DNA of 64,000 nt, from NCBI GenBank assembly GCA_032622095.1, contig CP136061.1:13779287-13843286 (forward strand). The letters are read 5' to 3'. This document shows, piece after piece, positions 1 through 64,000 of this stretch. Numbering within the stretch: the stretch's first letter is position 1; each line of letters opens with the position of its first letter. Source of the stretch: Siphonodentalium dalli. Lineage: Eukaryota; Mollusca; Scaphopoda; Gadilida; Siphonodentaliidae. The translations under genes were made by a program, and so were the position numbers. Under the pieces are notes generated by a model. It was not told where the DNA came from. It did no database searches and saw only the letters and a program-made list of their open reading frames with translations.

Positions 1-744
1 TCGTCCGGGCTTTGACCTTGAATTGTCCATTTTGAAGGTCAAGGTCAAGTGGGGTCACGATTTGACTAGTCCAAAAACACTGCCAGGACAAAAGTACCCG
101 ACAAACGTGCCCATCGAAATCCAACCGGTTTTACCCGATTTGACCTTGAATTGATCATTTTGAAGGTCAATGTCTGGTCGGGGTCACGATTGGACCCGTC
201 CAAAACAATCAGTGGACAAAACTAACCCCACGTATCAAATTTCGTCGAAATCCCATCAAAATTGGCGATTTGACCTTGAATTGACCAGATTTAAAGGTCA
301 AGGTCACGTCGCACGGGTAAATGAATATGCTTATGAGACTCCCCATACGAAAGTACTCCCACATACCAAGTTTCATCGAAATCCCGTGATATTCGGGCGT
401 TTGACCTTGAAATGACCCGATTTCAAGGTCAGTGTCACGTCGCACGGGCTAATTAATAAGTTTATACCACTCCCCGGCCGAAGGTACCCCCACATACCAA
501 GTTTCATCGAAATCTCGTGATATTCGGGCGTTTGGCCTTAACATTACCCGATTTCAAGATTAAGGTCACGTCGCACGGACAAATTAATATGCATATGCCA
601 CCCCTCGGTCGAAAGTACCCCCACATACCAAGTTTCATCGAAATCGGCAGGGCCGTTTTCGAGTTCATCGCGAACACACAGACACACACCCCCCCGACAC
701 ACACACACATACACACAGACAGATCTTCCAAAATATATAATAGA
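1..744 (-). mobile_element. Helitron-like copy 1 (3' end outside window)
   Basis: The unit enters the window just inside its 3' hairpin (TCGTCCGGGCT) and ends at 744 with the TC-type 5' end. It holds about five ~130-bp units, each with TGACCTTGAA and TTCAAGGTCA blocks, then an (AC)n/(ACAG)n tract at about 673-722. Open frames through it follow the repeat and are not genes. Confidence 0.65.
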
Positions 745-1322
745 CTAGTCGATGAGCCCGACGTTGTCTGGGCTATTCAAAAACCAAATTTCAAGTCGAT
801 AGCTCTACCCAGCCAGACGTTGTCCGGGCTATTCAAAAACCAAATTTCAAGTCGATAGCTTTACCCGTTTCCGAGACCTGGTCTGCGCATGTGCGAAGCT
901 GGCGTCGAAAGGGCTCGGTGACCCGATAAAATTCGTATACGGGGGAAGATACATTCACATACCAAATTTCAAGTCGATAGCTCCATCAAAATTGGCGATT
1001 TGACCTTGAAGTTACCCGATTTCAAGGTCAATGTCACGTCGCACGGGCAAATGAATATGCTTATGAGACTCGCCATAAGAAAGTACCCCCACATACCAAG
1101 TTTCATCGAAATCCCGTGATATTCGGGCGTTTGACCTTGACATGACCCGATTTCAAGGTCAAGATCACGTCGCACGGACAAATTAATATGCCTATGTTCG
1201 TCCCCGGCCGAAAATACCACAACATACCAAGTTTCATTGAAATCGGGTGGGCCGTTTTTGAGTTCATCGCGAACACACAGACAGACACACAGACACACAG
1301 ATCTTCCAAAATATATAATAGA
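745..1322 (-). mobile_element. Helitron-like copy 2
   Basis: Bounded by CTAG at 745-748 and the TC end at 1322. The 3' hairpin is at about 757-776. It fuses a partial 122-bp unit (about 780-985) to ~130-bp units (985-1255), so it looks recombinant between two subfamilies. Confidence 0.65.
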
Positions 1323-2103
1323 CTAGCCGATGAGCCCGACGTATTCCGGGCTATTCAAAAACCAAATTTCAAGTCGATAGCTCTACCCAGCCCGACGATT
1401 TCAAGTCGATAGCTCCACCCGTTTCCGAGATCTGGTCTGCGCATGCGCGAAGCTGGCGTCGCACGGGTTCGGCGACCCGATGAGCCCGACGTTGTCCGGG
1501 TTATTCAAAAACCAAATTTCAAGTCGATAGCTCTACCCGTTTCCGAGATCTGGTCTGCGCATGCGCGAAGCTGGCGTCGCACGGGCTCGGCGACCCGATA
1601 AAATTCGTATCCGGGGCAAGATACATTCACATACCAAATTTCAAGTCGATAGCTCTACCCGTTTCCGAGATCTCGTCTGCGCATGCGCGAAGCTGGCATC
1701 GCACGGGCTCGGCGACCCGATACAATTCGTATCCGGGAAAGATACATTCACATACCAAATTCCAAGTCGATAGCTCCACCCGTTTCCGAGATCTCGTCTG
1801 CGCATGCGCGAAGCTGGCATCGCACGGGCTCGGCGACCCGATACAATTCGTATCCGGGGCAAGATACATTCACATAGCAAATTTCAAGTCGATAGCTCCG
1901 CCCGTTTCCGAGATCTCGTCTGCGCATGCGCGAAGCGGGCGCCGCACGGGCTGGCCAATACGACAACGTCCACCGCCTGGTCAAACTACACACACGCACA
2001 AAGTTTCATCCCGATCGGTCGAGAATCGTAGATTTGTATTAATGACAAACATACAGACAAACAGACAGACAAACATACAGACAGAGGTCTTCAAAATATA
2101 TAT

Positions 2104-2107
<4 letters not shown>
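1323..2107 (-). mobile_element. Helitron-like copy 3 carrying 122-bp satellite
   Basis: CTAG at 1323-1326, hairpin at about 1334-1353, then tandem 122-bp units to about 1945, a terminal module ending in ATACAGACAGAGG-type sequence, and the TC end at 2106-2107 next to (TA)n. Confidence 0.65.
1400..1945. repeat. 122-bp minisatellite block with NRF1-type palindrome
   Basis: Units repeat every 121-122 bp (for example the ATGCGCGAAGCTGG block at 1561, 1683 and 1804). Each contains TGCGCATGCGCG, matching the NRF1 consensus YGCGCAYGCGCR. The unit length is not a multiple of three, so apparent proteins across it are repeat artefacts. Confidence 0.85.

Positions 2108-2145
<38 letters not shown>
2108..2145. 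repeat. (TA)n microsatellite
   Basis: Pure TA dinucleotide run between two Helitron-like copies. Confidence 0.95.
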
Positions 2146-2146
<1 letters not shown>

Positions 2147-2407
2147 TAGCCAATGAGCCCGACGTTGTGCGGGCTATTCAAAAACCAAATTTCAAGTCGA
2201 TAGCTCCACCCGTTTCCGAGATCTGGTCTGCGCATGCGCGAAGCTGGCGTCGCACGGGCTCGCCAATACGACAATGTCCACCGCCTGGTCAAACTACACA
2301 CACGTACCAAGTTTCGTCCCGATCGGTCGAGAATCGTAGATTTGTATCAATGACAAACATACATACAAACATACAAACATACAGAGGTCTTCAAAATATA
2401 TATGAGA
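2146..2407 (-). mobile_element. Helitron-like copy 4 (short)
   Basis: CTAG at 2146-2149, hairpin, a single 122-bp-type unit, a terminal module with an (ACAT/ACAA)n tract, and the TC end at 2406-2407. A near-identical copy lies at 5746-6007. Confidence 0.65.
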
Positions 2408-2795
2408 TATAATCTTTCCATAAAAATTCAAGTAAAAATTGAAAAATATACGAAATAGTTGCCAGGAAGGTGATCGTATGAGGTTTTATGAACTTACTGA
2501 TTCTAGACCAGTATTATCGCGAGGTTATACCATAGCCTGTCAAAATTTCATCACAATATGTTGTAAGTTTTACATAAATTAGTAAATTTTCTCATTTTTC
2601 ACAATTAGTTTTCAAATTTTAATCTTAGATCACGTTCAAACACCGTTATTTATAACTCCCTTCATCACTCTCTATACTGTTTCAGTTTATCCTTCTCAAC
2701 CCAACTTGACATCCAGCATTCTAAGTGTAAACTACATAATTCGTTTTTCTGCAAAATTTATATTTTAGAGGGTGGGGTTTACACTCATATCACAC
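2408..2795 (+). repeat. Fragment of the inverted repeat of the 4.9-kb TIR element
   Basis: Reverse-complement match, by eye only a few percent diverged, to about 16875-17255 inside the left inverted repeat of the element at 16365-21266. It also matches 6008-6392. It contains a small inverted repeat, AGTGTAAAC and GTTTACACT, about 60 bp apart near its right end. No coding potential. Confidence 0.8.
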
Positions 2796-3456
2796 TGCCC
2801 GGACAAAAGTACCCGACAAACGTGCCCGTCGAAATCCATCCGGTTTTACCCGATTTGACCTTCAATTGATCATTTTGAAGGTCAATGTCAGATCGGGGTC
2901 ACGATTTGACCCGTCCAAAACACTCAGTGGACAAAAGTAACCCTATGTATACAATTTCGTCGAAATCCCATCAAAATTGGCGATTTGACCTTGGATTGAC
3001 CAGATTCCAATGTCAAGGTCACGTCGCACAGGCAAATGAATATGCTTATGAGACTCCCCATACAAAAGTACTCCCACATGCCAAGTTTCATCGAAATCCC
3101 GTGATAATCGGGCGTTTGACCTTGAAATGACCGATTTCAAGGTCAGTGTCACGTCGCACGGACAAATTAATAAGTTTATACCACTCCCCGGCCGAAGGAA
3201 CCCCCACATACCAAGTTTCATCGAAATCTCGTGATATTCGGGCGTTTGACCTTGAAATTACCCGATTTCAAGGTTAAGGTCACGTCGCACGGACAAATTA
3301 ATATGCCTATGCCACCCCCCGGCCGAAAGTAGCCCCACATACCAACTTTCATCGAAATCGGCAGGGCCGTTTTCGAGTTCATCGCGAACACACACACACA
3401 CCCCCCATACACACACACACATACACACAGACAGATCTTCCAAAATATATAATAGA
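2796..3456 (-). mobile_element. Helitron-like copy 5 (3'-truncated)
   Basis: Lacks the hairpin/CTAG end and begins inside ~130-bp units next to the inserted fragment. It ends with an (AC)n/(ACAG)n tract and the TC end at 3456. Duplicated at 6393-7056. Confidence 0.6.
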
Positions 3457-3906
3457 CTAGCCGATGAGCCCGACGTTGTCCGGGCTATTCAAAAAACAAA
3501 TTTCAAGTCGATAGCTCTACCCAGTCCGACGTTGTCCGGGCTATTCAAAAACCAAATTTCAAGTCGATAGCTTTACCCGTTTCCGAGATCTGGTCTGAAC
3601 ATGCGCGAAGCTGGCGTCACACGGGCTCGGCGACCCGATAAAATTCGTATCCGGGGCAAGATACATTCACATAGCAAATTTCAAGTCGATAGCTCCACCC
3701 GTTTCCGAGATCTCGTCTGCGCATGCGCGAAGCGGGCGCCGCACGGCTCGACAATACGAGAACGACGACCACCTGGTCAAACTACACACATGTACCAAGT
3801 TTCGTCCCGATCGGTCGAGAATCGTAGATTTGTTTAAATGACATACATACATACATACAGACAGACATACATACAGACAGAGGTCTTCAAAAATATATAT
3901 GAGAGA
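3457..3906 (-). mobile_element. Helitron-like copy 6
   Basis: CTAG at 3457-3460, hairpin, two 122-bp-type units, the terminal module with an (ACAT/ACAG)n tract at about 3838-3880, and a TC end at about 3904-3906. Counterpart of copy 12 at 7057-7873, which has more 122-bp units. Confidence 0.6.
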
Positions 3907-3916
3907 TATATATATA

Positions 3917-4537
3917 CTAGAAGGTGACCCGACTTCGTCCGGGCTTTGACCTTGAATTGTCCATTTTGAAGGTCAAGGTCAAGTGGGGTCACGATTTGAC
4001 CAGTCCAAAAACACTGCCCGGACAAAAGTACCCGACCAACGTGCCCGTCGAAATCCAACCGGTTTTACCCGATTTGACCTTGAATTGATCATTTTGAAGG
4101 TCAATGTCTGGTCGGGTCACGATTGGACCCGTCCAAAACAATCAGTGGACAAAACTAACCCCACGTATCAAATTTCGTCGAAATCCCATCAAAATTGGCG
4201 ATTTGACCTTGAAGTTACCCGATTTCAAGGTCAATGTCACGTCGCACGTGCAAATGAATATGCTTATGAGACTCGCCATAAGAAAGTACCCCCACATACC
4301 AAGTTTCATCGAAATCCCGTGATATTCGGGCGTTTGACCTTGAAATGACCCGATTTCAAGGTCAAGGTCACGTCGCACGGAAAAATTAATATGCCTATGT
4401 TCGTCCCCGGCCGAAAATACCCCCACATACCAAGTTTCATCGAAATCGGGTGGGCCGTTTTTGAGTTCATCGCGAACACACAGACAGACACACAGACAGA
4501 CACACAGACACACAGATCTTCCAAAATATATAATAGA
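3917..4537 (-). mobile_element. Helitron-like copy 7
   Basis: CTAG at 3917-3920, the variant hairpin GACCCGACTTCGTCCGGGCT, ~130-bp units to about 4460, an (ACAG)n tract and the TC end. Its beginning matches copy 1 and its end matches copy 2. Confidence 0.65.
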
Positions 4538-5203
4538 CTAGCCGATGAGCCCGACGTTGTCCGGGCTATTCAAAAACCAAATTTCAAGTCGATAGCTCTA
4601 CCCAGCCCGACGATTTCAAGTCGATAGCTCTACCCGTTTCCGAGATCTGGTCTGCGCATGCGCGAAGCTGGCGTCGCACGGGCTTGGCGACCCGATAAAA
4701 TTCGTATCCGGGGCAAGACACATTCACATACCAATTTTCAAGTCGATAGCTCTACCCGTTTCCGAGATCTCGTCTGCGTATGCGCGAAGCTGGCGTGGCA
4801 CGGGCTCGGCGACCCGATAAAATTCGTATCCGGGGAAAGATACATTCACATACCAAATTCCAAGTCGATATCTCCACCCGTTTCCGAGATCTCGTCTGCG
4901 CATGCGCGAAGCTGGCGTCGCACGGGCTCGGCGACCCGATATAATTCGTATCCGGGGCAAGATACATTCACATAGCAAATTTCAAGTCGATAGCTCCACC
5001 CGTTTCCGAGATCTCGTCTGCGCATGCGCGAAGCCGGCGCCGCACGGGCTCGTCATTACGACAACGTCCACCGCCTGGTCAAACTACACACACGCACCAA
5101 GTTTCGTCCCGATCGGTCGAGAATCGTAGATTTGTATTAATGACAAACATACAGACAAACAGACAGACAAACATACAGACAGAGGTCTTCAAAATATATA
5201 TGA
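4538..5203 (-). mobile_element. Helitron-like copy 8 carrying 122-bp satellite
   Basis: CTAG at 4538-4541, hairpin, three or more 122-bp units (4630-5055; ATGCGCGAAGC at 4658 and 4902), terminal module, then directly CTAG of copy 9. Confidence 0.65.
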
Positions 5204-5713
5204 CTAGCCGATGAGCCCGACGTTGTCCGGGCTATTCAAAAACCAAATTTCAAGTCGATAGCTCTACCCGTTTCCGAGATCTGGTCTGCGCATGCGCGAA
5301 GCTGGCGTCGCACGGGCTCGGCGACCCGATAAAATTCGTATCCGGGGCAAGATACATTCACATAGCAAATTTCAAGTCGATAGCTTTACCCGTTTCCGAG
5401 ATCTGGTCTGCGCATGCGCGAAGCTGGCGTCGCACGGGCTCGGCGACCCGATAAAATTCGTATCCGGGGCAAGATACATTCACATAGCAAATTTCAAGTC
5501 GATAACTCCACCCGTTTCCGAGATCTCGTCTGCGCATGCGCGAAGCGGGCGCCGCACGGGCTCGCCAATACGACAACGTTCACCGCCCGGTCAAACTACA
5601 CACACGTACCAAGTTTCGTCCCGATCGGTCGAGAATCGTAGATTTGTATAAATGACAAACAAACAAACAAACAAACAAACATACATACAGACAGAGGTCT
5701 TCAAAATATATAT

Positions 5714-5717
<4 letters not shown>
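5204..5717 (-). mobile_element. Helitron-like copy 9 carrying 122-bp satellite
   Basis: CTAG at 5204-5207, hairpin, 122-bp units at about 5265-5570 (blocks at 5292 and 5414), an (ACAA)n tract at about 5651-5690, and a TC end at 5716-5717 followed by (TA)n to 5745. Confidence 0.65.
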
Positions 5718-5745
<28 letters not shown>

Positions 5746-6007
5746 CTAGCCGCTGAGCCCGACGTTGTGCGGGCTATTCAAAAACCAAATTTCAAGTCGA
5801 TAGCTCCACCCGTTTCCGAGATCTGGTCTGCGCATGCGCGAAGCTGGCGTCGCACGGGCTCGCCAATACGACAATGTCCACCGCCTGGTCAAACTACACA
5901 CACGTACCAAGTTTCGTCCCGATCGGTCGAGAATCGTAGATTTGTATCAATGACAAACATACATACAAACATACAAACATACAGAGGTCTTCAAAATATA
6001 TATGAGA
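5746..6007 (-). mobile_element. Helitron-like copy 10 (short)
   Basis: Almost identical to copy 4 at an offset of 3600 bp, showing a segmental tandem duplication of the array. Confidence 0.65.
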
Positions 6008-6392
6008 TATAATCTTTCCATAAAAATTCAAGTAAAAATTGAAAAATATACGAAATAGTTGCCAGGAAGGTGATCGTATGAGGTTTTATGAACTTACTGA
6101 TTCTAGACCAGTATTATCGCGAGGTTATACCATAGCCTGTCAAAATTTCATCACAATGTTGTAAGTTTTACATAAATTAGTAAATTTTCTCATTTTTCAC
6201 AATTAGTTTTCAAATTTTAATCTTAGATCACGTTCAGACACCGTTATTTATAACTCCCTTCATCACTCTCTATACTGTTTCAGTTTATCCTTCTCAACCC
6301 AACTTGACATCCAGCATTCTAAGTGTAAACTACATAATTCGTTTTTCTGCAAAATTTATATTTTAGAGGGTGGGGTTTACACTCATATCACA
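6008..6392 (+). repeat. Second copy of the TIR-element fragment
   Basis: Duplicate of 2408-2795 with a 2-bp deletion (CACAATATGTTG changed to CACAATGTTG), sharing the deletion state of the source-like copy near 17100. Confidence 0.8.
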
Positions 6393-7056
6393 CTGCCCGG
6401 ACAAAAGTACCCGACAAACGTGCCCGTCGAAATCCATCCGGTTTTACCCGATTTGACCTTGAATTGATCATTTTGAAGGTCAATGTCAGATCGGGGTCAC
6501 GATTTGACCCGTCCAAAACACTCAGTGGACAAAAGTAACCCTATGTATACAATTTCGTCGAAATCCCATCAAAATTGGCGATTTGACCTTGAATTGACCA
6601 GATTTCAATGTCAAGGTCACGTCGCACAGGCAAATGAATATGCTTATGAGACTCCCCATACAAAAGTACTCCCACATGCCAAGTTTCATCGAAATCCCGT
6701 GATAATCGGGCGTTTGACTTTGAAATGACCGATTTCAAGGTCAGTGTCACGTCGCACGGACAAATTAATAAGTTTATACCACTCCCCGGCCGAAGGTACC
6801 CCCACATACCAAGTTTCATCGAAATCTCGTGATATTCGGGCGTTTGACCTTGAAATTACCCGATTTCAAGGTTAAGGTAACGTCGCACGGACAAATTAAT
6901 ATGCCTATGCCACCCCCCGGCCGAAAGTAGCCCCACATACCAAGTTTCATCGAAATCGGCAGGGCCGTTTTCGAGTTCATCGCGAACACACACACACACA
7001 CCCCCCATACACACACACAGATACACACAGACAGATCTTCCAAAATATATAATAGA
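6393..7056 (-). mobile_element. Helitron-like copy 11 (3'-truncated)
   Basis: Counterpart of copy 5 at an offset of 3598-3600. ~130-bp units, an (AC)n tract at about 6988-7020, TC end at 7056. Confidence 0.6.
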
Positions 7057-7873
7057 CTAGCCGATGAGCCCGACGTTGTCCGGGCTATTCAAAAACCAAA
7101 TTTCAAGTCGATAGCTCTACCCAGCCCGACGTTGTCCGGGCTATTCAAAAACCAAATTTCAAGTCGATAGCTTTACCCGTTTCCGAGATCTGGTCTGCAC
7201 ATGCGCGAAGCTGGCGTCGCACTGGCTCGGCGACCCGATAAAATTCGTATCCGGGGCAAGATACATTCACATACCAAATTTCAAGTCGATAGCTCCACCC
7301 GTTTCCGAGATCTCGTCTGCGCATGCGCGAAGCTGGCGTCGCACGGGCTCGGCGACCCGATAAAATTCGTATCCTGGGCAAGATACATTCACATACCAAA
7401 TTTCAAGTCGATAGCTCCACCCGTTTCCGAGATCTCGTCTGCGCATGCGCGAAGCTGGCGTCGCACGGGCTCGGCGACCCGATAAAATTCGTATCCGGGG
7501 CAAGATACATTCACATAGCAAATTTCAAGTCGATAGCTCCACCCGTTTTCGAGATCTCGTCTGCGCATGCGCGAAGCTGGCGTTGCACGGGCTCGGCGAC
7601 CCGATAAAATTCGTATCCGGGGCAAGATACATACACATAGCAAATTTCAAGTCGATAGCTCCACCCGTTTCCGAGATCTCGTCTGCGCATGCGCGAAGCG
7701 GGCGCCGCATGGGCGCCGCACGGGCTCGCCAATACGACAACGACGACCACCTGGTCAAACTACACACACGTACCAAGTTTCGTGCCGGTCGGTCGAGAAT
7801 CGTAGATTTGTATAAATGACATACATACATACAGACAGACATACAGACAGAGGTCTTCAAAATATATATGAGA
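7057..7873 (-). mobile_element. Helitron-like copy 12, four 122-bp units
   Basis: CTAG at 7057-7060 and hairpin. ATGCGCGAAGC blocks at 7201, 7323, 7445 and 7567 give an exact 122-bp period. The terminal module and TC end are at 7872-7873. It has more 122-bp units than copy 6, showing copy-number change by unequal exchange or replication slippage. Confidence 0.7.
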
Positions 7874-8891
7874 TATTTATATATTGGTATAGTAAGAGTA
7901 AATAGGTCATTGTCGTCACATGTTCTTGTATTGGGTATTCAGTTTCACGAAACGTATTTTTCGTACCCGATGTTGCTGTTTAATTCCAGATGCTTGCATC
8001 CGATCACATGTCTACGGGAGAGTCATTTGTAAAACTGCAATTGCTACCTCGTCTATGTTTTATCGGCGACTTTTGACGCTAATAAATTGATAATTGCTAT
8101 AACATAAACCCACAAACGTCATGCTGTGTATCCAAAAAGACGAATGACCAAAGCTGGGTTCCAAACACACATATATTCAGATATTATGCGACAATGACTC
8201 CGTTAGCGATAGTAAGACAGCGCATAACATATATATTGATCCACGGCTGGACCAAACTTACTACAAAGTGAACCATTCGTTATAATCAAGACGTGTCCCT
8301 ATTTCATGCATTGGCGACGTCGTTTTACATTTTGGAGTCGTGAGACACGTCTCTAACCTCATAATAGTTACGTGCTAAGACGTGACCAAGATGTGTCCCA
8401 ATATTACGTCTTGGTCACGTGTCCAGGACCCGAAAAGTATTACTTTTCCGACAGTGCTTCAGCGTATCCAGGACCCAAAACGTGTCACATATCTGAGACG
8501 TGCTCGGTTGGTATTGGGGATGTTCTGAAGGCTGCGATAAAACATAAAACCTCCGAAACACAACATGGCTACGTCGTAAAAACTATTACTGCATTGTTGG
8601 GGGCATGACTAATAGGTTCTAGACGCGCCACATTGATATTTTTAGAACACGTGGCCAAGACCACAGAGTTTGGCGTTCTTGAAACGTGCTTTTATAGTCT
8701 TGTGAACGGTCCGAAGACTGTGATAAAACATACATGCAGTAATGGTTTTTATGGCTACGTCGAGAACATGTTTAGGTTATAGAAACGTGATGGAATAGTA
8801 TCGGGTACGTTCGGAAAACTGATATAAAACCTCCGAAACTTTGCATGGCTACGTCGTGAAAACGTATGGTGGTCGGAGTATGCCTAAGTGC
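7874..8891. repeat. Noncoding; diverged repeat rich in GTCACGTG-like phrases
   Basis: From about 8280, phrases such as CCAGGACCC, TAAAACCTCCGAAAC and ATGGCTACGTCG recur with drift, suggesting an old, degenerate tandem family that resumes at 9540-9720 after the inserted TIR element. Nothing coding is recognised at 7874-8280. Confidence 0.45.
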
Positions 8892-9539
8892 CACCGCAAA
8901 CGCTGCGATTAAAATCGTAAGGTGGGGAATCACAAGAGGAAGCATCCAATGCGCATGTCTACGACAATATCGTAGCCAAATCGTAGCAATCATGCACTGT
9001 TTGATTTTATCAGAAAAATCGTGGCGTGACATTGGCAACGAGCGCGATCGTAGCTGTCACATGACCACTGCCGCACTGGTCATGTTGTAAATACCACGAA
9101 TAGGAAAACATTCAAAAATGGCGCAAAGTTTACAAACTTCTTGCACTTACGAAAACGAGGCCACATTGGTGGAGATGTGGCGAGACAGGGAGTGCAGGCC
9201 TATACCACATATCAGGCACGAAGTGGAGGTCTGCCGCAATTGTTGAAATTCAATTGGGGCAGCTGAGCCTGTTGAGTTGACAGGTACAAAAATGTCAAAA
9301 TAAAAAAATATTCAATTCCACTTGAACTTTCAACATCAACTTGTTAGTTTAGAAAATTGAGATACATGCCATGTATATGTATTTAGTTGCATAATGCGGA
9401 GAATGTGGTGTAACATTTTGCTATCATGTGGATAAAATCGTAGCTGCAAACATCGCAGCACCGTAGCGTCTGCAGGCAAGTCACTTTTCTCCACCAGCGA
9501 TTTTCCCCACTTACGATTTTAATCGTAGCGTGTGCGGTG
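8892..9539. mobile_element. ~650-bp MITE-like element with ~40-bp TIRs
   Basis: The left end CACCGCAAACGCTGCGATTA and the right end, read on the minus strand, CACCGCACACGCTACGATTA match, and the match continues through AAATCGTAAGGTGGGGA with one gap. CTAAG on both outer flanks (8884-8888 and 9543-9547) is a possible short target duplication. No transposase frame. The superfamily is not assignable from the termini alone. Confidence 0.7.
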
Positions 9540-9730
9540 TCGCTAAGACATGCACAATACATGGCCTATTGATACACATAGAACACATGTCCAAGACCCA
9601 AACAATTTACGTACTTAAAGCGTGCCTGTGTGGTATTCGGGAAGTTTTGAAGACATTGCTCCCTAAAAAACACGCTAATGCTCATATATGTCGTGAATAT
9701 GTCGTGACCACACTTTAAAGGAACTCTATC
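9540..9730. repeat. Continuation of the diverged repeat
   Basis: Resumes the phrases seen at 8280-8870 (CCAAGACCC, GGTATTCGGGAAGTTTTGAAG, GTCGTGA). This supports the idea that 8892-9539 is an insertion. Confidence 0.4.
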
Positions 9731-10270
9731 ACACTTATAATCCGAGAGCCTGCTGGGTTCTATTTGCACAATGGCGTACGAAAGGTTTGATGCCCAAGAT
9801 TTGTTCCACCCCAGAAACGTTCAAAGAAATCCGAGTTCTTATGTTCCGCATTCCTGTCGTTTACAGACCAGTGACCCCGCAAAAACGCCAAAAAGTACTT
9901 CTATTTGCACTTTGGAGTACAAAGCTGATTTTTTTATTAATAGTGCTCCAGCAATCACTGATCAACGATACACAACTGACACGAAATTCCCTGGCGTTTT
10001 CATTTCAGAAGGTGGTTTTTGTTAGTACCCCCAAAACCCCGAAAAATGACTTGTATTTGCACATTCGAGTACAAAACTGATTTGTTTATTAATTGTGCTT
10101 TAGTCATTACTAATCGACGACACACAATTTCTGAAACGAAATTCCATGGCGTTTTCATTTCAGGAAGGTTTTTTTTAATGTACCCACAACAACCCGAAAA
10201 TTTACTTTTATTTGCACAAATATATACTGTGGAATACAAAGCACAATTTTCAGGTAAACCCGGAATAGAT
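9731..10270 (+). repeat. ~150-bp dispersed tandem repeat, plus orientation
   Basis: Three or so diverged units containing TATTTGCAC, GAGTACAAA, TGATCAACGATACACAA and TTTCATTTCAGAAGG. The same family occurs inverted at about 22220-22830 and 25330-25880. Open frames here (about 84-97 codons) are unrelated between units and are judged spurious. Confidence 0.7.
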
Positions 10271-10924
10271 TTATAAAAAGCTGTTTTGATGTAAATAATA
10301 CAAATCTGCTGACCACAAACGTTCCCTAACTGCTAAATATGACAAAACAGCCAAAATGTCCGCGCGTTTCGTTATTTTTGGGTTTAAAAAAAATGCAGAA
10401 AAACAAGTAAGAAAATGATAATTTAAATATTAGTCCGGAACCAGGTCGGTCAACCTGCGCTCCCAGGATTAAACGTCATTCATTGTTTTGTAAGGATGTC
10501 TGCTCAATCTTTTCGACGTTAACATGTGACAGTGTATGCACCGGGCAATATATGGCGGCCATTTCAGGGAGCATACATCCAGCACTCATTACATAAATTT
10601 AAAACAAAAACCCATTGTTCTTGTTTCCATGTCATATGCCTGTCATTTCATGCATAACTTGACTGTAAAAATCCAAAATGGAGGACAAAATAGAAACCAG
10701 AAGTAATAAAAAAGAATATGTTATGGTAACTTTCACCATGGGTGCCAGTTGCGCCACCATGCATGATGTTCAATCCTAATCCGATAATATTAAGTCATAA
10801 TCCGAGTTTTCAAAAATGATGACGAATATGGCAATCGGATGTCAACAATTGAATTGTTTTTTTGTTATTTCTAACTTTTTAAACTAAATCTTCAAATATC
10901 GGATACATATAGAGCCAATAAGCA
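10271..10924. other. Unannotated noncoding stretch
   Basis: AT-rich sequence with no recognisable gene or clear repeat. A GGCGGCCATTTCAGG phrase at about 10554 resembles phrases near 50355 and 50512. Confidence 0.5.
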
Positions 10925-11628
10925 GTAGTGCCCACAAAACAATGCAACTGGTGCTCCAAACTACAAATAGATTTTGTCCCGAACTACCAAAAATGAGTGT
11001 CCCGAACCATCCAACGAGTGCTCCAATCATACAACGAGTGGGTCAATCCACCCAACGATTGCCCCAACCACCAAATAGGTGTCCAAAACCATCCAGCGAG
11101 TGTTCGAAAGGAAATAAGTGTCTAATATGCACCAAATACCTCTAAAATAGTGTCCCACGATATCTGAGGAGATCCCTAAATCATACAACAGAAGTCTCAA
11201 ACCACCAACTGTCGTCTCAATCCACTCAAAGGCCCAATCAGTGAACCAATCGACAATTAGTTACTTATTCCACCACATGTGTGTCCCATATCCATATCGA
11301 CTGTCCAACCTCCCCCAATTTGTGTATCAAACCGTCCAATGGGTGTCGCAAACAATTAAGTAGGGCCACAAACCATATGCACCTGATTCCCAACCACACA
11401 GATAGTCCCACAAACCATGCAACTAGTCTCCTAACCCCCAAAATGAGCGCCACAAGCCATCCACCGAGTGTCTCAATTCATCCGATTTGTGTCGCAACCC
11501 TGCATCGATTGTTCCAAACCACAGTGCATGACAGTGCCCCAAGCAATGCAACTGGTTTTCCAAATCACATAGGTTTGATCCCAAATCACATATATTTTGT
11601 CCCAAACTACCAAAATGAATGTCCCTAA
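10925..11628 (+). repeat. Degenerate ~21-bp minisatellite, segment 1
   Basis: Units of 20-23 bp approximating GTGTCCCAAACCATCCAACGA, strongly diverged. It continues at 13245-13690 and, in opposite orientation, at 16004-16364 and 21267-21560. The breaks are precise transposon insertions. Open frames rich in P, N and H across it are artefacts of the repeat. Confidence 0.75.
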
Positions 11629-13241
11629 GGCCCGTTCCAAACGACGGATTTTTGTCGACTCGAATCTAATTGTATTAAATCCGTCGGTGATGCGTCTGCG
11701 GCCAATTTTGTTTCAGACGGACGCATCTTTGTCGTGTCGAATCTAATACATCGGTCGATTTATTTAAAGGTGTACTCCATGTTACCTTCACAAAATGGTC
11801 ACGCGTAGATATAGAGGCCTATATATACCGGTATGTTATACATATATATACTAAAATACAGTATATAAATTATGTATAAATATATGCGTGCTTGCAGCGC
11901 GAATATATGTGCATATGTATATGAGGATGTTTATAGTACATATAGTTATATAATATAATATAATAAAAATATAAAAGGCGCTACAAATAAATGTTAGATC
12001 GTGCATCCAATTGCCATATATGTGTATACCATGCATGTAAATACAGGTATACAAGAATTATTATAAATCAGAGACTACCACCCCTACCCTTATAATAAGG
12101 AATACCGGAATATATGAATTATTATAAATAAGAAGTTACCACCCCTATACCCCTCATAATAGGTAATACCGGTATATATGAATTATTATAAATAAGATCA
12201 GTGGTACCACCCCTACCCCTTATAATGAGGAATACCGGAATATATTAATTATAAATTATAAATCATAGGCTACCACCTATATATCCTTTATAATAAGGAA
12301 TACCGGTATCTATAAATTATTATAAATCATAGGCTACCATCCCTACCCCTCATACTAAGTAATACCGGTTTTTATGAATTATTATTAATCTGAGGCTACC
12401 ACCCCTACCCCTTATAATAAGGAATACCGGTATATATAAATTATTATAAATCATAGGCTACCACTCTGCCCCTTATAACAAGTAATACCTGAATATATGA
12501 ATTATTATAAATAAGAGGTTACCACCCCTTTACCCCTCATAATAAGTAATATCGATATATATGAATTATTATAAATCAGAAGTACCACCTCTGCCCCTTA
12601 TAATAAGTAATACCGGTAAATATATTAATTATTATACATCAGAGACTACCACCCCTATTCCTTACAATAAGGAATATCGGTTTATATGAATTATTATAAA
12701 TCAGTTGCTACAACCCCTACCCCTTATACCGCTATATATGGATTATTCTAAAACATTGATACTATATCCATTATAAGATGTGAGTCAGTGACATGCCATG
12801 TTCGTTGAGGAATCAAACTACCAATATAATTACAATTTGCACAATGTTACCTAAGCTATGCTTATAGATATATCTTTCTTTATGACAAAGAGAGCGTGCG
12901 ACAAATGACGTCATGTGGGTATTTCCTCAGATAAGGGGAGCCCCCTCATTATTATACCATTATCATATCATTATCATATCATTTGCATTCGTTCTTCGGC
13001 AACTTTCGGCTCTTCTCGTCACATGTATTAGATTCGAGTCGTCAAAAATCCGTCGTTTGAAACCAAGACGGATTTCAGACGCATCACCGACGAAGATTCG
13101 TCTGAATTGGACGGAGATTCGTCTGTGATGCGTCTGACACGGATCTAATTGTTTCAAACGTCGCATTTTTGACGCATTTAATACAATTGTGGGTCTGGTA
13201 TTAGATTCGAGTCGACAAAAATCCGTCGTTTGGAACGGGCC
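11629..13241. mobile_element. PIF/Harbinger-like non-autonomous element
   Basis: Perfect 42-bp terminal inverted repeats (11629-11670 and 13200-13241) beginning GGCCCGTTCCAAACGACGGA, flanked by TAA on both sides (11626-11628 and 13242-13244). A 3-bp TWA target duplication with GG-starting TIRs fits the PIF/Harbinger superfamily. The subterminal regions carry repeated GACGCATC/GATGCGTC and TCGTC motifs. No transposase or Myb-like frame is visible, so it would need a partner element for mobility. The 1613-bp interior holds a 62-bp minisatellite. Confidence 0.85.
12055..12760. repeat. ~62-bp minisatellite inside the Harbinger-like element
   Basis: Roughly 11-12 diverged units, each with GAATTATTATAAAT, a CTACCACCCCTACC block, CTTATAATAAGGAATACCGG and a TATAT stretch. 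Noncoding. Confidence 0.85.
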
Positions 13242-13244
13242 TAA

Positions 13245-13690
13245 CCGTCCAATGTGTGCTCCAAATCATACAACGAGTGGGTCAATCCATCCTATGATTG
13301 CCACAAATCACACAATGAGTGTCCCAAAACCACACAGTGAGTGCTCGAAAGGAAAAAGGTGTCTAGTATGCACCCAATACCCCACAGCTCACCAATCATG
13401 CGAGGAGAGTCCTATGTCGTATAACAGATTCATAAGCCACCAAAAGCCGACTCAATCCATTAATTGGCCCAATCAATGAGCAAATCGACAAATTAGTGTC
13501 TCATTCACCACACGTCTGTCCCATATCCACAGCGAGTGTCCAAAACCACACAAGTGGTGTCTCAAACCATCCAATGGGTGTCACAAAGCACACAGCGAGT
13601 GGCCCAAACCATAAAACTAGTAATACAAACCATATACTAACTGGTACCTCAATACATCCAAAATAGTGTACAAAACCCTGCATCGAGTAA
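13245..13690 (+). repeat. ~21-bp minisatellite, segment 2
   Basis: Continues the 10925-11628 array after the Harbinger-like insertion, same orientation and unit type, and ends exactly at the TTAA of the next insertion. Confidence 0.75.
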
Positions 13691-16003
13691 TTAACCCTTT
13701 GTGACAGGTGGTGTACTGATGCAGCATTAATGACCCTGTGCCATGCATTTTATCATGTATGCGAGTCTCTCATAGATAGTCTCGAGTATATAAGATAATG
13801 CACTGGTCTACATGGCCAAGGTATATATTGTTAGTAGGGCCCTGCGAACCTTATAATTTAGGTCGAACCGAACCTTGAAACCGAATCATCGTCTTGGTTT
13901 CGAATCGAACCGAATCTCGAACCTCGAACCCAATTACCGACCGTGTCATTGAAGAGAGTCCAAGCGACGTACTCATAATACTAGTAGCCAGTTAGAACGT
14001 ATGTGGATCATTATAATAGTACAATCAACGTGTTATATACAAATTTATCGTATACGATATAAGATAATTACATGTTGAAGAATTATTTTATATTGGAGAT
14101 GAATGACAATCCGATAAAACGTTGATTTTATGTTCCGTTTATGTCCATACATTATATTACATAACCCCGATTAAAACAAATATCCGATTATCATTCTCCG
14201 TATATACCCGCGTCCGCTCACTGAGCTTCACTCATGAAAAATCATAACTTATGACTTATTCTAACAGTAAGTGAGACAGATGTCTGATTGAATCATCGGT
14301 CAAGCTTCCAGTAGTACATATGTACAATGTAAACAACGCGACAATCAACGCATTTAACTCCTAACACACTGACAGCATGAACGCGCCACGTGGCATAGGA
14401 GCGATAACTCTATTTTAATTGATCGATTATTCCATTCAAGTTGACAAATACATTTAACTAACAAAATTGCAGACAAATATATCGCCAATGATTCGCCCAT
14501 CAGTTGGGACGCATCTACGTTCACCAGTCTAGAGGGGACATAGGATAAGCACATGTTATGGGCGTGGCGGACACTCATTGTACACACAGTTTCACAACGC
14601 AAGTATTAAATTGACTGGGTTGACTTGTTTTCAAATCTGCGCATTTTGCTTCTGTTTTTACAAGTGACTTACAATTGTTTTTATCGGAGAGTAATATCAC
14701 ACTTGTCAAGTAGTCATGCTAAGGTTCTATGATGCGGTTGGTTCCAGTGTTCGTAACCACAAATAGCTAAATTGTAGCAAGACATCAAAGCATTCGACCG
14801 ACATTCTAACTCGGCGACAACACGCGATAAAGATCAAAGCGTGCTGACGTCTTTCTCAATCACTGTAGCAATTTAAGTGTCACGCAGTCTCGTGACAAAG
14901 TGCATTGAGTAACATCATGCCAATCGTTTATGCCAAAGAGCAAAGACCACACCCTCTCTTTGGCCGTCCTGACTCCTGACCAATGTGATTGGTTGAATCC
15001 AATCGTCAATGATGAAGCTCTGCCCAAAAATACTTGTCTAATTGTAATCCTGATTCAGCCTATTTACCGAACTCAAAAAATCTACTTCGTTCTGTATTTC
15101 GACTTCATCGGAAGTTTGTCCGTGTTTATAACATGCTGTCGTCGTATTAAGTTATTAAGTACCGGTATATAATGATTTTATAATCACATGTCTATTAGTA
15201 ATTTATACATGAAATAAAACATAGTTTGGTGACAGATTGAGGTAGAAATTACTAGAAAACCAGAAAGCTTGCGTCACCACTTTCCCATTTAGCGGGAACA
15301 GAATAAATTGAATATCAAAAGATCTCTTGAAAATTCAACGTAATATAACCCAGTGACCCACCGCATAATGATCAAATTAATTATGTTCAATGTCAAGTTG
15401 TAAACATAAAATCATTGTATCATAAGCATACACGTAGATTTAGCAGAATTTTGGGTAAACAATTAACTGATAGTCATTGATAGACTAGTGATAGTATAAC
15501 CAAGAAGCAATTCAAAGTACTTTTCTGACACATGATTCAGATGAATGTTATCTGCGCGATATCACTAAATTATTTAATAAATCATTCTCACACGGTCTCG
15601 TTACACTCGTAATGCGATGGCAATAAAATGCTGTGACAAAAAGTGATTAACCCAACAATACCATGGGCCTAATTTCGAGGTATTGTGTATATGCCGACAT
15701 ATTATATATGACGTGTGTGCATCGAGGATTGAGCGTTTGCATTCAGTGATTCTCGATCGCCCAGAACTGTTTGAATTAATCATTCTGCCGGAAAAATGAA
15801 AAGGTTCGATAAAAATCGAATCCCGTCAAAGGTTTCGAACCGGACCGAATCATCACGGCGGTTTCGAACCGAACCGAACCTCGAACGGTTCGCAGGGCCC
15901 TAATTGTTAGGCCAATGCATTATAGTATTGACGACTCACATATATTCGAGAATGCATAGACACATCGCAACATTTTAAGAAGTTACAGTCATTAAAGGGT
16001 TAA
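13691..16003. mobile_element. piggyBac-like MITE, split by a hAT-like element
   Basis: TTAA at 13691-13694 and 16000-16003 bracket ends reading CCCTTTGTGACAG (left) and CCCTTTAATGACTG (right, minus strand). TTAA duplication with CCYT-type ends is the piggyBac signature. Without the inserted hAT-like element the MITE is only about 240 bp. No transposase. The terminal match beyond six bases is weak, so the assignment rests mainly on TTAA and CCCTTT. Confidence 0.65.
13835..15902. mobile_element. hAT-like non-autonomous element
   Basis: Ends TAGGGCCCTGCGAACC and, inverted, GGTTCGCAGGGCCCTA form a perfect 16-bp TIR flanked by the 8-bp direct repeat ATTGTTAG (13827-13834 and 15903-15910), the size expected of hAT. 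Subterminal zones are dense in CGAACCGAACC/GGTTCGAAACC phrases, a typical arrangement for transposase-binding repeats. The 2-kb interior shows no transposase; short frames near 14354-14602 and 15601-15783 look spurious. Confidence 0.88.
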
Positions 16004-16364
16004 TAACATCAAATGAGTGTTCCAAACTATCCAGTGGGTTAACCAAACCAAGAGACACTTTGAGGTAGTCGATGGATGATTTTGTACAATAGTTTTGTAC
16101 AATTTTGTACAACCAGTCGATGATGGGGGAAATTCTGCATGGTTTGGTATTAGGCACTAGTTTTGATGTTTTTAGACGCTCCTGGTCCTGGTGGTTTGAG
16201 GCAATCGTCATGTTACATGGGACGGCCCTTGTATGGTTATGAACACTTATTGATTAGTTTGGGACACACACGGGGTGGTTTGGGGTTCTCAATTAATGGT
16301 TTGAGACGCTCGTTTTGAAGTTTGGGACACCACGTGTATGATTTGGAACATTCTCTGGATGATA
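16004..16364 (-). repeat. ~21-bp minisatellite, segment 3 (mostly inverted)
   Basis: After one or two plus-oriented units the array switches strand (GTTTGGGACACCACGTGTATG type). It is interrupted at 16365 by the 4.9-kb element and resumes at 21267. Confidence 0.65.
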
Positions 16365-17249
16365 TAGTCCGTGGGCCAAGCAAGATATTTCTCAAATTGG
16401 CTGCACCCCACATCCAACAAAGGTTTCTATATATCAAATTAAAGGTAATCATATGGCGCATCAGATGTTGCTTGTTGTCCGTTTCAGAAAGTGTCCCAAA
16501 ATAGTTGTTTCAGGGAATACAACTCTTACCCCTAAAATAAAATTAAAATTTTCTCGAGTACAAGTGTCAGAGCATAAACAAATTATTGCAGTTATAAACT
16601 GCACATGATATCGTTTATATTAATAAGAAATGATTATAAAATGACATGAGATACACAACTAGACCAATTTATGAGCTAGTTAGAAAAACATGCGATAAAT
16701 ATTTTGAAATCGCGAAAAATTACTTTGATTTTGAAACACATTGTCACTTATAAATGGCTATAACGTGTGAACAGCATGGGCTATTGATCCGCAACATGGC
16801 TAAAACAGTTGCCCCAATGACATACCAAAACGAGTTTAATTATGGAATGCCAAGAGTATTGCTGTGAAAATCTGATATCAGTGTAAACCCCACCCCCTAA
16901 AATATAAATTTTGCAGAAAAACGAATTATGTAGTTTACACTTAGAATGCTGGATGTCAAGTTGGGTTTAGAAGGATAAACTGAAACAGTATAGAGAGTGA
17001 TGAAGGGAGTTATAAATAACGGTGTCTGAACGTGATCTAAGATTAAAATTTGAAAACTAATTGTGAAAAATGAGAAAATTTACTAATTTATGTAAAACTT
17101 ACAACATTGTGATGAAATTTTGACAGGCTATTGTATAACCTCGCGATAACACTGGTCTAGAATAAGTAAGTTCGTAAAACCTCATACGATCACCTTTCTG
17201 GCAACTATTTCGTATATTTTTCAGTTTTTACTTGAATTTTTATGGAAAG

Positions 17250-17292
<43 letters not shown>

Positions 17293-17550
17293 CAACTGAA
17301 CACATATGGCTACAAAGGCTTGTGAGTAAGACTTACGTTAAACAGAATGTTATTTTCTTATTTGTGCCACGCATGTCGTGAGAGTGATCACAACTGACAA
17401 TATATATGGCATTACATACACTCCATATTTGACAATAAGTTTAGGATGGCATCCAAAACGGCCAACAAAATCGAAGTTTCTCACACTTTCCGTAACCGAC
17501 ATGACTGAGTTCGTTATATGGGGACAAGGGAATTGTTAATCACGAGTTCA
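16365..17550 (+). repeat. Left long inverted repeat of the 4.9-kb element
   Basis: Pairs with 20320-21266. It includes the stretch about 16875-17255 that was also copied into the Helitron array, a (TA)n at 17254-17290, and ATGGCATCCAAAACGGCCAA near 17446, the broken counterpart of a coding start on the other side. Confidence 0.75.
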
Positions 17551-20319
17551 CTGGTAACCATAAACAAACCGAAGAGCCCTACTATTGCTTCATTTAATTT
17601 AACCTAATGAGTAATTGATTGTCTGGGGAATACTTGATAGAAGTCAATGTGAAAAATATTAATACAATCATCACTAACATGTGTCTTTTGCGTCAGTTTT
17701 GATAAGTCAGATAGGGATAGTTTAGATATAATTTTTTGTGAAATTGAAATTGAAATTGTGTGCCCAAATTTTCGGCCTCCAATCTCAAGTTGCCTATCTC
17801 TGATGTAAACATCTATTCAGGTGAAATATTTTATGTTAACGAAGATGTTTGCCAATAAAGAAATGACTTTTGCAGTATATAATATTGTGTTGTCAAACAG
17901 TTTTCAAGGCATGCAACTACTTCCTATTCTATAAGTTGAGTTATCACTCTGCTATTCATATGAGTCGTCAAAATTTACACTATTTCGGTTATTGTAGACA
18001 TTCTGACATACATCGTTACATGGTTAGTCTGTGATGAAACAAGATCATTTGTTAGATTCATATGAATCTTTACAGCCAAGGCTCAGTAGGCACAGTATAT
18101 CGGCAGGAAGTATAATCCGACCTTGTTTGTAGGACTCAATCAAAGAGCGACCATGTCAGGACATCGCACACCAGGCTGGGGAGTTAGTATGATGTGCCAA
18201 TAACTGGTATAGTTCACATGAATATGTGTTAATGTGATTTCTTAAGGAGTCAGTGGCTGCTGGCGGTAGAAGACGTGTTCCAGTTTTCGGTTATACAACA
18301 TAAGAACGTGTGTGTCGAATTGACGACGGTATGGCTCACTATAATATAGCCACCATGCAAACTTGGTAGGATATATAGTGTCATCGTCAACATTAATAGA
18401 TTGCACAAATTGGTACAAAATTCGCATAAAATTTTACTGCTTTTGACTATTAAGTTAAACGGCTTCATTTTATAAAATTTTGTGAATGTCGTAGCCCGTC
18501 AACGCGTGAATTGGAAGCAATGTTTCACACACATCTTGACAACACTGTCCGATATGTCGTTCACGGAAATGACACATGACCTATTTGTTTTCAGTATGAA
18601 GAATTATCCCAGCTCCTATTCAACGAGAACCATAACATTCTAGTATTTCGACATGTACGTCATGGGAATAAAAAAACAATAACTTGCTTCCGCACGAAGC
18701 ATGCTGCATTGGTTGCATGTAACAGCATACCTGTATCCGCTTCCTCGTGGTAACATACTAGCAAGATATCAGGAACTAACTCTAAGCGAACGTCGACATT
18801 CACGGACCGCATCACGTGACATTCGACCCAATGGCAAACATAATTCAGTGTTTTTGAAACAGCATGTAGATTATGCACTCGACCATTCACGAAACAATAG
18901 AAGCATGTCAAGGAGTCTTTGTTATCACCACCTGATAAATATTGGCGTTGTCTGGAACTGTGTCATGGACACAGAATATGTGAAGCCTTGCCTGAATACC
19001 AGGAATGTATTCTCGGGTTGCAAGAAAAGGGTAGCATAATAACTTATTCTGAAAAAGAAGTGCAATGTATCATACTATGCAACAACTTCAACAATCTACT
19101 AATATCAATGATGACCCATTTACATCCTTCCAATAATTTGTATGTGCTTTATGCGACAAGCCGACATGTATTCAAGTCGATGAATTACGAAAAAAGAGAA
19201 CAATAACACCAAATAAAGACTTCTGAAGCAACAATTATTTCGTGCAAACTATCAGGCAACTACTTGGCACAATAACTCGCCCATTCTGGAATGCCATGTC
19301 CTTACTACCCTATGCAACTTGGGCTCCATATATAGCCCTACGTTGTGTGGCATATATAACCATAGCCCGTCTATAATGCACGAGATACATGTTTATGGCT
19401 ATATGATAACAACACTAGGCGTAGCGATATGAGTTGTCCTTAAAGTATGTCCCTTTACCCATTGCCCGTTTGAGTGTCATGTAAATAATATTATCCCCTG
19501 GACACAGAGCGGGAATTGTCTGCACCAAGATGCACATGCATAAGAACGAATCTATAACCAACGATGAAGCAAGATTCAGGCGTAATCATGATCGGCCAGT
19601 TCACTCTCATTGTCGCTTTCATGTCTGTCGGGTTCGTAGCATAGATCAACGCCATGCTACTATTATAATCTTCGGATTGTTAACTAATCCAAATGATTTC
19701 AGATGACCCAGAATATATACCCACAAGCTAGGCAGAACCATAACAGCTAAATAGAGCCAAATTTTTTCCTAAATTTTTTACTGAACCTTTTGACATGCAG
19801 TGTATCGGATGTATCGGGAGTTCTGGTTGTCTCCCTCAATGTCTGGCTAAAATGACCCCACAACAGAAATACCGATAAAGAAAGCATAGTTACCGTGCAT
19901 GAGATATATGGGTGTATGGGATTATATGGGATTGGTTTTCCATGACGGCCATCGGTGGTCGCTATGTGAGGGGCCCGAAAGCCTACACATCAACAAAGCA
20001 TCGATGTCACTTCATCCCTATCCAAATGCAGTTATGGATCTACTGCGATGTGCAATCGGCTACAATGATTCATGCGAATTGTTGTTATTTGGCCGCCGAC
20101 ATGTCAGGATGTACTGGTGTATGAAATGTGGGGGCATCTGCATGGAATAACCGAAGTAGTACCAATTTTGACTTAAATGGCTACCCTGAGGACGAGCACA
20201 GGTTTTGGGCATTTTCGTCAATGAATTACTCATCCCAATAAATGAGTTGAGACAAGATATTAGTGTTCTTTAGTTTGTTGAGGAGCACCAGTGCATGCAT
20301 TTCTTAATGAACAATTCAT
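17551..20319. other. Interior of the 4.9-kb element
   Basis: Apart from the decayed coding fragments at 18240-18950 nothing is recognised. Frames at 19899-20150 encode no familiar motif. Confidence 0.4.
18240..18950 (-). pseudogene. Decayed transposon protein with HEEADT motif
   Basis: On the minus strand, fragments in shifting frames preserve the order seen in a widespread animal transposon-associated protein family: YLSGGDN (about 18935), then HEEADTGMLLHATNAACF with VIVF (about 18670-18740), and after several stops a stretch with GY DIHKI, KPFNLIVKSSK and PTKFAWW (about 18270-18500). In the family I recall, the motif is HEEADTR followed by a DTD-type acidic motif in a PIN/XPG-like nuclease fold; that fold is recalled, not demonstrated here. 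The expected R is G and the acidic motif is lost. Frameshifts and stops make it non-functional. It lies inside the 4.9-kb long-TIR element and is probably its own decayed gene. Confidence 0.45.
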
Positions 20320-20565
20320 TATACCCATACGACGAACCCAGTTCAATTTGTGTCGGTAAGTTTGAAAATCTTCGATGTTGGTGGCCGTTTTGGACGCCAT
20401 CTTAAAACAATTATCAAATATGAAGTGTCCGAAGCTGTTTATATCGTCAATTGTGTCTATTGTCACAAAATAAGAAAATAACTCCCGGTAAACGTGAGTC
20501 TCACTCGTCAGCCTAGCCATATGTGACCAGTTGAAATATGTATATATATATATATGGCTTTGCAC
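20260..20565 (-). pseudogene. Possible 5' coding segment of the 4.9-kb element
   Basis: An open minus-strand frame contains ATG followed by ASKTATNIEDFQTYRHKLNW. The mirrored segment in the opposite inverted repeat (near 17446) reads MASKTANKIEV and then drifts into stops. Presence in both arms suggests the start of an element gene, but no family was recognised and it does not join the 18240-18950 fragments in one frame. Confidence 0.25.
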
Positions 20566-21266
20566 AAAATTTCATCTTAGAACACGTTCGGACAATAGTG
20601 TTTATAATTCCCCTTCATCAGTCTCTACGTTGTTTCATTGTATGCCCCTAAAGCCTTCTTTACATGCGGCATTCTAAGTGTAAACTATACAAAGCATTTT
20701 TCTAAGAAAATTCTATTTTAGGGGGTGGGGTTAAGTTTATGCCCACAGCGCATATTTACAGAAATATAATTGATATTTCCATCATCCAAATTGTTTTGCT
20801 AGATCCTTGGTGAAATTTGTTAGATATGTTGCCCGTCAATAGAGCATGTGTGTCAGATGTTATAGCCAATTATATGCGACACTATTTTTCAAAATCCAAG
20901 CAATTTTCGCAATTTCAAAATATTTATCGCATTTTTTTCGAACTGCCTTATACAATGGTCCAGCGTTGTGTCACATGTTGTTTTATGGTGATCTATAATT
21001 AATATAAACGATGTCTTGTTCACTTTATATCCGCAGTCATTTTTCTATACGCTGACACTTGTACTCGAAGAAATTTTTATTTTATTTTAGCGATAGGAGT
21101 TGTCTTCCCTGAAAAAAATATACTTTGGGACACATTCTGAAGCGGGCAACAGCACAGTCGGATGCGACATATAATGAACTTTAATTTGATATATAAAAAC
21201 CTTTGTTGGAGGGGGGTGCAGCCATCTTCTAAACAAGAGGCTTTATGAGAATTGGCCCACGGACTA
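20320..21266 (-). repeat. Right long inverted repeat of the 4.9-kb element
   Basis: Reverse-complement similarity to 16365-17550, including the GGTGGGGTT/GTGTAAAC segment at about 20570-20745 and the terminal block at about 21040-21266. Confidence 0.75.
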
Positions 21267-21560
21267 ATATATGTCAATCGTGGGATGGTTTGGATTACTC
21301 ATTAGGGCGTGTTTGGACACCATTTTGATGGTATGCGTTCGGGACAATGGTTAGCAAATTTGGGACGCCCGTACAATGAACTGGGTTGATTTGCTATACT
21401 ATATTAATTAGGATGGTGGTTTTAGACGTCCGTGTCGTGGATTTAAGCTCCTTAGATGACGTGATGAAGTGGTTTTGGATACTCAGTGGTTATATTTGGA
21501 TACAAGTTTGGTTGCTTTTGACACTCGAAATTGTGTTCTAAATCTATTTTAATTTGATGG
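21267..21560 (-). repeat. ~21-bp minisatellite, segment 4
   Basis: GTTTGGGACGCCCGTACAATG-type units continue the array interrupted at 16364. Confidence 0.65.
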
Positions 21561-21870
21561 ACACTGAATGCCCAAATCCTCGTGATATGGCGGCTCATTA
21601 TTATCAGATATCTATTTAACATGGTATATTTTTTTTCTTAAAGAATGGAAACTATCTGGTAAAATGTGGCGACATTTTCCCAATTTGACCACTTCGGGAC
21701 ATCCTTTTGTCCGCTATTTTGGATTTTGTAATGACAAAAATACTAATTTGTTTTTGTTGCATGTTTCTGCCATCTTTATAACATAAAATTAAATTCCATG
21801 CATTGTATTTAAGTTTATATTCCACAATGAACGAAATATCTGACAATAAAGCCATACATGTAAATGAACT

Positions 21871-21981
21871 ATGAAATGTTACTACACTATTGATTCAGAC
21901 CAAGAATCATACAGAGCTAAGCTTCAGGACTTCTACAACGAAATTCAGATAAACTTGCCAGGTAAATTTGACAGCGTGTGA
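21871..21981 (+). CDS. Candidate 36-codon frame or 5' exon (copy A)
   Basis: ATG at 21871 opens a frame with balanced composition (MKCYYTIDSDQESYRAKLQD and onward) to TGA at 21979-21981. CCAG followed by GTAAAT at 21961/21962 is a good splice donor, so it might be a 91-nt first coding exon. The same frame is unchanged in copy B at 24984, but the surrounding DNA is also nearly unchanged, so this is not evidence of selection. No family recognised. Confidence 0.2.
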   Translation: MKCYYTIDSDQESYRAKLQDFYNEIQINLPGKFDSV

Positions 21982-22219
21982 ACGTGTGGGGTCCATAACA
22001 TTTTATTGTTTCATAAGTTTCGTTTCGCCGGGTGATTTCGTTTTGTTTACCATTCGGTCTGTGAACAATGGTGAGAGTGGAGTTAGTATTACATTTTAGA
22101 AGAGATACTCATCTGTGCGTTTGGCAGTGCAGATATAACTATTTTTCGGGTTTTGTTTGGGTACGTTAATTCAAACCAACCATCCCCTTCTTAACACACG
22201 TCCCCAGAACAAACATTTA

Positions 22220-22830
22220 CCCTACCCCAATAATACGTTCTCCTACATAATTAACTATAATTAGGTATTTAGTTCTGGGGGAAATGTGTTTCTTAAATGA
22301 AAAAGTCACGGAATTTCGTTTCTTAAACGAGGTTTTTATGACCAGCGATAGCAGGATCAGTATTGAGGAAAAAATGAGCTTTGTCTTCGACACTATGTGC
22401 AAATAAAAGCAAATTTTCGGGGGCGGGGGTACTTTAAAGAACCCCATTCTGAAATGAAAACGCCATGGAATTTCGTTTCAGAAATTGTGTATTATTGATT
22501 AGTGATGACTAGAGCATTATTAATGAAAATCAGCGTTGTACTCGAAAGTGCAAATATAAGTCATTTTGGGGGTTTTGGGGGTAATTTAAAAAAAAACCCT
22601 CTGAAATGAAAACGCCATAAAATTTCGTTTCAGAAATTGTGTATTTTTGATCAGTGATTATTGAAGCACTAATAATATAAAAATAAGCTTTGTACTCAAA
22701 AGTGGAAATAGAAGACATTTTTTGTGAGTTTTGTCGGGTATCTGGCCCCTAAACGCCAGGAATGCGGAACTTAATAAATCGGATTCCTTTCAAACCTTTC
22801 GTACGCGATTGTGCAAATAGAACCAATCAT
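22220..22830 (-). repeat. ~150-bp dispersed repeat, minus orientation (copy A)
   Basis: Three or four units marked by CTGAAATGAAAACGCCATGG, TTTCGTTTCAGAAATTGTG and TGTACTCGAAAGTGCAAATA. Same family as 9731-10270. Confidence 0.75.
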
Positions 22831-23523
22831 TCTCCCTGATTATTAGATAATAAATTGACATTCATTATAATTTGTAAGGGTATCGCATATCACATTTTAG
22901 TTTTAGTAGTACCGTGGCGGAGAATCTCTCGTTACTTGCCAAATGTATCCATGATTGTTGAAATAAGTAACGAAAGACCATTTCACATACAAATATTGTT
23001 ACTTGTTACCCGGCCGATTTCATAGTAATATGACCCAATGAAGCGAGCAATACAAAACAAGTATACATCAGTTATATGACTATACGCTAGCGCAATAACG
23101 AACCAAAGCTAAACCACTCACACGAGGGTACATGTAGTTGCAGCTTTTAATATATTTTTTTTATCAAAATCAGTTTATGGATTCCCTGGTTTTCCCAACA
23201 AATAATATTCACATAAGTCTATGTTTCCTGTGTCGATTATCAGTATAATTACACTCCGTACACAACGGTTCGTCGAAAGAATGGACGCCAATCGAAATTT
23301 CGAGTGTAAATTAGGCCAATCGTACTTACGGGTAGTCTTGATTGACAGCTAGACTATATAGGGTATAAACTACTAACATCAAAGTGAAAAAGTTATACCT
23401 TGTCGAGAGGGGAATGTCAACCTTTTTACTGAATTTAAGCAATACATTTATTGACGTTGGGTGAGAGCTGCGACTGAGATACTCTATGGAGAAGAGTGTC
23501 CATTTCATAGCTGTTCATTTCAT

Positions 23524-23625
23524 TCATAAAATGTCACCAAAATCGACGAACAACGTCATCGTGTAACTTTCCCCATTGATCGAGTTTGCCTGAACCTGCA
23601 TGAATGTAGCTTCTGCTTTGTTCAT
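23524..23625 (-). CDS. Candidate small frame, 33 codons (copy A)
   Basis: Minus-strand frame starting MNKAEATFMQVQANS and ending FVDFGDIL before TGA. It stays open in copy B (28046-28147). The three differences seen over this stretch and its upstream codons are all transitions that change the residue (R/K, E/K, T/M), which argues against selection on a protein. It could be a terminal exon relic. No family recognised. Confidence 0.15.
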   Translation of the reverse strand: MNKAEATFMQVQANSINGESYTMTLFVDFGDIL

Positions 23626-23679
23626 AATTATGTGTCTCCCTTCGATTCCAGAAATAGTATTTTATTTATGGATTATCAC

Positions 23680-24408
23680 ATGCATGTATGTACTATGTAG
23701 TCGCATGATAACAATCAATTCCATATTACGTATGTTATGTCGTTTCGCACAGTACCGTACAGTACCAAGTGCTGTACATTAAAAGCCGAACTTCACGCAG
23801 CAGATTGGTAAATTTGTGATGTCAATCTTATCATATTTCACAACACGAATTTCGATCACTTTTCACTCGTCCCGCATGGTGTAGACTGTCGTTACTATAG
23901 TGTCGTTATTTACTGTGTCTTATTTTCTCAATAAAAGGTACACTACAAGTCGCTACAGCTACATATGAACTTACATCGTAATTCAATATTCCTAATTCTC
24001 ATTTGCAATACCAGTAATCGAAAGACACAGCAACAAGATTTTCCGATTACGACATTAATGCTTTAAGCCCACAGATCTACTGTGCGACAAAAGTGGTCGC
24101 ACAAATTCGAAAAAGGAAGCGTCGTATTAGGTAATAGTTGGTGACGTCACAATATCAGATATAGTCTATATACGACCCAAGGGCGTCTGGCTTTGGTTCG
24201 TTATGAATGTCAATGCATTGTCAAAACGTGCTAGCAATAATGAACGATTTAGCGGTGGATATCAATGAGCTTGAGACTTTTAGTAGAAACACATATAGTC
24301 TTATCCACATAACACAGGACTTCAGCATGTAACAACTGATTTGCTTCGCAATATTATTCTAACTTCAATGTTGATCGTACGGCCATATTTTCATATTTTA
24401 GCACTGAA
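23680..24408. other. Spacer between the two duplicates
   Basis: No gene or repeat recognised. It contains GTACCGTACAGTACCAAGTGC-type local repeats and a TGACGTCA near 24142. Confidence 0.5.
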
Positions 24409-24983
24409 ATTTAAGCTCCTTAGATGACGTGAGGAAACTCATTAAGTGGTTTTGGATACTCAGTGGTTATATTTGGATACAAGTTTGGTTGCTTTTGACA
24501 CTCGAAATTGTGTTCCAAATCTATTTAAATTTTATGGACACTGAATGGCCAAATCCTCGTGATATGGCGGCTCATTATCATCAGATATCTATTTAGCATG
24601 GTATATTTTTTTTCTTAAAGAATGGAAACTATCTGGTAAAATGTGGCGAAATTTTCCCAATTTGACCACTTCGGGACATCCTTTTGTCCGCTATTTTGGA
24701 TTTTGTAATGACAAAAATACTAATTTGTTTTTGTTGCGTGTTTCTGCCATCTTTATAACATAAATTTAAATTCCATGCATTGTATTTAAGTTTATATTCC
24801 ACAATGAACGAAATATCTGACAATAAAGACATACATGTAAATAGGACTTTTTTTTAAAGAACTCTCGAAAATTTTCCCCAAAGCAAATTTTAAAAATGTT
24901 GTTCCCCAGGTTCTTCCCGATAAAACGACACAAACAATTACATATTATGTATTTTCAATTGTGTTAACGCTTACACGAGAACT

Positions 24984-25094
24984 ATGAAATGTTACTACAC
25001 TATTGATTCAGACCAAGAATCATACAGAGCTAAGCTTCAGGACTTCTACAACGAAATTCAGATAAACTTGCCAGGTAAATTTGACAGCGTGTGA
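24984..25094 (+). CDS. Candidate 36-codon frame or 5' exon (copy B)
   Basis: Identical in sequence to the frame at 21871-21981, with the same GTAAAT donor after 25074. The sequence immediately upstream differs because of the ~135-bp indel, so the two copies would have different leaders. Confidence 0.2.
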   Translation: MKCYYTIDSDQESYRAKLQDFYNEIQINLPGKFDSV

Positions 25095-25329
25095 ACGTGT
25101 GGGGTCCATAACATTTTATTGTTTCATAAGTTTCGTTTCGCCGGGTGATTTCGTTTTGTTTACCATTCGGTCTGTGAACAATGGTGAGAGTGGAGTTAGT
25201 ATTACATTTTTAGAAGAGATACCATCTGTGCGTTTGGCAGTGCAGATATAACTATTTTTCGGGTTTTGTTTGGGTACGTTAATTCAAACCAACCATCCCC
25301 TTCTTAACACACGTCCAAAGAACAAACAT

Positions 25330-25880
25330 TCACCCTACCCCAATAATACTTTCTCCTACATAATTAACTATAATTAGGTATTCAGTTCTGGGGGAAATGT
25401 GTTTCTTAAATGAAAACGTCACGGAATTTCGTTTCTTAAACGAGGTTTTTATGACCAGCGATAGCAGGATCAGTATTGAGGAAAAAATGAGCTTTGTCTT
25501 CGACACTATGTGCAAATAAAAGCAAATTTTCGGGTTTTGGGGGGCGGGGGTACTTTAAAGAACCCCATTCTGAAATGAAAACGCCATGGAATTTCGTTTC
25601 AGAAATTGTGTATTATTGATTAGTGATGACTAGAGCATTATTAATGAAAATCAGTGTTGTACTCGAAAGTGCAAATAGAAGTCATTTTGGGGTTTTGGGG
25701 GTAATTTAAAAAAAACCCCTCTGAAATGAAAACGACATAAAATTTCGTTTCAGAAATTGTGTATTGTTGATCAGTGATTATTGGAGCACTATTAATATAA
25801 AAATAAGCTTTGTACTCAAAAGTGGAAATAGAAGACATTTTTTTGTGAGTTTTGTCGGGTATCTGGCCCCTAAAGGCCAG
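25330..25880 (-). repeat. ~150-bp dispersed repeat, minus orientation (copy B)
   Basis: Same units as 22220-22830. The last unit is cut at GGCCAG by the Harbinger-like insertion and resumes at 27391 with CTGGAATGCGGAAC. Confidence 0.75.
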
Positions 25881-26695
25881 GGGCCTGTTTCATGAAGCAA
25901 GGTCATAAGATTATCTTAAGATGGACTTAATCTAAGATCTAAGGTGGATCTTATGATGTAACTTTTCCGTTTCAAGAACGCGTTTCACAAAACAAGATTA
26001 AGTCCTACTTAAGTAGTAAGTTAAGTGCCCGCAAATTTAGACTGGTTATCGACAATTTTCTACAGTCCGGAACAAAAAAATGTGGGCTTGTTCAATCTTT
26101 ATGTACGGCATTGAGAGGTTATCGAGAAAGTGCCGAGTCCGAGTTGACATTATTGTGTGACAGGGATGCTGGATAACGGCTGTGGTGGGGGTGGGGGAAT
26201 CAGCGCATGTATCTTAGTGTCTATAGTCAGTGGCCTTATATTCGCATATGTATCTTAGACTTGTATGAGTTCCACGATGTGAATTCGAACATGAGTACAT
26301 CGCAGGCTCTTAAAATGACGAGCTTTCCGTTTACTGACGAGTGGTGGTGTCAGAAATAAGACAATATAATTATATGGATCATTGCATGACTGCGACCATG
26401 CATTCACATCGAGTTAATCCACTGAGCGCAATGATCAGACGGCGATTTTTTTTATGTGAGCCGACATAACTCGTGTATTATCGACCACCGCTCTCTACGT
26501 GTAGCAATAATCAAAACTAAATCGGCGATGTCATCAGGACACACATAGGTCATTTTTCGATTCAAAGGGAAATGAAAAATATTTGTTAGAAAAACATTTT
26601 TATTATTTTTATACTTTTTTTTATATATTTTATATAGCTATATTTATATATATATATTTATATATATTTATATATATATATTATATTATATATAT

Positions 26696-26740
<45 letters not shown>

Positions 26741-26933
26741 ATATATTTATATATATTTATATATATATTTATATATGTATATTTATATATTTTTAGATAT
26801 TTTATATAATATATATATATTTTATATATATATTTTTATATATTTTATATATTTTTATATATTTTTATACTTTTTATACTTTTTTTATTATTTTTATGCA
26901 GATGTATATCTATCGGTTGTTATACCATGCATA

Positions 26934-26990
<57 letters not shown>

Positions 26991-27002
26991 CTATATATAT
27001 AG

Positions 27003-27080
<78 letters not shown>

Positions 27081-27390
27081 ATATATATAATATAAAATAT
27101 ATATATAAATATATATAAATATCCCTAAATACCCTTTGTCGTCGTAGATCTCTCCGTAATTGCAAAATAACATAGGCTGCCATACTTGTGATCGATATGC
27201 CACTTATCACGTGAATCTTAACTTTAAGATTATCTTATGACACCTCACAGCAGTCTTAAAGTTAAGACCAAAGCTAAGACCATCTTAAGTTAAGACCTTG
27301 TTCTTGAAACGCACTTATGGCTATGAAGTTTGAACTTATGACCATCTTAAGTCCCAACTATGTCATAAGTTGCTTTCATGAAACAGGGCC
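25881..27390. mobile_element. PIF/Harbinger (ISL2EU-like) non-autonomous element
   Basis: Ends GGGCCTGTTTCATGAAGCAA and, inverted, GGCCCTGTTTCATGAAAGCA. CAG lies just outside the left end and CTG just outside the right, consistent with a 3-bp CWG target duplication with one changed base. The empty site is visible in copy A (about 22756: GCCAGGAATGCGG). Subterminal CTTAAG/TCTTAAGATGG repeats are dense at both ends. The interior is dominated by TA runs and has no transposase. The GTTTCATGAA-type TIR resembles ISL2EU/Harbinger families as I recall them. Confidence 0.82.
26590..27115. repeat. Long TA/TTTTA-rich low-complexity tract
   Basis: (TA)n interspersed with TTTATA and TAGC. Reading frames consisting of I and Y codons here are artefacts. 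Confidence 0.95.
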
Positions 27391-28045
27391 CTGGAATGCG
27401 GAACTTAAGAAATCGGATTTCTTTCAAACCTTTCGTACGCGATTGTGCAAATAGAACCAAGCATTCTCCCTGATTATTAGATAGTAAATTGACATTCATT
27501 ATAATTTGTAAGGGTATCGCATATCACATTTTAGTTTTAGTAGTACCGTGGCGGAGAATATCTCGTTACTTGCAGCGAGAAATACAAAACAAGTATTCAT
27601 CAGTAATATGACTATACGCTAGCGCAATAACGAACCAAAGCTAAACTACCCTCACGAGGGTAGTTGCAGCTTTAATATATTTTTTTGTATCAAAATCAGT
27701 TTATGGATTCCCATTCCCAACAAATAATATTCACATAAGTCTATGTTTCCTGTGTCGATTATCAGTATAATTACACTCTGTACACAACGGTTCGTCGAAA
27801 GAATGGACGACAATCGAAATTTCGAGTGTAAATTAGGCCAATCGTACTTATGGGTAGTCTTGATTGACAGCTAGACTATATAGGGTATAAACTACTAACA
27901 TCAAAGTGAAAAAGTTATACCTTGTCGAGAGGGGAATGTCAACCTTTTTACTGAATTTAAGCAATACATTTATTGACGTTGGGTGAGAGCTGCGACTGAG
28001 ATTCTCTATGGAGAAGAGTGTCCATTTCATAGCTGTTCATTTCAT

Positions 28046-28147
28046 TCATAAAATGTCACCAAAATCGACGAACAACATCATCGTGTAACTTTTCCCATTG
28101 ATCGAGTTTGCCTGAACCTGCATGAATGTAGCTTCTGCTTTGTTCAT
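28046..28147 (-). CDS. Candidate small frame, 33 codons (copy B)
   Basis: Copy of 23524-23625 with residue changes. The frame runs on upstream into Helitron-like repeat sequence, where it has no meaning. Confidence 0.12.
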   Translation of the reverse strand: MNKAEATFMQVQANSINGKSYTMMLFVDFGDIL

Positions 28148-28202
28148 AATTATGTGTTTCCCTTCGATTCCAGAAATAGTATGATATTTATGGATTATCA
28201 CT

Positions 28203-28678
28203 TGTCGGGTACTTTTGTCCGGGCAGTGTTTTGGACGGGTCAAATCGTGACCCCACCTGACCTTGACTTTCAAAAGTGACAATTCACTGTCAGATCGCAC
28301 AATTCGCCGAAAAGCAGAGGGGAAATAGCCCGGACCAATTCAAGGTCAAATCGGGTAAAACCGGATGGATTCCGACGGGTACTTTTGTCGGGTACTTTTG
28401 TCCGGGCAGTGTTTTGGACGGATCAAATCTTGACCATACCTGACCTTGACCTTCAAAATGGACCTTGACCTTCAAAATGATCAATTCGAGGTCAAATCGG
28501 GTAAAACCGGATGGATTTCGACGGGTACTTTTGTCGGGTACTTTTGTCCGGGCAGTGTTTTGGACGGGTCAAATCGTGACCCACCTGACCTTGACAATGG
28601 ACAATTCAAGGTCAAGTCGGGCATTTCGCCGAAAAGTGGAGGGGAAACAGCCCGGACGATGTCGGGTCCACCTGCTAG
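28203..28678 (+). mobile_element. Helitron-like copy, 5'-truncated
   Basis: Abuts duplicate copy B. Three ~120-130-bp units with TTTTGGACGGGTCAAATC and GACCTTGAC blocks, then the 3' hairpin GCCCGGACGATGTCGGGTC, CACCTG and CTAG at 28675-28678. Confidence 0.7.
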
Positions 28679-29062
28679 TCTCATATATATTTTGAAGACC
28701 TCTGTCTGTCTGTCTGTTTGTCTGTTTGTCTGTCATTAATACAAATCTACCATTCTCGACCGATCGGGACGAAACTTGGTACGTGTGTGTAGTTTGACCA
28801 GGCGGTGGTCGTTGTCGTATTGGCGAGCCCGTGCGACGCCCGTGCAGCGCATGCGCCGACGAGATCTCGGAAACGGGTGGAGCTATCGACTTGAAATTTG
28901 GTATGTGAATGTATCTTGCCCCAAATACGAATTTTATCGGGTCGCCGAGCCCGTGCGACGCCAGCTTCGCGCATGCGCAGACGAGATCTCGGAAACGGGT
29001 GGAGCTATCGACTTGAAATTTGGTTTTTGAATAGCCTGGACAGCGTCGGGCTCATCGGTTAG
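28679..29062 (+). mobile_element. Helitron-like copy with 122-bp units
   Basis: Begins TCTCATATATATTTTGAAG right after CTAG, has a (TCTG)n tract, the terminal module, one complete and one partial 122-bp unit with TGCGCATGCGC palindromes, and ends with the hairpin, CATCGG and TTAG (a variant of CTAG). Confidence 0.7.
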
Positions 29063-29650
29063 TCTATTATATATTTTGGGAGGTCTGTCTGTGTGTGTGT
29101 CTGTCTGTTCGCGATGGACTCGAAAACGGCCGAGCCGATTTCGATGAAACTTGGTACGTGGGGGTGCTTTCGGCCGTGGACTACATGGTCCTATTAATTT
29201 GCCCGTGCGACGTGACCTTGACCTTGAAATCGGGTCATTTCAATATCGAACGTATGGGGAGTGTCATAAGCCTATTCATTTGCCCGTGCGACATGACCTT
29301 GACCTTTAAATCGGGTCAATTCAAGGTCAAATCGGGAATTTTGATGGGATTTCGACGAAATTTGATACATAGGGTTACATTTGTCCATTGAGTGTTTTTG
29401 ACGGGTCAAATCGTGACCGCGACCTAACCTTGACCTTCAAAATGATCAATTCAAGGTCAAATCGGGTAAAACCGGATGGATTTCGACGGGTACTTTTGTC
29501 GGGTACTTTTGTCTGGGCAGTGTTTTGGACGGGTCAAATCGTGACCCCACCTGACCTTGACCTTCAAAATGGACAATTCAATGTCAAATCGCGCAATTCG
29601 CCGAAAAGCAGAGGGGAAACAGCCCGGACGAAGTCGGGTCCACCTACTAG
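29063..29650 (+). mobile_element. Helitron-like copy with ~130-bp units
   Basis: Begins TCTATTATATATTTTGGGAG, carries (TCTG)n, ~130-bp nuclear-receptor-half-site units, and ends with hairpin GCCCGGACGAAGTCGGGTC, CACCTA and CTAG at 29647-29650 followed by T, as at a canonical Helitron 3' junction. Confidence 0.72.
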
Positions 29651-31449
29651 TATTATATAATTATATAACTTTTTCAGAATCAATTCACATGACAAGAACA
29701 ATAGCAACCATTCATTAACTCAAAGTGGTGAAATGTGTGTAACAGTAAACCAGCAAGTGATCCAGACAGACATACTGATGGACAAAACCAAACCACTGAT
29801 AGTTATTCAGACCAAATATCCGGGTACCGCCGTTTAACAAGAGATTTTAACCAAATATTTACCATATAAATTCCCATTGCGAGCTCTTTATGAATACTGA
29901 ATAGAACATGGTGTGAAATTAACTAGTGATGGCTACGAGCAAATTTTACCTATTCACAATACAGAACGTTCATAGCACTGATTGACACAAAAGCTTATAT
30001 TTTGGTACTAATACGTGTTAACCGTATTCGTGAATAAATCGATTTGCCATTGATCTATTTGAATGATGTTTCATGTCACCAAGATAGATGAGAGTGGATG
30101 AATTTAGTGTCGACTTGTTTTTGCTCCTTCAAAAATTGGCAGATGCTTCGGCGATCAATCCATTACCGTTCAGTACTTCTGAGTAGCTATATGAACTATA
30201 CTACTGGAAGTCGCATGATTTTCGCGAAAAACTGGTGTTCCTCAAAATTTCACCTTCATGGTATACTGTAATTTATGCACACCGACTGTTACCTATTCAC
30301 GACCAGAGCAAAGCCTAAGCGCGCTGAGTGGGGTCGCGATAAATACATGTAGTGTTAAATATATTCTTGGCGTGCCTGCCTCCCTAAACATAGTTGGCAG
30401 TGTTATGCAATTTTATGTCTGATATCACGATAACTTGATCAAACATCAAACAGTTGCATTACTGTCTGGTATATGGATCTCTCGAAACAATATAACGATA
30501 GACTTAAAAAACAGGTTTGGCCGTTGTTCACGTGTTACGGCCCTTGTTATTTTTTTATTTAATTATTTAAAGCTAGTTGATGAACATGAACGCGATAACT
30601 CGAACAAACTTCAACCGGTGTCATTCATATCTGGTGAAATGATCTGTCACAACAATATCTCGATCGAGGTTTGTCCCATGTGTACCCTGACTTAGTTTGT
30701 CTATTGTTTAGCAATTTTATGACCGTCATTGCAATTTTAGTGATTCTCAGTCGGACGGATTCTCTCTAATGGACAGAAATACTCGGCGAGCACCAAATTC
30801 GATTCTCAACCCTTGTTTTATGTTTTTGCTGCATTTGTAATATCTATGCAGCAGCTAAATATTTTTTCTGCTGTATATCATCTTTATGTTGCTGTATCCA
30901 TATAATACCATAACCTATCCATATATGACATGAATAGCAATTCAAAAAGATTCCATTAAACAAAAGTAATCATATACAACAATTCTAATTTGTAATGTAT
31001 TTATGTACATGTGTACATATATAAATAATACACATTCCACATGAACCCCTTGGGGTGACAAATGGAATGTTTGTCAGTCTACTGATGAATCGATTCTTTT
31101 CAGTTGAGTCATCTGTATGAGGGTGTCCCCGCCAGTTTCTAATACTATACGGTGGATGATTCGGGTGATTTTGAAGTGGTACTCTGGATTCATACCCCTC
31201 TGTTGACTATAGTACTCTGGATTCATAGAGTATGCCAATTGTAACCGTTATTCAGGATTCAACAACAATGCTTGTATGCAGCTTGTAAGCACCAGATTGT
31301 TCAAATGTAGATTATTTCATAGCCAGAATTATATAGTGTGATAAAAGTTAGTCTCATACCTCTTGGCGTGTTGAAGTTATATACATTACTTGTAAAATAA
31401 CCATGAGAGAATACACTTCTTGGTTTCTTAGGCCAACACGAAGCAAACT
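29651..31449. other. Unannotated noncoding stretch
   Basis: No gene recognised. Small features only: a hairpin at about 31033-31071 (ACATTCCA ... TGGAATGT around AACCCC/GGGGT) and a duplicated TACTCTGGATTCATA at about 31181 and 31213. Confidence 0.5.
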
Positions 31450-33560
31450 CTATGGAGGGAAACTTAAAAGATATTGAGTGTGCAGTGGCAATTCAAAATG
31501 AATAATGACAAATATCCAGGCTCTGATAGCTATACTGTTCAGTTTCATAATTTGTGTTGGAAAGAAATTGGGGAATATGTTATAAACTCTTTGAACTTAG
31601 GTTTTGGGGCACAAAAATGATCTATAACACAAAGATGTGGGATAATAAATTGCATTCCGAAACGGAATAAATTACGATTCTATAACAACTGGAGGCCAAT
31701 ATCTGCTAAATGTTGATACTAAAATTGTATTAAACACTTAAACAAACATGACTTCAAATACTCAATTATTTTTTCTTTCTGGCAGTCCACAAATGAATCA
31801 AACAAGAATTTTATTTGAAATACTGGGGAAATGTGACGAACAAAACATCCCCAGTATCATGATGTTTGAATTTAAAAACGCCTTTGACTCGTTGGAGTTG
31901 AGGTTTTTGGAAAAATGTATGAAAATCCTAAAATTTGGTCTGGACATAGTACTGTGGACAAAAACATTCTATGCATATAGTGTCAGTAACACTCAAAATA
32001 ATGGTAACCTGTCATAAAATAGACATGTTCAGGGTCAGATTGCGACAAAGGATGCATTTCCCTATCTATTTATTATTGCCATTATTTCCTCAGTGCAATT
32101 CGTATATAATAAAAACATAAATGGACTTAACAACAATGGCCCGGAATTTTGTCACAATGTGCAGATTATATGATATGATCCTCTTTCTCTGGGATGACAA
32201 TCTTATTATGGTCATTACATATTTGCAAAACGTACCAGACTTGAAAGATAAATTTGACAAACAATAGCTGTCTGGATTGGATCCAAGAGATATTGTGGAG
32301 AAGTTAAAACGACAAACGAACCAGTTGTGTGGAACCATAATCATTCAGTTACCATTGTATATAGTTTGTCCTCTTCGGTACAGAATGTGTAGAAACAATT
32401 ACAACAAAAAACTAAAGAAAATTTAAAACCTACTCAATGGTTGGTCGTCCAGACAGTTAAGTCTAATGTTAAGACAACAGTAACATTAGCATTCCATATT
32501 CCCTCAAACATTGCATAACAATTTTACCATCGCCTTCATGAAATGTGTTCGATAGCATAACTTTCTGTGGTCAAGAAAAATTCGTAAATTTAAGAGAAAC
32601 ATTAATAAAATTGATAAAGGAGGCTTGGTCTTTTCCCACATGGAATCTGTTGGAACTTTAACATTGACAGACTGGAAAACAATTATTCAAGATCGACTGG
32701 AACCAGTTGGATGAAACCAAATTTTGAATTTGAACAAAGATGGCTTGAATTTAATTAGCCAGAATGTTATCACATTTTGGAAGAATGTCTTAATGCCTGG
32801 TCCCTTTCAAATCAAGACATCACCACAACCCCTGAACACATGTTACAAACAATATTTTTAAATACAACCATTACTATCGATCGCAGAAGAACAGTGGACA
32901 AAACATCGGTTATATTTGTCAATGATTTAATGAAATATTAAGGAAAAAGCAAATTCACTCATATAAAATATGAAATTATTGAAACTGACACCGCACTGAC
33001 AAGATATGTAAGGTAATATATCATCTATTTCTGGAAAAGTTTATACAAACTTCAAATAAAGTACAATCAAAACGGCAAGAACGTATTGGAATGACAGTCA
33101 GTGATAGAGACAAACTTTACAACAAAATATACAAAATAACTGATGACAAAGGGCTTCACACTTTATTCAAAGATATACTTTTACACATATTCAAAGTTAT
33201 TCAAATGTTAAATATCAGAAACTGAGTTATGTACATTATGTAGCAACAGGAAGGAAACTGTGCTGCACTTATCTTTTGAATGCTCCATGTAAAAAATCAA
33301 TTTAGCTGTAGTTTAAGGATAAATTTAAGCTAAAATATGATTTAACACTAGATATTACTCAACATTATTTACTACTAATCAATTCAACTAATCAATTCCA
33401 TAACGTGATTGACTTATGTTTATAATTGTAACCAACGCAGATTGAAATCGGCTCACACAAGTTGGATACAACATGAAATCTACTGCTTGGACGTCTGCAT
33501 ACTGTGAAATATATTTTAGGGAACATGTAATAAATACGGAATATATTACCTGCATAATGT
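31450..33560 (+). pseudogene. Decayed L1/Tx1-like LINE reverse transcriptase
   Basis: Segments in shifting frames follow the order of an L1-clade ORF2: NNDKYPGSDSY (about 31500), CIPKRNKLRFYNNWRPIS (about 31650-31715), FEFKNAFDSLE in motif A position (about 31865-31900), FLW-type segment (about 32555), and a C-terminal CTLCSNRKETVLHLSFEC knuckle of pattern C-x2-C-x8-H-x4-C (about 33228-33285). Motif A reads FKNAFDS, keeping the second acidic residue of a canonical D-x-x-x-A-F-D but not the first. The YADD region is not intact. Many stops and frameshifts: long dead. The endonuclease part is absent or unrecognisable. The clade assignment is from memory of family motifs. Confidence 0.72.
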
Positions 33561-34153
33561 GTCCTATGTTATAAAGTATCCATCTAAAAGTTACCAAGTT
33601 TTGAACTTGTGTACTATGATCTCTGCAAAGCGGTATTCGAGAATTATGGAATGGTAGTGTTTAAGATATTCTGAAGAAATCGTTTATTAGATTGGGTAAA
33701 AATTCTTTATTGAACAATGTATTTTTTCGATGATTTTATGATTTTCGTTCCATTTTCAGGCAGAAATATGCAGCGACAATTCAACAAAACAACACAAGGG
33801 TGCTGTCAATATTGGAAAATCAGAAGATAGGACTCAACTTACCATCATTAAAATAGGTTGGCCAGAGTACATGCTACTCAACTTACACGATGGTACCGCA
33901 CCCGTTCTGGTGCACTATGGTAAGTACCGGTGCCACAGGGATGGCACCAATTGGCACCGCTCATCTATATAATGTTGATACCGCCGACTGTAATTTTAGT
34001 CTTAGAGTCAAGGTTATTTGCAAGACATCTATGGACTTTGAATATAATGAAAATTATTATAATAACTGTAAGGACTCCTCTTTCTCATATACTTATTCAC
34101 AGTAAGCTCTGATTTTTATGCAATCAGTGCTAATCGTTACACTTTAAATAAAA
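33561..34153. other. Unannotated noncoding stretch
   Basis: No gene seen. Contains a GGTACC/GGTGCC-rich segment near 33890-33960 and otherwise AT-rich sequence. Confidence 0.5.
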
Positions 34154-34169
34154 ACGTAACACTCTTATT

Positions 34170-34202
34170 GGAAATTTTCGGCCACATGGCCTTCTTCAAC
34201 CA
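34170..34202 (-). ncRNA. Hammerhead-like motif, left copy (degenerate)
   Basis: Minus strand: TTGG, TTGAAGA (C3 of the core changed to T), extra A, stem II GGCC-ATGT-GGCC, GAA, AATT, T, CCAA. See 48745-48778 for the better copy. The stem II base pair that differs between the copies is compensated. Confidence 0.35.
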
Positions 34203-34439
34203 AAACAAGTTATACAGGTACAATTAATATTAATGTTGACTCCAATTTAACAAGTCCGTTTGTTAGTCACACATTTGCTTCGACGGACGGTTGTGCCTCG
34301 GTCGACGATGACGTAATTACATGACGTTCCTTTCACCTGTGCCGTGAATTCGATTGCGAATTCAGTCTATTCGGAATTCGCGTGTCCATTCGCCTGATTG
34401 GTGCCTCTTCCGTCACAAGACGCAACTGTAGTCCACCAT

Positions 34440-34622
34440 TTACCATGTCCAAAACGAACACATTAGGTCACGGGCACAATGTCCATTTGAATTGAAATGA
34501 GAATAAGCAGGCTTCTTAATATTGCCAATATCCCGGATATGTTCTTTCATCCGTTCCCCTAATGTGCGTTCTGTTTCACTTTCACCAATACAAACACCTA
34601 TACCGCATTTCCTACATGACAA
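34440..34622 (-). pseudogene. GIY-YIG endonuclease fragment (Penelope-like)
   Basis: Minus-strand frame with CRKCGIGVCIGES, then RTLGERMKEHIRDI, a short spacer and AYSHFNSNGHC. This matches the order of the GIY-YIG domain that ends many Penelope-like proteins: C-x2-C, a Y-I-G-type core (here V-C-I-G), R-x3-H, and SHF-x-GH. The first catalytic Tyr is replaced, and the frame is isolated from any RT, so it is a relic. Confidence 0.6.
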
Positions 34623-34751
34623 ACATTAAACCACATTTTGAGGTTTACAACGTCATATAATTACGCCATCGTCGACCGAGGCACAAGCGTTGAAGCAAAG
34701 TGTGACTATCAAACGGACTTGTTAAATTGGAGTCAACATTAATATTGGTTG

Positions 34752-34757
34752 TACCTG
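34752..34757. other. Target duplication TACCTG, left
   Basis: Direct repeat of 48728-48733 bordering the palindromic element. The opposite arm of the host inverted repeat keeps a single uninterrupted copy (CAGGTA at 34215-34220). Confidence 0.85.
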
Positions 34758-35099
34758 TGATGATACCCCGCCCGTTTGGTGTCAGTCTAGACAGGTTGAC
34801 CTACATTCTCTGCAGTACATGGAGTTTGACCTATATTCTCCGCCCACGCGTCGGTCTATTTGTATACCGGTTGGACATGTCCGGACATGACCCGCTGGTT
34901 ATATCTAGACTTCTCCATATGCATGGTATATTATCTACATGTATATCACGTGATGATCTCGGTGGGGTAGCTTCAGTCTTGAATGTTAAAGTGACACTAG
35001 GCTCTCAATGGGGATGATTATTAAAGTGACACTCACTATGGATGAATGTTAAAGTAACACATGGCGCACACTGTGGGATAATGTTAAAGTGACACTCGC

Positions 35100-35260
35100 G
35101 TTGAAAACTTCAAAAATTTCAAAAAGTTCAAAAAGTTCAAAAAGTTCAAAAATTTCAAAAAGTTCAAAAAGTTCAAAAAGTTCAAAAAGTTCAAAAAGTT
35201 CACAAATTTCACAAATTTTCACAAATTTCAAAAAACTTCAAAAATTAAACAAAATTCAGG
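35100..35260. repeat. 10-bp minisatellite AAAAAGTTCA, left arm
   Basis: About 14 units, with the variant AAAAATTTCA interrupting after three standard units and followed by five. The right arm has four and four. Open frames of repeated S and K, or F, E and L, codons are artefacts. Confidence 0.9.
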
Positions 35261-35404
35261 ATTTAGTCAAAAATATGGCTTGTTACCATTCATCGGAAAG
35301 CTATGGGGGTACGGTGGTAAGCGCCACCGAAAACAGCAAGTGAGCGAGGGAAAAAAGAGAAAAATAACATGACAAGTGGTACATAGTACAATTTATTATA
35401 TTAA

Positions 35405-36157
35405 CTAGTCACTGTCACTTTCGTCCGAATTGTCATCACTTTCGTCAGATGTGTCATTTGTTTCGTCCATGAACTTTTCTAGCAATGGTCTGTACTTTAA
35501 TATTGACATTTTCACTGCATCACGATCTTCAAAACCATTCTTTATATATTTCTCCACTTTATCCATGACACTGTTGTGTAGAGTACCATTGCGCAGCCAC
35601 ATATTCTTTATTATTGTCCAAGCATAAACATTCATAAATAGCCTCATGCCTTCAGTTTTAAGATCTGTACTTTTAAGGTCCTTGTCAGCTTGTACTTTTG
35701 CCTCTTTTTCTGTCGAGCCATTTTCCATATACGTTTCCACGTTATCACTCCATGCTTCTTGTGCTTTATCTCTACTCTCATCACACAAACTTTTGAAGTA
35801 TTCATCTTCATTCGATTTAATTTTCTTATTCTGACTATCATCCGTGTCTTCAGTTAATTTTCGTTTTAACTTATTTTCTTGACACCAGTTTTTTACGTGT
35901 CTCTGGACATCATGCTGATCTTCGAACAAAAGCCCACAGTCATTGCAAGGGTACGATATGTCTTCTCGAATGCCTATGTTTTTATGGTTTTCTTTATTAA
36001 TTTCATTGATCTCACCAGGTGTCCTTATGTCCTTAGTATAGCCATTATGTTGACCCTGGGGCACAATATAATTATATGTCATGCACTCCCGTTGACCAGG
36101 GAGATCTCTGTCATCATATTTCATCTCATTCCGTTGATCCACGAAAATATTACTCAT
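35405..36157 (-). CDS. C2HC zinc-finger protein with acidic tail, left arm (intact)
   Basis: A 250-codon uninterrupted frame, ATG to TAG. Residues 71-92 form one zinc finger of pattern C-x2-C-x12-H-x4-C (C71, C74, H87, C92), followed by basic, NLS-like stretches (KLKRK at 96-100, KKIK at 111-114). Two related helical segments, VETYMENGSTEKEA (about 140-153) and VEKYIKNGFEDRDA (about 201-214), look like an internal duplication. The last 20 residues are almost all D, E and S. A nuclear nucleic-acid or chromatin-binding role is inference. AATAAA lies about 10 nt after the stop, and no introns are needed. It is transcribed outward, toward the arm tip. I do not recognise a named family; zinc finger plus acidic tail proteins of this style occur in large invertebrate DNA transposons, as I recall. 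Confidence 0.75.
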   Translation of the reverse strand: MSNIFVDQRNEMKYDDRDLPGQRECMTYNYIVPQGQHNGYTKDIRTPGEINEINKENHKNIGIREDISYPCNDCGLLFEDQHDVQRHVKNWCQENKLKRKLTEDTDDSQNKKIKSNEDEYFKSLCDESRDKAQEAWSDNVETYMENGSTEKEAKVQADKDLKSTDLKTEGMRLFMNVYAWTIIKNMWLRNGTLHNSVMDKVEKYIKNGFEDRDAVKMSILKYRPLLEKFMDETNDTSDESDDNSDESDSD

Positions 36158-37509
36158 ATTATAGACTTCCCTTTGAAGACCTTTGTATGTGACAATGATC
36201 CGTAATATTGTTTCTAAGTGACACTGGCCAGTGAAACTGATACTACGGGTATGAACTAGCCAACTTCACATCGTAACAATAATAAAAGGGACACTTCATC
36301 TATATCAGTCTCAAAACGTGTTGGTACACATCTGTGTGGAAACTAAAACCAATCACTCTTCGTCCGTCATCCGTACATAATTGTAATATAATTTTCTCAG
36401 AAACCACGGGATCCCTTTGGCTGAAATTTGGTCTCAACATGGGATCAGAAATTATCCATGGAAGACAACAGTGTCCGTGTGGGGAGAAGCTTCGTAGTGT
36501 TTCGCTGTCGCCATGGTGTTTGTTTGGGTATAGGCATGGGTGGTGAGTGTGGTTCTCATACGGTCTGAACTAGCCTTTACTGACTGAGGTAATTTAGTGC
36601 ACATGTCATCACTTCACTGATAACCATTATATGGTCAAATCCCAACACTATCAAACGCAATGTTTCAATAATGGGTTTTCTTAAAATTTTGACTAAATAT
36701 TGGTTATATTATACGCATCAGCGATCCTTCTTAATAACGCTCTGTATATTTTCAAACGCATTGCACTAAATGGGTTTGGAATAGCCATACAGGAAAGGAG
36801 AAACTGAGGTCCTGGGTAGGTCGACTGCATATAGCAGTATATATGGGGTACAGACATGGACAGCAATGGGTTCCTCGTGGCTTCTGGCCTACACATGACA
36901 TATTAAAGTTAACCACACCCATCGGCGCGCCTTTAATGGGCTATGAAGCGCCATACAGGCTCGAATCATGGCCTTCGCCATGTGTTTCTATTTGAACCCA
37001 CATTAGTAACTAAATAAAATCTTTCTCTCCAGGTTGTTTCACGCCATAACCTTGATTTGGAAAGCTTGAAGGGCTAATTAAGCTTCAATTTAAATCCCAA
37101 CATTATTTGAAGAACGTATCTGGTTAAACATGTACACCATAGTAAGCTCATTTAATTCAAAGAGCTTCACACATAGTCCCACTAGTAATGATGTGTCGTT
37201 ATTTACTGCAGAAATGGTCATATAGAATACAATACAACACATTTTGGTCACATACCTTAAAGGTGCACGTCACTTTCGCAAGATATCGAACTGACCATGT
37301 ATAGAGTGGAATGACATGTCGGGTATCAAATGTATAATCAGTTCCAGTATTTCGTCCATAAGGCAGTTTTGGTTGTAACATCATTGTGTATGACGGTTCA
37401 TTCATATGATACCTTAGCGGTTGCACACGATACTGTCTGTTGTATTTTATGTCTTATATCATGTATATTAATTGCTCCATGGATGGTAGGAGTATGGCAT
37501 TGGTGTCTG
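36158..37509. other. Noncoding segment of the left arm, upstream of the zinc-finger gene
   Basis: Presumably holds the promoter of the minus-strand gene ending at 35405. Includes CATCCGTACATAATTG and a TGGCTGAAATTTGGTC phrase near 36418 that looks like a dispersed repeat. Short frames at 36334-36546 and 37199-37426 show no recognisable motif. Confidence 0.4.
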
Positions 37510-38850
37510 GTTCTTCGATGTATTCTAGTCATAGTTCATTCATATTATTACTCTAAAATCTCCATTAAATGGAGAAACTAAAGAGCCCATATTATGTAGA
37601 CTAGTGTATAAATACTTACTTCATGCATTATTTTTATCAATTATATGTATTATAACTCCCATCAAGATAGGCTGTTATACAGAGGAAACAAAGCATGTAC
37701 CAAGTGACAGTCTGTACCAAGTGACAGTCTCATGTCACGAAAGGCCTACTATGTGGACACATTTTCTTATCAAAACGCTCTATTATGTAGGGGGTTATCA
37801 ACCATTGGTCTGGAAAAGGCATACGAACGCAAGGCGTGTATACACATTTATTCGATGTACTCTTTAATCGTCGATTTCTCTTTATTGTCGTTAATTTATA
37901 GCATTATTAGTAGGAATCTAAACTCGCCGTTATATTGAGAAAATAATGCGTCAATACCAGTCAATACTGCTTTATTGGCGGTAAATGAAATTATTGAATC
38001 ATGTATCGCAGCTAAACAAGCGAGACAACTGATCACAACTGATTACAAAAATTAGTAATATTTATGAAGCCTTGAGTGGGTTGTAATACACAGTGTGAAT
38101 TTTCATTATTGCTACCATTTAAGGAAACATGCCCCCGATAGGGCTACTATGCGAACACATGTCTATATTAATTTCACATATTCCTTACCGTTCATTCGTA
38201 TATACTCCAAGCTCTCTGTTAATACAGAGGCATCAAAACATTGGTCTGGAAGAGACCTACTATGTGGATGCGTGTATACATATTTACTTGATGTATTCTT
38301 TAATCGTTCATTTCTCTTTATTATCGTTCATTTATAGCATTATTAGAAGAAATTTAGTCTAAAATCTCCATTACATGGAGACAATAAAGAGCCCATATGG
38401 TGTAGACTAATGCATAAATACTTACTTCATGTATTCTTTTCACCAATTATATGTATTGTACATCCTATACATTTAGTCTGTTATACAGAGGAAACAAAGC
38501 ATGTACTACGTGGCAGTTTCATATGACGATAAGACCTACCATGTGAACACATGTGCATATTAATTTCACATATTCTTCTCAAAACGCTCTATTTTATACG
38601 GGGGGTATCAAACATTGGTCTGGAAAAGGCATGCTATGTGGACGCGTGTATACATATTGACTTCATATATGCATTCATAGTTCATTTCTCTTAATTGTCG
38701 TTCATTTAATAGCATTATTAGTAGAAATAGAGTCTAAAACCGTCGGTATATGGAGAATATATAGCGTCAATACTGTTTTATTGTTGGTAACTCAAATTAT
38801 TGCATCATGTATCGCAACTAAACAAGCGAGATAACTCATAAATTCTTAAT
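37510..38850. repeat. ~370-430-bp diverged tandem repeats, left arm
   Basis: Four units, each with TCTCCAT-x-TGGAGA, TAGCATTATTAGTAG, a TATGTGGACGCGTGTATACA block and CATTGGTCTGGAAAAGGCAT. Mirror image of 44635-45975. Confidence 0.8.
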
Positions 38851-40159
38851 AGTTCTGATGTCTATGGCAGTTCACACAGTGTATATTTTCATTGTTGTTA
38901 CCATTTTAGTGCATACATTACTGATTTCTGTGTAAGAACGCCGGTCTCCATTGTTGTTATGATTGTGCCTATAACTGTCCATATTCTTAAAGCAAGTACG
39001 GTACCTCTATGTGATATGATCTATAAAAATTTCCATTTTCACAGGTAAATCACGTATAAACGCTCTTTAATGTATAGTTAAACTGAGTTTTCACATGCAG
39101 GGCTATGTCTTTGTGGACTATATACGTGGTATACTTCAGTATATACACGAAGTGAATGTGTTCTAAGTATGCGTATCTGATTTATGTATACGTCCGTGTT
39201 TCTTAAAGCAAATCCAATACATATTAGTGCGTTATATTATGATGTACATTAAGTGCCCTTTTCACTGTTAAATCAAGTAAAAAGGCCCTCTACTATAGTT
39301 AACTATTCAGTTCCACATACGCTATAAGATCTATGGTGGTCCGGTGTGTCTTATCAATATGCCATTATATGCACGAATGTAATGTGTTCAAATATGTGGG
39401 TTATCATGTATACTTTAATGTTAAAGTATATAAGCACTCTTTAAGATATGCATATGCAGAATGTTGCCTCTTTACACTGACAGAAAAAAAAGGAATATAT
39501 AATTTTGAGTACTACTCTTCATAAAACGTTAGAAAACCATAATCTAACAACGAATATCGAAGAACAATGTAATTACTTGGTAAGCATTGTAAATATTTCG
39601 TCTGTTTTAAATAAAATGGAAATATTTCGTCTATTTGAAATACAGTTGGAAGCAACAATCAAGTATTTAAATGAAATTTGGACCAAAATCTTATAATTTG
39701 AGAAAACGTATATAATTTCTATCGAAGTCTTATAATAAAGGAAGGCTTTGTGCGAATCCATTCGGTCTAATGTGTGAATGTGTTCATCATCGCAAATATA
39801 ATGATGCAGAAATTAATATTTCCTAGAATAATGTTAACATAGCTTGTATTTAACCGAAATAATATAGCATTTGAGTTAAAATGTTTCATATTAGGACCAT
39901 AACGAACCAATGCATAAAAATACAATATTTTGTTTTTCATTCTCGATCAAAATAATGCAGGGTTGTCAATTATCAACAAAAAACAAATACTTTGAAACAA
40001 AAACGATGACATAAGAAGGAATATCCAAGAGCTAGTGTGAAAATAACCCTCACATTTATAAAAAAAAACAATAAAATTAAAGTTTCCGAGTAAGTCCTTC
40101 AAATTTATTGAATGTTTTCGTCTATGTTGGATCAAATTTGACACAAAAATCAATTAGCT
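38851..40159. other. AT-rich noncoding segment of the left arm
   Basis: No gene or clear repeat. 60-odd-codon frames (39333-39524, 39505-39696) are AT-rich and uninformative. Confidence 0.45.
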
Positions 40160-41365
40160 CACTAACAGTTCGCGCAATATCTCATATTTTGAGAAAACGT
40201 TTGCAATTTTAGACAACAATATTGCTAGTGAAGGTGAATATTTCATCCTGGAACTCATGAAATATGATAAAAATAGATGTAAAGACACTTCACGAGCCCT
40301 CATATATTTGAGTTATGAACATAAAGTCATCTCATAGTGCCATTGTACCCCATAATTTGGTCAGGAGAAATATGTATTTCATATTTGACCCTTCATCTGT
40401 GGTAAAAAATGAATTAAGGGACATGGGAGTGGTGTCCCTAGACATTAACCTAGAGCATAAATTGACTCAATTATGCAATTTTAGGCAACATTCTTGCCAG
40501 GGAAAGTGTATATTTCATGTTGGAACTCATCCAATGTGATAAACATGCATCATAAGACACTTAATGAGCTCTGATGACTTTGAGTTATGACAACAACGGC
40601 ATCTCATACTAGATTGTAAGCCATAATTTGGTCAGGAAAAGTGTAAATTTCATATTTTATCCTACATGTGTTTTAACAATCAATGTAATTACACCCCATC
40701 GGTCGCCTAGACACAGCGTAAATGTTCTCAAGTTTTCAATTGTAGGCCACAATGTCGGCAGTGAAGGTAAACATTTCATGTTGGAACCCATGAAATGTGA
40801 TAAAATGGATAAAAAGACACTTCCTGAGTCCTTATGACTGAGTTATGAACATAAAGGGAACTCATAGTGTATTGTAGGTCATAATTTGGTCAGGAAAATT
40901 GTAAATTTCATGTCTTAAGCTCCATGTGTTTAAAAAATATATGTAATTACAACCATTGGGTCCCTAGAGATCAATCCACAGTCCATATGTAGTCCATATG
41001 CAATTTTAGGGAACAGTTTTGCTAGTGAAGGTGAACATTCCATGCTGGAACTCATGAAATATGATAAAAATAGATGAAAAGACACTTTCTGAGGCCTTGG
41101 TCGGGAGAAATGTGTATTGTATTTTGACCCTTGATGCGTGGTAGCAATCAATGAAATTACACCCCACGGTATCCTCAGATATGAAGCAACATCATAAATG
41201 CACTCAGTTTTTGGCAATTTAGACAACATTGTTGATAGGGAAGTTGTACATGTCATGTTGGAACTGGTGAAATGTGATAATAATTGATCAAAAGACACTC
41301 GATGAGCCCTGATGGGTTTCAATTATGGTCATAAAGGCATATGATAGTGTCATTATACAACGGGG
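40160..41365. repeat. 215-270-bp diverged tandem repeats, left arm
   Basis: Five units recognisable by AAAAGACACTT-x-TGAG, CATAATTTGGTCAGGA, TTCATGTTGGAAC and AATTACACCCCA. Mirror image of 42120-43325. Confidence 0.8.
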
Positions 41366-41596
41366 AAATTTGTGAAGCGCTAACAAAGCGTATCTGCACG
41401 GTGTTATACGAATCAAAATGATCCTGATATAAGAAATGCAATCTAGATCATACTCAGTATCTTCGTATCGACTGAATATATCGTTATTCGATGGTGTTCC
41501 TGACATACCTCCGTCTTTACTTTTCTTATGCTTTTGTAGATTGTAGTTCGACGATAATATCTTTCTGCACAAATGGCACCCGTGTATTGTCTCGAA
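41288..41596 (-). CDS. Zinc-finger-like frame near the centre, left arm
   Basis: Mirror of 41888-42196. The frame opens after a stop with no ATG before the finger: GCHLCRKILSSNYNLQKHKK has C-x2-C-x12-H but no final ligand. The first ATG comes later (MSGTPSNN). Only the first third has protein-like composition; the rest runs into the tandem repeats. Possibly a spliced or decayed exon. Confidence 0.3.
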   Translation of the reverse strand, partial: FETIHGCHLCRKILSSNYNLQKHKKSKDGGMSGTPSNNDIFSRYEDTEYDLDCISYIRIILIRITPCRYALLALHKFPRCIMTLSYAFMTIIETHQGSSSVF

Positions 41597-41727
41597 TCAT
41601 GGGAAGAACTATCGTCCTTATACCAGCGAAAAGATGAGCAAATATGGTGTGGTATTATAAACTCGCCGCGTTCGTACCTCTATTTATCGTTTAGAGTAAT
41701 TGTTCTTAGATAAAAAAAATAGGCGCG

Positions 41728-41756
41728 GCGGCAGTGGGGATGAGGGGGGCCGCACG
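41728..41756. other. 29-nt palindrome spacer
   Basis: The only asymmetric centre: GCGGC and GCCGC inside it can still pair, leaving a G-rich loop of about 16 nt (AGTGGGGATGAGGGGG). Flanked by GGCGCG/CGCGCC and T-rich/A-rich runs. Confidence 0.9.
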
Positions 41757-41887
41757 CGCGCCTATTTTTTTTATCTAAGAACAATTACTCTAAACGATAA
41801 ATAGAGGTACGAACGCGGCGAGTTTATAATACCACACCATATTTGCTCATCTTTTCGCTGGTATAAGGACGATAGTTCTTCCCATGA

Positions 41888-42196
41888 TTCGAGACAATAC
41901 ACGGGTGCCATTTGTGCAGAAAGATATTATCGTCGAACTACAATCTACAAAAGCATAAGAAAAGTAAAGACGGAGGTATGTCAGGAACACCATCGAATAA
42001 CGATATATTCAGTCGATACGAAGATACTGAGTATGATCTAGATTGCATTTCTTATATCAGGATCATTTTGATTCGTATAACACCGTGCAGATACGCTTTG
42101 TTAGCGCTTCACAAATTTCCCCGTTGTATAATGACACTATCATATGCCTTTATGACCATAATTGAAACCCATCAGGGCTCATCGAGTGTCTTTTGA
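41888..42196 (+). CDS. Zinc-finger-like frame near the centre, right arm
   Basis: Open frame to TGA at 42194-42196, transcribed away from the centre. The incomplete C-x2-C-x12-H finger is at about 41906-41960; the first ATG is at 41978. A TATAATACC stretch about 60 bp upstream of the finger (41826) could be promoter-like. Identical to the left-arm copy. Confidence 0.3.
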   Translation, partial: FETIHGCHLCRKILSSNYNLQKHKKSKDGGMSGTPSNNDIFSRYEDTEYDLDCISYIRIILIRITPCRYALLALHKFPRCIMTLSYAFMTIIETHQGSSSVF

Positions 42197-43325
42197 TCAA
42201 TTATTATCACATTTCACCAGTTCCAACATGACATGTACAACTTCCCTATCAACAATGTTGTCTAAATTGCCAAAAACTGAGTGCATTTATGATGTTGCTT
42301 CATATCTGAGGATACCGTGGGGTGTAATTTCATTGATTGCTACCACGCATCAAGGGTCAAAATACAATACACATTTCTCCCGACCAAGGCCTCAGAAAGT
42401 GTCTTTTCATCTATTTTTATCATATTTCATGAGTTCCAGCATGGAATGTTCACCTTCACTAGCAAAACTGTTCCCTAAAATTGCATATGGACTACATATG
42501 GACTGTGGATTGATCTCTAGGGACCCAATGGTTGTAATTACATATATTTTTTAAACACATGGAGCTTAAGACATGAAATTTACAATTTTCCTGACCAAAT
42601 TATGACCTACAATACACTATGAGTTCCCTTTATGTTCATAACTCAGTCATAAGGACTCAGGAAGTGTCTTTTTATCCATTTTATCACATTTCATGGGTTC
42701 CAACATGAAATGTTTACCTTCACTGCCGACATTGTGGCCTACAATTGAAAACTTGAGAACATTTACGCTGTGTCTAGGCGACCGATGGGGTGTAATTACA
42801 TTGATTGTTAAAACACATGTAGGATAAAATATGAAATTTACACTTTTCCTGACCAAATTATGGCTTACAATCTAGTATGAGATGCCGTTGTTGTCATAAC
42901 TCAAAGTCATCAGAGCTCATTAAGTGTCTTATGATGCATGTTTATCACATTGGATGAGTTCCAACATGAAATATACACTTTCCCTGGCAAGAATGTTGCC
43001 TAAAATTGCATAATTGAGTCAATTTATGCTCTAGGTTAATGTCTAGGGACACCACTCCCATGTCCCTTAATTCATTTTTTACCACAGATGAAGGGTCAAA
43101 TATGAAATACATATTTCTCCTGACCAAATTATGGGGTACAATGGCACTATGAGATGACTTTATGTTCATAACTCAAATATATGAGGGCTCGTGAAGTGTC
43201 TTTACATCTATTTTTATCATATTTCATGAGTTCCAGGATGAAATATTCACCTTCACTAGCAATATTGTTGTCTAAAATTGCAAACGTTTTCTCAAAATAT
43301 GAGATATTGCGCGAACTGTTAGTGA
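42120..43325. repeat. 215-270-bp diverged tandem repeats, right arm
   Basis: AGTGTCTT landmarks at about 42185, 42399, 42664, 42922 and 43193 give unit lengths of 214-271 bp. Confidence 0.8.
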
Positions 43326-44634
43326 GCTAATTGATTTTTGTGTCAAATTTGATCCAACATAGACGAAAACATTCAATAAATTTGAAGGACTTACTCGGAA
43401 ACTTTAATTTTATTGTTTTTTTTTATAAATGTGAGGGTTATTTTCACACTAGCTCTTGGATATTCCTTCTTATGTCATCGTTTTTGTTTCAAAGTATTTG
43501 TTTTTTGTTGATAATTGACAACCCTGCATTATTTTGATCGAGAATGAAAAACAAAATATTGTATTTTTATGCATTGGTTCGTTATGGTCCTAATATGAAA
43601 CATTTTAACTCAAATGCTATATTATTTCGGTTAAATACAAGCTATGTTAACATTATTCTAGGAAATATTAATTTCTGCATCATTATATTTGCGATGATGA
43701 ACACATTCACACATTAGACCGAATGGATTCGCACAAAGCCTTCCTTTATTATAAGACTTCGATAGAAATTATATACGTTTTCTCAAATTATAAGATTTTG
43801 GTCCAAATTTCATTTAAATACTTGATTGTTGCTTCCAACTGTATTTCAAATAGACGAAATATTTCCATTTTATTTAAAACAGACGAAATATTTACAATGC
43901 TTACCAAGTAATTACATTGTTCTTCGATATTCGTTGTTAGATTATGGTTTTCTAACGTTTTATGAAGAGTAGTACTCAAAATTATATATTCCTTTTTTTT
44001 CTGTCAGTGTAAAGAGGCAACATTCTGCATATGCATATCTTAAAGAGTGCTTATATACTTTAACATTAAAGTATACATGATAACCCACATATTTGAACAC
44101 ATTACATTCGTGCATATAATGGCATATTGATAAGACACACCGGACCACCATAGATCTTATAGCGTATGTGGAACTGAATAGTTAACTATAGTAGAGGGCC
44201 TTTTTACTTGATTTAACAGTGAAAAGGGCACTTAATGTACATCATAATATAACGCACTAATATGTATTGGATTTGCTTTAAGAAACACGGACGTATACAT
44301 AAATCAGATACGCATACTTAGAACACATTCACTTCGTGTATATACTGAAGTATACCACGTATATAGTCCACAAAGACATAGCCCTGCATGTGAAAACTCA
44401 GTTTAACTATACATTAAAGAGCGTTTATACGTGATTTACCTGTGAAAATGGAAATTTTTATAGATCATATCACATAGAGGTACCGTACTTGCTTTAAGAA
44501 TATGGACAGTTATAGGCACAATCATAACAACAATGGAGACCGGCGTTCTTACACAGAAATCAGTAATGTATGCACTAAAATGGTAACAACAATGAAAATA
44601 TACACTGTGTGAACTGCCATAGACATCAGAACTA
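43326..44634. other. AT-rich noncoding segment of the right arm
   Basis: Mirror of 38851-40159. No gene seen. Confidence 0.45.
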
Positions 44635-45975
44635 TTAAGAATTTATGAGTTATCTCGCTTGTTTAGTTGCGATACATGATGCAATAATTTGAGTTACCAA
44701 CAATAAAACAGTATTGACGCTATATATTCTCCATATACCGACGGTTTTAGACTCTATTTCTACTAATAATGCTATTAAATGAACGACAATTAAGAGAAAT
44801 GAACTATGAATGCATATATGAAGTCAATATGTATACACGCGTCCACATAGCATGCCTTTTCCAGACCAATGTTTGATACCCCCCGTATAAAATAGAGCGT
44901 TTTGAGAAGAATATGTGAAATTAATATGCACATGTGTTCACATAGTAGGTCTTATCGTCATATGAAACTGCCACGTAGTACATGCTTTGTTTCCTCTGTA
45001 TAACAGACTAAATGTATAGGATGTACAATACATATAATTGGTGAAAAGAATACATGAAGTAAGTATTTATGCATTAGTCTACACCATATGGGCTCTTTAT
45101 TGTCTCCATGTAATGGAGATTTTAGACTAAATTTCTTCTAATAATGCTATAAATGAACGATAATAAAGAGAAATGAACGATTAAAGAATACATCAAGTAA
45201 ATATGTATACACGCATCCACATAGTAGGTCTCTTCCAGACCAATGTTTTGATGCCTCTGTATTAACAGAGAGCTTGGAGTATATACGAATGAACGGTAAG
45301 GAATATGTGAAATTAATATAGACATGTGTTCGCATAGTAGCCCTATCGGGGGCATGTTTCCTTAAATGGTAGCAATAATGAAAATTCACACTGTGTATTA
45401 CAACCCACTCAAGGCTTCATAAATATTACTAATTTTTGTAATCAGTTGTGATCAGTTGTCTCGCTTGTTTAGCTGCGATACATGATTCAATAATTTCATT
45501 TACCGCCAATAAAGCAGTATTGACTGGTATTGACGCATTATTTTCTCAATATAACGGCGAGTTTAGATTCCTACTAATAATGCTATAAATTAACGACAAT
45601 AAAGAGAAATCGACGATTAAAGAGTACATCGAATAAATGTGTATACACGCCTTGCGTTCGTATGCCTTTTCCAGACCAATGGTTGATAACCCCCTACATA
45701 ATAGAGCGTTTTGATAAGAAAATGTGTCCACATAGTAGGCCTTTCGTGACATGAGACTGTCACTTGGTACAGACTGTCACTTGGTACATGCTTTGTTTCC
45801 TCTGTATAACAGCCTATCTTGATGGGAGTTATAATACATATAATTGATAAAAATAATGCATGAAGTAAGTATTTATACACTAGTCTACATAATATGGGCT
45901 CTTTAGTTTCTCCATTTAATGGAGATTTTAGAGTAATAATATGAATGAACTATGACTAGAATACATCGAAGAACC
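44635..45975. repeat. ~370-430-bp diverged tandem repeats, right arm
   Basis: Landmark TCTCCAT/TCTCAAT at about 44730, 45108, 45543 and 45910. Confidence 0.8.
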
Positions 45976-47326
45976 AGACACCAATGCCATACTCCTACCA
46001 TCCATGGAGCAATTAATATACATGATATAAGACATAAAATACAACAGACAGTATCGTGTGCAACCGCTAAGGTATCATATGAATGAACCGTCATACACAA
46101 TGATGTTACAACCAAAACTGCCTTATGGACGAAATACTGGAACTGATTATACATTTGATACCCGACATGTCATTCCACTCTATACATGGTCAGTTCGATA
46201 TCTTGCGAAAGTGACGTGCACCTTTAAGGTATGTGACCAAAATGTGTTGTATTGTATTCTATATGACCATTTCTGCAGTAAATAACGACACATCATTACT
46301 AGTGGGACTATGTGTGAAGCTCTTTGAATTAAATGAGCTTACTATGGTGTACATGTTTAACCAGATACGTTCTTCAAATAATGTTGGGATTTAAATTGAA
46401 GCTTAATTAGCCCTTCAAGCTTTCCAAATCAAGGTTATGGCGTGAAACAACCTGGAGAGAAAGATTTTATTTAGTTACTAATGTGGGTTCAAATAGAAAC
46501 ACATGGCGAAGGCCATGATTCGAGCCTGTATGGCGCTTCATAGCCCATTAAAGGCGCGCCGATGGGTGTGGTTAACTTTAATATGTCATGTGTAGGCCAG
46601 AAGCCACGAGGAACCCATTGCTGTCCATGTCTGTACCCCATATATACTGCTATATGCAGTCGACCTACCCAGGACCTCAGTTTCTCCTTTCCTGTATGGC
46701 TATTCCAAACCCATTTAGTGCAATGCGTTTGAAAATATACAGAGCGTTATTAAGAAGGATCGCTGATGCGTATAATATAACCAATATTTAGTCAAAATTT
46801 TAAGAAAACCCATTATTGAAACATTGCGTTTGATAGTGTTGGGATTTGACCATATAATGGTTATCAGTGAAGTGATGACATGTGCACTAAATTACCTCAG
46901 TCAGTAAAGGCTAGTTCAGACCGTATGAGAACCACACTCACCACCCATGCCTATACCCAAACAAACACCATGGCGACAGCGAAACACTACGAAGCTTCTC
47001 CCCACACGGACACTGTTGTCTTCCATGGATAATTTCTGATCCCATGTTGAGACCAAATTTCAGCCAAAGGGATCCCGTGGTTTCTGAGAAAATTATATTA
47101 CAATTATGTACGGATGACGGACGAAGAGTGATTGGTTTTAGTTTCCACACAGATGTGTACCAACACGTTTTGAGACTGATATAGATGAAGTGTCCCTTTT
47201 ATTATTGTTACGATGTGAAGTTGGCTAGTTCATACCCGTAGTATCAGTTTCACTGGCCAGTGTCACTTAGAAACAATATTACGGATCATTGTCACATACA
47301 AAGGTCTTCAAAGGGAAGTCTATAAT
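45976..47326. other. Noncoding segment upstream of the right-arm zinc-finger gene
   Basis: Mirror of 36158-37509. The stretch just before ATG 47327 is the presumed promoter region. No clear TATA box. Confidence 0.4.
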
Positions 47327-48080
47327 ATGAGTAATATTTTCGTGGATCAACGGAATGAGATGAAATATGATGACAGAGATCTCCCTGGTCAACGGGAGTG
47401 CATGACATATAATTATATTGTGCCCCAGGGTCAACATAATGGCTATACTAAGGACATAAGGACACCTGGTGAGATCAATGAAATTAATAAAGAAAACCAT
47501 AAAAAACATAGGCATTCGAGAAGACATATCGTACCCTTGCAATGACTGTGGGCTTTTGTTCGAAGATCAGCATGATGTCCAGAGACACGTAAAAAACTGG
47601 TGTCAAGAAAATAAGTTAAAACGAAAATTAACTGAAGACACGGATGATAGTCAGAATAAGAAAATTAAATCGAATGAAGATGAATACTTCAAAAGTTTGT
47701 GTGATGAGAGTAGAGATAAAGCACAAGAAGCATGGAGTGATAACGTGGAAACGTATATGGAAAATGGCTCGACAGAAAAAGAGGCAAAAGTACAAGCTGA
47801 CAAGGACCTTAAAAGTACAGATCTTAAAACTGAAGGCATGAGGCTATTTATGAATGTTTATGCTTGGACAATAATAAAGAATATGTGGCTGCGCAATGGT
47901 ACTCTACACAACAGTGTCATGGATAAAGTGGAGAAATATATAAAGAATGGTTTTGAAGATCGTGATGCAGTGAAAATGTCAATATTAAAGTACAGACCAT
48001 TGCTAGAAAAGTTCATGGACGAAACAAATGACACATCTGACGAAAGTGATGACAATTCGGACGAAAGTGACAGTGACTAG
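47327..48080 (+). pseudogene. C2HC zinc-finger gene, right arm (frameshifted)
   Basis: Same gene as 35405-36157, but an A-run has six A instead of five (47501-47506) at about codon 60, just before the zinc finger, so the frame breaks: the first part stops at 47545 and the finger, internal duplication and acidic tail continue in another frame to TAG at 48080. Everything else appears identical to the left copy. It is either a recent mutation, an assembly homopolymer error, or a slip site; the intact left copy indicates that five A is the coding state. Confidence 0.75.
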
Positions 48081-48224
48081 TTAATATAATAAATTGTACT
48101 ATGTACCACTTGTCATGTTATTTTTCTCTTTTTTCCCTCGCTCACTTGCTGTTTTCGGTGGCGCTTACCACCGTACCCCCATAGCTTTCCGATGAATGGT
48201 AACAAGCCATATTTTTGACTAAAT

Positions 48225-48385
48225 CCTGAATTTTGTTTAATTTTTGAAGTTTTTTGAAATTTGTGAAAATTTGTGAAATTTGTGAACTTTTTGAACTTTT
48301 TGAACTTTTTGAACTTTTTGAAATTTTTGAACTTTTTGAACTTTTTGAACTTTTTGAACTTTTTGAAATTTTTGAAGTTTTCAAC
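48225..48385. repeat. 10-bp minisatellite, right arm
   Basis: Complement TGAACTTTTT units, with the variant unit placed after four and before four standard units, unlike the left arm (three and five). Confidence 0.9.
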
Positions 48386-48727
48386 GCGAGTGTCACTTTA
48401 ACATTATCCCACAGTGTGCGCCATGTGTTACTTTAACATTCATCCATAGTGAGTGTCACTTTAATAATCATCCCCATTGAGAGCCTAGTGTCACTTTAAC
48501 ATTCAAGACTGAAGCTACCCCACCGAGATCATCACGTGATATACATGTAGATAATATACCATGCATATGGAGAAGTCTAGATATAACCAGCGGGTCATGT
48601 CCGGACATGTCCAACCGGTATACAAATAGACCGACGCGTGGGCGGAGAATATAGGTCAAACTCCATGTACTGCAGAGAATGTAGGTCAACCTGTCTAGAC
48701 TGACACCAAACGGGCGGGGTATCATCA

Positions 48728-48733
48728 TACCTG
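48728..48733. other. Target duplication TACCTG, right
   Basis: Follows the terminal CA of the palindromic element and continues into TATAACTGG of the Penelope-like inverted repeat. Confidence 0.85.
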
Positions 48734-48795
48734 TATAACTGGTTTTGGCTGAAGAAGACCATGAGGTCGAAAATTTCCAATAAGAGTGTGACGTT
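48734..48795. mobile_element. Penelope-like relic, displaced end of the right inverted repeat
   Basis: Reverse complement of about 34154-34214, separated from its partner 34648-34757 by the 14-kb insertion. Confidence 0.7.
48745..48778 (+). ncRNA. Hammerhead-ribozyme-like motif (right copy)
   Basis: TTGG (stem I 5' strand), CTGAAGA (matches core CUGANGA), an extra A, stem II GACC-ATGA-GGTC, GAA, AATT (self-complementary, as in minimal stem III of dimeric forms), T (position 17), CCAA (stem I 3' strand). Penelope-like elements are known to carry minimal hammerheads in their terminal repeats. The extra A at the base of stem II is a caveat. Confidence 0.45.
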
Positions 48796-49489
48796 GTTAT
48801 TTGTTGGATCACCATGAAGTCCCTAGGGCTAGACTATCTATTGTATTAGTTACCCTTTAAGACTAAGAGAAAACTGCTTCCTACAAACTGCCAATAATCT
48901 GCTCGCGAGTCCATGTATAGGTTGATGTTACTAATTAGCAACGTCCACCTATGCACAGTTGATATTCTAACAATTTACTGTGTCAAATTTGGAATTTAAT
49001 TTCACGTACACCTAATTTCTATTAAATGTCACGTGTATTCGAAATATAACACATTTATGGATGCGTTAAATTTTACTTATACGTGCAATTTATGTATAAA
49101 TTATATTCGAGATAACACATTTATGGATGTATTTATATCAATAATACGTGTTGTTTACTATAAAAGTAACATATGCCAATGATATGCATCTTTACTATCA
49201 GCTTAATCCATTATAATAGACGGCATAATCTATTTCACTCAATCATATATATGCTTGGTAGGTAATTGTAAGATATTTATATATCTGAAAATTGAGGGAA
49301 ATATGTAACGTTGGTACTATAAACTGAAAACTGCAAAGTCGTTAACCCCTGGAAAATTTAAAGAGTAAATGAAAACTAGAGGTCAGATTCCATCTCATGT
49401 GAGTGTTATGCGTATATGTGTATTCCTCTTCATGCGAATGCACATTGGTGTTTTGTGATCCGATGTGGACTTGCATTGACATTTCTAAA
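48796..49489. other. Unannotated noncoding stretch
   Basis: AT-rich; AACACATTTATGGATG occurs twice (about 49049 and 49113) in a diverged ~65-bp direct repeat. No gene seen. Confidence 0.5.
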
Positions 49490-49895
49490 TCTAATATATA
49501 TTTTGGGACATCTGTCTGTCTGTCTGTTTGCCTGTTAGCTATGGCCGGGAAAACTGCTGGACGGATTTTGAGGACATTTGATACATATGGGTACTTTTGT
49601 CCAGGGAGTGTTTTGGACGGGTCAAATCGTGACCCCTGACCTGTCCTTGACCTTCAAAATGGTCAATCCATGTCAAATCGGGTAGAACAGACGGATTTCC
49701 ACGAAATTTGATACCTAGGGGTACTTTGTCCGGGGTGTGTTTTGGACGGGTAAAACGTGACCCCGACCTGACATTGACCTTTAAAATGGTCAGATCAAGG
49801 TCAAATCGAGTAAAACGGACGGATTTCGACGAAATTTGATACCTAGGGAAACTTTTGTCCGGGGAGTCTTTTGGACAGGTCAAATCGTGACAATA
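49490..49895 (+). mobile_element. Helitron-like copy, 3'-truncated
   Basis: Starts A|TCTAATATATATTTTGGGAC with (TCTG)n, then three ~110-130-bp units with TTTTGGACGGGTCAAATC. It breaks off at about 49895 without hairpin or CTAG. Confidence 0.68.
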
Positions 49896-51204
49896 TGTTA
49901 CCTTTATAGTAGAGCGGACATACCTATAGAGTATATCGGTGAGCATATTCATGCATTTGCCTTGCTCCTTGATAAGTCCGTTTGAATTTGCGTCATGAAG
50001 AGAGGGTTTGAATTTAAGTAATATATATCACCCGTTAACAACGTTACACGCTACCAGGGTTAAACCGTCCACTCTAAATCTTAAAAAAATGTACTTGTAT
50101 ACCACAAAATGGATGTCAGGTTGAAAAACTATCCCATTGTGCAATTTTGTGGCAATTTGGCATTGCATGTCGATTTTGAGAAAGAAAATGAGCATTTAAT
50201 TTTTCAATGCCAACAGTTTTATTGGATTCTGATCACTTTATCAACATACATATATGCACGAACGAAAAAGCTACAAAACTCATAACATGCAGATGACATA
50301 ACATTGCAACTCGGAAGCCGGTAATTTTATCGGAACATGTTTTAGTTTTATGGCGGCCATTTTGGTCTCCATCATTGGTTTTACGTAACCAGTTGACTTA
50401 TACATATTACAATACAGCCTCTATGAAATAAAGATCAGTTACAATAAAGCACTTGCGATTTTCCAGTCCGGTGTGCACACTCGGTGTGCACAGAGTGCCA
50501 ATATAAAACTTGGCGGCCATCTTGGACGCCATCTTGGATTTTATTACCTTCATAATCTAGTATTTGAACGGAATCTCACATTCTCCATGTCCCGAATGGT
50601 TCTGCCCTGTATGACACTACAAAATGTGCATTGTCGATGTTTTATAGGAAACAATCTGCATGGGTGCATTTAAGTGGATATTTGTGAAATTGGGGTGAGG
50701 GTTAAGTTTTTCTCGATTAGTTTACCATTTGGAGACATATAATACAGATAGGAACATCATTATGTAGGAAATACCCTACCATTTCTAAAAATATATAAAT
50801 TCGAAGAATTCGACAGATATGCTATATTTGCACAGAGTTGACGCACAACACTTTGTCTGAATCGCCATGAATTTTTGACGTGTCACGCTACATATTTTAC
50901 CATGACGCACGAAATCAGAACGAAAGCAGGAAAACGATATTGAATCTGATTAAGTGTCTATATTTGTTCCATAATTTGCAAATATGTTTACAATCTTTCC
51001 GATGTTGATGTCCTGTTAAGCAGTTGGCTAATGCATGTTAACCTCTGAAAATATGTCATTTTTTAGGTAGGGTACCCTATGAAAACATAGTAAAAAGTTA
51101 TATTTTGTCACCTAACTCGGCTCGGCGCCCTCTGAATTCGAAAACTAGAGTAATTTTCCCATAAGAAAATGATGTTCGCATAAATTCCCCGATGTGCGAC
51201 GATC

Positions 51205-51238
<34 letters not shown>

Positions 51239-51736
51239 AGCACAGCCTAGACTACTAATCTTGCGTTTAGATTCTACTAATCACATCCACTCGTCGGAAA
51301 GTTTTTATCTCAATATCTGATTTTCGGAGTAATTTTCCCCATTTGATTTTCGGTGGAATTTGCCAAATCTGAACCCACCGACACAATCTCCCCGTTGAGC
51401 AGGTTACTTTTATAGTAGAGCGGTCAAATTTTGTAGGCGTACCTACAGTAAACCGGCTTACATGCTCCTGCATTAAACTCGCTCCTGCATTAGGCCGTCT
51501 GGATTTGAGGCTAAAAATCGGTTGGTGATAGACTACTTAAGTATACATATTTATGTTATATAGCGTTTTCACGAGTAAACCGTTGCATCTGAAAATTAGA
51601 AAATCGCACTGTAAATGCGCCTGAACAATACCCACCAGATGTTCTGGTCTAAAAAAATTATCTCGATGTTTGAACCCCCCCCCCCCCTTTGCAATTTCCG
51701 TGGAATTTTCCTAAAGTCTCAACCCACCCTGACTAG
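49896..51736. repeat. Noncoding; diverged dispersed repeats
   Basis: A phrase TTATAGTAGAGCGG with following GTACCTA-type and GCTCCT segments recurs at about 49905, 51410 and (diverged) 51895, suggesting an old family. GGCGGCCATTTTGG and GGCGGCCATCTTGGACGCC at about 50355 and 50512 contain YY1-like GCCAT sites. A C33 run is at 51206-51238 and a shorter C run at about 51669-51686. No gene. Confidence 0.4.
51206..51238. repeat. Poly-C tract
   Basis: 33 consecutive C. Such runs are unreliable in assemblies. Confidence 0.95.
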
Positions 51737-51864
51737 GATAGGATAGGATAATTTATTTACAATATACATGAATTATACAATGGCAGAAATACATAATAAG
51801 GTAAAGCAGTATATTGTCGGGGGTAGCCTAGCCCTATCGGGCTGTCTTCCTGCTACCCCCTTTG
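51737..51864 (-). mobile_element. 128-bp LINE-tail or SINE-like insertion
   Basis: Flanked by the 7-bp direct repeat TGACTAG (51730-51736 and 51865-51871). On the minus strand it ends with AATAAATTATCC and a (TATCC)n tail, as in non-LTR retroposons. A related sequence without the insertion is at about 51370-51400 (CCCACCGACACAATCTCC). Confidence 0.7.
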
Positions 51865-51871
51865 TGACTAG

Positions 51872-52886
51872 CTTTCTCCGTTGGGCAGGTTACTTTTGAA
51901 AAATAGCGGTCAAACTTTTGGGACGTACATACAGTATGTTAATGTACCTGCTACGACATTATCTTGCTCTTTAATTAGCCGGTTTGGATTTGGCGGGAAA
52001 AATAGGTGCAATATTTCCTTTCCCCGTAACTCGGAAAGTCCTGGGAAAAAACATGTTTACGCGGTATATTCGGGTCCGCATCACTCGTCCAATTCGGAAT
52101 ATGCAATAAAAATTGAGAGCTCGGTTTATTCATCCTGGTGTATAGTGTGTCTCTATTTATGGGCGGTAACTCCTCAGGGAAAGCGCGGACACAAGTTTTG
52201 ATGCCCGTGGGCAGTAAGGCATATCGAGGTGTGCATACGGTCCAATTTTTGATGCTCTGCTCCTTATAATTTCCGACATAATAAAATGACATTTTTTCAT
52301 ATAAAGGGAGATAACTCCGCGGGTAAACGCGGACAATATTCGTTGTATGCCGATCGGTTAGCACTCATTGACCCCAACATACGTACACACGTTCAGTTCG
52401 ATTCTCCCCATACTTTCAGATATTAAGGCGTTGCAAAAGTGTTGAGTATAATAATAATAATAGTGAAAAATAATCGTAAAAGGGCCATAACTCCGTCAAG
52501 AAACATTGGACCGACATGCGGATACCTTTATTTTTTAGTAGACCTCAGATGCCTACATATTCGCTACAGGTTTCGCGTTTCTACTGCAATTACTTTCTGA
52601 GTATTTCCAAATAAAAGGAAAACGGCACCAGTACAAAAACAATATACTTTCTTGGTTACACCATGGAAGAATAATTATACGCATACATATTTCTACATTT
52701 GTTCACCCTCGATTCAAATTAACTATTGGCACATTATAGAGCATGCGTGCCTCCTTTCCGCTATAAACTATGACGAATGAACTCTTTTGTTCCGATGATA
52801 GAAGTGGTGTTATTTCAGCGGGATATCTATTCAAATGTCAATCTGAATGTGCAGTTCGGTAGCCCAGTGGTCATATTTTCTGAATT
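51872..52886. repeat. Noncoding; ~150-180-bp diverged repeats
   Basis: GTAACTC / GGGCGGTAACTCCTCAGGG / GGGAGATAACTCCGCGGG / GGGCCATAACTCCGTCAAG at about 52026, 52159, 52305 and 52481 mark successive units. The GGGAGATAACTCC form resembles a motif I associate with molluscan genomes. No gene; the 106- and 129-codon frames at 51881-52364 oppose each other and follow the repeat. Confidence 0.5.
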
Positions 52887-55736
52887 TTGATGGTCCCATA
52901 CAACCCTGAACACCCACAATCACTAATTGACCACATTGTCATTCCCCGGTGCAAACTTGACCTTGTGAATAGAGTAGGAATAATTGAAGATGAGGCTCTT
53001 AATACCTCAAACCACAGGCCAGTTTTCTGTTCGATGGAATTCAACTATCAGGGTAGCGCACATCTAAATGATCATAACAATATTGTCAACTGGTCAAAGG
53101 TTAATCTAGATGCATATCAAGAAGTGGTTCGGAATAAACTGCACACAGTCAATAGATGCATATCGAGCATATCCGACGTTGACGCACTATTTTCGAAACT
53201 AGTCGACATTCTTCTCTCTGCTTCTAAGGAAACAGAGAAAAAGACAACTAAACGGAAGAAATTCACGAAGTCCTACTGGAATTCTGAATTGAAATGCTTG
53301 CATGGTGAAATGCGTCAACGCCGGAAATGCTGGATATAAAAGGGGCGATCAAAAACGATTGACAATCCAACATTTCGAGAATATAGAGATTCTAAACAAA
53401 TATTCCGAAATCGTCACCGTACAGCAGTGTTGGATTCCCAAACAAAATTAATAGAGAACATAGAATATCTCGCTAAAAACAACCAACCCGCTTTCTGGAA
53501 AGCAATTAAACTCCCAAATAAGTGTGGTGTGAACCCTGGGTCAGAATTAAAGTTTGACAACAAAATGTGCAGGGACCCTCAAGACATTGTACTAGGTTGG
53601 AACAAATATTTTCAAAACCTGTATAGTAGGTGTCGTCATAATATCCCCTCTTTTGAATCGTCGGTGAACGACACCATTGCCCAGATAAGTGAAATGTCTG
53701 ACCAAGAGCGTAGAGATAACTCACTGTGTAAGGACGTCACAGGTGCAGAACTAAGTGCTTGCGTTAAACGGCTGAAGCGGAACAAAGCTAGTGGGCACAC
53801 CAATATTGTAAATGAACATCTAATTCATGCACCGGATGCTCTACTACCCGTCCTGTGTCTGCTATTCTCAAGTATGCTCAGATACGAATTTATTCCATCT
53901 AAAATGAAAATGGGAATAATAATTCCGATTTTCAAGGGTGACCCAAAGCCTGTCGACAACCCAGATAGTTACAGAGCTATAACTTTACTGCCATCAATGT
54001 ATAAACTTTTTGAGATGGTTATTTTGGACAGGTTTCTTAAATGCGATGTGTTCGCCGGTTTTCCAAATTGTCTGCAGAATGGCTTCCAGAAAGGGGTTGG
54101 CTGCACAGTAACCTCATATATACTCCAAGATGTCGTCGAATATGCACATCTCAACAATTCTAAGGTATACGCCGCATTTTTGGATTCACAAACAGCTTTT
54201 GACAGAGTATGGCACGAAGGACTACTCTATAAATTAATGCAGAAAGGCCTTGGAGGGCGTATGCTTAGAGTTGTTGCTGCCATGTACTCGGAGATCAAAA
54301 GCAAAGTGCGATATGCTGGCTATTTTTCAGAACCGTTCACCATAGAGCAAGGTACAAGACAAGGAGATGTTCTGTCCCCTTTCCTGTACCTTATCTATAT
54401 AGACGACCTCCTACAGGAACTCTCATTATCACCGGAGGGCGCTCATATAGATTCAATCTCGTGTTCATGTCCGACAACTGCCGACGATGTCTGCGTTCTT
54501 TCTTACTCAGAAGGTGGCTTAAAAAGTCTTCTGAATAAATGTTATAAGTACAGCAAAACGTGGAAATTTGAATACTCATTTGCTAAAAGCGAAATTATCG
54601 TCTTTGACACTCGTAAACGCTCAAACGCTCCAGCGAGAGAACATGAATGGTTTCTCGGACTGAACACTCTGAATGAAGTCAAAGACGTTATTCACCTTGG
54701 TATCCCTCAAAATAATCGGTCTGATAGATCTCGAAATATTGACAGAGCATGTGAAATGCTAAGAAGGACATTCTTCGGTGCATGCCGATCGCCAATCACC
54801 AAATTCCTGACTCCTTCGTCTGCTCTTGAAATTTTGAAATGTGTAGTAATCCCCAAGGCATTATGTGGATGTGAAATGTGGTATGGCCTGACAAATACAC
54901 AAGTTCTGCAACTTGAGAGAGTCTATCGTATGTGTATAAAACATATTCAATGTCTGCCTACTAGAACAAGTACAGAACTTTCACTGTCATTACTTGGTTT
55001 AACACCACTGCATGTCGAAGTAGACCGGAAAAAACTTTTATTCTTGGGAACACTAATAAATATTCCAAACACTCATCGCGATGCTCTAAGAGTGTTTCTG
55101 TTCAATGTTCAGGGCCACCTCCTCTATAAACGGCCCCTCTCTGGCTTTGCGAAGGAAATATTCACACACCTGCACGCATATGATCTCATCGATTACCTCA
55201 CAAATTTTATTGATTCTGGGTTCTTTCCATCACAGAAACAATGGAAAGAAATTGTAAAAGAGAAGATCAACAACTTCGCATATCAAGCACTATGGTGTGA
55301 TTTGACAAATGAATCACTGAATTTCTTTAGGATGGTTAAATCCTATCCTATGTCGATCTGGAGAGGCTGGCTACTATGCAGGGAACACCCAAAGTACAAA
55401 TCTAAAGCTCTCTATATGGCAAACATCATCTCCAGAACGACATATGACAACAACGCACTATGCAAGCACTGTGGGTGCCAATACCCTGACCTCATGTCAC
55501 ACATGTACCTCCATTGCTTCTCTCCGCACATACAGGAACTCAGAAATGAATTCTGGTATAAAATCATAAACATATTCGGAATTCCTACATTTTCATTCCT
55601 GGATTTACTCTCGTCGGTAGGATTCCTCACTTATGCATGTGGATGTGGAAGTCATCCTACTCTGGAACTCATGTGTGATGAGAAACGCTTATTTATTCAT
55701 TGTCTCATATTTGTGTGTGTCCTTTGCTCCATCTGA
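52887..55736 (+). pseudogene. Non-LTR retrotransposon ORF (endonuclease end, RT, zinc knuckle); one in-frame stop
   Basis: One frame throughout, interrupted only by TAA at 53337-53339. Codons from 52887 give the end of an AP-endonuclease domain (SLIDHIVIP, then NTSNHRPVF, the SDHxPV-type motif). From 53427, 769 codons encode the RT: KASGHTNIVNEHL, YRAITLLPSMYKLFE, motif A AAFLDSQTAFDRVWH, motif B GTRQGDVLSPFLY, motif C TADDVCVLS (canonical F/YADD, with both Asp kept), then a C-terminal knuckle CKHCGCQYPDLMSHMYLHC (C-x2-C-x8-H-x4-C). The N-terminal endonuclease and any ORF1 are missing, so the copy is 5'-truncated. It belongs among APE-type LINEs (CR1/jockey-like group); the exact clade is not determined. 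Apart from the stop, the RT looks conserved and the copy may be young. Confidence 0.88.
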
Positions 55737-55876
55737 CCAATGCAAAAGGTCAACCAACCTCATATAAGTTAAATTGATTTAGTTTGAATGTCACTGTTGT
55801 ATTCATAAACATGTATATACCTGTACACATATCTCTCCTTCAAGGAGGCAATAAAACATCTCTCTCTCTCTCTCAC
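55737..55876 (+). other. LINE 3' UTR and tail
   Basis: Short 3' UTR with the hairpin CTCCTTCAAGGAG at about 55837, then GCAATAAAACATC and a (CT)n tail at about 55858-55873, the likely 3' terminus. Confidence 0.7.
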
Positions 55877-56639
55877 TGTGATGACTCCGCTGTACGAAGA
55901 CAAAAAATAGGGACCTGGGCACAGTTGCTTGAAAACAGCTTATTATCCGCCTGATTATTCGAAAAAATGGATGGGATCTAGTGTACGCATATTATTATAA
56001 ACACATTGAACTGAATGTCATCGTGCGAGAAAAGAGATATAAAATAGGTTGACAAGTAGACGAAATATTGACATACCGCCTTCAATATGCGTCGAAAAAT
56101 ACATGGTCACAACTATTTCCAATTTCAATTTTTGCACACAAATTAAATAAATGCTCGTTATTCATACCATATCAGGAAATAAATAATAACATGGAACGCT
56201 CTGTTCGGTCTCACGGCGTACATATAGTGTTTGTTTGGAACCCAAACACATTGTTAAAAGTTTGTTATGAATTCAGTGCGTCTTTATGGGCCATATAATG
56301 CCCACAGAACGGTAGTTTATGTATTGGTCGACCTATTTCGATAGGGTGGTCGCAGTTATGCTTGTTAACACGCCCGCGCGTCTATACTGTAGACTAAACT
56401 ATGAACTTCTATGGTCCCATGTAGGTTTTATGCTTTTTCCAGATTATTAGGTTAAATGTCGAACTGCGCAATCATGAGGCTGGTTACCGGTATACGGTGT
56501 GGTTGGGAATTTCAATTTCGTTTATTGTCCTTTACAATATTATGCTAATCAATAAAGTTGATTTTTGGTTTGTGACAAGCTATTTCAATTAAACAGAACA
56601 GAAATTTAAAAGATAATATGTAAGTCGTATGTTTCATAT
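55877..56639. other. Unannotated noncoding stretch
   Basis: No gene or repeat recognised. A 76-codon frame (56068-56298) has no known motif. Confidence 0.5.
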
Positions 56640-57268
56640 TCCATAGATAGTTTCGTTCCCCTCTGCTTTTCGGCGAATTGCGCGATTTGACCTTGAGTTG
56701 ACTATTTTGAAGGTCAAAATCACGTCAGGGTCACGATTTGACCCGTCCAAAACAATCCGTGGACCCAAGTAACCTTGGGTATCAAATTTCGTCCAAAACA
56801 CTCCCCGGACAAAAGTACCCGACAGAAGTACCCGTCGAAATATGTCCGTTTTATCCGATTTGACCTTGAATTGACCATTTGATTTGACCCGTCCAAAACA
56901 TTCTCGGATATAAGTAACCCTAGGTATCAAATTTTTTGAAATCCCGTCAAAATTAGCGATTTGACCTTGAATTTACCATTTTGAAGGTCTGATCGGTATT
57001 ACGATTTGACTTGTCCAAATCACCCCTCCCCCGACAAGTAACTCTAGGTACCAAATGTCGTCGAAATCCGTCCGTTTTATCCGACTTGACCTTGAATTGA
57101 CCTTTTTGAAAGTGAAGGTCTGGTCGGGTTCACGATTTGACCCGTCCAAAAACATCCCTGGAAACAATTACGCCTAGGTATCAAATTTCGTCAAAATCCG
57201 TCTGCCAGTTTCCCCGTCCATAGCTAACACACACAGACACACACACAGAAGTCCCAAAATATATATTA
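56640..57268 (-). mobile_element. Helitron-like copy, 3'-truncated
   Basis: ~110-130-bp units with GATTTGACCCGTCCAAAAC and TGACCTTGAATTGACC, an (ACAC/ACAG)n tract at about 57226-57250, then CCAAAATATATATTA and CTAG of the next copy. Confidence 0.68.
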
Positions 57269-58025
57269 CTAGAAGGTGACCCGACTTCGTCCGGGCTTTG
57301 ACCTTGAATTGACCATTTTGAAGGTCAATGTCAGGTGGGGTAACGATTTGACCCGTCCAAAACACTGCCCGGACAAAAGTACCCGACAAAAGTACCCGTC
57401 GAAATCCATCCAGTGTTACCCGACTTGACCTTGAATTGATGATTTTGAAGGTCAAGGTCAGGTCGGGGTCCCGATTTGACCCGTCGAAAACACTCAATGG
57501 ACAAAAGTAACCATATGTATCAAATTTCGTGGAGATTCCAACAAAATTCGCGATTTGACCTTGAATTGACCCGATTTCAAGGTCAAGGTCACATCGCACG
57601 GGCACATGAATAGGCTTATGAGACTCCCCATACGAAAGTATCCCTAGACACTAATTTTCATCGAATATCCCGTGATATTCGGGCGTTTGACCTTGAAATG
57701 ACCCGATTTCAAGGTCAAGGTCACGTCGCGCGGGCAAATTAAAATGCCTATGCCACTTCCCGACCGAAAGTACACACACATACCAAGCTTCATCGAAATT
57801 CCATGATATTCGGGCGTTTGACCTTGAAATCACCCGATTTCAAGGTCAAGTCGCACGGGCAATTTAATAGGCCGATGTTACTTCCCGGCCGAAAATACCC
57901 CCACATACCAAGTTTCATCGCAATCGGGTATGCCGTTTTCGAGTTCATAGCGAACACACACAAACACACCCTCACACACCACACACCACACACACACATA
58001 CAGATCTTCCAAAATATATAATAGA
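57269..58025 (-). mobile_element. Helitron-like copy
   Basis: CTAG at 57269-57272, hairpin GACCCGACTTCGTCCGGGCT, about five ~130-bp units, (AC)n tract, TC end at 58024-58025. Confidence 0.72.
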
Positions 58026-58523
58026 CTAGGTGGTGGACCCGACTTCGTCCGGGCTGTTTCCCCTCTGCTTTTCGGCGTATTCCGCGATTTTAACTTGAAT
58101 TGATTATTTTGAAGGTCAAGGTCAGGTGGGGTTACAATTTGACCCGTCCAAAACACTGCCCGGACAAAAGTACCCGACAAAAGTACCCGTCGACATCCGT
58201 CTGATTTTACCCAATTTGACCTTGAATTGACCATTTTGAAGGTCATGGTCAGATCGGCGTAACGATTTGACCCGTCCAAAAGACTCATCGGACAAAAGTG
58301 CCTCTAGTTACCAAATTTCGTCAAAATCCGTCCCGTTTTACCCGATTTGACATTGAATTGATCTTTTTGAAGGTCAAGGCCAGGTCGGGGTCACATCCAA
58401 AACCATCCCTGAAAAAAAACACCCCTAGGTATCAAATTTCGTCAAAATCCGTCGGGCAGTTTTCCCGGCCATCGCTAACACACAGACACACAGGCAGACA
58501 GAAGTCCCAAAACATATAGTAGA
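58026..58523 (-). mobile_element. Helitron-like copy
   Basis: CTAG at 58026-58029 and hairpin, CCCTCTGCTTTTCGGCG, three units, ACACAGACACACAGG tract, TC end at 58522-58523. Confidence 0.72.
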
Positions 58524-59274
58524 TAGCTGGTGGACCCGACTTCGTCCGGGCTATTTCCCCCTCTGCTTTTCGGCGGATTGCGCGATTTGACCTTGAATTG
58601 TCCATTTTGAAGGCCAAGGTCAGGTGGGGGTCATGATTTTACCCGCCCAAAACACTGCCCGGACAAAAGTATCTGACAAAAGTACCCGTCGAAATCCGTC
58701 TGATTTTACCCGATTTGAATTGACCATTTTGAAGGTCAAGGTCACGTCGGGGTCACGATTTGACCCGCCCAAAACACTACGTGGACCAAAGTAACCCTAG
58801 GTATCAAATTTCGTCGAAATCCCGTCAAAATTTGCGATTTGACCTTGAATTGACCATTTTGAAGGTCAAGGTTAGGTCGGGGTCATGATTTGATCCGTCC
58901 AAAACACTATGTGGAGCAAAGTAACTCTAGTTATCATATTTCGTCGAAATCCGTCCTTTTTATCCGATTTGACCTTGAATTGACCTTTTTGAAGATCAAG
59001 GTCAGGTCGGGGTAACGAGTTGACCCCACTCACAGGACAAAAGTACCCATAGTTACCAAATTTTGTCGAAATCCGTCCTGTTTTACCCGAATTGTCATTG
59101 AATTGACCTTTTTGAAAGTCAAGGTCGGGTCGTGGTCACGATTTGACCCATCCAAAACCATCCCTGGAAAAAGTTACCCCTCGGTATCATATTTCGTCAA
59201 AATCCGTCGGGGAGTTTTCCCGGCCATAGCTAACACACACACAGACAGACAGAAGTCCCGAAATATATAGTAGA
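58524..59274 (-). mobile_element. Helitron-like copy
   Basis: The 3' end shows TAGC instead of CTAGC, followed by TGGTGGACCCGACTTCGTCC. Five units, (ACAC/ACAG)n, TC end at 59273-59274. Confidence 0.7.
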
Positions 59275-59580
59275 CCAGCAGCTCAGCCCGCCACTGGCGT
59301 GGTTGGTCTGAAACATGACATTTAATATTTTTTTGAATCTAATTTAATTTATTTTTTTTTATTTTTTATTTTTAATTAAATTTTAAATTATTTTGTTTAA
59401 TTAATTTTTTTATTTAATTTTTTGTTTTTCAATGAGTTAATTCTGCCTTTTTAATCAAGATAAATGATGGTACCCGTCCCTATGGCGGAAAAAACTGACC
59501 CGATGAAATTCTCCCACCTTCCTAAGAACGACAGACATAAGAATCACACAACACGCATTTTTTGTTTTCTAATGAGTTAA

Positions 59581-60640
59581 TTATGCCTTTTCAATCAAGA
59601 TAAATGCATTCCGCTGTTGCCGTCCGTTTTGCATTCGTAGTTTCGTACGCATTTGTAACAGGTTAGCAACGCCGAAGGCAATAAAGAGCGTTAGTCGGTT
59701 AACAACTCCAAATATGGTCAATATAAAGATCGTGATTGCCTTAACCCCACAGTGCCGAGGACGGTGATTTTGATGATTGGGAGTGGAGAATGAGTTATCT
59801 GAGCTTCTCGAAGACGCGACAACGACGCAATTCATGTGGTCTCCACACTTGAACACATGGTGTACCTTTTCCGTTCTGTTATATTTTGCTCTTTTTAACA
59901 GTTTTTTCATATTACGTGGCTGTCTTTTACTGTCCAAAACATTGTTGCCTGGGAATACTTTCACCATGCGTGTGTCCTTATGTAAAATTGGTAACAAGCT
60001 CCTTGCGATTCCCACCTGGTTAGGGTTGTGAGGGTTGTGTGTTGTTACGTATGGAATTGTTTCAACCTCACATACTGTTTGTTTCTCCTGACGCAAATTC
60101 TCAACTGGTATTTGTTTGGCTTTGTTTATGCCACCCAGGATGAGATTTAACGGATAATGCTGCTTTTGGAAAAATGATTCCAATTTCCGTAATCTTATAT
60201 CTCGAGTGTCTGGATTGTCCACTAACGCGCACACTCTCCTAGCTAAACAGAATGGGATGTTCATTTGTGTGTGTGCTGGGTGACATGAATGAAAATCGAG
60301 ATATTGATGTGTGTCAGTATTTTTGTAATATATATCATTTTCTATTTTAGTTCCGAGTTTTCTTATTAGGACATCCAAGATGTTTGTCATCAAAATAGAA
60401 TGTATTGCACTCCAAAACTGTTCGAATTCTTTCCGTAATAAAATCCGCTTTAACTCCATTCTTATTAAGATTCTCACATATGAATCGGTTATCGATTTTG
60501 TCACCACATTTCTCCAACCAGAATTTAATTGCTTCGATGCCCAAGTCATGTGGTATATTAGTGAACAGGCTAACTATTTCGAAACTTGTTAGGATTGATT
60601 CAGTTTCTATTGTTCTTGGTAACTGACTACCAACATGGCG
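59581..60640 (-). pseudogene. Penelope-like reverse transcriptase fragment, catalytic core deleted
   Basis: Two minus-strand frames. The first (about 60640-60347) has LTSFEIVSLFTNIPHDLG, IEAIKFWLEKCGD and NTFYFDDK, the fingers and motif A region of Penelope-like RTs, where S-L-Y/F-T-N-I-P-H is characteristic. It breaks near 60375, and the second frame (to 59581) resumes at ILDVLIRKLGTKI, TDTHQYLDFHSCHPAHT, IPFCLARRVC and SKRQPRNMKKLLKRAK, the thumb region. The expected motif B and YADD core between them is missing, apparently by deletion. The C-terminal end (VKAITIFILTIFG and onward) is unlike a GIY-YIG domain. Non-functional. Confidence 0.75.
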
Positions 60641-60689
60641 ATCAAAATATAATCAAGAACAGAGAATCAGAAGATTCTGGGGGAAACTT

Positions 60690-61060
60690 CCGAAAAGTTA
60701 TCTACAATCATAACGAAGTTCGACACAATTGTACCAAATGCAACATTAAATTGTAAATCACGCAATTTAATTTATTGCATCACATGTTCGGGGTGTGGTG
60801 AAGCATACACCGGGCAGACAGGCAATACCATAGTGGAGAGAAATCGGATCCATCGACAACAAGTTAGAGATCCCAGCACTAGAATGATCCCTCTAAGTGA
60901 ACATATATATGTATGTGGTAGAGGGAGGTATACAATCCTTCCATTTTATAAGATGACAAGTGACACTGATTCGGAAGGACTGAGCAAGGAAGATTAGTTC
61001 AAACACAAATTCCGGACAACACTCAATAGTTTTAACTTTGACGTCAAGAGTTATCCCCAT
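60690..61060 (+). pseudogene. GIY-YIG endonuclease fragment, inverted relative to the RT
   Basis: Plus-strand frame: LIYCITCSGCGEAYTGQTGN, VERNRIHRQQVRDPS, LSEHIYVCGRGRYTILPFYK. This follows the GIY-YIG order of Penelope-like proteins (Y-x-C, Y-x-G-x-T, R-x3-H-R, EH, C-G, F-x-PF). A TAG follows at about 60993. Its orientation is opposite to the neighbouring RT, so it is not the tail of that copy. Confidence 0.68.
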
Positions 61061-61217
61061 GTTACTATATGACGTCACAGTGTTATACACGTCATTTCTT
61101 TAAAATTGCCATGAAGGCATGAAAGGCCTAGGAATTAAAGACGTTTTTTGATAGAAAAAGTCGTCATGTTGATTTATCAAACTAGTCATATATATATGTC
61201 TCAAAATATATAGTAGA

Positions 61218-61945
61218 CTAGCAGGTTAACCCGCCACTGGCGTGGTTGGTCACAAACGTGTCATTTTTTAAAATTATTTTTTTTTAAATTTAATTTGGTT
61301 TCAATTTTTTTATTTTTGTAATTTTAAAGTTTTTAAATTTATGTTTTTAATTAATTTTTTGTTTTTCAGTGAGTTAATTCTGCCTTTTTCGGGCTGAAAA
61401 AAACTTACCCGATAACCCCCCCCCCCCATTCCTAGGATAGGTATACATAAGAATCACACAACACGCATTTGTTGTTTTCCAATGAGTTAATTCTGCCTTT
61501 TTAATCAAGAGTAATTATGGTACCATTCCCTAAAAGAGGTATGATTTAAGGAACATCGGGCGGAAAAACTGACCCGCTGAAAATTTCCCCCGTTCCTAGG
61601 AACGACAGACATAAGAATCACACAACACGCATTTTTTGCTTTCCGATGTGTTAATTCTGCCTTTTTAATCAAAAGAAATGCATTTCGCGTTTTGCATCCG
61701 TAGTTTCGTAGGCATAGGTGAGCCTTTAGCAACGCCGATGACAATAAAGAGCGTTACTCCAAATATGGTCAATATAAAGATCGTGACTGCCTTAACCCCC
61801 GCAGTGCCGAGGACAGTGATTTTGATGATTGGGAGTGGAAAATGAGTTATCTGAGCTAGATAGGAAGTTTGAGCTCAATCTGATTCCATGAAGTAACCAC
61901 ACACACACACATATATATATACGAAGTCTCAAAATATATAGTAGA
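61218..61945 (-). mobile_element. Short copy of the preceding Helitron-like element
   Basis: CTAG at 61218-61221, the CCGCCACTGGCGTGG hairpin, A/T-rich segment, and a stretch (61490-61855) directly repeating 59430-59810, including the C-terminal end of the RT-fragment frame, now broken by stops. (AC)n at about 61895-61910 and TC end at 61944-61945. Confidence 0.65.
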
Positions 61946-63437
61946 CTAGCTGGTGGACACGACTTCGTCCGGGCTGTTTCCCCTCTGCTTTTCGGAGAAT
62001 TGAGCGACTTGACCTTGAATTGACCATTTTGAAGGTCAAGGTCATGTCGAGGTCATGATTTGACCCGTCCAAATCACTCCCCGGACAAAAGTGCCCTACA
62101 AAATTACCCGTCGAAATCAGTCAGGTTTTACCCGATTTGACCTTGTGTAGAGAGCAGCAGGAATTAGTGACAATCTTATCAAGAAACATTCATCAAGTGA
62201 CACCTGCAACGTGTCTGAAATCAGACTGCAACTGGCCGGATTCGTCCCATGGCTTTGGTCGATCCATTAATTTTTGTTTTTCAAGGTAATTCCGCACAGG
62301 CACACCGACAGCATGCTGATGCCCGAGCAATCAACGAACAGCGCTTACTGACCGCTCACAATAGGCAATCAACGGACAGCGCGCATTAACTATCACGCGT
62401 CCCCCCCACCTTTATTAAGTGAGTGAGAAATAAATGAATTGAATTGACAATTCCCAGACGGCGGGAGTGAGATGGAGAATGAGTGCTGGGAGCTTCTCCA
62501 AAACGGCGGTAAATACAGTCTGATTAAAACCAGACTCAGACTCTAACGATATTGAGTCTGGTGAAAATGGGTAGAGATTCCATTACTCCCAGCAGGAATT
62601 ACGTATTTGCCAGCCAATCACAAACTATCGTCATGATCGCGAAGACCAATAAGGCGACAGTCGCATGGAATTTCGACAGCCGGCGCGGATTCCAGTAAAC
62701 CCCGCCCGATATTTATAAATAGCACAATTATTTTTCCACCACATGCTGCAGCATGGCTTAATGTTTACAAATTCAGTTTTACGACAGCAAATTTAACACT
62801 GAAAAGCGTATTTAAAGAGTGCAAAATTGACTAATACTACTTAATATGACAAATGTAATTGAATATTTCTAAGAAAAACAACATTTAGTACCGAATAATT
62901 GAGAAGTCGACATGTCGTAAATTTATTTAATTTCCGGCATATGATGATAAATATATATCTCGTGTCGATTTATAAAAGTATGTAAAACGTGATTATTTTC
63001 AGTTGAAATTATGTCACAAGGCGCATATGTCGCAATCTGAGGTATATTTCGCCTTTGGATTTGGTTTAATAGCGGTTGATATTGAATAAGAAACCATGTT
63101 TTTCTTTTGCGAAAACGAATGGCTTTCGCGATGGCTTTCGCGGAAACGAAACCGAAACTACATTATGTCAATCACAGTTATTTTTAAAGACAAGTGTGGG
63201 CGGTGACGTCATACTGCAGGGGGTTGTCTGCGGAATTTATCTATAGTCACAGTAATGCGACCAATAGCGATTTCACCAGACTCACTATCGTTCGTTTCTG
63301 AGTCTGGTTTTAATCAGACTGCGATAAACACTGTCTGTGGCATTTTAACCTTAGATTGGAAGTTTGAACTCAATCGGTCCAGCCATTTTCCCGGCCATAG
63401 CTAACAGACAAACAGAAGTCCCAAAATATATAGTAGA
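61946..63437 (-). mobile_element. Helitron-like copy split by a MITE
   Basis: CTAG at 61946-61949, hairpin and CCCTCTGCTTTTCGG, two ~130-bp units to about 62150, then unrelated sequence and the MITE (62516-63321), ending with GGCCATAGCTAACAGACAAA and the TC end at 63436-63437. The 62150-62515 part may be a further insertion; it includes GATGGAGAATGAGTGCTGGG, similar to 59783-59803. Confidence 0.6.
62516..63321. mobile_element. ~806-bp MITE with hairpin-forming TIRs
   Basis: Ends CAGTCTGATTAAAACCAGAC and its complement; the ~50-bp TIR match continues to TGAGTCTGGTGAAA and itself folds (CCAGACTCA/TGAGTCTGG). Flanks CGGTAAATA and CGATAAACA agree at 7 of 9 positions, a possible decayed 9-bp target duplication. 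No coding. Superfamily open (Mutator-like or Merlin-like sizes would fit). Confidence 0.7.
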
Positions 63438-63464
63438 TATATATATATATATATATATATATAG

Positions 63465-63512
<48 letters not shown>
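63438..63512. repeat. (TA)n microsatellite
   Basis: TA run with one TAGCTA interruption. Confidence 0.95.
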
Positions 63513-63513
<1 letters not shown>

Positions 63514-64000
63514 GGACATAAGCTCTTAAAATAAAAAAGTGTTCTTATCAGTTCTATTACTGAAAACAAAAATACACACTCATTGATGTGTCATAACATC
63601 ATCTGTGCCACGACAATGGTTAATACATAATGATTAAAGAAAGAATTTATGTAGTTTTGTTGTGACAATTACAGTAAGTATATCAATAATCATTCGAAAA
63701 TAAAGACAATTTGCCCCAACCACGGCATTCTTTGGTAGTATCTATTTACACATCTCTGTTTTCAAACTAGTTTCTGAAATGTCCTCAGAATTACTGAGGG
63801 GCATAAGGAAAGCTCTTCCCGAGAGCTTTCCTTCAGGTGAATGTAACCAGCCATATTTCCGACTAAATGTTATCCATAATTATGCTGTGGTTAAGGAGTC
63901 AATTGCTTAGAGTATTACTGTACATGTATGTTCTATATAAAATTACGAATCTCTACTCTATCACCCCCCACACTTAAAGATCAGTTTTGTACTGGTTGAT
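63513..64000. other. Unannotated noncoding end of the window
   Basis: No gene seen. A small inverted repeat GGAAAGCTCT ... AGAGCTTTCC lies at about 63808-63831. Confidence 0.5.

Follow-up and report, generated by a model that had tools for sequence, protein, structure and literature searches.

The window, i.e. the whole 64,000-nt stretch of Siphonodentalium dalli DNA analysed here, contains at positions 34758-48727 an inserted palindrome of 13,970 bp, which belongs to a family of which 26 loci (window included) were found in the 2.23-Gb genome. This element is probably a non-autonomous palindromic derivative of the Polinton/Maverick type (adintovirus-like) that was propagated by foldback copying, inserted by the integrase of a partner, and had its arm interior replaced. 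Polinton replication is assumed to be protein-primed, and to our knowledge free forms of these elements are hardly known. In the present family, the copying of one arm from the other is visible in the sequence, which documents how DNA of this kind may replicate and yield defective genomes. The palindromes, of 3.6-14 kb, are inserted in the chromosome assembly of an animal, and their common central hairpin is a concrete sequence to seek in free DNA.

The window palindrome and its family

In a global alignment, the two arms differ by 3 mismatches and one 1-nt indel, and repeat detection in the window reports the palindrome in the form of two inverted pairs, 5749 and 1226 nt long (Table 1). The termini TGATGATACCCC...GGGGTATCATCA are of the TG...CA type, and the edges of the palindrome coincide exactly with the inner borders of the TACCTG target duplication. 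The 20-nt terminus (at most 3 mismatches) occurs within the window only at the two palindrome ends, with a mean of 0.01 in shuffles. The arms of about 6.97 kb, 29-nt spacer, TG...CA ends and TACCTG duplication described in the first-pass annotation are exact to the base (6970/6971 nt). The duplicated protein gene it proposed is present as well, as a 250-aa ORF in the left arm whose right-arm copy is frameshifted and open for only 203 aa due to the 1-nt difference between the arms.

Table 1. Features of the palindromic element and its borders (positions in the window)
Feature	Position	Strand
Left target-site duplication TACCTG	34752..34757	.
Left palindrome arm, 6970 nt, starts TGATGATA	34758..41727	+
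Outer segment common to palindromes elsewhere in the genome, 90-99% identity over the queried part	34758..36140	+
9-bp tandem repeat within outer segment	35104..35244	.
ORF P0001, 250 aa	35405..36157	-
Arm interior, 29-41% G+C, inner limit approximate	36141..41500	.
Degenerate-repeat blocks (two) in arm interior	37548-38839, 40199-41358	
102-aa frame, C2H2-like motif below Pfam cut-off	41288..41596	-
Central hairpin: 28-bp stem, 5 more pairs with 3-nt bulge, 16-nt G-rich loop	41700..41784	.
Spacer between arms, 29 nt	41728..41756	.
Right arm, 6971 nt, left arm reverse-complemented	41757..48727	-
Outer shared segment, mirror copy	47344..48727	-
P0001 ORF mirror copy, open 203 aa	47469..48080	+
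Right target-site duplication TACCTG	48728..48733	.

The family loci come from 40 scored out of 3051 candidates, which were picked for their similarity to the outer 1243 bp, so that the sample is biased to near relatives. Both ends were located in 22 of the 26 loci, and all of these except for L013 carry an exact 6-bp duplication (21 out of 22, window included), every one a different sequence; the case of L013 fits if its right tip lost one CAT unit. Inverted pairs span at least 94% of the length in 14 of 21 measured copies. The other seven are partly or non-palindromic (0-80%) and are read as products of later deletions. Sizes of the inserted palindromes range from 3.6 to 14 kb, copies of 7.1-8 kb being the commoner ones. 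The latter contain an internal tip joined to a hairpin-side motif.

Since a family of palindromes carries exact 6-bp duplications, the proposal that palindrome and insertion share their ends and that the palindrome itself is the transposing unit is supported: most of the other copies are long palindromes rather than elements with short terminal inverted repeats around a unique interior, and 6-bp duplications of other sequence recur. A one-off inverted duplication in the window is ruled out by the similar palindromes in the genome. A sequencing or assembly artefact due to read foldback is conceivable in principle, as foldback reads occur in long-read libraries, but is extremely improbable here: the flanks to the left and right of the window palindrome are unrelated to each other, an exact target duplication lies at its borders, the arms differ at 4 places, and palindromes of this kind are present at many loci, each time with other arms, flanks, and duplications.

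The window copy is a chimera of a shared 1.4-kb Polinton-type end, approximately 5.4 kb of other DNA, and the hairpin, all mirrored. For its arm interior no match was observed in the 27 genomic stretches compared (L009-L035). Over 121-155 nt, the DNA of the 102-aa frame is 77% identical to that of a zinc-finger frame adjoining an inverted pair in L026. Only the outer 1383 bp and the central hairpin are common to the window copy and the commoner copies, and it is therefore no simple dimer of a single element. The snapback origin suggested at first is supported by the arm data and the shared hairpin centre.

Arm comparison and central hairpin

Directly next to the target duplication, the tips of the two arms of an element resemble each other, whereas they vary between copies. 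Over the first 70 nt, the edit distance of arm against arm is 0 in 11 and does not exceed 2 in 15 of 16 elements, and between elements its median is 19 over 120 pairs (minimum 0; at most 3 in two pairs). Eight full palindromes contain, in total, 44 variants that occur in both arms of a single element and in no other element; 23 of them stem from L021 alone and none from L011, L014, and L018. The left-right differences in these palindromes also number 44, of which 36 are private to one element and 8 have states that other elements share, as expected from exchange between copies; they are scattered along the arm, with a cluster near columns 502-604. The two arms of the same element are sisters in 11 of the 13 elements compared, the exceptions being L011 and L017, and a second comparison gave sister arms in 6 of the 8 full palindromes, with the exceptions L014 and L018. 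In case of L010 and L014, the closest arm belongs, by a small margin, to a different element and not to the same one.

The shared private variants and variable tips therefore support a second arm that was templated on the first, which fits snapback (self-complementary) products, as judged from sequence comparison; chromosomal gene conversion could also keep the arms alike. Arm-to-arm gene conversion is seen in sex-chromosome palindromes, the arms are close and inverted here, which is a favourable arrangement, and both-arm private variants and sister arms would equally result from it. A scenario in which the palindromes transpose as conventional double-stranded DNA and owe their identical arms to such later conversion is nevertheless unlikely, given the one-sided losses that persist in L022, L024, L025, and L028, the mostly private, scattered left-right differences with their local cluster, and the tips that are alike within and different between copies. 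Moreover, gene conversion does not predict a common central hairpin in palindromes with different arms.

In 12 of 17 elements the centre consists of a stem rich in G+C and a G-rich loop. The centre of the window palindrome, whose sequence is able to fold into a hairpin, has a match of 37-45 nt in 10 of 20 loci, although the adjoining arms differ. Most palindrome centres seen being one related sequence, a random snapback position was dropped as a general rule. Exceptions are given by L013, with its centre elsewhere, inside the ATPase gene and with a 40-nt spacer, and by the asymmetric L032 and L033, whose centres are possibly elsewhere; deletions across the centre could be the source of these off-site centres. 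The loops of L015 and L017 are exact reverse complements. Since palindromes may integrate in both orientations, this is uninformative, and a loop flip-flop was set aside as evidence in itself. The presence of the shared central hairpin in near-perfect palindromes suggests copying by self-foldback.

Packaging ATPase and gene content

The 7.1-8 kb copies encode a zinc-finger/packaging-ATPase protein, with Pox_A32 above the Pfam cut-off in L016 and the other copies assigned by frame. The last ~244 residues of P0001 correspond to the C-terminal zinc-finger/acidic-tail part of this protein in the relatives. P0001 lacks the ATPase core, and its zinc-finger matches are below the Pfam cut-off. Among the listed relatives of the packaging-ATPase protein that name an organism, 21 out of 22 are bivalve. 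For a scallop relative (P0002) a fold was made, the best PDB matches of which are STIV packaging ATPases and the best viral matches of which include A32-like and adenovirus IVa2 ATPases; below the top three ranks the PDB matches are RecA/RAD51-type ATPases, and the fold alone is therefore not specific. On a contig filed under a mussel symbiont, a related ATPase gene is located approximately 1.5 kb from a PolB-related frame. Together with the 6-bp duplications and the repeated tips, these observations support the Polinton/Maverick link suggested in the first-pass annotation.

Between elements, a pN/pS of 0.42 was obtained for the ATPase, a weak value given 22 still-open frames, other arms being broken, and a pS of 1.1%. 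In the viral contigs no relative is encoded, and sequence comparison with solved structures returned, by name, only zinc fingers plus one RNA-editing protein. The longest frame in the left arm and centre of the window palindrome has 286 codons from stop to stop. Among the frames listed for the window, L016, L018, L021, L025, L026, L030, L034, and L035, a subset of which was scanned with Pfam, none was recognised as a polymerase, integrase, or capsid gene. As this includes protein-primed DNA polymerase B, both in the window's left arm and centre and in the other loci listed for frames, the element is not an autonomous Polinton/Maverick member. An autonomous partner with TGATGATA tips was not found among the loci examined.

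The very long terminal inverted repeats of varied length resemble Foldback/Galileo elements, for which long terminal repeats and TIR extension forms are described in the excerpt considered of PMC4168063, and the family might represent such a DNA transposon whose repeats grew to fill the element and which captured a Polinton ATPase gene. We regard this as quite improbable. According to the same excerpt, Galileo makes 7-bp duplications (8 bp in three copies) and has a P-superfamily transposase, whereas the duplications here are of 6 bp in 21 of 22 copies and no transposase was recognised in the scanned frames. Furthermore, apart from the packaging ATPase no viral or transposon gene was recognised within the elements, and repeat growth leaves unexplained why palindromes whose arms differ have a related hairpin at the centre.

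Proposed cycle and related systems

In the Polinton-type reading, which we prefer, the protein-primed polymerase of a putative partner would start at the TGATGATA tip and proceed down one arm. The strand would then fold back at the central hairpin, and the second arm would be copied from, or repaired against, the first, giving a linear palindrome with two identical TG...CA ends. Insertion of this product by the partner's integrase would make the 6-bp duplication. In case of the window copy, the arm interior would have been swapped for other DNA and the mirror structure then remade from that single arm.

It is tempting to speculate further, although this is a tentative extension that we hold to be less likely than not, on a lineage of linear replicons with two dissimilar ends, a terminal-protein-primed tip, as in adenoviruses and Polintons, and a conserved hairpin telomere. 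Their hairpin form would alternate with the integrated palindrome, each genomic copy being a double-stranded readout of a half-genome and the internal tip of the 7.1-8 kb copies the joint of two half-genomes. Hairpin-telomere replicons of the parvovirus or poxvirus type possess a physical closed hairpin end in the free form.

Similar to Polintons/Mavericks and adintoviruses, the family makes 6-bp target duplications. Polinton/Maverick-like are also the tandem-repeated tips (TGATGATA at both ends of 16 elements), the A32/HerA-type packaging ATPase in L016 and other 7.1-8 kb copies, of which the window copy keeps the C-terminal part only, and the PolB-related frame near the ATPase in the related contig. 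As far as the consulted sections of PMC8097293 go, Maverick tip repeats are held to permit jumping-back initiation, and the tip motifs of vertebrate Mavericks are (AG)3 or (AGT)2, which differ from the family tips; for another polintovirus the tip GTGTGTGT is given in a part of PMC4061559. In contrast to Polintons/Mavericks, the family copies examined show no recognised polymerase, integrase, or capsid gene among their listed frames, part of which were scanned with Pfam, and are palindromes centred on a hairpin, whereas Polintons/Mavericks have a unique interior flanked by terminal repeats.

SYREC adenovirus 12 genomes are symmetric recombinants of a viral end and host DNA. Like the window copy, they form a giant palindrome in which a viral-type terminus is joined to other DNA, but they represent a free defective virus of cultured cells and not a dispersed family of insertions. 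The snapback genomes of adeno-associated virus, as portrayed in an extract of PMC8235507, resemble the family in consisting of one genome end plus its mirror copy, in symmetric and asymmetric forms; those are packaged parvovirus virion DNAs, whereas an integrated genomic family with TG...CA ends and 6-bp duplications is observed here.

Copy number, target duplications and extent of the palindromes

The window (C1:13779287-13843286 in a genome of 2.23 Gb and 9 contigs) carries one copy of a family of elements, the tips of which start with TGATGA and finish with TCATCA. Using the outer 1243 bp of the window element as query, 55 matches were obtained, which collapse to 26 loci including the window (fetched genome stretches L009-L028 and L031-L035, after which the elements are named). 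Of 3051 candidates, 40 were scored, and this copy number is a lower bound. A single recognised end was found in L027, L033, L034, and L035. For the 22 loci with both ends located, window included, an exact 6-bp duplication was observed in 21, every one a different sequence (e.g., ATGAAT on both sides of L019), which bears out the first-pass annotation in its expectation of 6-bp duplications at other copies. In case of L013, TATGCT fits as the duplication, provided that the right tip lost one CAT unit. L032 and L033, situated approximately 0.6 Mb apart on C7, probably represent one insertion that was duplicated together with the DNA around it, the two copies being rearranged in different ways afterwards, since the left flank is common to both.

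Features of the window
Feature	Position (nt)	Remarks
Left arm of the palindrome	34758-41727	pairwise arm alignment
Right arm of the palindrome	41757-48727	pairwise arm alignment
769-aa frame	53427-55736	reverse transcriptase domain PF00078
Tandem repeat arrays	214-7714, 57554-59208, also 49559-49891	unit of ~122-132 bp
Tandem array	12040-12728	62-bp unit, ~11 copies
322-aa frame	59581-60549	no Pfam match

The near-perfect palindrome with duplicated TACCTG at its outer edges, described in the first-pass annotation, was confirmed by alignment of the two arms of approximately 6970 nt, which differ by 3 mismatches and one 1-nt indel and flank a spacer of 29 nt. Nor is the long palindrome limited to this copy: inverted pairs cover at least 94% of the length in 14 of 21 measured elements (window, L009-L018, L020, L021, and L031; L020 measured on the fetched part). 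Eleven of these full palindromes are 7.1-8.0 kb in size, L013 3.6 kb, L031 6.0 kb, and the window copy 14.0 kb. The remaining seven, with inverted-pair fractions of 0.80 (L019), 0.76 (L032), 0.60 (L022 and L023), 0.57 (L028), 0.23 (L024), and 0.00 (L025), are read as deletion derivatives. Outside the 21 elements of this count stands an element of 17,444 bp (L030 1289 to L026 9232; target duplication ACCAAT), which contains its own inverted pair with a spacer of 872 nt and a duplicated zinc-finger frame.

Likeness of the arms within and between elements

Templating of one arm by the other is observed in the likeness of the arms. Over the first 70 nt, the two arms of an element are identical in 11 of 16 elements and at most 2 edits apart in 15, with L025 (edit distance 19) as the exception, while the median distance between elements is 19 (minimum 0; at most 3 in 2 of 120 pairs). 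The own arm is closer than any foreign arm in 11 of 13 elements, L010 and L014 being exceptions by less than 0.1%. In a whole-arm comparison of 8 of the 14 full palindromes (3198 usable columns), the left and right arms differ in 44 cases, of which 36 are private and 8 involve states that both occur elsewhere. In addition, 44 variants are found in the two arms of a single element and in no other element (L021, 23; L016 and L017, 7 each; L009, 5; L015, 2; L011, L014, and L018, 0). In trees with low support at some nodes, the two arms of an element pair as sisters for 11 of 13 elements when the outer 1400 bp are used (exceptions L011 and L017); with whole arms the count is 6 of 8 (exceptions L014 and L018). 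Were the palindromes to move with neither arm renewed, each arm would be expected to cluster with arms of other elements; this is mostly not the case. Gene conversion, which would keep the two arms alike, is the strongest competing explanation of these arm comparisons.

Common centre, possible internal joint and coding content

Twelve of 17 elements have a central hairpin, G+C-rich in its stem and G-rich in its loop; in the same scan it was not seen in L012, L013, L023, L024, and L025. The centre of the window element has matches of 37-45 nt (84-89%) in 10 of 20 loci, and the adjoining arms do not match. Its folding energy as DNA amounts to -35.3 kcal/mol (z -12), but since half of a palindrome must fold, the evidence is the common centre sequence and not the energy. 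In L013 (1-4029), the centre falls within the ATPase gene and not at the usual hairpin site, and its spacer is 40 nt; it marks either a foldback point of its own or a deletion that spanned the centre. Copies of 7.1-8 kb contain a tip-like TGATGATACCC approximately 2.9 kb into the arm, immediately following a GTTCTTAGGT-type motif, and in the window arm the near-identical motif GTTCTTAGAT is situated immediately ahead of the hairpin. This arrangement may represent the joint of two half-units, each extending from tip to hairpin.

The relatives encode a protein of 561-600 aa composed of C2H2 finger, ATPase, second finger, and acidic tail, in that order; its frame is uninterrupted in 22 arms and broken in others. 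The window copy retains the C-terminal ~244 residues of this protein and nothing more of it. Compared to the 8-kb arms, its homology ends at arm position 1383, and the arm interior has no match in L009-L035 beyond 121-155 nt near the centre, which resemble a zinc-finger frame of L026. The L016 frame matches Pfam Pox_A32 above the cut-off (E 5.7e-6), and PF02456, the adenovirus IVa2 family, occurs on 4 of 120 listed protein relatives (154 in all). For the scallop relative P0002, a predicted structure with a mean pLDDT of 73.8 (>85 over most of the ATPase core) is most similar in the PDB to the packaging ATPase B204 of STIV, followed by HerA and RecA/RAD51-type ATPases, and among viral models to A32-like and adenovirus IVa2 ATPases.

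Among the matches listed, 21 of the 22 protein relatives that name an organism are from bivalves and one is from a bacterial MAG, which makes a mollusc the likely source of the genome. The contig L036 (1-5687), deposited under a Bathymodiolus symbiont, carries a broken ATPase frame (49% identical) approximately 1.5 kb from a frame for which 6 of 10 protein relatives bear PF03175 (DNA polymerase B family); by Pfam, this neighbouring frame itself gave no polymerase match. Probably the contig is mussel (Polinton) DNA. P0042, filed under a Sedimenticola MAG, is also a relative, and host DNA thus seems to be present in symbiont assemblies. Additional frames of L026, L030, L034, L035, and L016 gave in Pfam zinc fingers, one reverse transcriptase, one sub-threshold match, and nothing else. 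The reverse transcriptase frame (PF00078; L035 8422-9315), 9.3 kb downstream of the L035 tip end, is by appearance a host retrotransposon.

Proposed relation to Polintons and to foldback genomes

We read the elements as Polinton-derived, non-autonomous palindromes passing through a foldback form. Protein priming would take place at the tips, as suggested by the tips themselves and by the kinship, following PMC8097293. The strand would then fold back, and polymerase and integrase would be supplied by a partner. Palindromic Polintons were not found among the titles and abstract openings listed from open-access PMC, a scope outside of which most subscription literature lies. For comparison, SYREC adenovirus is reportedly a symmetric recombinant that joins a viral end to host DNA. 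Snapback genomes are known for adeno-associated virus (PMC8235507), and adintoviruses are described as viruses with an adenovirus-like replicase and a retrovirus-like integrase (PMC11071296).
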